Assembly: GCF_001625215.2 (NCBI RefSeq)
Contig: NC_030383.2
Location: forward strand, 3,174,779 to 3,238,778
Direction of reading: 5' to 3'
Origin: Daucus carota subsp. sativus
Lineage: Eukaryota; Streptophyta; Magnoliopsida; Apiales; Apiaceae
DNA length: 64,000 bases
The notes under the pieces are model-generated. The model saw only the letters and a program-made list of their open reading frames with translations. It was not told where the DNA came from and ran no database searches. The position numbers and the translations under genes are program-made. Positions 1 through 64,000 of this stretch are shown here, piece after piece; the first letter of the stretch is position 1; every line of letters begins with the position of its first letter.

Positions 1-1865
1 ATGCAAAAAGTTTATCTATTGCCATGTCTGAAGGAAGCATGGACATATATGAATGCAAATCACATCCAGCCTAGTCTGAGTGACTTAGTTTTGACAGCTA
101 AACTCAAGAAAACTCAGCATATGCTAAACCCGACATATCAAAGTTTGTTATTTGCAAAATTTTGGCTAGAAATGAATATCTCGCAACAACGTAAAAGGTA
201 CATAACACAACTCATGTGCGGCACAGTTAGAAAGATAAAAGATTGTTCGACTGTAAAACTTACTGGTTGCATTCTGCAACTTTCCCTTGATTTTGATGTT
301 CAAGTATCGCCAGTATCAAGTTTTTGTTTTCCTCCAAATACTGCACCATGAATAGGGGGCATTACGATTAATGAACAGATCACAAAAAACCTAGAACATA
401 AAATTTCCAGAGCTCAAGATTATTATTTTAAATCCATGCTACCTGCTAGTTGTAAATTTAATCACTTTCGGTTTGTTAAAGGGAAACCGTATCCAAACCT
501 TGGCAGTGGGTGTTTATGAGTATGATTTCATCAGATCAAATAACAGGAAGAAAAGGGACAAAAAAACAATCACAGTCTATTACTTTATTTATATCATCAT
601 GACTTAGAAGTTGCAAAAGATATCTAACACTGAGATACCGTGAGATTATTTTTAACTTTTTGGTTCGATCAGAGTGAAGTCTACACTAACGCAAGGCCAA
701 CTAAGCTTCCGCACAGGACACCAAAAGTTCTAGGGCTTATAGTTATAAAAATATCATATTTTATATAATTTAGAATACCAACAATTCGTTTCCCTGAAAA
801 AATGATATAAATTAAGCTTAGGGCCTCACATTCAGTTGAGACAGCTGTAGAACAATATAGATTAGGTAAAAGTCTTACAATTTAAACTAAGCTTAGGGCC
901 TCAAATTCAGTTGAGGCAGCTGTGAAACCAAGAAATTGTACTTAAAGCCAACAGGATTTTCTTTGCTGTGATGCCGCAGTCTAAAAATTTTAAATTTATC
1001 ATGTATTGTATACACATGCATATAAATTCAGAAGCATACTTACAGACGGCTAGTCATAAATGATACACTATAACAGAAGAGTTCATAATACGTAAATGAA
1101 TTGAGAAGAGAGGAGTCAGTAGCAAGCAGTATTAAAAGGAGCTGCCAGCCAGAGCAGAAAACAAAATCAAGGGTGCAGTCAGTAACTTGACCAGAGCTCT
1201 GGTAGGTTGGAATAAAAAAAATATTGATTTTTTCATTGTCCCTTCACATAATATAAGAATTGATTATGTGCAGTAATGACATTTAGGTGCCTTCCTTCAC
1301 TGGTTTGACACTGTTCTAAGCAGTTACTCGTATAAATTTGCGGAAGGCGCTGGCCCAGCCAATTCAATTTTAGCAGGCGGAACTACTGCCAAGTACCATT
1401 CTTTAAATTTAACCCGACTAAAGGCTCAATAATCAATATAGACTTAAAATACGCCCTATGCTTTCAAAACCGACTTGCTTTACTGTCAAACCCAAACAAT
1501 CTAAAACAAGCAACTACTTAAACTCAAGTAGATAACTGTTCCGACAATTGTATTTTACTAAAACCTCCCTCAGACAGTTCCACTTGAAAATCCCAAATCT
1601 TTCCTCACGCCATTATTATACCTTCAATTTCCAACTCCAATACCAACTGATTCAAACAACCATCATTTCTATACTCTAAATCAAGAACTAACAACAAATC
1701 TTTAAACTTGTAAATCTATACACATTCTTAAACACCACAAACTAATCCAAATTAAAAAAGATCAAAACTTTACAAAGCTCCAAACCATTTACAAAGATCA
1801 ATTAATCAAACATATATACATGTGTGTGTGTGTGTGTGAATTGAGAGAAAAGGGGTGGAGGGTAC
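1..1865 (-). other. Intron 1 of the GIF gene (partial)
   Basis: No exon could be supported here. The open frame at 1-351 (+) resembles nothing I know. A ~37 bp direct repeat (AAGCTTAGGGCCTCA followed by TTCAGTTGAG) occurs at about 813-849 and 888-925. A (TG)n tract lies near 1821-1838. Confidence 0.55.
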
Positions 1866-1943
1866 CTTCTGAATCTGCTCAGTGGTGACCAAGTTAGAAG
1901 GTGAAGGAGCAGATTTCATTGCAGATGGCTGCTGCTGCTGCAT
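1866..1943 (-). CDS. GRF-interacting factor (GIF, SS18-like), first coding exon
   Basis: The exon reads MQQQQPSAM..., then SNLVTTEQIQK, and ends at a GT donor (AAG/GTACC). It is 78 nt, exactly 26 codons. The start Met, the short Gln run and the TTEQIQK end match the N-terminus of plant GIF2/GIF3 proteins, where this stretch opens the SNH domain that binds the QLQ domain of GRF factors. GIFs are nuclear co-activators that link GRFs to SWI/SNF remodelling. The rest of the SNH domain (normally starting YLDEN) was not found at 1-1865, so intron 1 runs past the window edge and only this exon is seen. The call rests on 26 residues; the family match is good but which GIF paralogue is unknown. Transcription runs away from the GRF gene at 18.86 kb. 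Confidence 0.72.
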
Positions 1944-2798
1944 ATCTGTATGTATATGTTGTAAGTAACAAGAATATAAAACCCTACTAGTCTAGTCTAC
2001 TACAAGTATGTTTGGGGACAGAACAAAGATCCTGGGACTAACTTAGCTTCCGGGACAGGACCAACTCAGTTCCGGAACCAGTTATTCAACGGAGTTCACT
2101 TTTTTTTTTCTCATTTTTTTGCCTTCCGTGAAAAATTGGAATTGAACTTAATATAAATATATAAATATTATATATTAAAATAATTATAAAACAATTTAGT
2201 TTAATATTATATAATTATGATCTCTATTTTACTGTCCAAATAATATAAAGTAGTTCATCAAATGTTAAGAGTTTAATTAACACAGTACTTTTTTTTTTTG
2301 AAAAATTAACACAGTACTTATGATGATTATTTGGATAATTAGTGTTTCTATATATTTTATTATGGAACAAAAACTATATTAATCACGAAAATCGGAGATC
2401 AATGATAAAGTGAGTTTATAACAATTATAGACGGATAGAAAGTTAACTAAAACAATAAATTAAAATACTAATAAGATGTGTTGAAATTTTAAAATATTAA
2501 AAATAGTCATGTTAATTTTAAAAATATGAAAATATTAGAAATCTCAAGAATCAAATAATTATACCGTCTTATAAAAATTTATTAAGGGATTAATGGGCCA
2601 AATTATTTTTCTGTTGATTAAACAATAGTTCACGTGTAACTAATAAATTGCTTCCTACTTGATTGAAAATTAATAAAAATTAAAATTATTATAAATTGCT
2701 GGATTATTTTTGTTTGAATATAACATAAATTGGTAAGTCCTCTTGCAGAATGTTTGCTTGATCTTAAAGCACAGAGTCTAAAGTATTTTTGACTTTCA

Positions 2799-2844
<46 letters not shown>

Positions 2845-2933
2845 AATAGATTATAAATTAATTTAATATTAAAAGTAAGTTCGATATTATCTTGCAGTAA
2901 GGCGTCAGTACGAGATGCTTTTATGCAATTTAT
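1944..2933. other. GIF 5' leader/promoter and AT-rich spacer
   Basis: Upstream of the GIF start there is about 150 bp of mixed sequence (probable leader and core promoter), then AT-rich DNA with a (TA)n tract at about 2801-2834. No gene seen. Confidence 0.4.
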
Positions 2934-3717
2934 TTAATTTTTAAGATCTTATATGATAAAATTTAATATCCATCACTTAAATAAACAAATTTATTTTTAT
3001 TATCATATTTTTAATAACTCATTAATAATCTTAATTACTTAAACAAATAGTTTAAGTTGTACACTTAACCCTTTAAATCAGCATATGTATTACAAACCTG
3101 CATGCATGCAAATTGCACTTTTCTTTATTTCTTATTTAGAATTCAGGACTTAACCGATTTCTCTGTTAATAAAAAATACAACATTTGATCAATAAAAGTT
3201 GAGTCTTTACTTTAGTTTAAAAGTGAAAAAAATTGGGTTCATATTTTTTATAGGCCGCCCCATTGCTCAGCTCATATTAGTCTCATATAATTTCACCACA
3301 TCATATGGAAAATGAGGATGTTTCTGTTGTCTGACTCACATCTAGAAGAACAAAAGGGTGACTAGGGGCTGTTCACGAACCGAGCCGAGCTGAGTTTTGA
3401 CCGAGTCGAGCCGAGCTTTAAATTTTTTCCTATTGAACTGAGCCGAGCCGAGCTTTCTTATCGAACAAAATAGTGTGTTCGAGCTCGAGCTCGTTAACTA
3501 ACGAGCCGAACACGAGCTTGTTCACGAACAAATACGAGTCGAGCCGAGCTAAAGAAAAATAAGGCCAAACCGCTACTTTACTCTTAAATAGCAAGCCAAA
3601 TAAAATTTTTAGTGTGTTTTGATGGTACCATATTATAGTTAATATTCTCATGATCGATTTGATATATTATATGTTGAATTCGGCGTTCAATAACATATAT
3701 GTATATATATATATATA

Positions 3718-4753
3718 GGGTCTTGCTCAAATGAGAACCACTCTTATGGTGAGATATGAGATCTAATCTCAGCCACTCATTTAAATACATTATATTCATC
3801 TCTCACCATTCACTTAATATTTTAATATTACACCATCTTCTCATTCAACTACTTATCACCTTCAACCACCCTTTGACCACCACCACCACCTCCGGCGACC
3901 ACCACCACCTCCGGCGACCACCAGAAAATCACCACCGGCAAATATAAAATCACCATCGTAAAATATAAAATCACCACCGGAAAATTAAAAATCACCGCCA
4001 GAAAACCAAAAATCAACGCCAGAAAATTAAAATCACCACATCACCACCATCTAAAAACCACCACCACCACCCCAAATCCGAAAAATCACCAAATACAAAA
4101 CAATATCACCGTCGGAAAAAATCAAAAACACCATAGAAAATTATCATTTCCAATTCATCAGCTTCCTCACTATCTCTCTCCACCTCCTCTCTCTCTCTAC
4201 ATCCACACACTCTCTCTCATTCTCCATCTAAAAAAAGCCTCGAATCTCCCCCTCATCCCTCTCGAATCGCTTCACATAAAATCCATCAGTCAACAGAGAA
4301 TCAAACGGCGACTCGACGAAGCGGACCGAGTTGACTCGGCGAGTTCAGGCGATGGGGGTAAGAACAGAGGCGGCGCTGTGGATTTAAACAGTCCAGGACG
4401 TTGCCGAGGCTTGGAACGGCGTTGTTTGGAGGAGCAGTGGTTGTCATATTGAGGAACGTACGGGGAGATGCAGGAGACAATGTGTGTGTGGCTGCCGGCG
4501 GTGACGATTAAGCCGCCGCGGCGCTTCCCGGTCACGACGTATATAGGGAGAGGGGGGAGAGAGAAAGAGCAGATCGGTGTTCGATGGTGACGGGGAGGTG
4601 GCTGTGCGTGATGGTGATGGGTGGTGGTGTTGGGAGGTGAATGAAAGAGAAGAGGTTTAAATGTGTGGTTGTGATTTGATTTGGAGATAAAAATGTGTGG
4701 CTGAGATTAGATCTCATATCTCACATTAGTTGGGGTTCTCATTTGAGCACCAC

Positions 4754-4755
<2 letters not shown>
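3718..4755. mobile_element. TA-repeat-targeting MITE-like element 1
   Basis: It has terminal inverted repeats of about 58 bp. The left starts GGGTCTTGCTCAAATGAGAA; the right, reversed, starts GGGTGGTGCTCAAATGAGAA; both run on through GAGATATGAGATCTAATCTC. It sits between (TA)n tracts. The interior is rich in CACC/CCGGCGACC runs and carries no credible gene. It is nested inside the hAT-like element. Confidence 0.8.

Positions 4756-4756
<1 letters not shown>

Positions 4757-4812
<56 letters not shown>
4757..4812. repeat. (TA)n microsatellite between two nested elements
   Basis: An uninterrupted TA dinucleotide run exactly between the termini of the two nested elements. It fits an insertion target expanded or shared by both. 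Confidence 0.95.
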
Positions 4813-4814
<2 letters not shown>

Positions 4815-5557
4815 CTCATGATCAAATAGAAACCACTCTTAAAATAAAAACTAGAAACCAATACAAGTTAGTGATATTCTCAATACAATTTAGTGATATT
4901 CTCTTTAGAATTTAGTGATATGTGTTGCAGGAATTAATGAAAACTTGCAGAAACTGTCCAGAATCTTCAAATTTGTTTCAGATTCTGCTCAGAATCTCTC
5001 AATCTGTTCTAGTTGCCGATTCAGGTGGTGGTTGCAGTGGTGGAGATAGTGGAGGTGAAGGTGGAGATGGAGGTGGTGGACATGGAACCAAGTTAAATTA
5101 CAAACTAAAAACTACTCACTCATCTACATATATATACCTTATATATACACATACAATCTATATATATCATCACAATCATGCAATATATACTACCAAAGCC
5201 ACTACAACCATCAAATAACATCAATATATTCGATCATCAAAAATAGTGAATCACCAGATTCTATCTAGATTCTGTTCTCTGTTCTCTTTATTTCACTAAT
5301 TTCTGAAGTAGTAATCACTAATTTCTAAAGCAGTAATCACTAATTTCTGAAGCGAATATCACTAAAATATATAGCAGCGACCAACGAATTTATTATCAAA
5401 TTTGCCGACTAGTGGGGCTGAGTGGAGGGGTGGCAGGGTGGTGGTCGGGATCGAGATAGGTGGTTGGATGATGGGTCATGCAAATGGGGTGCGTAGATAG
5501 TGTAAAATAGGAGGTTCTTAGTTTGTATTTTAAGAATGGTTTGTATTTGATCACTAG

Positions 5558-5559
<2 letters not shown>
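4813..5559. mobile_element. TA-repeat-targeting MITE-like element 2
   Basis: It has terminal inverted repeats of about 47 bp. The left starts GGCTCATGATCAAATAGAAA; the right, reversed, starts GGCTAGTGATCAAATACAAA. It lies between (TA)n tracts at 4757-4812 and 5560-5622. Its ends resemble those of element 1 (TCAAATRRAACCACTCTTA core), so the two belong to one broad family. The interior has repeated TTAGTGATATTCTC and CACTAATTTCTGA motifs and no gene. Confidence 0.8.

Positions 5560-5622
<63 letters not shown>
5560..5622. repeat. (TA)n microsatellite
   Basis: A TA run that starts at the right terminus of nested element 2 and ends where the hAT-like core resumes. Confidence 0.95.
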
Positions 5623-5624
<2 letters not shown>

Positions 5625-5899
5625 CGAAATTATCATGAAAATATTGCTTTTTTTCGAGTTTTAACGAGCCGAGCTCGAGCCGAGCTCAAGCCGAACACAC
5701 TAAAAGCTCGGCTCGAGCTCGTTTTCTTAACGAACACATTTATGTGTTCGAGTTCGAACTCGAGTTCTTAACGAACCGAGCCGAATCGAGCTTTTATCGA
5801 GTCGAGCTCGAGCTTGTTCGGAACAGCTCGGTTCGCGAACAGCTCTAAGGATGACCCCCTCCTTTGAGTTCACTTCACATCAATTACTCTCACGCTATC

Positions 5900-8800
5900 T
5901 TCACATCAATTACTCTCACGCTATCAGACATCATATAACTTATCTTGAAAACACATAAGCTTCCTCTCTTCGTAGGATCATATTACTTGATCAAATAAAT
6001 GACATATTATACCATCAGATAATGAAAACACGTGAATTGACTTTAACAGATCGCATGTGTGGATCAATTAAGGTTTGCTTAGGAGGCAAGATCCTCAGGG
6101 ATCAATCATAAGTACGGGTTCTCAAGAATCACATCACATCATGTAAACTAACGAGTCGGATGTATGGGCTCTGAGTCGCCTACGAGGCGAGATCCGCATA
6201 TATAATTTGAAGAGTAAGACTTTCATCACTTAAAATATTTGTGTAGAAGTTAAATCACTTTAGAGCCCATATACTAATCTTTGAAAGTCCCTCCTAATTA
6301 GTAATTCCTATGCATTTCTTCCCGTATGATTGATGATCTCATTCAAACATGCCACTCCTCCCAATATTGATGTCACATATAATTAAATTGTAAAAATAAT
6401 CATTTATAATTTAGATATTGCTATATTTAAATATAATCATTGAATCTCTCGTATGCTTAATAAACTATGCTCATCCAACTACTTCTTTCGATAAATATTT
6501 CTATTATAATTGGCTAAAACTCCACTTGTTAAAATAATTTAAACATTTCCTCAAACAAATTTGTGAAGATATTGAATGCAAGCACCAGATGTAACATATA
6601 TAAAAATTGGGTTAATTCTCAAGTGGATCATTTTTTTTTACTCGAATATATTGAGTGGGTCATCGACAATTTTGTTGGTCTCATCCGAATCAGTTATTTA
6701 AAGTAATGTCATATTTTATTAATTTTAAAATTTCATAAATGAAAAAATATTGACTGTTGAACTTTTTTTAAAATATGTATACCCCATCTTTCTTACTACT
6801 TCAATTTTTCTAACTAAACATATACTTATCTTCCTTTCTAAATTGAATTCAACCTCTTTTTTTTATAAATTTCTCTAATTAATCTACACATTAATTTTTT
6901 ATTATTTTATCGACACATTTTTTTTGTACAAGTTCACGTCAAGTCCGATTAGAATCATGTCATATAATCATGTCAAAATACTGAGAACAAATATTTACCG
7001 GATATGCACTCGATATATTGAAACGAAGTAAATGACCTAACTGATAACAACTATGTAAAAATTTGAGTGATATCATTCAACTATTTTGTTCTCGATAACT
7101 AAATTTATAAAAGAAATTAATTTTTACTATTAAACTAATTTTGACTTGATTATCAATAAAAATATTAAATGTGATTGCTCCACATATTTTGCCCCAATAG
7201 ATTGTTGTCTATAAATGCAAGCGTTTATCAATAAAAACTGTTTATAATAATTTAACATTGAATCTTGTTTTCGCTAACAATGTTTAAAAATTAAGGTGAT
7301 ATCATTTCAAATATTTTGTTTTCAATAACTAAAAGCATAAAAAATTATAATTTCAACCATCAAACTATTTCAGATTTGATTGTCAATAAAAATATTAAAT
7401 GCGATTGCTCAACGAATTTCTCCTCAACGAATTTGTTATCTCAATAAATGTAAGCGTTTATCAATTTATGAGATTTCCACCTATAAAAGAAGGTGTTACA
7501 TAATCTTAGGGGACACTTTTCTTATGAGATAGGGATACAGTCTAAATCTTCAATTCAGCTTGAACATTATATTGAAGAGAGTATCTGTATAAAAATTTAA
7601 ATACAAAGATTAAAATATTTTATTTTCTCTCTCCATGTTAGGTCGATCTACAAGAAAAAAAAGGATAATGGTAGATGATTCGTCGAATGGTATTATTTTG
7701 AATGTTCTTATAATCTTACATCCATGATTGTGTGTATGATTGCATATATATTTTTATATACATATGTATACACCGGATAACAAATTTGAAAATTTACGAC
7801 TAATGTTTTATATTTTTTAGAGACAGATCTTTATCGTCCTATGGCGAAGTAATCAAAAATCGAGGATTGTTCATGTTACATCAATTATTGAAGGTCATTA
7901 TCATCGTCATCTTTTCTATGTTTAATATTATTCAACATTTACAGTATATAATTGTTTCATCACATCTTTAACAAATTTGGGTGATTTTTATTGCAGTTGT
8001 TTCTTGTTTTGGGATGCCAGTACAAATATGACGGAAAACATAGAGTTGCCTATTCGTGTAGATTCGATCGAGTTATGCATACACTAATCTGGGTCCTTCG
8101 AAAGGCTAACATGACAAGGGATGAGTTGAAAAATACAATATTACATGCAAAAGAACATATTCTCTCAGGAGATATATTTCAGATTTTTTAAGTCAACATT
8201 TTGAGCGACGAACATTTGCAGGCCCATTAAGGTATACACGACATTACTTGTAAGTATGTTACTAAAACCTATCAATCCTGTCAAGAATTTTTTTTTTTTT
8301 TTACGTGCTTTTGCTACCAAATATTTTCAATTTTTGAATTAAATCTTATCAGGCCGGAGGGTTGATTTTGATTTTTTCACGTTTTAAACGTAACGAAGGT
8401 ATGCAAATTCTATCGAAACTATAATTTTAGGATATTTTTACTTAATAGAGAAAAGTGCGAGCATTTATATGCCACTAATGCAAAATATTAATATTATAAA
8501 TTTACTCACTTTGTGATTTTTGATAGAAGAAGATTGTAAATCATCCTTTGACTGCGGATATTAGAAGATGGAAGGCTACAGAGGAAGATGGAATAAAAAA
8601 TAAAGTGACTAAATGATGAAAAACAATGTGCCGAGCATAAATATTAGGCTAGATTTGAGACATGAAAATGTGAGAAATATTTTTTCGAAATGGTCCTATG
8701 CCTCATAGACAATAGACACATTTCGTCTACATACTCGAATGTAAAATTATGACAATATTTTTAAATTATATGATCAAATGTATTTTTGTACGGAGAATTT

Positions 8801-9240
8801 ATTATCACATTGTATTTGGAAAAACATTCGCAACAAAGAGAGTATTAAAGGTCCTCATATATATGATTCGGAGAGATTTTATTTATGTATAAAGAGATTC
8901 TGAGAGATTGCACAGTGGGGACTTTACAAGTAATTTACAAAGCCAAGAAGAGAGACAGGAGATGAGAGAACTGTGGACCGGCGGAGAAATTAGAACTCAT
9001 GCCAGTTCATATGTTTCGTCTTACTTTTCTCAGTTTCATTTGATTACCAAAATTTAAATACCTACACAAATATAAATTAATTATGGATCAAATAATTTCG
9101 TACCTAACTAAAACATGATGGAATAAGAGAGGTGACCATAGATCAAAATTTAGGAGATTGAAATTTTAAAATTTATTTGTATACAAATAAATTTGTATGA
9201 TAATAAATAAAATCTTATAAATCGATTTTGACTCTCTCCT
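5900..9240 (+). repeat. Tandem array unit 1
   Basis: This segment matches 9298-12760 and, from about 7055, 14176-16330. Shared landmarks are the CAAGCACCAGATGTAACATA motif, the TrpE-like exon and a conserved tail at 8750-8990. The tail recurs at 12505-12745 and 15932-16177; I did not recognise it. The TrpE-like exons are 3757 bp apart (units 1 and 2) and 3430 bp apart (units 2 and 3). Confidence 0.85.
7997..8249 (+). pseudogene. Anthranilate synthase alpha (TrpE/ASA) exon relic, unit 1
   Basis: Behind an acceptor (TTGCAG) the frame reads a degraded ASA stretch, then AKEHILSGDIFQI, which matches the conserved AKEHILAGDIFQI of plant anthranilate synthase alpha. A one-base loss after FQI gives an immediate TAA; in the next frame SQHFERRTFA continues the family match. 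A donor-like GTAAGTATG follows at 8250. Other ASA catalytic regions are absent. The intact enzyme makes anthranilate from chorismate in the plastid (first step of tryptophan synthesis); this copy cannot. Confidence 0.8.
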
Positions 9241-9871
9241 CTTTATGTTTCTCCAACAATTTGATCATTACTCTAATACTATTAAAGAAATACAGATATT
9301 TTATATATCATTAGAGAATGAAAACACGTGAATTGACTTTAACAGATCACATATGTGGATTAAGGTTCTCTTAGGAGGTAAGATCTTTAGGGATCAATCA
9401 TATGTACGGGATCTCAAGAATCACATCACATGGAAATTAACGAGTCGAATGAATGGGTTCTGAGTCGCCTACAAGGCGAGATCCGCATAAAATTTGAAGA
9501 GTTAGACTTTCATCACTTAAAGTAGTTGCGTAGAAGTTAAATCACTTTACAGCTCATATACTAATCTCTCGAAGGCACTCATATGTGCATCTCCCCGCAT
9601 GATTGCCACTCCTCCCAATATTGATACCATATATTAAATTTTAAAAATAATCATTTATAATTTAGATATTGCTATATTTGAATATAATCATTAAACTTTC
9701 GTATGCTTAAGAAATTATGTTTGTTCAACTACTTCTTTCGATTAATATCTTATTATAATTGGCTAAAACTCCACTTGTTAAAATAATTTAAATATTTTCT
9801 CAAACAAATTTGTGAAGATATTGAATGCAAGCACCAGATGTAACATATATAAAACTTGGGTTAATTCTCAA

Positions 9872-10445
9872 GTATGTGAAGGTCAATTGCGATGCTACTA
9901 TGTTCACAAATGATGTAGGTTGGATTGTTCGAGATTTGATTGTAATACTTTTTAGTTTAAGAGCAAGTCCAATAGGTGTGCTAAATCAAGTCTTAAATCC
10001 AAAAATAGGGAATATGGGATAAAATTGCACTCCAACACTATGCTAGTGATGTGCTAAATCACTAGCACAAGCCTCCCCTTCCCTATTTTTAGAATATGCT
10101 AGCCGCTTCTAAACTATTTTTATCATTAAAATATTCATTTCCCTCTCTCCTCCACACCAAAGTTGTTTAAATTTAATATTATTATAATAATAGGGAATGG
10201 ATATAGAGAGTACTATTGGAGCTCATGTGCTAAATCTTGTGCTAAATCACTAAGACATATTATTTTATAATATTTTTAGGGAACCTCTTAGCATAGTATT
10301 GGACTTGCTCTAAAGAATATAAATATTCCATTTGTTAAGCGATCTGACAACAAAGCGGCTATATGTTTAACTCGTTTTTTGTTTCTTAATCAGGTAGTAA
10401 TTGACAGTTCGAGGGTTTGTCTCGGCTGGATTTCAGTTATTTATT
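9872..10445 (+). pseudogene. RNase H-like (RVT_3) retroelement relic split by a MITE
   Basis: The left part (9872-9957) reads VKVNCDATMF then GWIVRD; the right part (10311-10445) reads INIPFVKRSDNKAA. These resemble the KVNCDGA...VxRD and FVxRSANKxAH motifs of plant RNase H-like domains found in LINE-type elements and their relics. The parts are separated by the MITE at 9961-10310. The catalytic set is incomplete. Unit 1 lacks this insert. Confidence 0.45.
9961..10310. mobile_element. Tourist/PIF-Harbinger MITE A
   Basis: Ends GAGCAAGTCCAATA and TATTGGACTTGCTC are near-perfect inverted repeats. They are flanked by TAA at 9958-9960 and 10311-10313, the 3-bp duplication typical of PIF/Harbinger. 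It is 350 bp with no coding capacity and is present only in array unit 2. Confidence 0.85.
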
Positions 10446-11753
10446 AAACTTTTCGCTTTTCGTCAAAAAAAAAGTTATATATTGTTAATTTTAAAATTTT
10501 CATAAATGGAAAAAAGAGTTGACTATTAATTATTTTTTTTAAATATGTATAACCCATCTTTCTGACTACTTCAATTTTTCTAACTAACCATATACACGCC
10601 TTCCTTTCTAAATTGAATTTAACCTCTATTTCTACAAATTTCTCTAATCTAATCTAAACTTTATTTTTTTATTATTTTATCGACACATTTTTGTGTACAA
10701 GTTCATGTCAAGTCCGATCATAATCATGTCAGAATAATGAGAACAAATATCTACCGGATATGCACTTGATACATTGAAACGAAGTAAGTGACCTAACTGA
10801 TAACAATTATGTAAAAATTTAAGTGATATCATTGAACTATTTTGTTCTCGATAATTAAATTTATAAAAGAAATTAATTTCAACTATTCAACTAATTTTGA
10901 CTTGATTGTCAATAAAAATATTAAATGTGATTGCTCAACAGATTTTGCCTCAACAGACTGTTATATATAAATGCAAGCGTTTATCAATAAAAAATGTTTA
11001 TGATAATTTAGCATTAAATCTTGTTTTCTCTAACAATATTTAAAAATTAAGATGATATCGTCTCAAATATTTTGTTTTCAATAACTAAAAGCATAAAAAA
11101 AAAAATTATAATTTCAACAATCAAACTGTTTCAGATTTGATTGTCAATAAAAATAGTAAATACGATTGCTCAACGAATTTCTCCTCAACGAATTTGTTAT
11201 CCCAATAAATGTAAGCGTTTCTCAATTTATGATATTTTTCCTATAAAAAAAAAGATGTTACATAATTCTAAGAGACACTTTTCTTGTGAGATAGGGATAC
11301 AGTCTAAAATCCTCAATTCAGCTTGAACATTATATTAAAGAGAATACCAGTATAAAAATTTTATATACAAAGATTAAAATATTGATGTATGTCAGGTCGA
11401 TTTACAAGAAAAAAAGGATAGTGGTAGATGATTTGTCGAACGGTACTATCTTGAATTTTCTTACAATTTTACATTCATGGCTGTATGTATGATTGCATAT
11501 AAAATTTTTATATACATATATATACATCGGATAACAAATTTGAAGATCCACGAGTAATGTTTTTATTTTTTTTTGAGACAGATTTCTATCGTCCTAGGCC
11601 GAAATAATCAAAAATCAAGGATTGTTCATGTTACATCAATTATTTAAGGTCATTATCATCGTCATCTTTTTTATGTCTAATATTATTCAACATTTACAAT
11701 ATATATAATTGTTTCATCACATCTTTAACAAATTTGGGTGATTTTTATTGCAG

Positions 11754-12006
11754 TTGTTTCTTATTCCGGGATGCCAGTACAAATATAACGGAAAACATAG
11801 AGTTGCCTATTCGTGTAGGTTCGATCGACTTATGCATACACTAATCTGGGTCCTTCGAAAGGCTACCATGACAAGAGATGAGTTAAAAAATACAATATTA
11901 CATGCAAAAGAACATATTCTCTCAGGAGATATATTTCAGATTTTTTAAGTCAACATTTTGAGCGACGAACATTTGCAGGCCCATTAAAGTATACACGACA
12001 TTACTT
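11754..12006 (+). pseudogene. Anthranilate synthase alpha (TrpE/ASA) exon relic, unit 2
   Basis: It has the same structure as the unit 1 relic: acceptor, decayed ASA stretch, AKEHILSGDIFQI, then the same one-base loss and TAA. A downstream donor lies at 12007. The shared lesion shows units 1 and 2 descend from one already broken copy, after their split from unit 3. Confidence 0.8.
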
Positions 12007-12759
12007 GTAAGTATGTTACTAAAAACTATCAATCCTGTCAAGAATTTTTTTTTTTTGCGTGCTTTTGCTACCAAATATTTTCAATTTTTGAATTAAATCT
12101 TATCAAGCCGGAGGGTTGATTTTGATTTCTTCACGTTTTAAAACGTAACGAAGGTATGCAAATTCTATCGAAACTATAATTTTAGGATATTTTTACTTAA
12201 TAGAGAAAAGTGCGAGCATTTATATGCCAATTGTGATGCAAAATATTAATATTATAAATTTACTCACTTTGTGATTTTTGACAGAAGAAGACGACAAATC
12301 AACCTTTGACTGGCGGAAGGGTACAGAGGAAGATGGAATAAAAAATAAAGTGACTAGATGATGAAAAACAATGTGCAGAGCATAAATATTAGGCTAGATT
12401 TGACTTTTGAGACATGAAAATGTGAGAAATGTTTTTTCAAAAATGTCCTATGCCTCATAGACAATAGACACATTTCTTCTACATAATCGAATGTAAAATT
12501 ATGACAATATTTTAAATTATATGATCAAATGTATTTTTGTACGGAGAATTTATCATCACATTGTATTTGGAAAAACATTCGCAACAAAGAGAGTATTAAA
12601 GGTCCTCGTATATATTAGATTCGGAGAGATTTTATTTATGTACAAAGAGATTATGAGAGATTGCAGAGTGGGGACTTTACAAGTAATTACAAAGCTAAGA
12701 ACAGAGACAGGAGATGAGAGAACTGGGGACCGGCGGAGAAATTAGAACTCATGTCAGTC

Positions 12760-12878
12760 CATATATATCGTCAAGATAATGATAATGCAGCAAAACTGCA
12801 AAACCAGCACCAGCTATTACTGCTAACTAAAACTACCTGCTAGAGCAGAACCAGAGTACTTTCTTTTTAATCTCTTTA
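12760..12878 (+). repeat. Copy of the GRF upstream leader inside the array
   Basis: It matches 18619-18731, just upstream of the GRF gene. Shared landmarks include TCGTCAAGATAATG, GCAGCAAAACTGCAAAACCA and GCAGAACCAGAGTACTTTCT. It starts where unit 2 ends (CATAT shared at the junction) and runs into the direct copy of block S. Confidence 0.85.
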
Positions 12879-13082
12879 ATTTTTATGATTTTATATGCTA
12901 AAATTTAATATTCATCATTTAAATAAACAAATTATCGAATTTATTTTTATTATTATGTTTCAATAACTCATGAATAATCTTAATTACTTAAACGAATAGT
13001 TTAAGTTGTACACTTAACCTGTTAAATAAGCATATATCACTTTTAAATTTTTTCAAACGGACTCTTTGTATCTTTAATTTTT

Positions 13083-14190
13083 TTAAAAATAATTAATTAT
13101 TATGACTTCAGAGTTCAAGTGAATGAGATGTTTTAGGTATTACAAACTTGCATGCATGCAATGCACTTAAGACATTTGCGCCTTGATCTGAATAATGAAA
13201 TTCATTGCATACAACGAAGTACGGGGATGCCACATTCATGACTTAACCCGATATATCAATATTGGGAAGAGTGGCATGTTTGAATGAGATCATCAGACAT
13301 CAATCATGCGGGGAGATTTAACTTCTACACAAGTACTTTAAGTGATGAAAGTCTAACTCTTCAAATTTTATGCGGATCTCACATACATTCGACTCATTAG
13401 TTTACATGTGACGTGAATTTTGAGAGCCCGTACATATGATTGATACCTAAAGATCTTGCCTCCTAAGCGAACCTCAATCCACACATGCCATTTGTTAAAG
13501 TCAATTCGCGTTTTCATTCTCTAATGGTATAATATGTAAATTTTTTTTGTCAAGTAATATGATCCTATGAAGAGAAGAAGTTTATGTGTTTTCAAAGTAA
13601 ATTATATGATGTCTCATAGTGTGAGAGTAATTGATGTGAAGTGAACTCAAGGAGGGGGTCACCTTTGTTCTCTTAGATGTGATGTGTTCCATGCTAGTCA
13701 TTTGATGATGTGAATTAATGTAAGTATTTGAGATTGGTCTTTCTTATCTTTGGTCTGATTATGTGAAGTAATATGAGTCTGATAGCAGAGACATCCTCAT
13801 TTTACTCATATGATGTGGTGAAATTATATGAGACCAGTAATGGGAGTTATCTCATTGTCTTTATATGATAAGGTGAAATTATGCAAGGTAAAAGTGGATA
13901 TGACATCACCGCACTATAGGTCATCAGTATATTTATATGGCGAGGTAGAATAATATGACCTCAGTAATGGAGCGGCCTATAAAAAATATGAACCCGATTT
14001 TTTTTCACTATAAACTAAAGTAAAGTCTCCACGTTTTTTGAACAAATGTTGTATTTTTTATTAACAAAAATCGGGTTAAGTCCTGAATTCAAATAAGAAA
14101 TAAAGTGAAGTGCAGTTTGCATGCATGCAAGTTTGTAATACTCAAAGCATCTCATCAACTTGAACTCTGAAATCATTATAAATAATTAAT
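13083..14190. repeat. Inverted repeat segment holding block S in reverse
   Basis: About 80 bp at 13083-13165 (with TTGCATGCATGCAA-type core) recurs inverted at about 14112-14190. Between them lie reverse copies of 5848-6375 (13240-13657) and 3080-3362 (13658-14150), with roughly 250 bp not present in the forward copy. The intact transposon target site is at 13658-13665. No gene seen. Confidence 0.75.
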
Positions 14191-16330
14191 TTTTAGAAAT
14201 TTAAGTGATATCATTCAAAAATCTTGTTCTCGACAACTAAATTTATAAAAGAAATTAATTTCAACTTTTCAACTAATTTTGACTTGATTGTCAATAAAAA
14301 TATTAAATGTGATTGCTCAACAGATTTTGCCCCAACAGATTGTTATATATAAATGCAAGCGTTTATCAATAAAAACCGTTAATAATAATTTATCATTAAA
14401 TCTTCTTTTTCTAACAATATTTAAAAATTAAGATGATATCATTTCAAATATTTTGTTTTCAACAACTAAAAGCATAAAAAATTATAATTTCAACAATCAA
14501 ACTATTTCAGATTTGATTGTCAATAAAAATTTTAAATGCGATTGCTCAACAGATTTTTCCTCACCAAATTTGTTATCTCAATAAATGTAAACGTTTCTCA
14601 ATTTATGAGATTTTCTCCTATAAAAGACGGCATTCATAGTCTTAAGAGACATTTTTCTTGTGAGATATGGATATAGTCTAAAATCTTCAATTCAGCTTAA
14701 ACATTATATTGAAGAGAATACCTGTATAAAAATTTAAATACAAAGATTAATATATTGATGTATGATGATTTATTCAATTTAAAATAATACACTAATATAT
14801 GCAACATATTTTTATTTTCTCTCTTCATCTTAGGTCGATTTACAAGAGGAAAAAAAGATATAGTAGATGATTTGTCGAATGGTACTATTTTGAATTTTCT
14901 TACATTCTTACATTCATAGTTATGGGTATGATTGCATATATATTTTTATATACATATGTATACACCAGATAACGAATTTGAAAATTCACGACTAATGTTT
15001 TTTTTCCGGACAGATCTTTATCATCCTATGGCTGAAGTAGTCAAAAATCGGGGTTGTTCATGTTACATCAATTATTTAAGGTCATTATTACCATCATCTT
15101 TTCTATGTTTAATATCATTCAACATTTACAATATATAATTGTTTCATCACATCTTTAACAAATTTGGGTGATTTTTATTGCAGTTGTTTCTTGCTCTGAA
15201 ATGCCAGTACAAATATAACGGAAAACATAGAGTTGCCTATTCGTGTAGGTTCGATCGAGTTATGCACACACTAATCTGGGTCCTTCGAAAGGCTACCATG
15301 ATAAGGGAAGAGTTAAGAAATGCAGTATTACATGCAAAAGAACATATTCTTCCCGGAGACATATTTCAGATTGTTTTAAGTCAACATTTTGAGCGATGAA
15401 CATTTGCAGACCCATTGAAGTATACACGACATTACTTGTAAGTATATTACTTAAAAATAGCAATCCGGTCATGATTTTTTTTTTGCGTGCTTTTGCCTAA
15501 TACTACCAAATATTCTCAAATTTTGAATTAAATCTTATCATGCCAGAGGGTTGATTTTGATTTCTTCACGCTCTAAAACGTAAAGAAAAAGGTATGCAAA
15601 TTCTATTAAAACTATAATTTTAGGATATTTATACTTAATAGAGAAAAGTGCGAGCATTTATATGCCAATTGTGATGCAAAATATTAATATTATAAATTTA
15701 CTCACTTTGTGATTTTTGACAGAAGAAGACGACAAATCAACCTTTGACTGGCGGAAGGGTACAGAGGAAGATGGAATAAAAAATAAAGTGACTAAATGAT
15801 GAAAAACAATGTGCGGAGCATAAAAATTAGGCTAGATTTGAGACATAAAAATGCGAGAAATGTTTTTTCAATAATGTCCTATGCCTCATAGACAATAGAC
15901 ACATTTCGTCTACATACTCGAATGTAAAATTATGACAATGTTTTTAAATTATATGATCAAATGTATTTTTGCACGGAGAATTTATTATCACATTGTATTT
16001 GGAAAAACATTCGCAACAAAGAGAGTATTAAAGCTCCTCGTAAATGTTAGATTCAGAGAGATTTTAATTATGTACAAAGAGATTCCGAGAGATTGCACAG
16101 TGGGGACTTTACAAGTAATTACAAAGCTAAGAACAGAGACAGGAGATGAGAGAACTGTGGACTGGCGAAGAAATTAGAACTCATGTCAGTCCATATGTTT
16201 CGTCTCACTTTTTTCAGTTTCATTTGATTATCAAAATTTAAATACCTACATAGACATAAATTAATTATGGATCAAATAATTCCGTACCTAACTAAAACAT
16301 GACGGAATAAAGAGAGGTGACCGTAGATTA
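14170..16330 (+). repeat. Tandem array unit 3 (5'-truncated)
   Basis: It matches units 1 and 2 from the point equal to about 7055 and 10815 onward. It carries the least damaged TrpE-like exon and the conserved tail at 15932-16177. Confidence 0.85.
15184..15437 (+). pseudogene. Anthranilate synthase alpha (TrpE/ASA) exon relic, unit 3
   Basis: Here the frame stays open through AKEHILPGDIFQIVLSQHFE, close to the plant ASA consensus (IFQIVLSQRFERRTF). It then hits TGA where units 1 and 2 have CGA (Arg). The lesion therefore differs from that of the other units. A donor-like GTAAGTATA follows at 15438. No other ASA exon was recognised nearby. Confidence 0.8.
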
Positions 16331-18618
16331 AAATTTAGGAGATTAATTATAATTTTATAATTTATTTTTGAAATTTTTTTTCATGAATAAAATTTAAATA
16401 TTATATTTGTATTTCAAAAAAAGTTATAAAATTATACTCAATCGGAATCTTTAATTAATGTTGAGTCCCCGTCTTATTAAGAACCGGTTGGGAGGAGTAA
16501 TTTGTGATTATTCATATATAAATGACTTTTTTGTTTTGGATAAATTAATATGAATTTTTTAGAATTTTTGCTGATTACACTCATGTGAAGGATAAAAAAG
16601 GCCCACTATATATTAATTTTGGCTAAACTTTTAAAAATAATCAATAATTTTTATTTGAGACGCAAATTTCGAATGAAGCAGGTAGAAATATTTGCTTAAC
16701 CCCGACTGATATTCAAATTTTAGTTAGCGATTTTGATTATATCAAAAACTAATTTGTTATAAATTGATATATGCTCCCAAGTGCCTCCCAATTTTTCCTT
16801 ACATTGAAGTCGAACATGGAAGTTAAAGAATAAAGTACTTTCATTTTTGGGTCAGAGCGTTTGTCTTTTGACAGATATTTTAATATTTTTAGAAAACATA
16901 GCTTTATAAATTAATATTATTATATTTAAATAAAAAAAATTATCTTAAAATACGTAGTGAGAAAAATAATTGAAATATTTAGTGAGATTAATTATTATAT
17001 CATTGAAAATATTTACCAATTTAAAAAATTCTAAAATATAAATAATTAAGGGACTATATAAAAAAGAATATGGGACTTAGTAGGAATAAGTCAGTATTCA
17101 TTTAAATACTTAATTCCACTAATATTTTCCTGATTTTTGTTTGCAGTACTCCCTCCGTCCCTCGCAATTGTATACATATGGATTGGGCACGGAGACTAAG
17201 AAAAGTGTATAAAGTAATGTAAAGTACGAAGAAAGAGAAATAAAAGTGGGTAAGATAGTGGGACTCATCAATATATAATTGATGGATTTAAAAAAGTAGT
17301 TGAAAGTAGTGGGTGAGTGGGTTTTTTATATTATAAAACTTTGACTATTTTGGGAAAGTTTTGAAATGTATAGAAATGGATGGAACATCCAAAAAAGGAA
17401 AGTGTATAGAATTAAATGGGACGACCGGACGAGTATATGAATGCATGATATTTACAAAAATATTACACATGGCTTTCTGAAAAAGTAAAAAAAATCTAAT
17501 AATGTCAAAGTGAACGACAAGAAAATATGGGCAGCGAATACATGTCATGGCCCATTGGTCCCAAATTATTAACAGAATATAAAAAAGGTTGACGAAGCAA
17601 AGCGAGAGAATGATGATGCTCAAATTCGAAGTAGGTGAATGTTGGAAGCTCGGAAGCAAGGAGAGGGCGAGCATGGCGCCAAACCCTCTCCTTATTCGGG
17701 GACACCACCGAGTTGACTCGTTATTATCGAATTATTGATGCTGTTTTGCTGGGTTCGAAAGACCGGTTTCTAAAATTAAAAGTCATGAAATAATTTATTT
17801 GCACAGTTTGTCTGAATATTAGAAGTTGAAAATGTTAAATTTACTAGGACAAAAAAAACTAAATTTTCTAATGACTTATTTTTGTTTTAAAATTTGGTTT
17901 TATGAAATTATAAAATATAGTTTTGAAAAATAATTTATAATATCTTATTATTAATATAAGATTCTTATGCTCGATAAGTTATATTTAAAATAAATTGTCT
18001 GTATATATTAATTAAAATTATTTTACATTTATAAACAATTCTCACCAATAAATAATAAGTATTTTTTCAATTAAATTAAAAGACTCGTTTAGTTTTAAGT
18101 AGGCTGACTTATCGAACCACTGTCACAAGATACCCGATTATACCCGATTAATGTGGTGACATATCTTGATACTAAATGATACGCGATTGAGCACGATTGG
18201 ATAGCTCGCTGGATTTATCCTCTGTTGTTCCGAAAGATCTTGTAAGACATATAAGTCTGTATTGTAAAAAAATATATATATATACCCGATTGATGTTGTG
18301 GCATATTTTGATACTAAATGATCCATATAAGTCTGCATTGTTAAAAAAAAAATAAAAATTGTCCGGTTCTCTTTTCAACCGTTATTTTATGCCAAGTCTC
18401 TTGGATATTTAACGAGATAAATCTTGATGGTCAGTTTACGAATTTTAACCGCATCTCTGCCCAAGATAACTCGAATCAAGGCCGTCGAGATAAATTGAAT
18501 CAAGACCGTCCAATGACCATGTCGAGAATATTAATGACGAGGGTGAAAATGGTCCCCAAAAGTAATAAAAGTAGAGGGGTGCCGAGGTTATGATAGGGAT
18601 GCAGCAACACTAGCACCC
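16331..18618. other. AT-rich intergenic region
   Basis: It contains the Stowaway-like MITE below. A diverged direct repeat (ACCCGATT...GATACTAAATGAT) lies at about 18127-18182 and 18284-18330. The open frames at 17345-17708 and 18138-18378 look random. No gene supported. Confidence 0.6.
17149..17433. mobile_element. Stowaway-like (Tc1/mariner) MITE
   Basis: The left end CTCCCTCCGTCCC and a degenerate right end (reverse CTCGTCCGGTCGTCCC) both lead into TATACA-containing subterminal repeats. They are flanked by TA at 17147-17148 and 17434-17435. It is 285 bp, with no coding capacity. Confidence 0.75.
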
Positions 18619-18859
18619 ATATATGTCGTCAAGATAATGCAGCAAAACTGCAAAACCAGCACCAGCAGCAATTACTGCTAACTAAAACTACCTGCTAGTG
18701 CAGAACCAGAGTACTTTCTCATTAATCTCTCCTTCCACTACAGACTCTTCTACCGAAGCCCAGGTCAAAAAAGTCAACAAAATCTTTTGACACACACAGT
18801 GATGTTTCAAGCTCTCTCTTTTTTAATGTTGGTGGTTGCTTTTTTTGGTACAGGAGGAG
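18619..18859 (+). promoter_or_regulatory. GRF upstream leader / proximal promoter
   Basis: The sequence ends in a pyrimidine-rich stretch and GGTACAG directly before GAGGAGATGG, so a 5'UTR intron ending at 18853 is possible. The segment 18619-18731 recurs at 12760-12878. Confidence 0.4.
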
Positions 18860-20703
18860 ATGGCTACAACAGCATTGGGATATCCTGGCTGTTCAGGAGC
18901 AGAAGCTGCTGCTTTTACAAGAGCACAATGGAAAGAGCTTGAGAGACAAGCAATGATCTATAAGTACATTGTTGCTTCTGTTCCTGTCCCTCCTCATCTT
19001 CTCTCCTCAGATGCCACTTCTTGTAATAAATCAACGCCTGACCTTTCTCGTTTCTACTTTACATAAGTATGTTTTGTCAGAAATAAATAACATAACCGAC
19101 CAACTATTGGTCAGGAAGTGGTCAGTTAATTTTGACCGTATTCTTGACCAATATTGTGGTCGTCGGAAATGAATAACATAACCGACTAATCATTGATCAG
19201 GAATTGGCTAATTAATTTTGACAGTATTCCTGAGCAATATTGTGGTCGGTTATGTTCGGTCAAAATGAGGATTATTTATGTTATTCATGACCCCTTTTCT
19301 TGTAGCGAAATTTTAATATGAATTATATTGGTAGTTGATAATCAAGGGTCTTCTCTAGTATACAACTTGAAATACGGGAACAACAAAGATGCAGAGCCAT
19401 GGAGGTGTAAAAGAACAGATGGGAAGAAATGGAGGTGTTCTAGAGATGTGGCGCCTTGTCAAAAATACTGTGAGCGTCACATGCATAGAGGCAAGCCTCG
19501 TTCAAGAAAGCCTGTGGAACAACAACAACAACAACAACAACAAGTCTCTTCCACCGGTAACAAGAAAACTAGGCAGCACCTTCCTGCAAATGCTCCGGCC
19601 TCACCGAAAGCACCAGCAGCTCCTCAAGAAACAAGCATTCACAACAACCCATCTATGAATCTACTCAAGAATGTTGCAGAAACTGAAGATGTCTCGCTCA
19701 GGTCACTTCAGTTCTACTCAAGAATGTCACAAAAACTTGTTCCATATTGTTTTTTTTTTTTTTTTGCAAATAAATACGCAGTCTTGCTCAAATCTTGAAT
19801 TTAACGTTTTAGGCCAGGGTTATGCATTATTTATTAGAAATCGCGAAAAAGAGATTTGAATGAAATCATACAAGTCGAGGCTCTAACAGTTGCAACTATC
19901 TCATGATACAATGATTTCACTGGCATAAATATCGCGTTTTTACACATAATATTAGCCTATTGTTCTTGATTTCTAAATACTAACAATTGTGCAAGGAGTT
20001 TTAAATTTTTTTTCTTCGGTTTGTCTGATAATGAAGGGATTCAGACTGGATGATCGAAAGCAGGATGATGACAATGGAGACATCTGAACAACAATGGCAT
20101 CAGTTAATGAGTGAAGGCTCTACCACAAACCCCTCTATTTTCCAGCATAGTAATTATGAGAAAGAACAAGAACTGAGTTTGCTTTCTATTCCGGAGATTG
20201 AAAACTCTAGTACTGATGAGTACACTATGTTTTTGAGTCCTTACTATAATCCTCGGGATTTCATTGACGTGTGGTCTAATGACAGTAATCCGGAATATTA
20301 CAGCAAGAACAAGTCCTCTGGTGCAGCTGATGCAAATGTCTCGCCTTCTTCACTAGATTTTTCAATGACCATGGCTGTGAGAGATACTTTTGACAATGAA
20401 ATGGGTCAGATTGAAATGGAAGAAAATAGAGATGCATATGAAAGATGTCGCGATTTAAACTTGTTAAGTCCGATTTCTTGGATGGGTTCTGATTCTGGCG
20501 GTCCATTAGCTGAGGTTTTGAGGCCTACCAATGCTGCTGATGGAGATGTTATTAGCCCTCTAGCAACCTCTGCTTCGTCTCCAACGGGCGTCTTGCAGAG
20601 AACAATGTTATCATTGTCTGATAGTAGTGTTTGCAATAGTCCAACAGGAGTTGCTACTTCAGCTGCAGCAGCGGAGATTGTTGGATTCCAGTGGCTGAAT
20701 TGA
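18860..20703 (+). CDS. Growth-regulating factor, GRF7/8-like (QLQ + WRC)
   Basis: Exons 18860-19049, 19335-19701 and 20037-20703 join in phase to 407 aa. The QLQ domain lies at about 18-53 ([25 protein letters not shown]) and binds GIF co-activators. WRC lies at about 83-125; its C3H zinc ligands are C88, C98, C109 and H112, with the basic PRSRKPVE end. Further conserved parts follow: [20 protein letters not shown] and [10 protein letters not shown]. The last two favour the Arabidopsis GRF7/GRF8 branch. It is a nuclear transcription factor that controls organ growth and, in GRF7-type members, stress genes. Exon 2 ends at CTCAG/GTCACT; exon 3 starts after GAAG, restoring R-DSDWM. The first donor (C/GTTTCT) is weaker and could be off by a few codons, because a TAA follows at 19064. 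The mRNA carries a miR396 site. Confidence 0.9.
19081..19306. repeat. 85-bp tandem duplication and CACTA-like end in GRF intron 1
   Basis: Two ~85-bp copies (19081-19166 and 19167-19251) both start near ATAACATAACCGAC and end near CAATATTGTGGTCG. The segment stops at TTTTCTTGTAGCG (19294-19306), the reverse of a CACTACAAGAAAA-like terminus. It may be a remnant of a CACTA (En/Spm) element; the other end was not found. Confidence 0.5.
19499..19519 (+). promoter_or_regulatory. miR396 target site in the GRF WRC exon
   Basis: The 21 bases starting CGTTCAAGAAAGC and ending TGTGGAA encode RSRKPVE and match the conserved miR396-binding site of plant GRF mRNAs. Post-transcriptional repression by miR396 is therefore expected. 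Confidence 0.92.
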
Positions 20704-21724
20704 ATAACCCCATGTAAGGTTCAATTTTTCCGAATTTTGTCAAGGATCTTCTTGTTTTATTCATGTTCTTTTGCTAACTTATTTTATCAAAATTGCTTGT
20801 TCTTCCTAATTAGGCTTTGATTTTTTTTGGACAATCATTAACCAATATTTATTTTCCGGAAACCCCATCTAGTATCACGCCAGACCGCCACAGGCCCAAC
20901 ACGTGACATGTAAATCAGACTAACCGAGTAGACTACACTGGTGGCCGAAAGATTAGAACTTGTTTATTATTAATCATGCTGGTCCTGAAACTATCAACAT
21001 CCATACACTTAAGAGTAGCGATAAGATCTGCATATATTTGTCGTTAACAAGTACTATGTCGTTATCTTTGTTTCAAATTTAGACACATTTATTTGAATTT
21101 TCAAATATAGTACAAGTGAAATAGACTGTTCTGTATTCTTCCATGGATTTAATAGAGTCACAAGCATTAAGAGGAGTTTGTTTTGTTCTTGTATTTGACA
21201 GTGTCATTTAAACAAGCGTCCCTACAATCTGCTGCTTCCTTTTCCTTGCCCGTGGGCCTAATATTTTTACCTAAATCTTCGCTGATAATAAATTTGATTT
21301 GACAATATTTTTGTCCATACGAGCCAAAGAACGGTACAACTGACAAATTGGGAAAGGGAAAGTGAAATAAGTATCTATCTTCGTACACAGGACCTCAGCC
21401 TTCGTCACTAGGTCAGGACCTCATCGGCTAATTTGACATATTTGTACACATAGATCGATTATAACAGAATATTATTCATGGGACATGGTTGGTTCCGGAG
21501 TTTTCAGAATCTCCGGTCTTAACCTGATAGTTCTTGCATGTAGTCACAGTTCATACGGATTTACACAAATAATCATAAACTTTGATCATATTACATATTG
21601 TTTTACATACTTGGCCGTAGTCACAGTGCATAAGGATTTACACAAATAATCATAGAGTTCAATCTAGTAAAACCACACAAATATGAAGTGAGAAGAAGTA
21701 AAAGAGAAAGCCTAATGTTATGCC
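20704..21724. other. GRF 3' region and GRF/BAHD1 convergent spacer
   Basis: It holds the GRF 3'UTR and the BAHD1 3'UTR. A short direct repeat of the TCACAGT(T/G)CATA..GGATTTACACAAATAATCATA type occurs near 21543-21577 and 21614-21650. No additional gene seen. Confidence 0.5.
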
Positions 21725-23313
21725 TCAAAGAGGAGCAGGGTTTACAGAAGCGAAAGCAAGCAGATCCGGATCATTCTCAAAAACCGCCATTTCTTCTTCG
21801 CTTAAGGAAACTACTGCTTGAATTCCACCTGCTCCTATGTCACACAAGGAGATGAAATTCACCAATTTCAAATTGCAATAATAGAACCAGACCGGTTTTC
21901 CCCATCCGAAATCAAGTTCATAGAGGCCCATATTACACATGCTAGTGATCCAAAGAGAGAAAGATATTTCATCACAGGACATCAGTTTTGCAACATTAAG
22001 AAGAACTAGAGTTCCAGCATCTCCCGTTATAGCCTCAACAAATTCGTCGTTTGTTCCCGACTTGCATTCCTTTATTTGATCCACCAATGTCTTATGTTCG
22101 AGTTCAGGGGATAGCTGACATTGTGCTAAACCAGGCCAAATAAGATTCCCTACGGAGTTTTTTGGAATACAGTTCTTGCCTCGAAGATTAGTAATCACAC
22201 CCAAGTTAAAAGGTTTTTCCAGAGAATCGTCGTCTGATTTGCAAGCAGCTTTAGCAGCACATTTCCATAACAAGGCTGTTATAACTTCAAACCGAGATGA
22301 TTCACTCCCTGATGATAAAAGCTTAGGTTGGGCCTTTAGCGCGGCTATCTTTAAACTATCAAAGACGAACCTTTGAGAAACGAACTTGATATTACTGAAG
22401 CTCATGGGACTTTTAAACGACAGAGAAGGAATCTGTGGAAACAATGATGGAACAATGAAACTAGGATTCACAATTTCTGAAGAAGATCCTCTGGCTACAG
22501 CGGTCCAATCTTTCATAAATAACGTGTAGGTGGTTCCATCCATAAATTTGTGGGAAATGCAAGTACATATTGCAATTCCACCACAACTGAAGATGTTCAC
22601 TTGAATTATAAGAAGATAATTTCCCATGGGTGAATCCCTGGCTTCCTCAGGGACTAATCTGTTGATTGTTTCGTCTCCTGGAGACTGACTGAGGAAATCC
22701 AGGAGACTACAATCTACTCGAGTTTCTATGTAGAGAACTCCTTCATCATTACAATCAATGTGAAAATCATCTCGAACCTTTCCAGCCAAAGGGTAGAACC
22801 TAGTTAAGCTTTCTGACAACGATTTCTTTAGAAGTTCTGACTTGTCTGATATGAAAGAGTCCAGATCACCAGAGTTGCTGTTGAGGTAAAACAGCATCAG
22901 TGGAACATAAAGCTTAACTTGGGTCTGATCAAGAACCGAAAGCTTATATGTTTTCAACGAGTCAGGCGTTGGAGCAGCTGGCACAATGTTCTCCTTTGAA
23001 ACAATCTGAACAACCATTTTCTCTATACCACTGCATAATCAATTGCGTTAATTTAGTATGTTAAACTTATGCATGCTTATTGTAAAAACTGTTGAACAAT
23101 GTTTGTTCCAGCATAAGATCCTGTGAGGCCTTACTCTAACATCTTAAGGATTTAGATGAGCTAGTTACTTAACAAAAAATAATCTCAACATTACTACTTA
23201 GTAGAGAATCATGCTATAAACGTTAGAGTAAATAAGTCCCTTTCTTCAGTGGATTAAGAAAATTCCAAAAATAAAATAAAAAATCCAACACTTATGTACC
23301 TTGCTTCACCCAT
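21725..23313 (-). CDS. BAHD acyltransferase 1 (vinorine synthase-like)
   Basis: Exon 1 is 23300-23313 (14 nt, ATGGGTGAAGCAAG) and exon 2 is 21725-23030. They join in phase to 439 aa, the usual BAHD length. The catalytic HxxxD is HKFMD at H165-D169, and the structural DFGWG is at 378-382. Both are intact, so an active acyl-CoA-dependent O- or N-acyltransferase of the cytosol is expected. The overall sequence resembles the vinorine synthase/acetyltransferase branch, but the substrate cannot be read from it. If the micro-exon were skipped, translation could start only at Met10 (23017), because the Met that opens exon 2 in genes 2 and 3 is Ile (ATA) here. It is the most diverged of the three genes. 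Confidence 0.9.
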
Positions 23314-25399
23314 TGTAATATGCTAGTACTGCTCTTCCAATGTTCACATAAGTTAACTGAGAAAAACAGATGTATGTGCAGAGTCTGAAGGCTTGTTTAT
23401 CTGTAAATGGATATGATTTAGTCATGTAAACAGGGATATATATAGTAATGTTGTCATGTAGATGTGATTATTGAGGAAGTTTCATTTAACAAGGACTGTA
23501 ATAATATATATAAAGTTTCCCTTTCAAGCAGCACCTCCTTAAATTTGTTGTCTTGATTGTTTTCATGTTTCACGTTCTGTGGAGCAGAGGAGTCAAATTA
23601 GGAGTGCCGCAATGCAAGTATGTCTAGATAAACACTAATTACTTGAAACAAAAACCAACTTATGAGCTTTTTTTGGCATCGTTGTTAAAATCTTTTTTTG
23701 GTGCTAAAAGGTGCTTTGGCAGCAGTTTGGATTTCTGTAGTTCGCTCTTGCTCCCTGCCGTGACCGGTGACCCATGCAGTCGGTTGCGGGAGTGTGTTTA
23801 ATTATTAAAAAAAAAATTATTGACGCTTCATTATTAGCGAACTGATTATATTTATATTTGAAATTGAAATTTGAGAATGAATTTCCTTGGGAATCAGAGT
23901 AAACGAATAATTTTAGTTTTGTATTGCATGCTTAAAACGTAGAATAATATTTTAATTATAAAAACAAAATATCCTGCTTGGATAATACAGAAAGAACACT
24001 ATTTATTAGCATTCGTAATCCGACTTTCAGAAATTTCACTAATAACATCTGGAAGCCGAAAACATCTTGTCCCTGACAGTAGTGTGTCTCTGTTGGTCTA
24101 GACTACTTAATACTCCCTCCGTTTAAGAAATAGCCCAGGGTCTAACAAAATCATTTAAACTTATTAATGATTGTTAAATTTGTATTTAAATCAGAAATAT
24201 ATTTTAATTATTAACAAGGATCATAAATCGAGCTTATAAACCGAATTTAATAAATCGATATACTGTGCAAGTATGTAAAACTTAGATCAATTAAAAAACA
24301 AATAATATATAATTATATACATATACATGTAAAGAAGTTTTAAATTGAATATGAAATATTTTGATATGTTAATATATAAAATATATTATAAAATCCAAAA
24401 TTCTGCAAAACAAATTATGAAAATATTATAATATATATATATAATTATAATTATAATTATTGAATTCTAGTGTTTCAATTATTCTTAAAAATATAAACAT
24501 TAACAACAACATCTACGAACAAAAGTTTTAAAATTTTAATATAGAGTTTAAGAAATAACTTGAGTTATGTTCATTTATTTATAAACAATTAATTATCAAC
24601 ATAAATAATTAAATGACTTGACACATACCGAAAGACATGATTAAATTTATTACTAATAAATAAAAAAAATTGCGTAGACTCCATCTAGAAATTAGGCAAG
24701 TGTCTTTTGAATAGTATGCAGTTCTGATCTCATGAGTGATGACATTAAAACACACTAATCTCACAAGTCACTTCAATCACGAAAAAAACAAGAATAACAA
24801 AGGCCGAGATGTAGTGCAATGTCGACATGGCAGCTCCGACTCAATAATCCGGAGACACCAACTTATTAAATTATTTTTATATGAAATTATTAATTTTAGA
24901 TATATTAATATATATAATATAGAAAAAAATAATTTATAACATATAATTTGTGATAAAAAGAGTATATATATTAATTATCTACCGAGAATACTTAATAAAG
25001 TGATATATTAATATAATAACTAAATTAAAATGAAACACTAATACAAGAATATAGTATCAACTTATATATGATGATAATATTTATTGTAACGAAATAAAAA
25101 AAAATGTAAGTTCGATTTGTATCAAAATATAATAAACAATAAAAAATATATTAAAATTTAATTTAATATATAATAAGAAATAAAGTAATTGTATAAAATG
25201 TTATGGAGTACAATAATTTAACTTGTGTGAATTGCGATTAGGTTATGAAAAGAAGAATTATTCGATACAGTGTTTTATTAAGCTAAATTAAGTATGTTTT
25301 AAAATATGGGTTAGTCGACACTTTCTTCTATTTAATTTCATCGCATAATTAAAATTTTATTTTTAAATTTTTTTTAATAAAAGTATATAATTAATGCTA
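23314..25399. other. BAHD1 promoter and AT-rich spacer
   Basis: The first ~300 bp resemble the upstream DNA of BAHD2 and BAHD3 (CTTTCAAGCAGCACCTCC at about 23521). A lone Stowaway-type end, TACTCCCTCCGTTTAAGAAA, lies at about 24111. The rest is very AT-rich and I saw no gene. Confidence 0.5.
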
Positions 25400-25488
25400 T
25401 CAATACCCCTTATTAATAAGCGAAACCACGTTTCAGTGGAACATCGGTACCAAAAATACCAAAATTTGGTTATCTTATATCATATTTA

Positions 25489-25489
<1 letters not shown>

Positions 25490-25539
<50 letters not shown>
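25490..25539. repeat. (ATT)n microsatellite
   Basis: An uninterrupted ATT trinucleotide run of roughly 16 units. Confidence 0.95.
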
Positions 25540-25540
<1 letters not shown>

Positions 25541-25571
25541 TACTCCTACAAAAAGTATTATATTATCATTA

Positions 25572-26332
25572 GAAGACTTATATTGGTCAGGTTTTAATAT
25601 TATTTTAAAATATTATTATTAAATACGACTTCTATATTTATTAGGATTTTATAATCAATATAACCTTTTTACGTAATAATGATAATCATTAAACTATTAT
25701 GAAAAAAATGTCGTATTGGTTAGGATTTTATAATTTTATTATATTTTTATGAAAAGACTTTCATATTTATTATGATTTTATAAATAAAGACTTTAATATT
25801 GGTTAGGATTTTATAATGGGGTTTTCTCATAAATACCTAAGTCCAAAGTTATTTTTGCAAAAATACTATATTTTTAAAAAATATTTTACAAAAAAATCAA
25901 ATTTCAAAAATATTTGCAAAATTACTGTATGTAACCGGTTGCAACCACATTCAACCATACTTGCAACCAGATGCAACCACACTTGCAATCAGATGCAACC
26001 ACACTTGCAACCTCTGCGGATCAATTAACTGAAGTTGTATCTGTTTGCATCGTTGCAACCACACTTGCAACCTCTGCGGGATCAATTAACTGAAGTTGTA
26101 TATGTTTGCATCAAGTTGCAGACCGTATTTATGCAAATATTTTTTAAAAAGTTAGTATTTTTGCAATTTTTTCCAGAATATAGTAAAATCGCAAAAAAAC
26201 TTAGAAAAGTGGTATTTTGGATAAATCCCTTTTATAATTATTAGACTTTGATATTGATTTGGATTTTATAATTAAAGAATTCAATGTTATATTATTAAAA
26301 AAAGACTTCTAACGTTGTTAGGATTTTGTAAT
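25572..26332. repeat. Dispersed ~30-bp repeat, seven degenerate copies
   Basis: The consensus is AGACTTTAATATTG then GTTAGGATTTTATAAT. Copies lie at about 25572, 25627, 25711, 25755, 25788, 26242 and 26302. The fifth and sixth are separated by the MULE-MITE, which used the TTTTATAAT end of a copy as its target. Confidence 0.7.
25818..26229. mobile_element. Mutator-like (MULE) MITE
   Basis: It is flanked by a perfect 9-bp duplication TTTTATAAT (25809-25817 and 26230-26238). The ends are ~55-bp imperfect inverted repeats: left GGGGTTTTCTCATAAATACC, right reversed GGGATTTATCCAAAATACC, both leading to TACTATATT. Inside, a GCAACCACACTTGCAACC - GATCAATTAACTGAAGTTG unit is repeated. It is 412 bp with no transposase. 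Confidence 0.85.
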
Positions 26333-26945
26333 GCAACAGTTATACCACCAATAAAACTATTTATTTTAATTTCTTTAAACTCAAACAATTTAATTTATGA
26401 AACAACTCTGTAAAACTCCTATCATATTTCAGCATTCAAATAAATAAAGGTTTATATTGATATTAATAGCCAGATCGATATTATCCATACATATACTTTT
26501 TATTAATATGCGAAATTTTCCTTTAGTGGAAGAACATCAGTACCATATACCGAACTATCAAAATTTGGTTATTATCATGTAATTTAACGTTGTCCTACTC
26601 TTCACGATATTATAATATTATTATAATAACGGAAAGGGGGTGGTAGCACTACCATGACAAACGCAAATTCCGATGAGAATAAAATTACTGTGAATTCTCT
26701 GGTTATAGTCATAAAAAGAGGTTTACAAGACTTTGTCAAAAAAATTTATAAATAAATTAATTTTAAATTCATTTAATTTATAATATCTGTTATAGTTTTA
26801 TATTAATTTGACAAATATCCATCAATATTAAATCTACAAGAACTTCAATTAGCGTTGCATTTAATAATATTTATTAGACGTCTAAAACAATTATGAACTG
26901 AAATTGAGTTTTATTAAAGATTGAATACACTCACAGCCAATTTAT

Positions 26946-27189
26946 GGGGCCGTTTGGTTGAACTTAAAATAAGTGCTTCTTGCTTAAAGTAAAAGAAGTG
27001 AAAAAGAAGTGAGAAACAAGTTAAGACTTATAAGTGATTAAAGTGTTTGGGAAAGAAGTAGAAGTTCCGAAAGAAAAGCTATCATTCCCAACTTTTTATA
27101 AGTGATTCTCGACTTTTTACACGGTCAAGAAAAGTAGAAGTTGGCTTATTGAGAAAAGAAGCACTTCTTTGTGGTATCCAAACGGGCGC
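26946..27189. mobile_element. MITE with GGGCCGTTTGG-type ends
   Basis: The left GGGGCCGTTTGGTT and the right, reversed GCGCCCGTTTGGATACC, are followed by mirrored AAGTGCTTCTT motifs. The target duplication is too short to define (TAT on both sides), so the superfamily is not assigned. Confidence 0.6.
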
Positions 27190-27557
27190 TATATATGCTG
27201 GTGAATTTTTTCCCCATCTATCTAGAATCATAAACAACATAATGATTTAAATAAAATAAAACGTACCATTTTAAAATAGATTCATATAAGAACATGTACC
27301 CTGAGAATATTTATTTTGAAAAATAAAACTTAAACATAATTAAATATTACTAATATGTTAATGCATAATAAATTTTGTATCTCAACAATAATAATTTAAA
27401 TAACTATATCAAAAATATTATATTTCCAATAAGTAATAAACTTAAAAAATTCATATAATCCCGTGCTTGGCACGGGACTCATAAAAAATAAAGTCAACCG
27501 ACCAGTGTTTAAAAATTGAGGAAGTATTAAACATCTCCAGAAATTAACCACTAGCAG

Positions 27558-27856
27558 CTCTTCACCAAAGTTGTCTTCTCATCAGCGATGTGCTTGGATC
27601 TTTTACACAAGCCACGTAGAACTTTGGGCTCCTTAACTCCATTCTAATTCGGTGTCACTCATGACACCACGAGCATCTGCCGTAGGAGCTGGGAAGAATA
27701 GTCATCTCCTCACATGAGTTACATTTTCTCTTTCTGGTGTCAAGGCCTCTGTGCTGGTGCACTTTCGGATGCAGTGACTGCCATGTAATTTGGCATTCAT
27801 GCTCCGGGACCATTTTCGTTTCCAAACATTTTAATTTTGTGGTAGCCTGAGCCACA
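27558..27856 (-). pseudogene. IQD gene 3'-end pseudogene fragment
   Basis: It matches the last exon of the intact IQD gene (33782 to about 34105). Read in the IQD frame it keeps SYMA-, [17 protein letters not shown]-like stretches, but has TGA where the intact gene has the CGA (Arg) of VKKRLSFP. It also has several small deletions, including about 21 bp. Only the 3' end is present. It lies upstream of BAHD1, as the intact IQD gene lies upstream of BAHD3, so it marks a duplicated IQD-BAHD segment. Confidence 0.85.
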
Positions 27857-27930
27857 CGGAAAGAGCTTGAAAAGAAGAGGGGGAATAGCACCGCCGAAAG
27901 AGAGATCTGCGAGTTCGTTGAAGTCAAGTC

Positions 27931-28414
27931 TAAAAAAAAAAGCTAGGTTTTGTAGCTTTTTTGTTGGATTTCTTTTAGTTTAATTAAGTGCTTCAAAATA
28001 TTTGCCAAACGGACGTTAAAAAAAAGGAAGTCCGCTTTCAAGTTTTTAAGCCCAGAAGTTCTGTTCCCAAACACCCACTTAGAAGGATCTTCTTTTTGGA
28101 ACTTGCTTTCAAGAGCAGGATGAATCTTCAGTGCATACAATTGCACCAGTGCTTCAGAGAACAAGTACAGTAGCTTTTATTACGAAACAAGCAGTAGAGA
28201 TTAGTAGCCTTTAATTATTATGACAACAAATTCCTATTTCATGACCATGCATGCATGTATTAATAGTACTGTGTAATAAGATTGAAAACAAAGAAACATT
28301 ACAACAGAATCATAACAAATACTAATCATGGAACGAGGCTAATTTTGGACATTTGTAATTCCTGATAATTGGGAGAATTAGATGGTTCAGAGCAAACAAG
28401 TATAAGAGACAGCT
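27931..28414. other. Spacer downstream of BAHD2
   Basis: It holds the likely BAHD2 3'UTR and a MITE-like stretch with mirrored GTAGCTTTT motifs near 27951 and 28171. The two opposing short frames here look random. Confidence 0.4.
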
Positions 28415-30078
28415 CTATATTAGAGCAGGGTTCACTGAAGCGAAAGCAAGAACCTCCGGATCATTCTCAAAAACCACCATATTTTCTTTGCTCAAGGAAA
28501 CTATTGCTTCAATTCCATCACCTACTGCTGTGTCACATAAGGAGATGAAATTCTCGGAATATAAATTGCAAAAATAGAACCAGGCCGGTTTTCCCCATCC
28601 GAAATCAAGTTCATAGAGACCCATGTTACACATGCTAGTGATCCAAAGAGAGAAAGATGTTTCCTTAGATGTCATCTTTTCTGCAATTCCAACAAAAGTT
28701 GGAGTTCCATCGTCTCCCTTTATAGCCTCAACAAACTCATCATTGATTTCCGCCTTGCACTTCTTTATTTGATGGACCAATTCCATCAGTTCTAGCTGAG
28801 GGGAAAGCTTGCATTGTGCTAAACCAGGCCAAACAAGATTTCCCACAGAGTTTTTTGGTACACAGTTCTTTCCGCGAAGATTGATGATCACCCCCAAATT
28901 AAAAGGCTTCCCTATAGAGATTTCATCTAATCTGGAAGCAGCTTTAGCAACACATTTCCATAACAAGGCTGCTACAACTTCAAATCGAGATGGTTCACAT
29001 TCTGATCTTAAAACCTTGGTTTGGGCCTTTAAGGCTGCTAACTTTGGACCACTAAACACGAACCTCTGGGATGGAAAGTCACTTCTGCTGAAATCAGCAG
29101 GACTTTTGTACAATAGAGAAGGAATTTGCGGAAACAATGATGCATCAGTGAAATTTGGATGTACAATTTCCGAAAAAGATCCCCTGGCTGCAGCTGTCCA
29201 GTCTTTCATAAACAATGTGTATGTGGTTCCATCCACAATTTTGTGAGAAATGCAGGTACATAGCGCAATTCCACCACAACTAAAAATGTTCACTTGAATT
29301 ATCAGAACATAATTTCCTAAAGGTGATTCTCTGGCCTTGGCTGGAATTAAACTTCTGATCATTTCATCTCCTGGAGATTTACTGAGGAATTTCAAGAGAC
29401 TGACACTTACTCGTGTCTCGATGTAATGAACTCCTTCATCATTACAATCAATGTAAAAATCATCTCGAACCTTTCCAGCAAAAGGGTAAAATCGAGTTAA
29501 GGTTTCTGACAATGACTGCTTCAGAAGTTTTGAGTTATCTGAAATGACAGAACTGAGATTGCTAGTGTTGTTGTTATGATAAAACAACGTCAGTGGAAGA
29601 TAAATCTTAACTTGAGTTTGATCAAGAACCGAAAGTTTAAATTCTTTCGAGGAGATCGGTGTTGAAGCAGCTGGTAAAATGTTCTCCTCTGTAACAATTT
29701 GAACCACCATTTTCTCCATGTCACTGCATAATCAAATAACTTAAATCAGTAATGAAGCAAAACAGGCATATTTAAGTCACAGATAAAACCTGTTCTAACT
29801 AACAGTGGATGCATATATTTATTCGGTTTGAAATATTCTACACATTAACTTCTTAATATCTTCCGGACTAAAATATATTTTTTACACTGATACGTGGAGG
29901 TCAGCCAAGACTTCACCCTAGTCGCTCCCCCGATTTTATCCCCATTTGCAGCATTTATAAATATATCTCACCTGGAGTCAAGTGTTCAAGACCGACGTAT
30001 TTAAATTTCTTGTAATTAATTAGCCGAATTACAAACAATAGCAAGTATTTTGAATCTCATGTACCTTGCTTCTTCCAT
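28415..30078 (-). CDS. BAHD acyltransferase 2 (vinorine synthase-like)
   Basis: Exon 1 is 30065-30078 (14 nt, ATGGAAGAAGCAAG) and exon 2 is 28415-29723. They join in phase to 440 aa beginning MEEASDMEKMVVQ. HKIVD (HxxxD) and DFGWG are intact. The intron is 341 bp and shares blocks with the intron of BAHD3, for example GGAGGTCAGCCAAGACTTCA at about 29895. Coding identity to BAHD3 is much higher than to BAHD1, so 2 and 3 are the latest duplicates. It is expected to be a cytosolic acyl-CoA-dependent acyltransferase of specialised metabolism; the substrate is unknown. An initiation site inside exon 2 (MEKMVVQ) would also give a near full-length protein. Confidence 0.9.
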
Positions 30079-31371
30079 TGTAGTATATATGCTCGGCCTG
30101 CTCGTTATTACCAAGTTTTGTAGTATTTCAGATTTGTTTTAACGTTTGACAGTGTCTGAGATGAATTTTACTTGGCTTTTAAGCAGGACCTCCCTGCATT
30201 TGCTGTCAAAGGAGTCAAATTAAGAGTGCCACCATGCAAAAACTGATTTATTAACCTTTGTTTAGCATAGTCGATGAAGTTGTGTTTTTTCTGCTAAAAG
30301 TAGCAGGACCCCTTTTATTTCTAGAAATCACTCATAGATATTTGTAAAGTACAAGTCGGCAAACATGATTTGGAAAGATTTTCTGCATTTGGTTCATGTA
30401 TACTCGTTTGTTCAATTAGGCCTGTTTGAACACTACCAAAAATAAAGAATTATTTCACATAATCAAATATTAAAATAAAAGGTTATGACAAGTTTTTAAA
30501 TACATTTTCAAAATTCGAATTAGATAACCTGTATTAATAGTGCTATAGCAAATGGCTAATTTTAATTGGGTGGTTGATGTGTATACAGGAATCCCATTAT
30601 GATTATTATTAGTGTAAATTGAACCAACTATACATTGTGGATTAGATTTGAAAAAAAAAATTGAAACATTTTTGAGATATATATCATTTTCCTTTGAAGA
30701 ATGACAAAATCTTTAAAAAATTGAACACACTCCATAAATCTAATAAACTGCCAGTTACTCAACTCATCTCCTTCCTTATTTCATTTTTTTCCTCTTTTTT
30801 ATATAGTTATACTGTTTTTTCATATATTTAATTCATCTCCTTCCATATATAACTTTTATTCAAGCTAAGAGCATCTCCAACGGCGTTGTCTATAATCGTT
30901 GGCTAAATTGGACCTGTAAGACATTATGTAAAATTTGCTGAACATGTAAGACATTTTGTTTCAATGGTATTGGCTATATTGGTTGGCTATAATTTAAAAA
31001 TAGTATGTTATTAATATTTTAAATTGTTAAAATAGAATATATCAGTTCAATATGGTAACAAATGATGTACAATCTTCCTACAGATTTTCTTACAGACCTG
31101 TAGAGGTTCGACAAATTTAGCCATCCATAGGAGGTTGGCTAAATTTATAGACAACAGCTGAGCATGGTTGGAGTTGGGTTTTTGGAGCTGTTGGCTAAAT
31201 TTTTTTATTTTAAGTATGCCACCTCACTTTTTAGCCAAGGGCTTTAGATGGTTGGAGATGCTCTAATGCATTCGTTGTTTAGAAATAGATTGTTTTATTA
31301 CATACTCAGCGCTGATCACTGCATACTAAGCTGGATCATCTGTTCTTTGTTCTAAGTAGGATAACACAGTA
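30079..31371. other. BAHD2 promoter and spacer
   Basis: The first ~220 bp share blocks with the upstream DNA of BAHD1 and BAHD3 (TTTTAAGCAGGACCTCCC at about 30177, TTTGCTGTCAAAG). The remainder holds AT-rich DNA and MITE B. No gene. Confidence 0.5.
30869..31263. mobile_element. Tourist/PIF-Harbinger MITE B
   Basis: Ends GAGCATCTCCAACGG and GGTTGGAGATGCTC are flanked by TAA at 30866-30868 and 31264-31266. It is 395 bp. Its interior is the reverse complement of MITE C at 42.3 kb in large part. Confidence 0.88.
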
Positions 31372-31443
31372 TCTATACTCCTTATTAATAAACGAAACAC
31401 CGTTTCAATGGAACATCGGAACTACCAAATACCAAGTTATTAA
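31372..31443. mobile_element. Helitron-like 5' end fragment abutting BAHD3
   Basis: It starts A/TCTATACTCCTTATTAATAA and continues CGTTTCAATGGAACATCGG, matching the 25400 end closely for about 65 bp. It stops 3 bp before the BAHD3 stop codon, so it supplies the BAHD3 3' flank. Confidence 0.6.
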
Positions 31444-31446
31444 ACC

Positions 31447-33145
31447 TCATAGAAGCGCAGGGTTTACTGAAGCGTAAGCAAGCAACTCCGGATCATTCTC
31501 AAACACTGCCATTTCTTCTTCGCGTAATGAAACTACTGCTTCGATCCCACCACCTGTTCCCGTATCACATAAGGAGATGAAATTCGTGAAATATAAATTG
31601 CAAAAATAGAACCAGGCCGGTTTTCCCCATCCGAAATCAAGCTCATAGAGACTCATGTTACACATGCTCGTGATCCAAACAGAGAAAGATGTTTCCTCAG
31701 AGGTTATCATTTCTGCAATTTTAACGAAAGTTGGAGTTCCATCGTCTCCCTTTAAAGCCTCCACAAAGTCGTCATTGATTTGTGCCTTGCACTTTTTTAT
31801 TTGATTGACCAATGTCGTATGATCTAGTTCATGGGAAAGCTTGCATTGTGCTAAACCAAGCCAAACAAGATTTCCTACAGAGTTTTTTGGTACACAGTTC
31901 TTTCCGCGAAGATTGATGATCACCCCCAAGTTAAAAGGCTTTCCCAGAGAGTTTTCGTATGATTTGGAAGCAGCTTTAGCAACACATTTCCATAACAAGG
32001 CTGCTACAACTTCAAATCGAGATGGGACACATTCTGATGTTAAGACCTTGGTTTCGGCCTTTAGAGCTGCTAACTTCGGACCACTAAAGACGAACCTCTG
32101 GGAAGGAAAGTTAATTTTACTGAAGTCAATAGGACACTTGTACAATAGAGATGGAATTTGAGGAAACAATGATGGTCCAGTGAAGCTTGGATGTACAATT
32201 TCCGAAGAAGATCCTCTGGCTGCAGCTGTCCAATCTTTTAAGAACAACGCGTAAGTACTTCCATCCAAAATTTTGTGGGAAATGCAAGTACACAGTGCAA
32301 TTCCACCACAACTGAATATGTTCACTTGAATTATCAGAACATAATTTCCTAGAGGCGATTCTCTGGCCTTCGCTGGAATTAAACGTTTGATCATTTCATC
32401 TCCTGGAGATTTACTCAGGAAATCCGGGAGACTGACATTTACTCGTGTCACGATGTAGTGAACTCCTTCATCATTACAATCAATGTAAAAATCATCTCGA
32501 ACCTTTCCAGCAAAAGGGTAAAATCGGGTTAGGGTTTCTGACAATGATTGCTTCAGACGTTTTGATTTATCTGAAATTACAGAATCGAGATCGCTAGTGT
32601 TGTTGTTATGATAAAACAACGTCAATGGAACATAAAGCTTAACTTGAGTTTGATCAAGAACAGAAAGTTTGAATTCTTTCAAGGAGTCTGGTGTTGAAGC
32701 AGCTGGTAAAATGTTCTCCTTTGAAACAATTTGAACAACCATTTCCTCCATGTAACTGCATGATCAATCAAGTTAATTCAGTAATGAAACAAAACAGGCG
32801 TATATAATTCATAGATAAGACCTGCAAAAAAGGGTAGGCCTATTAATTGTTGTCGCATATTATCTGTGACCAGTGGCAGAAATAGGATTCCTAATATCTG
32901 AGCAGAGATAATATAATTGAGATATGAAATATAATAAACATTAATTTCTTAAGATCAGCTCGGAGCCTGGGAGTAAAATACATATTTTACACTAGCATTT
33001 GGAGGTCAGGCGAGACTTCAGCCTTCCCGGCCCTCCCCTGGTTTTATCAGCGTTTGTAACATAACATTCTTTACTCTCAGATTAATTAGCTGAATTACAA
33101 ACAAATAGTAAGTAGTTCGAATCTCATGTACCTTGCTTCTTCCAT
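31447..33145 (-). CDS. BAHD acyltransferase 3 (vinorine synthase-like)
   Basis: Exon 1 is 33132-33145 (14 nt, identical to that of BAHD2) and exon 2 is 31447-32755. They join in phase to 440 aa beginning MEEASYMEEMVVQ. HKILD and DFGWG are intact. The intron is 376 bp. The expected role matches that of the neighbours: acyl transfer from a CoA thioester to a hydroxyl or amine of a specialised metabolite in the cytosol. Unusually, the native 3' flank appears replaced by a Helitron-like fragment ending 3 bp from the stop codon, so polyadenylation signals must come from the insert or beyond. Confidence 0.9.
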
Positions 33146-33781
33146 TGTAGTATATGCTTGATCTGCTCGTTATTACTAAGCTGTAAAGCATAGTTTATAT
33201 ATAGATATCCTAAACACTGACAGTGTTTAAGATGAAATCTACTTCGCTTTCAAGCAGCCCCTCCCTAGATTTTGCTGTCACCCTTCTTTTTCCGTATTTT
33301 AGAGTCTGAGGGCCACCGTCCATACTATTACTCGAAACAAAAACTAATTCATTAACCTTTCTTTGGCATCGTCGATGAAATCGTGTTTTTCCTGCTAAAA
33401 TGCTTGTTAGGACCCTTTTGATTTCCAGAAAGGACACTTGTGATAGGCATTCGTAAATTGTAATATGATGGTGTATCTAGAAGCATCAAACATGTTGTCC
33501 CTACAGCTACCACTAATCTTGATTTTTACTTGCTTGTTCTGTATATTATAGCAGTCAAGTAAACAGCAAATCACATACTAAAATTTCTCCAGACAACTGC
33601 TAAGACTACACAGTTCACACACTAAGCTCATGCAAAAAGAAAGAGCACAAAATCCGAACAGTAAGAGGAAAATCCCAACAAATTATTGTGATTAGACTTC
33701 CACCTAAAAATAACTGATTAATTCTCAGAAAGGCCAGAAAAAGTTCACACAGATTAACCAAACTGCATTAATTATAAGTCT
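33146..33781. other. BAHD3 promoter / IQD 3' spacer
   Basis: It shares CTTTCAAGCAGCCCCTCCC (about 33247) and GGCATCGTCGATGAAATCGT with the upstream DNA of the other BAHD genes. These shared proximal blocks could hold common control elements. Confidence 0.45.
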
Positions 33782-35394
33782 TCACCAAGGTTGTTTGCGC
33801 AACATTGTGCTTGATCTTCTCCCTGTTCCAAACTGCATGCCTCGTGTAGAACTCGGACTACTTAGCCTCCTCTCTAATTCTGTGTCACTCATGACACCAT
33901 AAACATCTGCTTTAGGACTTGGGAACGATAGTCGTTTCTTCACATGACTCACATTTTCTCTCTCTGGCGTCAAAGGCCTCTGTCTTGGTGCACTTTCAGA
34001 CCTGATCCGAGCATTGGCTGATGCAGTGGCTGCCATGTAACTTGGCACTGAAGCTGAAACACCATTTTCATGTCTGAACATTCTGTGGTAGCTTGAGCCT
34101 AATGTTGGTGTTTGAGCCATTATACTATTCCTCCCTTCTTTTAGGCCGCGAGGACTGGCTGAATGGACCTGAAGACGTTTTGTTTTGCACGGACTTGGTG
34201 TCATAGGGAAGGGACTAGAGAGATTTCTGTCTCTTCTGTGCATGGGAGAACAAACAGAACCTGGGACTCGGTAAGAATAACACTGAGCAGTGTCGATTTC
34301 AACAGTTTTTATAGGATCTTTTTTATCACAAGATTTTCTGCTCATCTTTTCCCAATATTCTGACCAACCATAATTTTTTTCTTCTTTTTCCTGGCATAAA
34401 TTTTGGTCAAAACACGAAAACTAGGTACATAAGCACAAAGTGTTATAATCACATACTAATATATACTAGAGCTAGTACAAATTTTAACTCACTTGAGATT
34501 TCCTGTTTGCAACATGAATTTCCCTCAAGCTGATGGATACACCGAATGTAGATTCTTTGCTGCCTTCATAAGAAAGCCTCCTACGTTGATCACGAACTCT
34601 AGTTTGAACTCGAACAAGAGACTCAATGCATCGGAGTGTCATCTTTGCTCGTTTCCTGACATTATGTCCTCTGACTAAAGCCTGTAGTTTCACAATTCCT
34701 CTAAGCGCCCGCAGTGCTCTTCTTGCCTAAGAAAACCATAGTCATTTTATAATAAAAAATTAGAAAAATCAAAACCGCGTAAAATGCATCATTTCCAGTA
34801 CCCTACTAAAGCTATTTGGACACAAATACATCATTTACCAGATAGCCTCTGAATGCTGTTTGAATAACCACGGCTGCATTGCAATATTTTCTGGCAATTT
34901 CTGAAGAACTGGCAAATCTCACAACTTCCGCAGCTGCTTGAGCAGTCATAATTGCTGCCTGAGCAGCTGCTGTGGTTGCCACAGCCAATGCAATAGCGCG
35001 TCTGTGACTCAAATCATCAGCCTTCGGCCTCACATCATTCACAGCCAACTTCCGCGAACTGGCATTACTAGAACAACTATGATAACAAGTGGCAGCAGTC
35101 CCACTGTTTGCTGATTCACTGTGCTGAATTGTAGTTTCATAAATACATGGTTTGCTGAAAATCCACATCCGCTTTCCTCTTTTCTGCGGAAACAAACATG
35201 AGATAAGTCCATAACTAATAGTGTTCAACGTAATTAAATAAACAGTCTGAACGCGTGGTTATAATTACCTTCTCATCAGCTTCTTGTTCATGTTGTTCAC
35301 TCCTGCTTGATTTGGTGGATTTTGTAGGAGACCCGAAAGCCTTTTTTACGACGTTTAGCAATGAATGTCCTCCAGAGGTGTTATTCTTTCCCAT
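33782..35394 (-). CDS. IQ67-domain (IQD) calmodulin-binding protein
   Basis: Exons 35269-35394, 34839-35183, 34493-34726 and 33782-34390 join in phase to 437 aa. The start is MGKNNTSGG, since IQD proteins usually begin MGK. The IQ67 region spans the exon 2/3 junction (about 144-205): [13 protein letters not shown] then [20 protein letters not shown] and further IQ-like copies. The exon boundary within the first IQ motif is the hallmark of the family. The DUF4005 C-terminus contains [18 protein letters not shown] and VKKRLSFP, which suggests the IQD17-19 neighbourhood. IQDs bind calmodulin and microtubules and scaffold calcium signals at the cytoskeleton or membrane. A 3' fragment of this gene is duplicated at 27.6 kb. 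Confidence 0.9.
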
Positions 35395-37088
35395 AGCAAA
35401 GTTGCATATATCAGGTTTTGAGGCCAAAGCTGTCTGAGCACAAGGTCTTAAGCTTTAAACTCAGTAGCAACAATTATAAAGGATGCACTAACAAAAAGCA
35501 TTATGATCAGTGTCAGCTGGGACATCGAAACCTCAAAGACTGTGCTCTTATGTCTATTTGAGGAGGAATAGGAGCTGTCATGAGAATGCTGTGTCACTTA
35601 AAGTAGTAAAAATGAGTTGGTATGAGCAGCCATATTTCATTTAGTTGTCACACACTTGTGATGTAATATTCTTCTGCGTACCTGCAATCTGCAAAGGCAA
35701 ATTCTCGTAAACATAATCATATTTTCAGAATTGTCGATATGTAAATACTATCAGATTGCGTTTGGGACGTGTATTTCATTTCAAATTTTGGACTTCAAAT
35801 GACATGTCATTTCAAATTCTCAGTTTTATAATAGTATGCTAGCACCTAGCTCCGCCACTGGATTTAGGTACATCGCGATTATCATACTTTACTTCCGAGT
35901 GGGGCATACGGGAATGATTGATCTGAAATTCAACTGATAACAGTATGAATAATGACTGTTAGTAAAATGTGGATGGTCATTGTGCATGAGCTCCTTTAGC
36001 ATGTTAGCAGCCTTAGGCCTTGCTCCCGAGTTTCTTTAGGAGAGAAAGCAAGTGAAATCAAGTGTGCTTTCACTTTCATCCCATTTTTGGAGTGAAAGTT
36101 TTAGAGTGAAAGTATACTATATTTTCACTCACTTTCACTCGCTTTCCTCCCTTTAAAAAACTCGGGAGCACGAGTACGAGTGAAAGTTAGATAACTTTCC
36201 TTCCTCTTCACTTGCTTTCCTCCCTTTTTAAAACTCGGGAGCAAGGTGTTAGTAAAGAAGTGTTGAGCAGGGTCTTGAATTTAGTCTTTGGCTTTTTTCA
36301 TGTGTCAAAAGATCTGGTTTGCAACTTTGACAGCAGCACAGTTATAGTCTCTCTGATTTATTCTTTTGGCAAGTCTTTTGAGGCTGTTATTAATATTTTC
36401 AGTAAATATTTATTCATTTGTTTTGTGTGATTATTCACTTAACTAAATGCCCAACACTTCGTCTCGTGATGAAACTATTACGTGTAAGTATACAAAATGA
36501 ATATTTATGTTATATGCAATAAATTAAAACGGCCACAGGTGTCCAATGTATGACGGTGACATCTTGACAGATGAACGTAGATTAAATATAAAAAATTATG
36601 TTTATAAATAACTAAGATGAAAGTAAAATTTTGTGGGTTGCTGTCGGTAAAATCAACAATCTTTTTTATAATTTTTTCTAATATACTTTACAATTTTATA
36701 CATTTTAAAATCTATCAAAAACAAAAAATATATAATAAAGTTAACTACCTCAATATATATATTTTTTATCATAACTACATCAATCTATTTATACATTAAA
36801 TTAAATACCATCATTTTATTCACTTTTTCTTCTTTTTTTTATAATTTTGTACATAATCTTAACATATGTGTTCAGTCCATTTATAAATAAATGGAAAGAA
36901 CGAAAAAAATATTGTTTGCCATACCACATTCTGAATCTAATTCTACTATCCGAGATTTGAGAAATTAAATATCAATTTTTTATACATACAAATTAATTAT
37001 TCAAAGAATTCCGGAAAGAAACTGCATTATTATTAAATAACTAACGAGAAAATAGTGCCAAAACATGGGACTTGTTGAGGGCATTCAC
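35395..37088. other. IQD upstream region and spacer
   Basis: It probably holds IQD 5'UTR sequence: an acceptor-like CAG lies shortly upstream of the start. The MITE at 36016-36248 is also here. The frames at 36212-36430 and 36617-36799 are not supported as genes. Confidence 0.45.
36016..36248. mobile_element. Tourist-like MITE with CCTTGCTCCCGAGTTT ends
   Basis: Inverted repeats of ~45 bp: left CCTTGCTCCCGAGTTTCTTT, right reversed CCTTGCTCCCGAGTTTTAAA, both reaching AGAAAGCAAGTGAA or a close variant. They are flanked by TTA at 36013-36015 and 36249-36251. 233 bp. Confidence 0.8.
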
Positions 37089-37280
37089 GATCTTTCCAGA
37101 ACGAAGCTGGATAAAGTATAAACCAATAAACAGTCCCAAAACGACGCCGTTAAGGTGCGGAAGTTGACAAGATTCACTTCACTATGTCCATCACAACAGG
37201 ATCCAGAGTCTTCAAGACTCATCCTCAACCTTCTTGACTCTCTCTAGTCTTCTCTACAAATTTTACATGTGTATCTATAT
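37089..37280 (+). promoter_or_regulatory. HSP21 promoter: heat-shock element and TATA box
   Basis: GATCTTTCCAGAA (37089-37101) fits a three-part heat-shock element (GAnnnTTCnnGAA type, first unit imperfect). A second weak TTCnnGA lies near 37211-37217. CTATATAAA at about 37274-37282 is a well-placed TATA box about 120 bp before the ATG. Confidence 0.6.
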
Positions 37281-37397
37281 AAACCCTAACACCATTTTTC
37301 ATCATCAAAAAAACTCAAAGTGCTAAACAATCACACTACACAATCAACATCCAAAATTTTATTGACTAGTAACAAGTTTAAAGAAGAAACAGAGTAA

Positions 37398-38411
37398 ATG
37401 GCTTCAAAGGCAATCCTGGGCTGCATGGCTTCTCCTTTGCTTTCTTCGCATTCTTCTTCTAAAACTTCTCCGAAAAGCTCTGTTTTCTTTCCGAAACCTT
37501 CTAGCTTCGTTCACAATGTGAAGCTAAGGCCTCGAAAAACTAGGGTTCAAGCTGCTCAAGATGGAGGAGATGGTAAAGAGAGTGCGGTAGAAGTTCACCG
37601 TACTTCCAGTCCACAGAACAATAACGAGGTAACTTCCGTTCAACAACGATCACGGCCTTTGGCACCCAGTATCTCGCCTTTCGGTAAGTACTAAGTACCA
37701 AGAACGTGATGTTTTATTGCTCTGATATCATGTTAAGTGGCTAGATACTAAGCAATGACGTGACACGTTTAATTGCTCTGATATCATGTTAAGTTACTAC
37801 ATGTTTAGTTGCAAAATGTTGGGTGCATTTTTGTTTAATCTAATTTTACATTTTATTGCTCTGATATCATGTTAAGTTATTAAATTTTAAGTTAAAATTA
37901 CTATGTTTTATTGTTCTGATATCATGTTAAGTTACGGAAGTTCATGCATATGTTCTTATTGTTTGATGTGATTATAGGTTTATTGGATCCGCTTTCTCCA
38001 ATGAGGACAATGAGACAAATGATGGACACCATGGACCGGATGTTCGAGGATGCATTTTCGACATCTCTGATGCCCGGGACAATGGACGTGCGGTCTCCCT
38101 GGGACATTCAACAGACCGAAAACGAAATTCGAATGAGGTTCGACATGCCTGGCCTTTCTAAAGAAGACGTGAATGTCACAATTGAGGATGATGATGTCCT
38201 TGTTATCAAAGGGAATTACAAGAAAGAAGAGAGTGGCGACGGAGATGGATCCTGGCGGAACCAGAGTTATAGTAGCTACAATTCGCGGCTTCAGCTGCCT
38301 CAGGACTGCGAGAAAGACAAGATCAAAGCAGAGCTCAACAATGGGGTGCTTCTCATTACAATCCCCAAGGCTAAAGTTGAACGCAAAGTGGTTAATGTTA
38401 ACATCGAGTGA
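37398..38411 (+). CDS. HSP21: Chloroplast small heat shock protein (HSP21)
   Basis: Exons 37398-37683 and 37978-38411 join in phase (G/GT = Gly) to 239 aa, near the usual length for this family. A Ser/Lys-rich transit peptide ([17 protein letters not shown]...) comes first. The Met-rich amphipathic helix follows ([19 protein letters not shown]), the signature of plastid small HSPs. Next is an alpha-crystallin domain (RSPWDI to the end) with GVLLITIPK as its conserved GVLTVTVPK-like motif. It is an ATP-independent chaperone that protects plastid proteins, including photosystem II and the transcription machinery, on heat stress. Regulation by heat-shock factors is supported by the upstream element. 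Confidence 0.94.
37716..37932 (+). repeat. Four copies of a 23-bp repeat filling the HSP21 intron
   Basis: ATTG(C/T)TCTGATATCATGTTA + AGT occurs at 37716-37738, 37772-37794, 37855-37877 and 37910-37932. The core GCTCTGATATCA is one base from the complement of the initiator-tRNA-Met primer binding site of Copia elements (TGGTATCAGAGC). Confidence 0.8.
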
Positions 38412-38754
38412 TTTGTGATGCTTGTGAAAACATGAGGCTTAATTATCTGTCTGTATATTTTGGTCTTTTTTTTTTGTCTCCGTAATCTTGAATAAATACT
38501 TTATGATGAGGCTTGTAAAAATTATCATGTGAAATGTTGGGTTTTCCCCTATCCATTGTTCCGAGTTTTTCTTACAAGGTGTGGGACGGATATAGTAAGA
38601 GTCACTTCTATATCCGTCTCTGGGACGGATATAGCCGTCTCTGATCACTTCCAAACTTATGCTGCAAATATCATTTCCCTATGTACATATATATTGCTTG
38701 ATCAAAATATTACACATCTTCTTTTCAGCTATAAGTCTAAATGTGATAGTATAA

Positions 38755-39279
38755 CTAGCTGGTTATTACAGAACTTAAGCTACCTGTCTCGTGTTCTTCT
38801 GGTATCGATTCCAGCTTCGGCTTCCAAATTCTAGAATCATCTTCGTCATCGTCGTCGTAATCATCACATGTTTTACTCCGAAGCACGGAGATGATATCAA
38901 CAGCCAACACTTCTTGCGAGAGCAAATCCTGCAGTTGTTTCTTCGTTATAACAACTTTAATCCTCTTGACACCGCTATCTTTTTCGACAAATCGAGGTTC
39001 TTCAACAGTTTCTAACGTCTCAACGGAAGGAATAAGATGGTATTTATTTCCCAATTCTAACCAGAAGTCCGGAGGAAGATGCAGGGGAGTTTTCTCCGCC
39101 AGAGCAATATTGAAACCTGAGAAGTTTGTCAGCACGTCTTTTACGAGTACCGGTGTCGAAAACTCGAGGATCTCTCCGTCACTTTTTAGAAGCTGCACTA
39201 TATTTGCATTCTTGCTTGTTTCAACTGCTGCGAGACAAGAAACTCTGTTGTGTCCGCACACAAGTAAGCAATTTCCCAT
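38755..39279 (-). CDS. PADRE-domain protein (DUF4228)
   Basis: A single exon of 174 aa from MGNCLLVCGHNRVSC. Gly2 with nearby Cys4 and Cys8 suggests N-myristoylation plus palmitoylation and membrane attachment. The DUF4228/PADRE pattern is clear: AAVETSKNANIVQLLKSDGE, a PVLVKDVLTNF stretch, and HLPPDFWLELGNKYHLIP. An acidic Asp/Glu run (DDYDDDDEDD) lies near the C-terminus. Family members are often induced by pathogens or abiotic stress; their biochemical role is not settled. The start at 39279 was chosen over upstream frames because the MGNC start is the family norm. Confidence 0.88.
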   Translation of the reverse strand: MGNCLLVCGHNRVSCLAAVETSKNANIVQLLKSDGEILEFSTPVLVKDVLTNFSGFNIALAEKTPLHLPPDFWLELGNKYHLIPSVETLETVEEPRFVEKDSGVKRIKVVITKKQLQDLLSQEVLAVDIISVLRSKTCDDYDDDDEDDSRIWKPKLESIPEEHETGSLSSVITS

Positions 39280-40484
39280 GATATGCAATGCAAATATTAT
39301 AGCTTCTTTAAGAAATATAGATCGAAATGTACAAAAAATGTAGATGGAGGAGTATAATATAGTGTAAGAAGAGGAAACTGTGTGCAAGTGATTAGTCGAG
39401 TAGCTGGGAAGGGAAGTAGTTATATATAAGTATCCCACAGTGACGGAAACCTGGAGGCCGGTCTAGACTATTATTCCGTGTTATATTCGAAAATCAATAA
39501 ATTTTTAATTTTCAAATCATGATTTTGAGATTTTGAGTTTTTGAAAATTATATATAAATTATTTTAAACTCTGATTAACTTCTTCTTTTTTGTCAAAACT
39601 CTGATTAACTTTTAACTAGTGAAAGATTTCGATTGATATCTTAAATATTTTGAAATCTTGATTTCGTCACTCGCCGATGCAGGCTTACTAAGCATATGTT
39701 GAAATTGTTTAGGCTATTATGGGGCGGTTTTGTAATGTAGCAAGACTGCAAGAGAATGTTTGAAAAGTATCTTTCGGTTGGGAATGAAAAAGAAAGGGGG
39801 GAGATGTAACAACTAATACTAATAAAGAAGATGTAAAAGAGGAAGGCAGTGAAGATTTTTGTGTAATTATTGTCAACACGCATGCAAAGAAGGGTGGCTC
39901 AGTGGAAGGTTGCGCATTGGCATTGCTCATCTTTCAAGTTGTTTCTTGTGTGTTATTGTAAATTTAGTATACGATCATGGCTTGTGTGTTATCTTTCAAC
40001 ATTCAAAGTACTCTGCCCATGCCCTTTCACTAGCTTCTTTTTTATTTGCCCATCGATTCAATCATCTACTAATTTCCCTTAGAATATGAGTCAATTTTCA
40101 AATTTATCAGTGTCATGATCTTGCAACGATGATAGAATAATTGAGGATTAATGAACTGATTCATGAAAAGAATAATAGGTTATATTTTCTGTCCCAAAAA
40201 AAAGGCGGGGTAAAATTTAAAATCAAAATTTAGCTAATTTTGTCTATTAATTAATAATGATTACTAGATACAAAAATCATCAAAAACATGTCACTAAAAA
40301 ATATTCTAGATTTAATAGTAAATATTGAATTTAAATTGCTAAAATTATATATAATTTATAGTCAAACTTGAATTTGTTTGATTTTAAAATTTTATATACC
40401 AATAATAATATCATGAAAGAGGGGGTATTATAATAAATGTGACATGAAACACCAATGTCAAATAAGTTTTAAAAAGATCAGAAA
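39280..40484. other. PADRE upstream region and AT-rich spacer
   Basis: It probably contains the PADRE promoter; a TATATATAA motif lies near 39420. The frames at 39641-39930 and 39859-40089 show no family resemblance. No gene. Confidence 0.5.
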
Positions 40485-41537
40485 TCAATATACTTATATA
40501 AAGGAGAAGCGAAGGGCGTGCAGGTGGCGCCTCTCACATCGCTCCGTTCTATATTTTTAATTTTCTGAAATTTTTGGATAAAAAATATCAAAAATTAGAA
40601 CTACCTTTTTTAGTTTCGGGTATATTGGAAACAAGTTTCAGAATCTGATTTTGTTTTAGATTATTTATGGAATATAGTAGCTTGAAAGTTTTAATTTGAT
40701 TTTGTTTCCGATTATTTAATTATGGGAAAGAGTAGCACACAAGTCTTTCTGCACCTATAAATACTCCTATAGATTGCAGGGTTTTGGATCATCTAAACAC
40801 AACCTTCTCTTTTATTACCACAACCCTACCTCTCTCAAAGGTAGTTATAGACCGTTATGTGGGAGTCGACAAATCCAAACATGGGAAAAGAATATAGTCT
40901 TGACATGATATTGATGGATGATATCAATAAATTAACTATTAGTGATGTATGTCTGTTGGTTATTTTTTTATAATATTTGTTTTGTTCGTCGGATATTTTT
41001 GTTTTTGTTAATTTTTATATGAATTACTTTGTATACAGGAAAAAATTATTCATGCATAATTTGTTTGCTCCGTTGAAGCAACTTTTAAGTGAAGACTGTT
41101 TATACAGTATTAAAAAATAAAAATTGTTACAAGTAAGGGTAGTTATAGACGCTATTTCACGGATTTAAGTTAGATGTTTTTGTGCTCAATCAATCCAAAA
41201 AAATTGGAGGAAGGTGACAATGTAAGAAAATGATTACTTTAAAAAAAAACACAAATAAAATTAAGATTCACCGTGCTTTAAATTGTTAATACGTGTATAA
41301 ATTTATTTTCAATTTTTCACCATGAATTATATTGCAATTTTGCAATTTTATATATTAGTATTGATATTACATCAAGATTTTTATAATATAAAATTTATTT
41401 TATCCTACAAATATTAATTTTGAAACATTAATATATATTTTATGGACAACCATAAAATTATTTTATTTTATAAATATTAATATTAAATCATTAATGTAAT
41501 TTTTATAGACCGCCGCAACGCGCGGCTTCTCAACTAG
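40485..41537 (+). mobile_element. Non-autonomous Helitron
   Basis: The 5' end is A/TCAATATACTTATATAAAG. The 3' end has a GC-rich hairpin (CCGCCGCAACGCGCGG, about 41510-41525), ten bases or so, then CTAG followed by T. This gives insertion between A and T with no target duplication, the Helitron pattern. 1053 bp, with no Rep/helicase frame. Confidence 0.72.
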
Positions 41538-42278
41538 TTATTTTAAGTTCAAGTTACAAGATATTTATTTGTGTAATGGTTAAAAACCGTCTTATAGCTA
41601 AAATTAACTTAGAATCAGCTGATATTTTTTGAATAAATTAATTTATTTTTATTATATTTTATAATAAAAAGTAATATCATCATTTCAGTAGATAACCTAT
41701 CATGTTTACCTTTTTATTATATTTTCAATAACACATAAATTAATTATAATGTAAAATTATTTAAGTGGGCAATTTTTTTTTGAAATTTGTCATTTTAAGT
41801 TTTAAATTTGCAGGCAGGAATAATATCAGCAATGTCATCATCAACCTTTTTTTTTTATCAATGTCATCATCAACCTTAATCTATAAGTTGACGTTGTTGA
41901 TACCACAATTGCATTATTTTTCATCAACTTGTAATTTAAATTATTAAAGATAAGCATCATGCATGTTTTCCAATATCGCCATTGATAGTGTACAATAGTG
42001 ATGGGATTTTAACAGTGGAAGCATTCGGCATGCTTGCCACTGCCTATCATTCATCTCGAAGAAGTTAGAATATAATAATTTCAAATTTGGTAGTTACCCA
42101 GCCATTTTCGAATTTGTTAAATATATAATTAATTTTAAAAAAATCTGTAGCAATTTGTTAAGTGCTGTTTTCCCCAGCAGAGTTGTAGTGTGTAGATTTT
42201 TATTGATTTAAAGTTACAATAATTTAAGCATGTTTATTTAATTAAGATAGTAATTTTGTAGTTCGGAAGAAAAAGTAA

Positions 42279-42702
42279 GACATCTCCAACCATACAAACC
42301 CCTTAGCTAAAAGTGAGTTGGCATTCCAAATATAAAAAATCTAGCCAACCTGTTGAAAAAATCATACTCCAACCACGTGAACCTGTTGTCTATAATTTAG
42401 CCACCCTCCTATGGATGACTATATTTGTCGAACCTCTACAGGTTTGTAAGAAATCTGTAGGATGATTGCACATCATTTATTACCATATTAAAAAATCTGT
42501 AGGATGATTGCACATCATTTATTACCATATTAAACTGATATATTCTATTTTAACAAACTAAAATATTAATAACATTCTATTTTTAAATTATAACCAACCA
42601 ATATAGCCAATACTACAATGTCTTACAGGTTCAACAAATTTTACATAATGTCTTACAGTTCACTTTAGCCAATGATTATAGCCAACACCATCGGAAATGC
42701 TC
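42279..42702. mobile_element. Tourist/PIF-Harbinger MITE C
   Basis: Ends GACATCTCCAACC and GGAAATGCTC are imperfect repeats flanked by TAA at 42276-42278 and 42703-42705. It is the same family as MITE B, inserted in the other orientation. It has an internal 40-bp tandem duplication (AAATCTGTAGGATGATTGCA...) at about 42451-42530. Confidence 0.82.
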
Positions 42703-43095
42703 TAAGGTACGAGAAAATTAGGTTTTTCTTTGGTAAAAAATTACAATTGAAAAATTAATGTTCAATCTAGGAATACTGAAAAAAAAAAGGTGGAGAGTGA
42801 TATTTTGCTGAGGTGCATTTGACATAATACACAGGAGGTTATGTGTATGTGATGAAAGCAATTGATTTCCACTCAATTTTTGGTTAGGTTGAAAATATCA
42901 CAAATCTCTTCAATTCGATTTATTCTTCAAATAATTGAGGATTCGGAAGATTAGAGAGTATCCAAAACTCGTTTCGAAAAACTAATTATATATTTTAATC
43001 ATATTTTTACCAATTCTGATTATCTGATGAAATTTTATTTCAGATTACTATGATATAGATATAATTATCTAAATTATAAAATATAGGGAAATTCT

Positions 43096-43228
43096 TGATG
43101 GTACACTCATAGAATTGGCTTTTCTCAATGGTACCATCGCATTTTTGATTTCTACCGGTGGTACCCTCGTACTTTTAATTTACTTTCTATGGTACACTCG
43201 TGTACTTTTGATCTACTCTCTATTGATT
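43096..43228. repeat. Short tandem repeat with TGGTACxCTCGT units
   Basis: Four degenerate units of about 31-34 bp, each opening TGGTAC and continuing to TTTTGAT-like T-rich sequence. Confidence 0.65.
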
Positions 43229-45838
43229 TCAAACTGTAAAACAAATTATATATTTTAAATCCTTGCGAAAAGTTACATAAAATAGACCCTTAAATCATGT
43301 AAAACAGAGTCAAAATGAGTGAGATATTAATGACAAAGTTTGGTTGTGAAGTTTGGTTGTCAAAATGAGTGAGATATCACTTTTGACTTGGGCATGTAAC
43401 TTTAGGTAGGTTGACCGGATAGTAAAAATTATTATTTTTAAATGATTTTTCTTGTGAATTAAAATTTTGATTATATATTTTTATTCAGAAAAAAAAATTC
43501 AATAATATTTTAAACTAGCCGGTCAGAACACTTAAAAATGTGTGCTTAAAAGTCAAACGTCATATATTAAAAAATAGAAGGAGTATCTGTTCTGTTCTGT
43601 TGATACTGGTACATCAACTAATTTGCACTCTTTCCTTGTGCATGTTTGTGTCATTGTGTGCGCGATTCACTTTGATTTGTTTGGTTTAAAGTGCAGCAAG
43701 TAGGACATGTTGATGTTGGGACATCCCCATTAAGGAAGGATGTCTTGATCACATAGGCTAATGACTGAGACCAAGATTTTGTATTTCCACTAAAGTTGCA
43801 ACTCGATCTTGTTTCTTACAGCTTCACTTTATATCCATTACTCCAACTAAGAGATTCATGTCTGAATCTATCTGTTATCAAAAGCTGAAATGCTAATTGC
43901 CTAGGTACTTCACTCAGTGCTGGTTCCGGATGTCTCAATGGTGTCAATGTTGTACTTCAAAGGAGATTAGCAAGGTCCAGTTATCTGAATACTTCAATTT
44001 CAGTTGTTTCAGGCCTGTTATTATCCAAGTTTAGTAAACTTAATTGCTCTAGATTTTCATTTAGTTTTAGTATTTAATTGATTTAGTTATAATTATTAGT
44101 TATTTAAATATCAATTTTATCCATTCTGCTACCGAAACAAATCGATAGTGATCGACAGTGTTACAGAAATCGGGAATCGGACTTAATCGATTGCGCCACC
44201 GATTTAGGATTAATCGAAAATCGGAGATTAATTGGAATTGGAATGAAAATTGAATGTATTTTAATATTAAAATATTATTTAATATTTAGTTATTATTATA
44301 TTAGTTATTTATTAACAAATATATATTAATTATATCATAAATTTAATAATTGGTCATATTTAAGGCATATAGTATTTTCATTTTAATAAATTATTATATA
44401 TATTTGATTGAGAAAATTTAATAAGGATTAATCAAATTTTAAAAATCGAATCGGTCTGCCATGAATTAATTGGGGATTAATCAGTTAAATTGGGAATTTC
44501 TAAAACACCGATGATCAGATAGAAATTTATAGATTCTGGACTTCTATGGATTTTACTATGCCATAATATTTTGCTCTTAAAATTGGAAAGACAATGTCTC
44601 TACGTTCTTCTCGTAAATTTTGGTTTATGTATAGTTCGTCGTGATTGTCAATTTTTAGGTTAGATCCACGTGAATAGAATGTACTGATAATGAAATGAAT
44701 TTTGTATCTTAACATGTTGATTGATGATAAAAAAATGTTTATTATTTTTATTATTTCAATCATTCGATTTGTATTTCGAAAGAATACTCATTAGATTTCT
44801 ACATTATGTTTCTTTACGATTTTTATCGCAAGTAATCTAAACTTATTCATATTTAATTATTATTATATCATATTTTCTTCATTCTCTATAGACCCTCTAT
44901 ATAATTTTTCATTTCATTCTCCTCTTCTTCTATTTCATCCAAATGAACACAACTTTATATCTTTATGAATCACATCCATCTGAATGGTTAAGTTGACTGA
45001 TAATAAATAAAGGTCAGGTGATTATGATCAATTGATTCTACCTTGTTTTGATAATAAGATGTGATTGGGAATGTCATCATCAACCTTAATCTTAACTTTT
45101 GTTTAGCATGATTTTTTATTTGTTTTTAACTTGTGAATTGTGATTATTAAAGTAAGTATTATAATTACTATCCAGTATCGTCATCAATAGTACAGAATGA
45201 TTACAGGAATTTAACAGCAGAAGGTTTGCCACTGCGTCATCACGGTGTCTGAACAGAGATCGGACTCTAGACCGTATCGGAAAGACCTAAATTCACAATT
45301 CAATCTATCTTTTATAGATATGAGTCCGGTTCCCAACAATCATTTGTTGGGATGTTTTAACAATATAATATTTTTCTGTATTTTTATGTTCTTCGATAAT
45401 ATCTAATCATTACAATTATAATATTATTTTAACACGTCCAACGTTTTTTAACAATATTAAAATTGCGTCAAAAAAATCAAAAGAAAAGATAATGGCCAGA
45501 CGGGGTGAGAAGTAATATTGTCATGGTACGGTTGTCACGTATTAAAATGTGTGCAGTGACCCCGTCTCTCAATATATAATGCTCACGATTAAGAATGAAT
45601 GATTGTCCTTCTCCGATCCTTACTCTCAAACCTAAGAGCGAACAGCTAATGCGTTCGGGGTTCATAGTTTAAATTCAGATCATGCGTATGACATGAAAGC
45701 AATAAGGACTTTGAGCCAGGCAATTGATTTCCACTAAATATTTTTCAAAGCATTATGCATAAATCTTTTGTTTATAATTATAACCATTCAGCCCTCGCAT
45801 TTCATTGTTATCAAACGCGAATCAGAGTTGAAGCAGAA

Positions 45839-46237
45839 ATGGGTTCCAAAATTTTGCTATTGCTTGCTCTTTCCATTGCTTTTACTTTTCTCATCAGTTC
45901 ACAAGTTGCAGCTCGAGATTTAGCTGAAACTACTCTAAAGAGTAACAAGTCTAAGCTATTTTCATGTCTATTTCTTTATTCTCTACAAGAATTGCAGGAA
46001 TTTTAAGTTGGCTAATGCCTAGTTAACTACTAATTAATATACTACCCGTGTCCTGCAGCTGAGACAGCCAGTTTAGACGGCAGCAGTTACTATGCTGGAG
46101 GAGTTGGTGGAAGCCGGAGTCACCCTGCAGCAAGTGCCTACAGTAGAGGAGGCGGCAGCCACCACAATGGAGACGGAGAAACCTATAAAGCCATCCCCAT
46201 AGGAGGTGGCTGCTACAACCGCTATGAGTGCAACTGA
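45839..46237 (+). CDS. Small secreted glycine-rich protein
   Basis: Exons 45839-45941 and 46059-46237 join in phase (A/CT = Thr) to 93 aa. A clear signal peptide (MGSKILLLLALSIAFTFLIS, then SQVAA) is followed by RDLAET, the usual mature start of plant class II glycine-rich cell-wall proteins. The mature part is Gly/Ser/Tyr/His-rich (YYAGGVGG, YSRGGGSHHNGDG) and ends GGGCYNRYECN with two Cys. Family members are apoplastic, and some bind wall-associated kinases. This one is short and lacks the long GGGGY/H repeats and full Cys-rich tail of typical members, so it may be a reduced or novel form. The donor A/GTAACA and acceptor CCTGCAG support the intron. Confidence 0.72.
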
Positions 46238-47137
46238 AGCTCAAGCACTTGAGGCCACTAAAGTTAAGCCTCGTAACTTGACTCCATGTATGATTACTAC
46301 TCCCTCCCACCCGCCCATCCATCTTTTTACGTTTTAGGAAACGTGTGTAAGGTAAGGAAAATAAATAAAGTGGTGAAATTAATCAATATATTGTAAAGTA
46401 TAAAAGATTCGGGAAGTTGGAGGAAAGCACTATTTTTACTGATATTTTGTCATTGAGCATTTTCATGGGATTTCATCATCAGCATATCAAGCTCCTATTC
46501 GGAGCATAACATTTCCATATGAAAGCTACCAATATCCTCCCTTCCTAGCTTTGAAGCCACACTTAAGCTATCGAGTGCACTACTACTAAAGAGAGGCGAG
46601 TAAGGTGCAAAACTCTACGGCAATTGGCAAGTCCGCCTTTACCTAATAAATAAATAATAGGTACTAATTCTTCAACTACTATCTTTTACCAAGTCGTAAC
46701 AAACTACAGTCACACAGAAGAGCTAGATTTTCACTCGCTCGAATTCTTGTAGAGTATAAAAACAAACATGCTTAAAACTTCACAGATATAGGAAGAAAGA
46801 GCATTCCTGATGATTGCTCTTTAAAAAAGCAAGTTGGACAAAATCCCATGAAATTAGACTTCCAAAGAGTTTCATGTTAGAAACATTCCAAAAGCATAAC
46901 ACTTTGGGACAAAACCTACACAGTTTAGCTTAACATGCAGCATAACCAAGCCAGCTATAGCCTCGGAATTCCATCTAACTCTACATGATAAAGAAACAGC
47001 ATAAATAACCCTATAGATGGGAGATACTGGCCGGCATGGAATGGACAAAAGTACCTTGAAAGTATCTCCATATCTATGTATGTATAAGTAGATATTATAT
47101 TAGCAGAAAATTGATTTAGAAGTGCTGCATGGTAGAC
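46238..47137. other. Convergent spacer between GRP and CID genes
   Basis: It contains both 3'UTRs. A Stowaway-like left end (TACTCCCTCCCACC) lies at about 46299 with no matching right end. No gene. Confidence 0.5.
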
Positions 47138-50100
47138 TTAGTGCATTGCAGAACGAGGAACACGTTGTTGCCTGACAGGCGTCTTTGATGGGCTTACCCT
47201 GCATAGAAAATGTTCCAAAGCACCCCGAATTAGAATGGAAAAAAATGAAGGGGGGAATTGGGAGACTAGGATAAGTGCATGACTGACCTTATTGGCAATG
47301 ATCCCAAGAAGACACCACTACAGTTAAGGGCTGCAATTGCACTCTCAGCCTGTATGGGTTGAAATGCAGTTAGTATAAACTCTTTGCTGGAAATAACAAG
47401 AATGCACAGATTATAACGCAACACATCAAAGAGAAGAGAAAAGTTGGGATCTTTTAACACGTAATTTAGTAAGAAAATTGCTTATTTAAGAAAGATTTTC
47501 CACAAAAACATGTACATCACAAAAACTGTGAAAGCATAGGCTCTTCACTATCCAGATGTGTTGCCGTATGTAACACAGATACCAAATCATTCTCGTTAAT
47601 GCATTCGTGAATGTCATTGCTCAAGTATTTATACCATGCATAAAAATATAAGCATAGAAAGGATTATCTGGTGGCAAGATTTTTATCATGCTTTGTGCAG
47701 GTCACTGAACTTGATTCGAAATTATTATTACACCAAGTGTCCTAATAATTTGATGCCCAAAAGTTGGATGAAGATAAGGATAAAAGGATGCAGAGGGGGT
47801 CTAAGACAACAAGGCCAGAAGATTAACAACAAAGTTCATAATCATGTAATTTGTCATATTAAGAAGTTTAGCCGAGGAAATTAAACTACATATGATTCTA
47901 CAGCATAACATACCATAATTAGGAAAAGTACAAAGGTAATATTTCTTAGATTACTCCTCAGTTCCATACCAGAACAATATACATTATAGCATTTTGCATA
48001 TATACCTACCCACAAAATATAAAATGAGATTGCACACATGATAAAATTTGGAGGATGAAATACAAGGACAGAAAAACCTTCTCTACTGGTATTTACACAC
48101 CAACGTTAACGCATACGTTTGCTACATTGATTCTGAAATGTTTATTAATATATTTTAGACAAATAAAAATTAATAAATCATTAATACAATATAGTCAAAT
48201 ACTTTATTGCATTTTTAAAATTTAGAACCTTTATAATTTTGCACAAGGAAATTATACTCAGGAACTTATCAAAGATTCACATAATTTTATTGTCGAGTTA
48301 ATGAACCTTTATACCTTCCTGATAACTAATAATATAGCATATTTACAGAAATTCAACTGTAGAGTTTCACATGAACACGAACTATCTGATGATGAGGCTG
48401 TGAATAAATCACATAATCACATTAGGGCTAAGTTGTTATGCTTTTCATTACTAATACCAGAACCTGATTTACCTGTTTCAGCCAGGTCCTCTGTAGTTTT
48501 TCAACTAAGTCATTATTTTGCAAAGCTAATCCAGGCTTATCAGTGCCCAAATTTTTCTCTTTATAGCTAAAGACCCTTTGAAAAATATTTAGGAATTAAC
48601 CCAAACTTAATTACAATAAATAAAACCAGCCATGCTGTACATAGTATTATAGATGATTGAAGTGCCTTGCGGCTACACCCAAGACCTGACAGGATGGTGT
48701 TTGCTTGTGGCCTTTGTTTATGAGGTACCATGGTCGAACGTACTCATATTTGTCTACCTGATTAATAGCTTCCAGAGTGTAAAAAAACGCTAAACTTAGC
48801 ACTCCAGTTAAACTTCGTGTGCTCGCTAATAAGATGCGTCCTACTAAGAATTCTTTTTCCAACACGGCCACATCCTCACTCCCTCTTTAAAAAAATAAAT
48901 TGCAAATATAGACCCTTCGCATCCCATCCAAAACAAAAGTGAAATGGTGAAAGATAATCTAATAGTCTAATACTAATTCCAAAAGTTTCCATGAACTCAA
49001 ATTCCTCTCCAAAACTGAATAAGGATCCAAATATAACTCAAAATATATAATTTACACTTAACCACAGAGATCAGCCCCCCCCCCCCCCCCCCCCCCCCCC
49101 ACCCCACCCCAAAAAAACTACCTTTAAATTCTATATCAAATACATCGATTTCCGCCAAATATACTTCAAAAAAATTTGTTCATAGTGCAGAATTTTTCTT
49201 CATCAGCCAATTCTGTGAAGGCCTCTAAGTATGCAATTTTTTATGAAGGGGTTTGAACTCGTGGCCTAGCTTTTTCTGGGGGTATGAACCCATGGCCTAA
49301 GTGTTTTGGAGGATTGAAGCTATAGCCTAGAGCTAGCTGTCCACACAGCCTTCAAATTATATATATCAATTAAGTAGGTTTGCCCGACTCCGCTAAAAGC
49401 ATCCAGGTATTGGATTCATAAAATATGGAAAAATTAAACATGCTTTTGGGCATATATGAGTGTTTAGTATCCATGCCCAAGAATGAGTGTCAAGTGTCCT
49501 TGACAGAAACGGAAATCAAACTAAAAGAGTCACACAAACAGATGTACTACATAGTAAAACCTCCTTAAATTGATAGCCTCGAGCCATAGAAATTTATTAT
49601 TAATTGAGACAAATTATACATTCTCTGTTATAGTCAGCATCATATAATGTATCAGTCAATACGGGTTATCATCCAATTTGAGTACTAGTTTATCTAGGCT
49701 TTAAGTTATATAAACCCTCCTTATTATCTCCTCCAGTGTGCCCATCAAGTATTTCAGAAACCTTGGTGTAAGTTGACTCCCTACCAAATACTTTGCACAC
49801 AACTAATCCACCTACTTGCAGGAACCATACGTGCAAGACAAATTTATGCAAGATTTCAGGAGGCATTTTTACTTACCATCACAAACTCAACGAATGCAAT
49901 ACGAGTAGAATGATGATAGTCACCAAGCAGCCTCAAGCGAAGAACCTATAACAGACAGCAAATTATTTTGCATAACTTAGTTATAAAATCGGAGCTATTA
50001 TAACCTTTAGATTTGTCAGTTAAGTCGCATACCTCCCCACAGAAAGTTTCAAAAAAGAGTTTGACATCTGCTTGAGTAATCTGAAACAAACAAGCATTAA

Positions 50101-51691
50101 AAGAGCTCAGAGAAATGCTTTACAAAGATTTTAACAAACTGAATACGAATAAAAGTTCTTCCATGGCACCTTCTTATCTATATTTGTGCAGTAAATAGTC
50201 CTTGCGCACATCTCCCTTTCATCTTCAGACTACAAAAACATTGCAAAAGGCAATAAGATACTATGACTTTACTTCTCAACTATTGAAGCATTACATAACT
50301 ATAGGAAGTATTTAACCATATGAACTAAACCACTAACCCTTGGCAAAAATGTAGGGTTAACAGGTGCAATTGCAGTTTTCGAAGGCAGCACCCTGACAGG
50401 GTAAAAACCAAGCATTGTCCCTTCCAGACTCAAAGCATTTCTTGCACCGTCTGCAGAGATGTCAGACGTAACAAAATTTAAGACCACCCAATTCATCAGA
50501 AATGTGTCAGAAAAAAAAAACTTATCAGCTTACCCTCGTCAGTGAATTCAACAAAGGCAAACCGGAGAATAGAATTTGGGTCGCCACAGACACGACAATC
50601 AACAACCTTTGGTACAAAAAGAATTTCAGGAGAATAACTTAAACTAATATTCCTTCATTAGCATGCATAGAATTTACAACGATTGAGATTAATATGTCAA
50701 ATTTACCTGACCACAGCTGATGAAGAGAGCTGCAAGTTGTTCTTCAGTAACCTAAACCCATGCAACCAAATATACTTCAATTTATTTATTAGAACAAAAA
50801 GGAAGAAGACGAACTTGAATAGAATTTCAATAATGCCCAAGCAATCGCAGTAACTTCTTACCTGGTGATCAATGTCGGAAACATAAACAGTCCTCCTAAT
50901 AACCTCTTCCCTCTGAGCCATACTAGTTCGACTATTCATCCTTCGCTTCCCATGACTATATCCAGACTTCTTCTGAGGATTAAAATACAAAACAAAACTT
51001 TACACTATAGAAACAAAACAAATGAAGTCCTTCCTATATCTACACAATCTTTTAAAGTATACCTCCAAACCTATAAATTAACCTCACACTACAAATTTGG
51101 AAAGTTTTCTAATTTTATAAAATCACTACTTGATTAAGAAACCGACAATCATCAGAATACTTAAAGTTACATGACTAAATCAGGCAGAAACTGTACAAAA
51201 CACGAAAAAGATCAAAACTTTAATATTACCCGTCTCACCGAATTCCCACCAGCCGCAACAGGAGAGCTAGTATGCACAACAAAACTCCCATCAGCAATAT
51301 AACCAAACTGAGGTGCTTGCAAAACTGGCCCAAACCCCGTAATTGAAGGAGGCACAAATTCCTTCGCCATCGGGTTCAATTTCGACAACATTTCTTCCAA
51401 ATCCCTCATCTCCTTCTTAAACCCCTCCCCCCTATCATCACCACCATCCTGATCACCATCACCATCACTCCTCAAACCATCCTGACCCTTCATCTGATGA
51501 TGAACCCCTCCATTCCCATTAGTACCATTCTGCAGCTTAACCAAACTCATCTGATCACTACCCTTCACTTTTTTCAGCTCATTCTCAACACCCATCTCAA
51601 AATTCTTTGATTTGGGCTCACTAATTTTAACCACCTCAGTCTGATTCATCAAATTATTAACATTCAACTCACCATTTTCAACCACTGCCAT
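47138..51691 (-). CDS. CID-type RNA-binding protein (PAM2 + two RRMs)
   Basis: Ten exons join in phase to 367 aa: 51230-51691, 50862-50972, 50707-50751, 50534-50606, 50338-50450, 50170-50229, 50033-50080, 49877-49945, 47288-47349 and 47138-47198. The PAM2 motif LNPMAKEFVPP (105-115) binds the MLLE domain of poly(A)-binding protein. RRM1 runs from about 180 (VYVSDI as RNP2, RFAFVEF as RNP1). RRM2 runs from about 277 (IYCTNI, RIAFVEF). The C-terminus is VPRSAMH. This is the Arabidopsis CID8-CID13 layout: a PABP-interacting RNA-binding protein of cytosol and/or nucleus, with a basic KRR region between PAM2 and RRM1. Intron 8 (about 2.5 kb) is far longer than the others. Confidence 0.93.
49075..49100. 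repeat. Poly-C tract in CID intron 8
   Basis: About 26 consecutive C, then ACCCCACCCC. On the transcribed strand this is a long poly-G run. Confidence 0.9.
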
Positions 51692-54600
51692 GATCAAATC
51701 TTTCTTTATATAATATCTTCCTGTAAAAAATAAATTACACAGCCGATCAAAAACAAAACATATGTTCTTGAGCCAAGAAACAGGAAAAAGACTCAAACTT
51801 TATCACACACAAATAACCAAATCAGTGTGTGTTTGTGTGTGTAGAACATGTATGTATATGTGAAATGAGGAGATGAATGACATACCTTGGAGATGATAAA
51901 GATCCTCAGTTTACACAATGGAAACTCAACAAGAACAAAAATAACTCACTTGTTTTTCTTCGCTTTCTTTATTCTTTATTCTTTTTTCTTTTTCAATATA
52001 TTCTATATTTTATAATAAATATTTAAAAACTGTTATTTCAAAAGACTGTCTTTATAAACTAAAAAACCCTAGGTTTTTTTTCTCTCTTCTATGTAGCCGC
52101 ATCCTCTTTTCATCTCCGACGGGGCTTCCATCGGTTTCCGGTGGAAAGCCCCAAATCTTTTCGTTTGATTGCTAGTTTTTGATTGTTCTTGCTTTTTCAT
52201 TGAGTTTCTTAATAAATCTCCATCTTTGGGGAAAGTTTTCTTAGATCTATATCACCGAAACTTTCGATTTTCGTTCTTATTCGCTTCCAGAGGCCTTTTT
52301 GGATTTGTGAGTGGATCGATTATCTCCTAAGCGTCGTGGTGCAGATCTAATTGTTTTAGTTTGTTTTGATTATAGTTTGATTTCTCTCCCTGGTGAGAGA
52401 GTGTGATTTTTCTCTCCTTTTGTGAGAGTGGTCTGGATTCATAGATAAAGTCTTCCGGGAATTGCATTTGTGGTCGATAGCTCAAACGGAGTTTTTGGAA
52501 AAGATGGTGAACACAGAGCAAGGATCTATACATGTACCATCGTCAATTTCAACATCGCTTATTTGTCTCATCTTGGGTATGAAGACAGGCATGTTAATTT
52601 TTTCTATGTTTGTTCGACTCGATCATTCTTGTAGATGCCGTATGGCCATTATTTATTGAATTATCTCTTTTTTTTCAAAAATAAATATTTAAATGTATTT
52701 TTTTGTGTGTGGGGGAACACAGGAGATTAAAAAATGTTTGTGTTCTTTGAAAGGTCCGTTTCAAAACCGTTTTGCATTGTAACTTAGGTAAATATTCACG
52801 TGTGGTCGTTGAATACTACTGATGTAAATAGTTTGAAAATTTAATTTATAAGGATATTATTTGAAAAATAAAATTTAGTTAGTTAATAATAATCACAAAT
52901 ATAAATATTTTAAGAATAAATAGATATTTAAATAATAAGAGAATTTATCTCACTTGTTTTATTTAAAAGATAACATGAGAAACTTTTTGCCCATTCTATT
53001 TCTGATAAAAAATTAATATTCGTCGTAAAGATAAATGTTAAAATAACAATTCCGCACCTCTTAATTATATCATTATTATGTGTCATATTTAGTCAGTAGG
53101 ATGACTAATTGAATCACACAATCTGTAAGACAGTTTAGATTTTTTTTCCTGAATCAAAATCGAAATATAATTCACGCTTATTATCCATTTGAGAATAATG
53201 TATGAGTTAGTTTCGGTTTGATCCAACATGAACCGTTTTAAAATCAAATTATACATATACTCTGCAACTAGTCGTATACATACATGCATACATGTGTTAA
53301 AAATAAATCATAAATATATATATATAAATATCTTTCATATTTATTTTTCAATATAAATATTTAAAATTATTATATTATTATTTACATCGAGCCAGCAACT
53401 AAAATTATGTTATAACTCATTGATATTAATCATTTATGATTAAGTAGACTATTTAAACATATTATACTAATTTTACTCTTAATTATAAGTAAGAGAAGAA
53501 TGAACATTGAAATATTCTAAATATTATATTGTAACGATTTTGTTTATTATATATGATGATATTCTAAGCCGCTTTGCTAATTTGAGCCGAGTTAAACTAA
53601 ACCAAACAATTTAGTTGGGTTATGGGTTAATCTCACATCTCAAACTCGCTCATTTTCTTTTTAGAATTCATATTTAGAAAAATGATATACGGGAATGGAT
53701 GGAATAAACCGAAAGCCAAGTTCTAATAATTAATTTTAATATCAAAAAACTCAAAGATCATTTATAAACACAAAATCTATTTGTCAAACCTACTTACAAT
53801 AATTTTACAGTACTTATGTTATATTAAAAAGAAAATGTGAAACTCATGGAAGAGAAACTTGAGGAATACAACAGTTCCAGCGAATACATTGTACGAATCA
53901 TGTTGCATTCGTATAAATTAAATATAATAATCATATTTATAAGTACTTTTAGGAGATTTGACGCCAACTTAAAAATATTATTTTTTAATTTTTTTGTGAA
54001 TAAAAATATTAATAATATATTTTAATTCACAAAAATTAATCAATATAATATTTATAAATATATGATCAAAACTCTTAAAAGTATGCGGAGAAAAAAATTA
54101 AACAATTATTATATGCTAATATTGTATACGAGGATAATAGCAGTAATAATACAGTGTCTTTTTTTTTTTCGCCACGTAATACAGTGCCTTTTAGTTGACA
54201 ATGGTTGGAAGTTGGAACTGCACTTCGGTACCTTCCCCTTTTAAAAGTTGTAATGTTACTATCATTTTAGGCTTTTAGCACCCAGCACGCCTCCTTTTTT
54301 AGCATTATAATTATTTATAACAACCTGAATAATTTTTATATACTGTCCGGGAAAAAGTGATGTATTTTACAAAAATGTAAAATAAAAAAACCACTTATAT
54401 CAGTAAATATTTTTGTATATCCCATTAAAAAAAATTATCAAATAAATAATAATATCTTGTCGTCCAATTAAACTTCGACATTATCCAATTTATTTCTGAT
54501 TTCAATCGCATCATCTATTCGAACAATTTTCTGATACATTTCAACTAATCGGGTGGCGTCATTATGGTGCAGTCACGAAACAATAAAATTGATGACTTTG

Positions 54601-56571
54601 TTGATATCTATTCAACAATGAAAGAGGTAAGCTAGTTTGATTTTACAGGAATGGAAAGCTATGATCAAGAAATACTAGAGTTCACCCCCTAGCTACCATT
54701 ATTGACCCATTGTACACATCTCCACCGTTGATTGAAAATGTAATAGATACAGAATTCGAAATGTTGATAAATGGATTCATATCAGTTTTCCGAAAAAATC
54801 TTGTTTCGTTGTGCGCCGTATTAGACTGTCCTGAACAAGTTGCTGATTATTAAGCCTAACAGAAAATAACGATATATTCTTATTCATTTATTTTTCGATG
54901 TATCAAGTATCGACACAATATTTTAAAATTTTCCGATTAGTCTTTTGAAAAAACACCGATTTATCGATTACACTCCGATTTGACTAAAAATTCCTGATTT
55001 ATCCAAAATATCTCTTATAAATTTTGAATCGGTAATTCGACCGATTCATTCTGATTTCTACGATGGTATCAAAAATAATAACGATTCTCGGTTAGACTCT
55101 TAGATAGGTAGCTAGGTCGGATGGACCACGGAAAGGAAACTGATTCTGGAATTATATACACTTGAAAATGGATGCAAAGACGGCCTTTATTGATGGAGAA
55201 CTGTGGCAAGTTTTTAATTCATCCCAAGTGGGTCAATCTTCTTGTGACCCTAGATCATAATAATGTTGCTTCTCCCTTTACTAGACAAGTATTGTTGCTT
55301 CATACGTACACAGATTCTATTCTATTGAGTACTACAAAATGCTCAATAATTGTTCAGCTTTTTGGTAACAACAATTCTTTCATTACCTTCATCCCCTGCA
55401 GCAATGGCTGTATAGGTCCCCAATCCATTGGACACATACTGCACACAATTCACAATTTGTCAAGAAAATGCAAAGTAGACAATATATTTATATTGTTATA
55501 TCGGTAATGACACGCCAATCCATTATAAGCAGCATAAATTCAGCATGAAAAAAATCGATGGATGGTAAAAATCCTAGAATGGATAATTTTTCCGCTAAAG
55601 ATTAATGTCATCCAGCAAGGAAAAAAAACTGTTGATAGTATGATACATCATACATATGGCAAGGACCCAGACCGAAAACTGTAAAGTCAAAAATACAAAT
55701 CACGAGTTTCGGTGGTACAAATCATCAAATCATCGGTCCCAAGCCAATATTGCAAATCACCGGTTACAACTTACAACCGTACAAATTACAGGTCATTATA
55801 TACACAAATCACCAAAATTAAAAAGCAAGCCTTCACATATGTAAAATCTTTACCTATATCATCTTCTATAATACTTTCTTTTGACATTACAGTACAATAT
55901 AAATCTGATATTTGTACACATCAACATAACAATCGACTGATAAAGCAGAGATGAAGTTTCATAATTTAAGTGAGTGACAGGTATTTGACATTTCCACACA
56001 AACATTCTAGTAAAGGTGTCGTGCACCATCCAAGCACAACAATTAAACTTGTGTGGTAGCTGTTTAAGCATGTATCGAATTAAAAGCAAACGGTACAGAC
56101 TTCGGATATACGAACACAGTAACAATACGTATTTCAATCAAACCAAAAAAAGTCAGTTTCATTTTATTCATCTAACATGGGAGCAGATGATAAAAAGATG
56201 AATATCTTGAGATTTAATGTTTACATCTTCCTCCGGGACACTTGAATAATGTGTGACCACAAGTATTAATTCTTCTGGCTGTACCTTGTCCTTGGATGCC
56301 TGCAGAACACCATAAATATATTATACATACATTTATGATATATATGTTGTGCAATGTGGGTTGTTTTCAGAAATATTAGCAAAAAAAAAAAAACACTAAC
56401 CTGTGGGTACCATGACCTTACATTAGTTGACTTCCAGCAAACACATTGGTGAAGGCAAAGAATGAAAGAATGCTCAACTCTGGAACTTCAGAACCTACTT
56501 ACCATATACTATATATATTAACTTGTATTAATATACAACAAAAATAAATACCGTTCTAACATGTTTATAGT
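51692..56571. other. CID promoter and AT-rich spacer
   Basis: 51692-52330 holds the probable CID 5'UTR/promoter (CT-rich, leader-like). From 52.7 to 55.6 kb the sequence is AT-rich; I saw no gene or clear element ends. 54890-55060 has hAT/MITE-like CCGATT and ATCGG motifs. 56212-56545 may be 3'UTR of the TFIIIC-like gene, with a possible GT-AG intron at 56300-56400. Confidence 0.45.
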
Positions 56572-59500
56572 TTATACAGGTGAAGCTGCTAGAAGAAATT
56601 CCGGTTGTAATCTCTGTAGTAGTATACCACAAAATACACACATGGGTGTCGATGATGGTCGGAGGGTTGTAATTTTTGGGTCTTTACTAAGGTCACTAGG
56701 ATATTGGAGCATTGAAAATAGTGCCCTTGGTGCAAATTTTGAAGACCGTCTGTTACAGCACACACAAAACCATGTTGGAGTGATATCATTAACGATCATA
56801 GAGGCAGCACAGCGTGTCAGTTTGTGTTTCTGTACAACTCCATTCTCGCATTCTGTACCTTGACAGAAAGAAGCTTCTGCAGATTCAAATGGAACAGGTG
56901 CTGAACAGTAGCTGCATTGCTCCTTCGCTGTATATTTACCGACTGAGCAAAGCTTGCTGTCAAAAGAAAATTTCATATTACTAGCCATGCAAAACCACAA
57001 ACATTTACATCATTGTTATAATTTAATATAAGCAGCAAGGCCCAGTCAAACGCTTAAACAAATGCACAAATCCCAGTTCACAACCCACTTGAGCATGAAT
57101 TGAGGAAAATTCAAGTTGCCATTTACCACAAACAAGTGCACAAATGTCAGTGTCACACTGTAATTATTCTCACAAATTATTAAGCTGTTAAAAAAGAATG
57201 TGATATCTTCCATAAACATTCTAATTTACACAAGAAGAACAAAATTAAATTTATGATCTTGCACAAACAAGACCAAGTAGGGTCTGCACAACACAGAAAA
57301 GACCTATCACCATTATTTAATCTACTAGGGCTATGTTAGTGACTTAGTGTCTACACTTCCCATAATCTTGCTGTATGACTCGCAAGATGGAATTCAATGA
57401 CCCCCGATACTATTTTTTCATAGAAAGTGCACATAAGATTATGCAATACCCTGAACAAACAAACCCTATTACCAATTGGCAACAAATTAAGAGAATCCAA
57501 AATGAATACATACTGCATATTAATAAAGTTTGCCACGAGGTATTGCACATATACCTTCAAGGGACCAGGGTAAAGGAACAGTTAAGAAGCATATCTAAAA
57601 TATTTGAGTACCTCTTTTTAATCTTCTTAAATTCCGATTTAAGTACTTTAAGGGAATTCCTGATATGGGCCTGTTGAGAATTAACCCAGTTCTCCATTTG
57701 TGCCAATCCAGCAGGCTGCCAGTATCCAAGTTTACTAACATTTTCTGATGATTGAGACACTAAGTTAATAACGATGGAGAAACTGCAATAAATGAGCCTT
57801 TCCCGGAGTTCTTTTTCACTGCTCTTTAGAAGCTTCAACCACAAACCCATTTGTCCCTTTCCAGGTTCAGCTACAAAGCTCTGATTTTCTTCATTGACTT
57901 TATCTGCCTTCATATCTGCAAGTATTACACGCCTAATGATGATGTTCAAAAAGTGCAGCCGACGGGTGGTAATATTAGAGAGGTATTTAGAGACGACTTT
58001 TTGAAGAGGAGCATTTTCCAAGTTGGATCCCACATAAGACCTTAGCCACTTGGCTAGTATGTGATCTACATATATAGGAGCAAATTGCTTGAATGCCAAC
58101 AATGCTGCCACCACATCCCAAATAACCACAGGCTTGTTCAAATGTTCATGTTGACTGAGGGAGCACATTATGTTAAAATCCCAATTTATCAATTCTCTCG
58201 TAGAAAACCCAGAAAAAGCTTCACCGTCGAAGTCTGAACATTTTTTTAGTAACTTATCAAGTTGTTGACCACCGGTCCAAAAGAACTCGACAGCTGCTTT
58301 CTGAGACCTGACAATGATCACAAATATCTTTTAGAGAGAGCTGCAAAGAGGCCCTGTCAACAATTTTACTATTATAAATTTGAGCTCTACATGTCCAGAA
58401 AAGCCTTTCCGCCTTCAACTAATCTATTTCAGCTATATCTCCTTGGACTACTTTTATGTGTGACATATTTATATGACGTTAAATAGTTGTCCTAATGTAT
58501 CATTTTTGACCAAGTGACAATGCATGCATGTATTCTATATTGTATATGCAGATATACAGAATATAGTAGCAAATGTGCGAGCAAGTCGAAACTATGTAAA
58601 CTTTTTGTGAGTTATATTGAATAGATGAAAATCTTTACCTTAACTGGTACATTGGATCTAATAGACCTGCATCAAAACGACGAGCCTGTAATCGACAATA
58701 AACTTGTTAATTTCCAACCGATAATGGTAGCAATAATCAACCTATAGTGCGAGTCAAATTTACAAAGAACTTCTACTGTTTTCCCTCAAAAAGCAAAAGT
58801 TCAAGCAGTAGAGACGCGGCGTCTCTACTTAAGTCGATGATTTACACCTCCGTGTGCAAAAAACTTCACACTGTAACTCCTTGTTCCTCAAAAACAAACA
58901 AACTTTGCACATTAAAGATATACTTTCTTGAAAATTTGTCCCTAAATCCATTGCTATTCTTTTAAGTTACAGACCTACGATAAATAACACAATTACGATA
59001 CATAGTTGGATTCCATCTCTGCTAGTCTGCTGGACAGTCGAGGCTTTATTGCTGAGACATGCAAGATGTGGGCGGATGCAACCCCTACTCAAGGAGTTTT
59101 AGACTGTACACTGCGTTAAATTTTGTGAACAGTTGGAACTTGGAACCCTATTGGTGTCGCAATACACAATTGAACACACCTCAACAGCAACACTTAAGGT
59201 TTAAATAGTTTAAGGACTATCTTGCATGTTCTTAAATGTTAATGTTATGTGCACATTCGTGTAAAAACTAGGGATGTACCAAGGCTTATATATATACTAA
59301 ATACTATACAAGCATACATAGCAGCAGAAAAATCAGTTCCTAATTATAATCTTGATAACTAGCATGACTTCCTGTTTGCAATACATACTAGGCAGGGATA
59401 ACATTACGTACCACAGCAACTACCAGATTTCCAGGGAATAATGTTAAATATATTAATATGTTAAATATAGTATATTAATATGTTAAATGTAGTATATTAA

Positions 59501-62500
59501 TATGTTAAATATATACTGTTAATGTGCTTACTGATAGCAATACATGAAACAAAACAGGGACAACATTACGTACCACAGCAACTACCAGATTTCCAGGGGA
59601 TAATGCTAGACCAAAACATGAATCGAATGCATTTGGGACCTGCAAAGGATCCCTGGAAAACTTTAGATGCTGAATAATATGTGTATCTGGAGTGTTAAGA
59701 ACTGTAGAGGATCACATCATACATCAGTAGAGCTCTCCACACCAGGAGTATTTGAAGGTAAAGTTACTTTGCATAAGGAATCTCCATTTAGAGTCCAGCA
59801 GTGAAAAGAATCATCCTTAAATAACACATTTAGTAGTTAGGAGTACATACTTTTATCATCAGGAAGAAAATATTCCAGTTACTTGGCCATCAAACTGGGT
59901 GGGGGGAGGGGGGGCTATATGGTCAGTACTGGAAAGCATTAATGAGTCAAGTCCGACACAGTTCTACTATTAAACATACTACATTATAACTAAATCCACG
60001 AATTGATAAGTGCAAACATTATGGGGGGGTACCATGTACCTAAGAAAACAGAATCTTAGAAACCTCAAAATTGCTTTGGGTCAAAAATACGGAAAAGACA
60101 CAAGAATAGGAAAAAGGTTAGAAGAGAAAATCGTGAACAGGATACATATAAGAGAAACATGACCATCACAAATTGCATAAGCTGGCCGTTAGCCACATAC
60201 GAGCACAATGAGCCTAAATACCTGGTTGCAGCTGTACAAACAGTTTCCATCGAATGCCCATGCGATTCCTGTTACCTGAAAAGTAATTGGAAATAGAAAA
60301 CTTAAAATTTATCATGATAATATATTTACATATATTTTTACTTATAATCATATTTGATAGGAATAGAAGGAAACTTACAACATGCCCATGTAAATCATCA
60401 GAACCAACTTTATGAAATTTTCTGGTAGATATGTCACATTTCCACACTTCTAAAGCTCCAGAACCTTTGCCAACCGCTAGAAGAATTTTTTCCGCAGAGG
60501 CTATGGGCACAGTAAGAGAAAGTGTAGAAACTGGAACAGAATCCACGGATATGAGCTGCATAGAGATAGACTGATCCACATCAACATAAATATATATTCA
60601 TTCAAAAGCTTGGAGTAAAAAACTAAGAGTTCAAAAGGGTGACCTCGTGAAATAGGGAGAAGGAGGCAGAACTAGTTTTGGATGGCTTCAGCAATTCCGC
60701 ACTATAACAGTGCCAAATCTTGACACTGTAAATGAAAGAGTAATATTAGTAGCAAACTTTTTTGAATCAAATATTTCTATATTCAAGTGATCAAATCAAC
60801 TGCATGTTGTCCCCCTCTAGTAACAGACAAATACAATAACAAAAAACCAAAACAACACAAAGCAAAATATAAGTATATGTTGCTTGTATTGCCTATTTGA
60901 TATTCGTAGAAGTTGCAGCGTCTAATAAAATTTAATATACCTTGAAAGTTTGAAGATATGAGATATCTTGTCATTAATTTTACATACAACTATAAATACC
61001 ATAAGTTTGAGCACAAGAAGATTTGCATATACGTGTAACCTTAAAACTGGAATTTTTAGATGATCTTCGGAGTTCGGCAACTTCTCTAGCATTATAGACA
61101 AAGCAATGGGTTATTACTGTTTTGATTTAGATGCATACATCTATATCAATAATCAGATCAATAGCAAGAGAATATTTAGTATCTTCTGTTACCTATTGAA
61201 TTATCATTCAAAATAAGTTGACTGAAGCTACTTTTAGCAACATTTTGTATAACAGTTACTTTAGAGTTTAGCCACTTTTTATTTAGTTATAATTAAGGTA
61301 GAACAAATACATGCCAAAAAATATTTTAAAAATCTACTCACAATAAATAACAATAAGTATAAAGTAAAACCTCATTCTGTCCATTTTCAGTGTAATCACA
61401 TCCAAGTTGCAATTGAACAGACAACTGTAGTAGATAACATGTGTTGTTTAAGTCGTGAGAAATGGCGTGATTAATCACGCTTTACGAGCTGCGTATTAGT
61501 GTGATTATAAACTTGGCATAAAATCATGCTTGGCTCGAGTATTACTCGCCAAAAATCGCACTAAGAAACACAAAAACTGAAATACCCCCAAGTTAAAAAT
61601 AACTTACTTATCTTTACTAAGTACCCATTACAAAGAAGAGAAAGAATTTAAAAGAATGAAATTGAGCTAAACAATTTAGAAGCCTTTGACTTACTAAATA
61701 TTATAGATTGATAGTTTAATACTGCTATATAATATTCCCACATGTTTGAGACTGTAATTTATGTTTGAAACTATTTTAAGTACTATTTTATTGTTTACCA
61801 TTAGAACAAACATTCTCAATATCATATAAGTACAAATATAGATTATTTCAATTTTGGGAAAAAAAACGTGTGAGTAATCGCGCTTCACAATTGGAGCACC
61901 TATCCTTTATACCCCGTGCTAAGAATCTCTTGCGGTTTTTTCAATTTTGTGTGTTTCATAGCACTAGGTGGTGTACAAGGCACTATTATGTCAAAGCTCT
62001 AGATACAAAGGGGTACAAAAATTAAGTCTATGTGTAAGCATCAAACTACTCACCTCCCATCCGAACTTCCTGTAGCTAAGAGAAGCTGATGATTAGAAGC
62101 ATCAGAAACAGACACTGCCCAATTCATTGTAGTGACCCAAGACATATGTGCATGGAGAATTCCAACGAGCTGTACATCATTGGTATATGTGTTGTTTATA
62201 ATAGAATAGTGTTGTGGTTTATTGATTTTCCAGAACGAAATCATGCCCGATTTTCCTCCAATTGCAAGTATCGAACAACAGTCACACGAATCATCTGGTG
62301 ACGATAATCTATACTCGGATGTTTGTAAAAGTGGTGACCAGGAAACAACAACTGAAGCTAGCATTGAGCTGCGTGAAGCATATTTATCAGCTGATATTAA
62401 GGCGACGTTATGCGTTTCTGGCACTCTTTTCTTACTCTTTGTTTTAGATTTAGGCATGCAAACAATTTGAAGAGACCTACTTTTCAGCTTGTCATCAGGG

Positions 62501-62582
62501 GCTTTAAGAGCCTGGAAAACAAGCAAAAGGATTTAGAGACAACTATGACTACTAACTGTGAAGTTTAACTGAGTTAATAGTG

Positions 62583-62674
<92 letters not shown>

Positions 62675-62689
62675 GTATGTATGTGTGTA

Positions 62690-62735
<46 letters not shown>

Positions 62736-63600
62736 AATTACCATGAACCCAACAATGAAGAGTGCAATGACTATATATGATATCATGTTACAACATTGTA
62801 ACTTCATATACTAAAAGACACCAACCTCTATAGATGAACCTTCAATTGCAAGCGAGCATGGAAAACTTGAGACTTCAGTAATATCATTTGCAGAATCACT
62901 ACCATCAAGCACAGAAGAACAGAATAAACTTATGAGTTTAGAGTTTATTATCTTGATTAAATCAAACAATCTGTGCAATACTAGTAAATATGGCATAGTC
63001 GAGCACTGTACCTCACTGCTATGTCATTACGCCTTTTTCGTTTAGGGTTTTTTCTCATCACAGGGGTCGAAGTATCAACATCATGATCTTTCCCGAGTTC
63101 ACTTGCTCTCTCCTAAAACAGAAAAAGATATTTTATTTTTGGGGGTTCTGATACAGAGAATATAACAGATGAAGGATAACCAGAACCAATAAAACAGTAA
63201 AGAAATAATAAATCATACAACGCTTCATGCGCTATTTACATTTCTACTTCAAAAAACATTTGACAAGTGCTTTTCAAGTGTGCTTAGTTATCTACAAATC
63301 ATATGTTTGATACATGCACACGTGAACTTACTTCACAACAAGGTACAGAGTCCATGTTACATAAAGAAAAGTTATCAGGTTATGTTAAACTGCTAGAACA
63401 GGTCTACTAGAACTATTCAATTACTTGACTTACATTAAAAAGCTCCGAGTAAACATCCGACTCCCAGAAATTGACATCCAGTAAATACTTGTACAGCTTC
63501 TCAGAAATATCCAAGATCTATGTTATGATGACAAACTGAAACTTCATTACAAGACGATTACTGGTACAATCATATGTGTGTGTGTGTGTGTGTGTGTAAT

Positions 63601-63652
<52 letters not shown>

Positions 63653-64000
63653 ATTATCTATAAATGTTTTAAGAAATCGATGTCCTTGTGACTCGAGTAC
63701 AAATTAAATCATTCAAGATTATTTACTTTTGGTAAAGGTCAACTACAGATATTAAGATATTAAGACTCTACTACGCTTCCACTCAGAGCTAAACGAGGAC
63801 ATACCTCAACCCACTCGGCGGAGAAGTCATAGAAAGGAAAACGGTAAAGCTTCACTCGTCCTTCAGTGGTACAAACAGCAAGCAAGCATCTGCACCAAGT
63901 AACACACACGCAACTTACATTTTCAAATATAATCACATTACAACACCTAACAAAATGTAAACCAAAACAAGGTAAGCTGGATAAAATTTACCCTGAGTTT
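56572..64000 (-). CDS. TFIIIC-like WD40 / zinc-finger protein, N-terminus off window
   Basis: Fourteen exons close in phase to 802 residues plus stop: 63992-64000 (partial), 63805-63889, 63434-63517, 63012-63112, 62826-62898, 62054-62511, 60644-60725, 60379-60555, 60222-60275, 59723-59815, 59574-59639, 58639-58685, 57612-58307 and 56572-56956. The N-terminal half has WD40-type blades (CLLAVCTTEGRVKLYRFPFY, ILAIGGKSGMISFWKI, LLATGSSDGRVKIW, VTGIAWAFDGNCLYSCNQ), as in the TFIIIC delta/90-kDa subunit. A basic PKRKRR likely acts as nuclear signal. The C-terminus has a Cys-rich zinc domain (CSYCSAPVPF, FCVCCNRR, CVFCGILLQRLQPEFLLA) like zf-TFIIIC. It resembles Arabidopsis At3g49400. Expected role: RNA polymerase III promoter recognition in the nucleus. 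Some 90 N-terminal residues are missing. Confidence 0.88.
59377..59606. repeat. Partial exon duplication inside a TFIIIC intron
   Basis: The exon 11 3' end plus donor and intron start (about 59536-59606) recurs at about 59377-59445, 160 bp away. It shares ACATTACGTACCACAGCAAC and ACCAGATTTCCAGGG. Short ATATTAATATGTTAAATA repeats lie between the copies. Confidence 0.8.
61465..61480. repeat. Perfect 16-bp palindrome in TFIIIC intron 6
   Basis: GCGTGATTAATCACGC reads the same on both strands. No function is assigned. Confidence 0.7.
62586..62731. repeat. (AT)n-(TG)n compound microsatellite in a TFIIIC intron
   Basis: About 85 bp of AT repeats followed by a short ATGT transition and about 38 bp of TG repeats. 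The open frames across it on both strands are artefacts of the repeat. Confidence 0.95.
63575..63650. repeat. (TG)n and (GA)n microsatellites in a TFIIIC intron
   Basis: A TG run at about 63575-63597 is followed by a GA run at about 63608-63649. Confidence 0.95.

Follow-up and report, generated by a model that had tools for sequence, protein, structure and literature searches.

A divergent GIF-GRF gene pair in carrot, probably inherited among core eudicots

Control of organ size is a function of GRF and GIF proteins, which are also used as a fused pair to aid crop regeneration. The SNH domain of GIF binds the QLQ domain of GRF and chromatin remodelling is brought to GRF targets, while miR396 keeps GRF levels down. 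Parts of this GRF-GIF-miR396 picture are stated in passages of PMC10976704 and PMC5121280. The complex is well known; what differs at the locus studied here is that the two genes are neighbours. We analysed a stretch of 64,000 nucleotides of the carrot genome (the window; C3:3174779-3238778, in a genome of 441,086,747 bases on 11 contigs), for which a preliminary description had reported a GIF exon and a complete GRF gene about 17 kb apart and pointing away from each other. Do the genes of two binding partners lie together here by accident, or by descent? We consider it probable that a GIF2/3-type gene and a GRF gene form an inherited, probably core-eudicot, divergent neighbour pair whose products would act as one activator.

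Gene models of the linked GIF and GRF

The coordinates of both genes are listed in Table 1. The first GIF exon translates as MQQQQPSAMKSAPSPSNLVTTEQIQK, with a GT donor at its end, and the second encodes the SNH helix YLEENKNLILAILEHQNQGKVAECNQ; exons 3 and 4 follow 1.7-2.4 kb left of the window. The model of four exons, the structure expected of a GIF gene, encodes 238 aa without an inner stop and has GT/AG at every inner exon border. Pfam SSXT matched exons 1 and 2 at 2.7e-11 (43.3 bits, cut-off 26.2), and residues 1-97 matched SS18 in PDB entry 7vrb at 6.7e-9. Glutamine makes up 21% of the 238 aa, and the C-terminus is glutamine-rich. The exon that the preliminary description had assigned to a GIF gene is therefore real, with SSXT above the Pfam cut-off and a GT donor, and the search for the SNH continuation that it had proposed was successful. 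The remaining exons had been expected left of position 1; this holds for exons 3 and 4, but exon 2 lies inside the window. According to passages of PMC8964071, all cotton GIFs have four coding exons. AtGIF1 also has four coding exons, and AtGIF2 and AtGIF3 have other exon counts (passages of PMC8876841 for the latter).

Table 1. Features of the GIF-GRF locus and its neighbours (positions in the window; negative values lie to its left)
Feature	Position	Strand	Remark
GIF exon 4	-2358..-1879 (C3:3172420-3172899)	-	left flank, outside window
GIF exon 3	-1800..-1719 (C3:3172978-3173059)	-	left flank, outside window
GIF exon 2	264..340	-	first half of SNH (SSXT) domain; within window
GIF intron 1	341..1865	-	between exons 1 and 2
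GIF exon 1	1866..1943	-	26 codons, ATG start, ends ...TTEQIQK; open, GT donor
Interval between start codons	1944..18859		contains 3 diverged tandem units
Tandem units	6763-16310		3 units, about 3.4-3.8 kb each
GRF exon 1	18860..19022 (19049 with alternative donor)	+	QLQ domain
GRF exon 2	19359..19701	+	WRC domain
miR396 target word	19499..19519	+	in WRC exon; exact string match
GRF exon 3	20037..20703	+	FIDVW and a 10-residue motif
BAHD acyltransferase genes	21725-23038, 28415-29731, 31447-32763	-	3 in tandem, single open frames (PF02458)
DUF7725-type gene	about -15.5 to -9.8 kb		left of GIF
IQD-type gene	34-35 kb		DUF4005 and weak IQ motif (Pfam)
CID/RRM-type genes	46.8-51.8 kb		Pfam on one exon: nothing

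The carrot genome holds at least 5 GIF loci (all 10 candidates scored, E up to 10). Two of these are presumably GIF1-type (C8:14.24 Mb and C3:62.41 Mb) and two presumably GIF2/3-type (C4:36.53 Mb and C2:46.14 Mb), labels that we gave by likeness to Arabidopsis sequences as we know them. By the same kind of resemblance, the linked copy appears to be GIF2/3-type as well. It shares 70-74% identity with the two other GIF2/3-type copies, and these share 83% with one another. At three positions the linked GIF departs from a residue on which the four other copies agree. One is a change from Y to N, by which the stretch NLMYLAAIAD reads NLMNLAAIAD (C3:3172999-3173061); the Y is kept at the other four loci. 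We also considered the linked carrot GIF as a clean third clade, an idea that is weakened because its highest identity is with the C4 copy (74%) and because the short SNH domain does not allow a decision.

The GRF gene has three exons and encodes 390 or 399 aa depending on the first donor, reaching 407 aa if other second donors are used. Pfam found QLQ at 1.8e-14 and WRC at 1.1e-19, so the complete gene announced in the preliminary description was borne out. The miR396 target word, for which we used the string that we take to be the target, is intact here and also in the GRF copy at C6:36.20 Mb. The first RC of the WRC domain follows a W (EPWRC), where the other first WRCs read at GRF-type loci have a G. 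The closest genomic relative is this C6 copy, with 89% identity in both QLQ and WRC; the remaining GRFs with a readable domain reached at most 54% (QLQ) and 78% (WRC). Counting this locus, 12 of the 30 WRC matches had a readable QLQ and 17 a readable WRC, two entries giving one and the same WRC. Between the C3 and C6 copies, dN/dS is 0.20-0.24 at a dS of about 0.9-1.1 (368 codons), and the GRF is therefore under purifying selection. Judged by resemblance to Arabidopsis sequences as we know them, the carrot gene may belong to the GRF7/8 subgroup. The GGPL motif occurs in six GRF loci of carrot besides the C3 and C6 copies. Group C GRFs are described as having more FFD and GGPL motifs in passages of PMC10795294.

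Linkage and gene order in the carrot genome

A distance of 16,917 bp separates the start codons of the divergent GIF and GRF genes, in line with the first description. At the other four of the five GIF loci, no GRF can be read within a distance of 0.9 Mb. Their distances to the nearest GRF-type locus range from 0.94 to 9.5 Mb, the closest being that of the C2 GIF from a GRF-type WRC at C2:45.195 Mb. With 5 GIF loci and 16 GRF loci (4 of them counted on WRC alone) in 441 Mb, the chance of any GIF-GRF pair within 17 kb is ~0.6%, calculated post hoc; adding a 17th GRF-type locus, the one at C2:45.195 Mb that was included later, hardly alters it. Two GRF-type loci, C2:45195125-45196266 and C2:58342832-58343958, each have two WRC matches about 1 kb apart. 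On C8, four weak partial WRC matches lie in a row (C8:14566730-14815073; E 1.8e-4 to 0.15), 0.33-0.58 Mb from the GIF1-type gene of that contig, and are not readable as GRF.

Part of the interval between the genes is taken up by three diverged tandem units. Open frames at 11742-11948 and 15172-15399 have weak matches to anthranilate synthase component I (0.0036 and 2.6e-6), and 7985-8191 reads like these two frames; the units therefore look like decayed tandem copies of an anthranilate synthase gene. Neither Pfam nor PDB gave an anthranilate synthase match in the units, and Pfam found nothing in four stretches between GIF and GRF. A shared bidirectional promoter was rejected as very unlikely because 17 kb and the repeats separate the genes. 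Co-inheritance or shared chromatin control of the pair, both proposed in the preliminary description, are possible.

The 120 kb around the C6 GRF were compared with the locus, with matches listed except for about 36.191-36.197 Mb. The C6 block and C3 are collinear, but inverted relative to each other: CID/RRM-type (presumably; the name is ours), IQD-type, GRF, DUF7725-type and SAUR. The gene order flanking the C3 pair is therefore real. About 4.5 kb of C6 sequence separates the GRF from the beginning of the DUF7725-type gene, and this gap contains no GIF. Searches of the 120 kb with each GIF exon gave a best E of 0.56; on C3, an identical search recovered all four exons. Either the C6 copy has therefore lost its GIF, or the gene entered C3 once the duplication had taken place; the other species described below favour loss. 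At least three matching copies of the CID/RRM-type gene lie at C6:36153047-36191225. The three BAHD genes, which sit between GRF and the IQD-type gene on C3, are not among the matches listed on C6; the PDB entries nearest to the first of them are ferulate monolignol transferase and vinorine synthase.

GIF-GRF neighbours in other eudicots and the origin of the pair

We compared six eudicots with both GRF and GIF tables, carrot included, and found a close GIF-GRF pair in four. In tomato, SlGIF2 (Solyc03g082480; + strand, ch03:45.948 Mb; PMC7760089, table) is five gene numbers from SlGRF8 (Solyc03g082430; - strand; PMC5454968, table), and the two are divergent like the carrot genes if the numbers rise along the chromosome. 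Soybean GmGIF2 (Glyma.06G134400; PMC8876841, table) and GmGRF5 (Glyma.06G134600; PMC6588917, table, GRF strand not given) are two gene numbers apart with one number between. In Populus euphratica, 38 kb separate PeGIF2 (Chr12:839394-841554; PMC10976704, table) from PeGRF12 (Chr12:879669-881959; PMC11720670, table), with the strand given in neither table. The same partner families are adjacent in these distant lineages, so the pairing looks ancient and not accidental. The linkage had at first been called unusual: the carrot pair is indeed real and close, but neighbours of this kind also occur in the tomato, soybean and poplar tables. Speaking against a common origin, the linked GRF proteins are unlike in length and charge: those of the other species have 458 aa (pI 5.97), 578 aa (pI 8.88) and 535 aa (pI 8.84), that of carrot 390 aa (pI 5.2). 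To our knowledge, Arabidopsis has no linked GIF-GRF pair, which matches its locus numbers as we know them. Rice OsGRF6 (LOC_Os03g51970) and OsGIF1 (LOC_Os03g52320) are 35 locus numbers apart; they were not counted as a further pair because OsGIF1 is presumably GIF1-type and the chance is about 4%.

After duplication the GIF adjoins only one of the GRF copies in three cases. In carrot it stands beside the C3 GRF and not the C6 copy. In poplar, PeGRF12 has the GIF and PeGRF17 has none (Ks of the pair 0.27), and the GIF table lists no gene on Chr15 (PMC10976704). In soybean, GmGRF5 has the GIF and GmGRF4, which we infer from similar motifs to be its duplicate, has none; no Chr04 GIF is in the table (PMC8876841). 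In PMC11720670 the text assigns a single GRF to chromosome 16 and leaves chromosome 15 without any, whereas Table 1 has PeGRF17 on Chr15; this is probably an error of the paper.

The linked GIF also tends to look like the odd one of its family in soybean, P. euphratica and carrot. GmGIF2 is alone in soybean GIF group II, which has no Arabidopsis member (passages of PMC8876841), and PeGIF2 is in GIF group III, likewise without an Arabidopsis member and unique to Salicaceae according to passages of PMC10976704. Both are orphan GIFs beside a GRF, and the linked carrot gene resembles them as an outlier on the GIF2/3 side. Tomato fits this less neatly, as SlGIF2 is grouped with SlGIF3 in a published two-clade tree. 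If the pair is old, group III may not be unique to Salicaceae, contrary to those passages of PMC10976704.

Taken over these species, the descent of the linked pairs from one ancestral pair seems quite probable to us. What has held the genes together is another matter. Inertia alone, by which an ancestral linkage persisted and the closeness has no function, comes near to an even prospect, since the DUF7725, IQD and CID neighbours are also collinear with C6 and ordinary order is thus conserved without partnership. If the linkage is old, however, this closeness has outlasted genome duplications across rosids and asterids, and for comparable pairs, sMYB-PRR (LHY/CCA1-PRR5/9 and RVE4/8-PRR3/7) and PIF3-PHYA, passages of PMC9516744 report conserved linkages and argue that selection kept them. 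For the GIF-GRF pair we regard positive maintenance of the closeness by selection as somewhat unlikely.

Still less likely is a bolder account. In it, Arabidopsis would have lost a GIF lineage of the GIF2/3 side that would have stood beside its own GRF since before the rosid-asterid split. Each genome duplication would have left this GIF in single copy, next to one of the duplicated GRF genes, since the partners would have to be inherited or regulated together; the SNH domain would have drifted to suit its GRF.

Another unlikely explanation is that the genes became neighbours independently and by chance in each lineage, the published cases being picked from many. In each species with a pair, all GIFs but one do lack a close GRF (of 4 GIFs in tomato, 8 in soybean, 4 in P. 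euphratica and 5 in carrot). No close pair is found in the pepper tables (PMC12728049), nor in upland cotton, where the nearest genes on one chromosome are 0.35 Mb apart in passages of PMC8964071 and PMC7444260, a distance that spans two assemblies and, for G. hirsutum alone, holds among the rows in those passages. Yet the chance per species is about 0.6-1.5% (genome size or gene counts for poplar, soybean and tomato being taken from general knowledge) and four of six eudicots have a pair. The divergent orientation common to tomato and carrot speaks against chance as well, and so does the membership of the linked soybean and P. euphratica GIFs in groups that, in the passages cited above, have no Arabidopsis member. 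An assembly artefact, in which the three diverged tandem units at 6.7-16.3 kb that occupy part of the interval joined two unrelated stretches, was rejected as highly improbable, since the window has no N, similarity between the units is 72-98% over their matched parts and so short of identity, and the collinear C6 block has the genes from either side of the repeats next to each other in matching order.

Partnership of the products and meaning of the linkage

The GRF-GIF partnership has a structural parallel in PDB entry 7vrb, whose chain, named SMARCA4 protein, Protein SSXT, is a solved SMARCA4-SSXT fusion of the human counterparts of GRF and GIF. GIF has the SNH/SSXT domain and GRF the QLQ domain, and we take the SMARCA4 part of 7vrb to be the QLQ region. 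In the inherited pair that we propose, the carrot SNH and QLQ domains would bind to give one GRF-GIF activator, which would recruit chromatin remodelling; miR396 would restrict the GRF component. The closeness of the genes may have been kept partly as its break-up was weakly disfavoured, or it may simply never have been broken. In tomato, SlGIF2 strongly bound SlGRF8 among others in yeast two-hybrid assays, and SlGIF1b and SlGIF3 likewise bound SlGRF8 strongly (passages of PMC7760089, assuming the SlGRF numbering of PMC5454968). The neighbours can therefore bind, and do not do so exclusively. The tomato GRFs best co-expressed with SlGIF2 are SlGRF2-5 and not SlGRF8, according to passages of PMC7760089.

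The likeness to sMYB-PRR and PIF3-PHYA is that of plant regulators of one pathway which, in passages of PMC9516744, lie a few genes apart at most in many angiosperm families and after duplications. The evidence there comes from synteny surveyed over many genomes, as far back as Amborella, whereas for GRF and GIF one genome was read directly and published tables were used for a few eudicots. Unlike those pairs, both products come from families known to bind each other. No report of GRF-GIF gene linkage was found in the titles and abstract openings of the open-licence papers listed; the GIF passages of PMC5121280 make no mention of it, and of the open-licence papers found to carry the ID of a linked gene of tomato, soybean or poplar, none carried those of both members of a pair.

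If the pair has been kept for more than 100 million years, an age that we assume, it would mark which GRF and which GIF belong together. It would be a natural linked unit for breeding. It would also enlarge the small group of plant regulators with seemingly kept linkage, by a pair that work on Arabidopsis would have missed.
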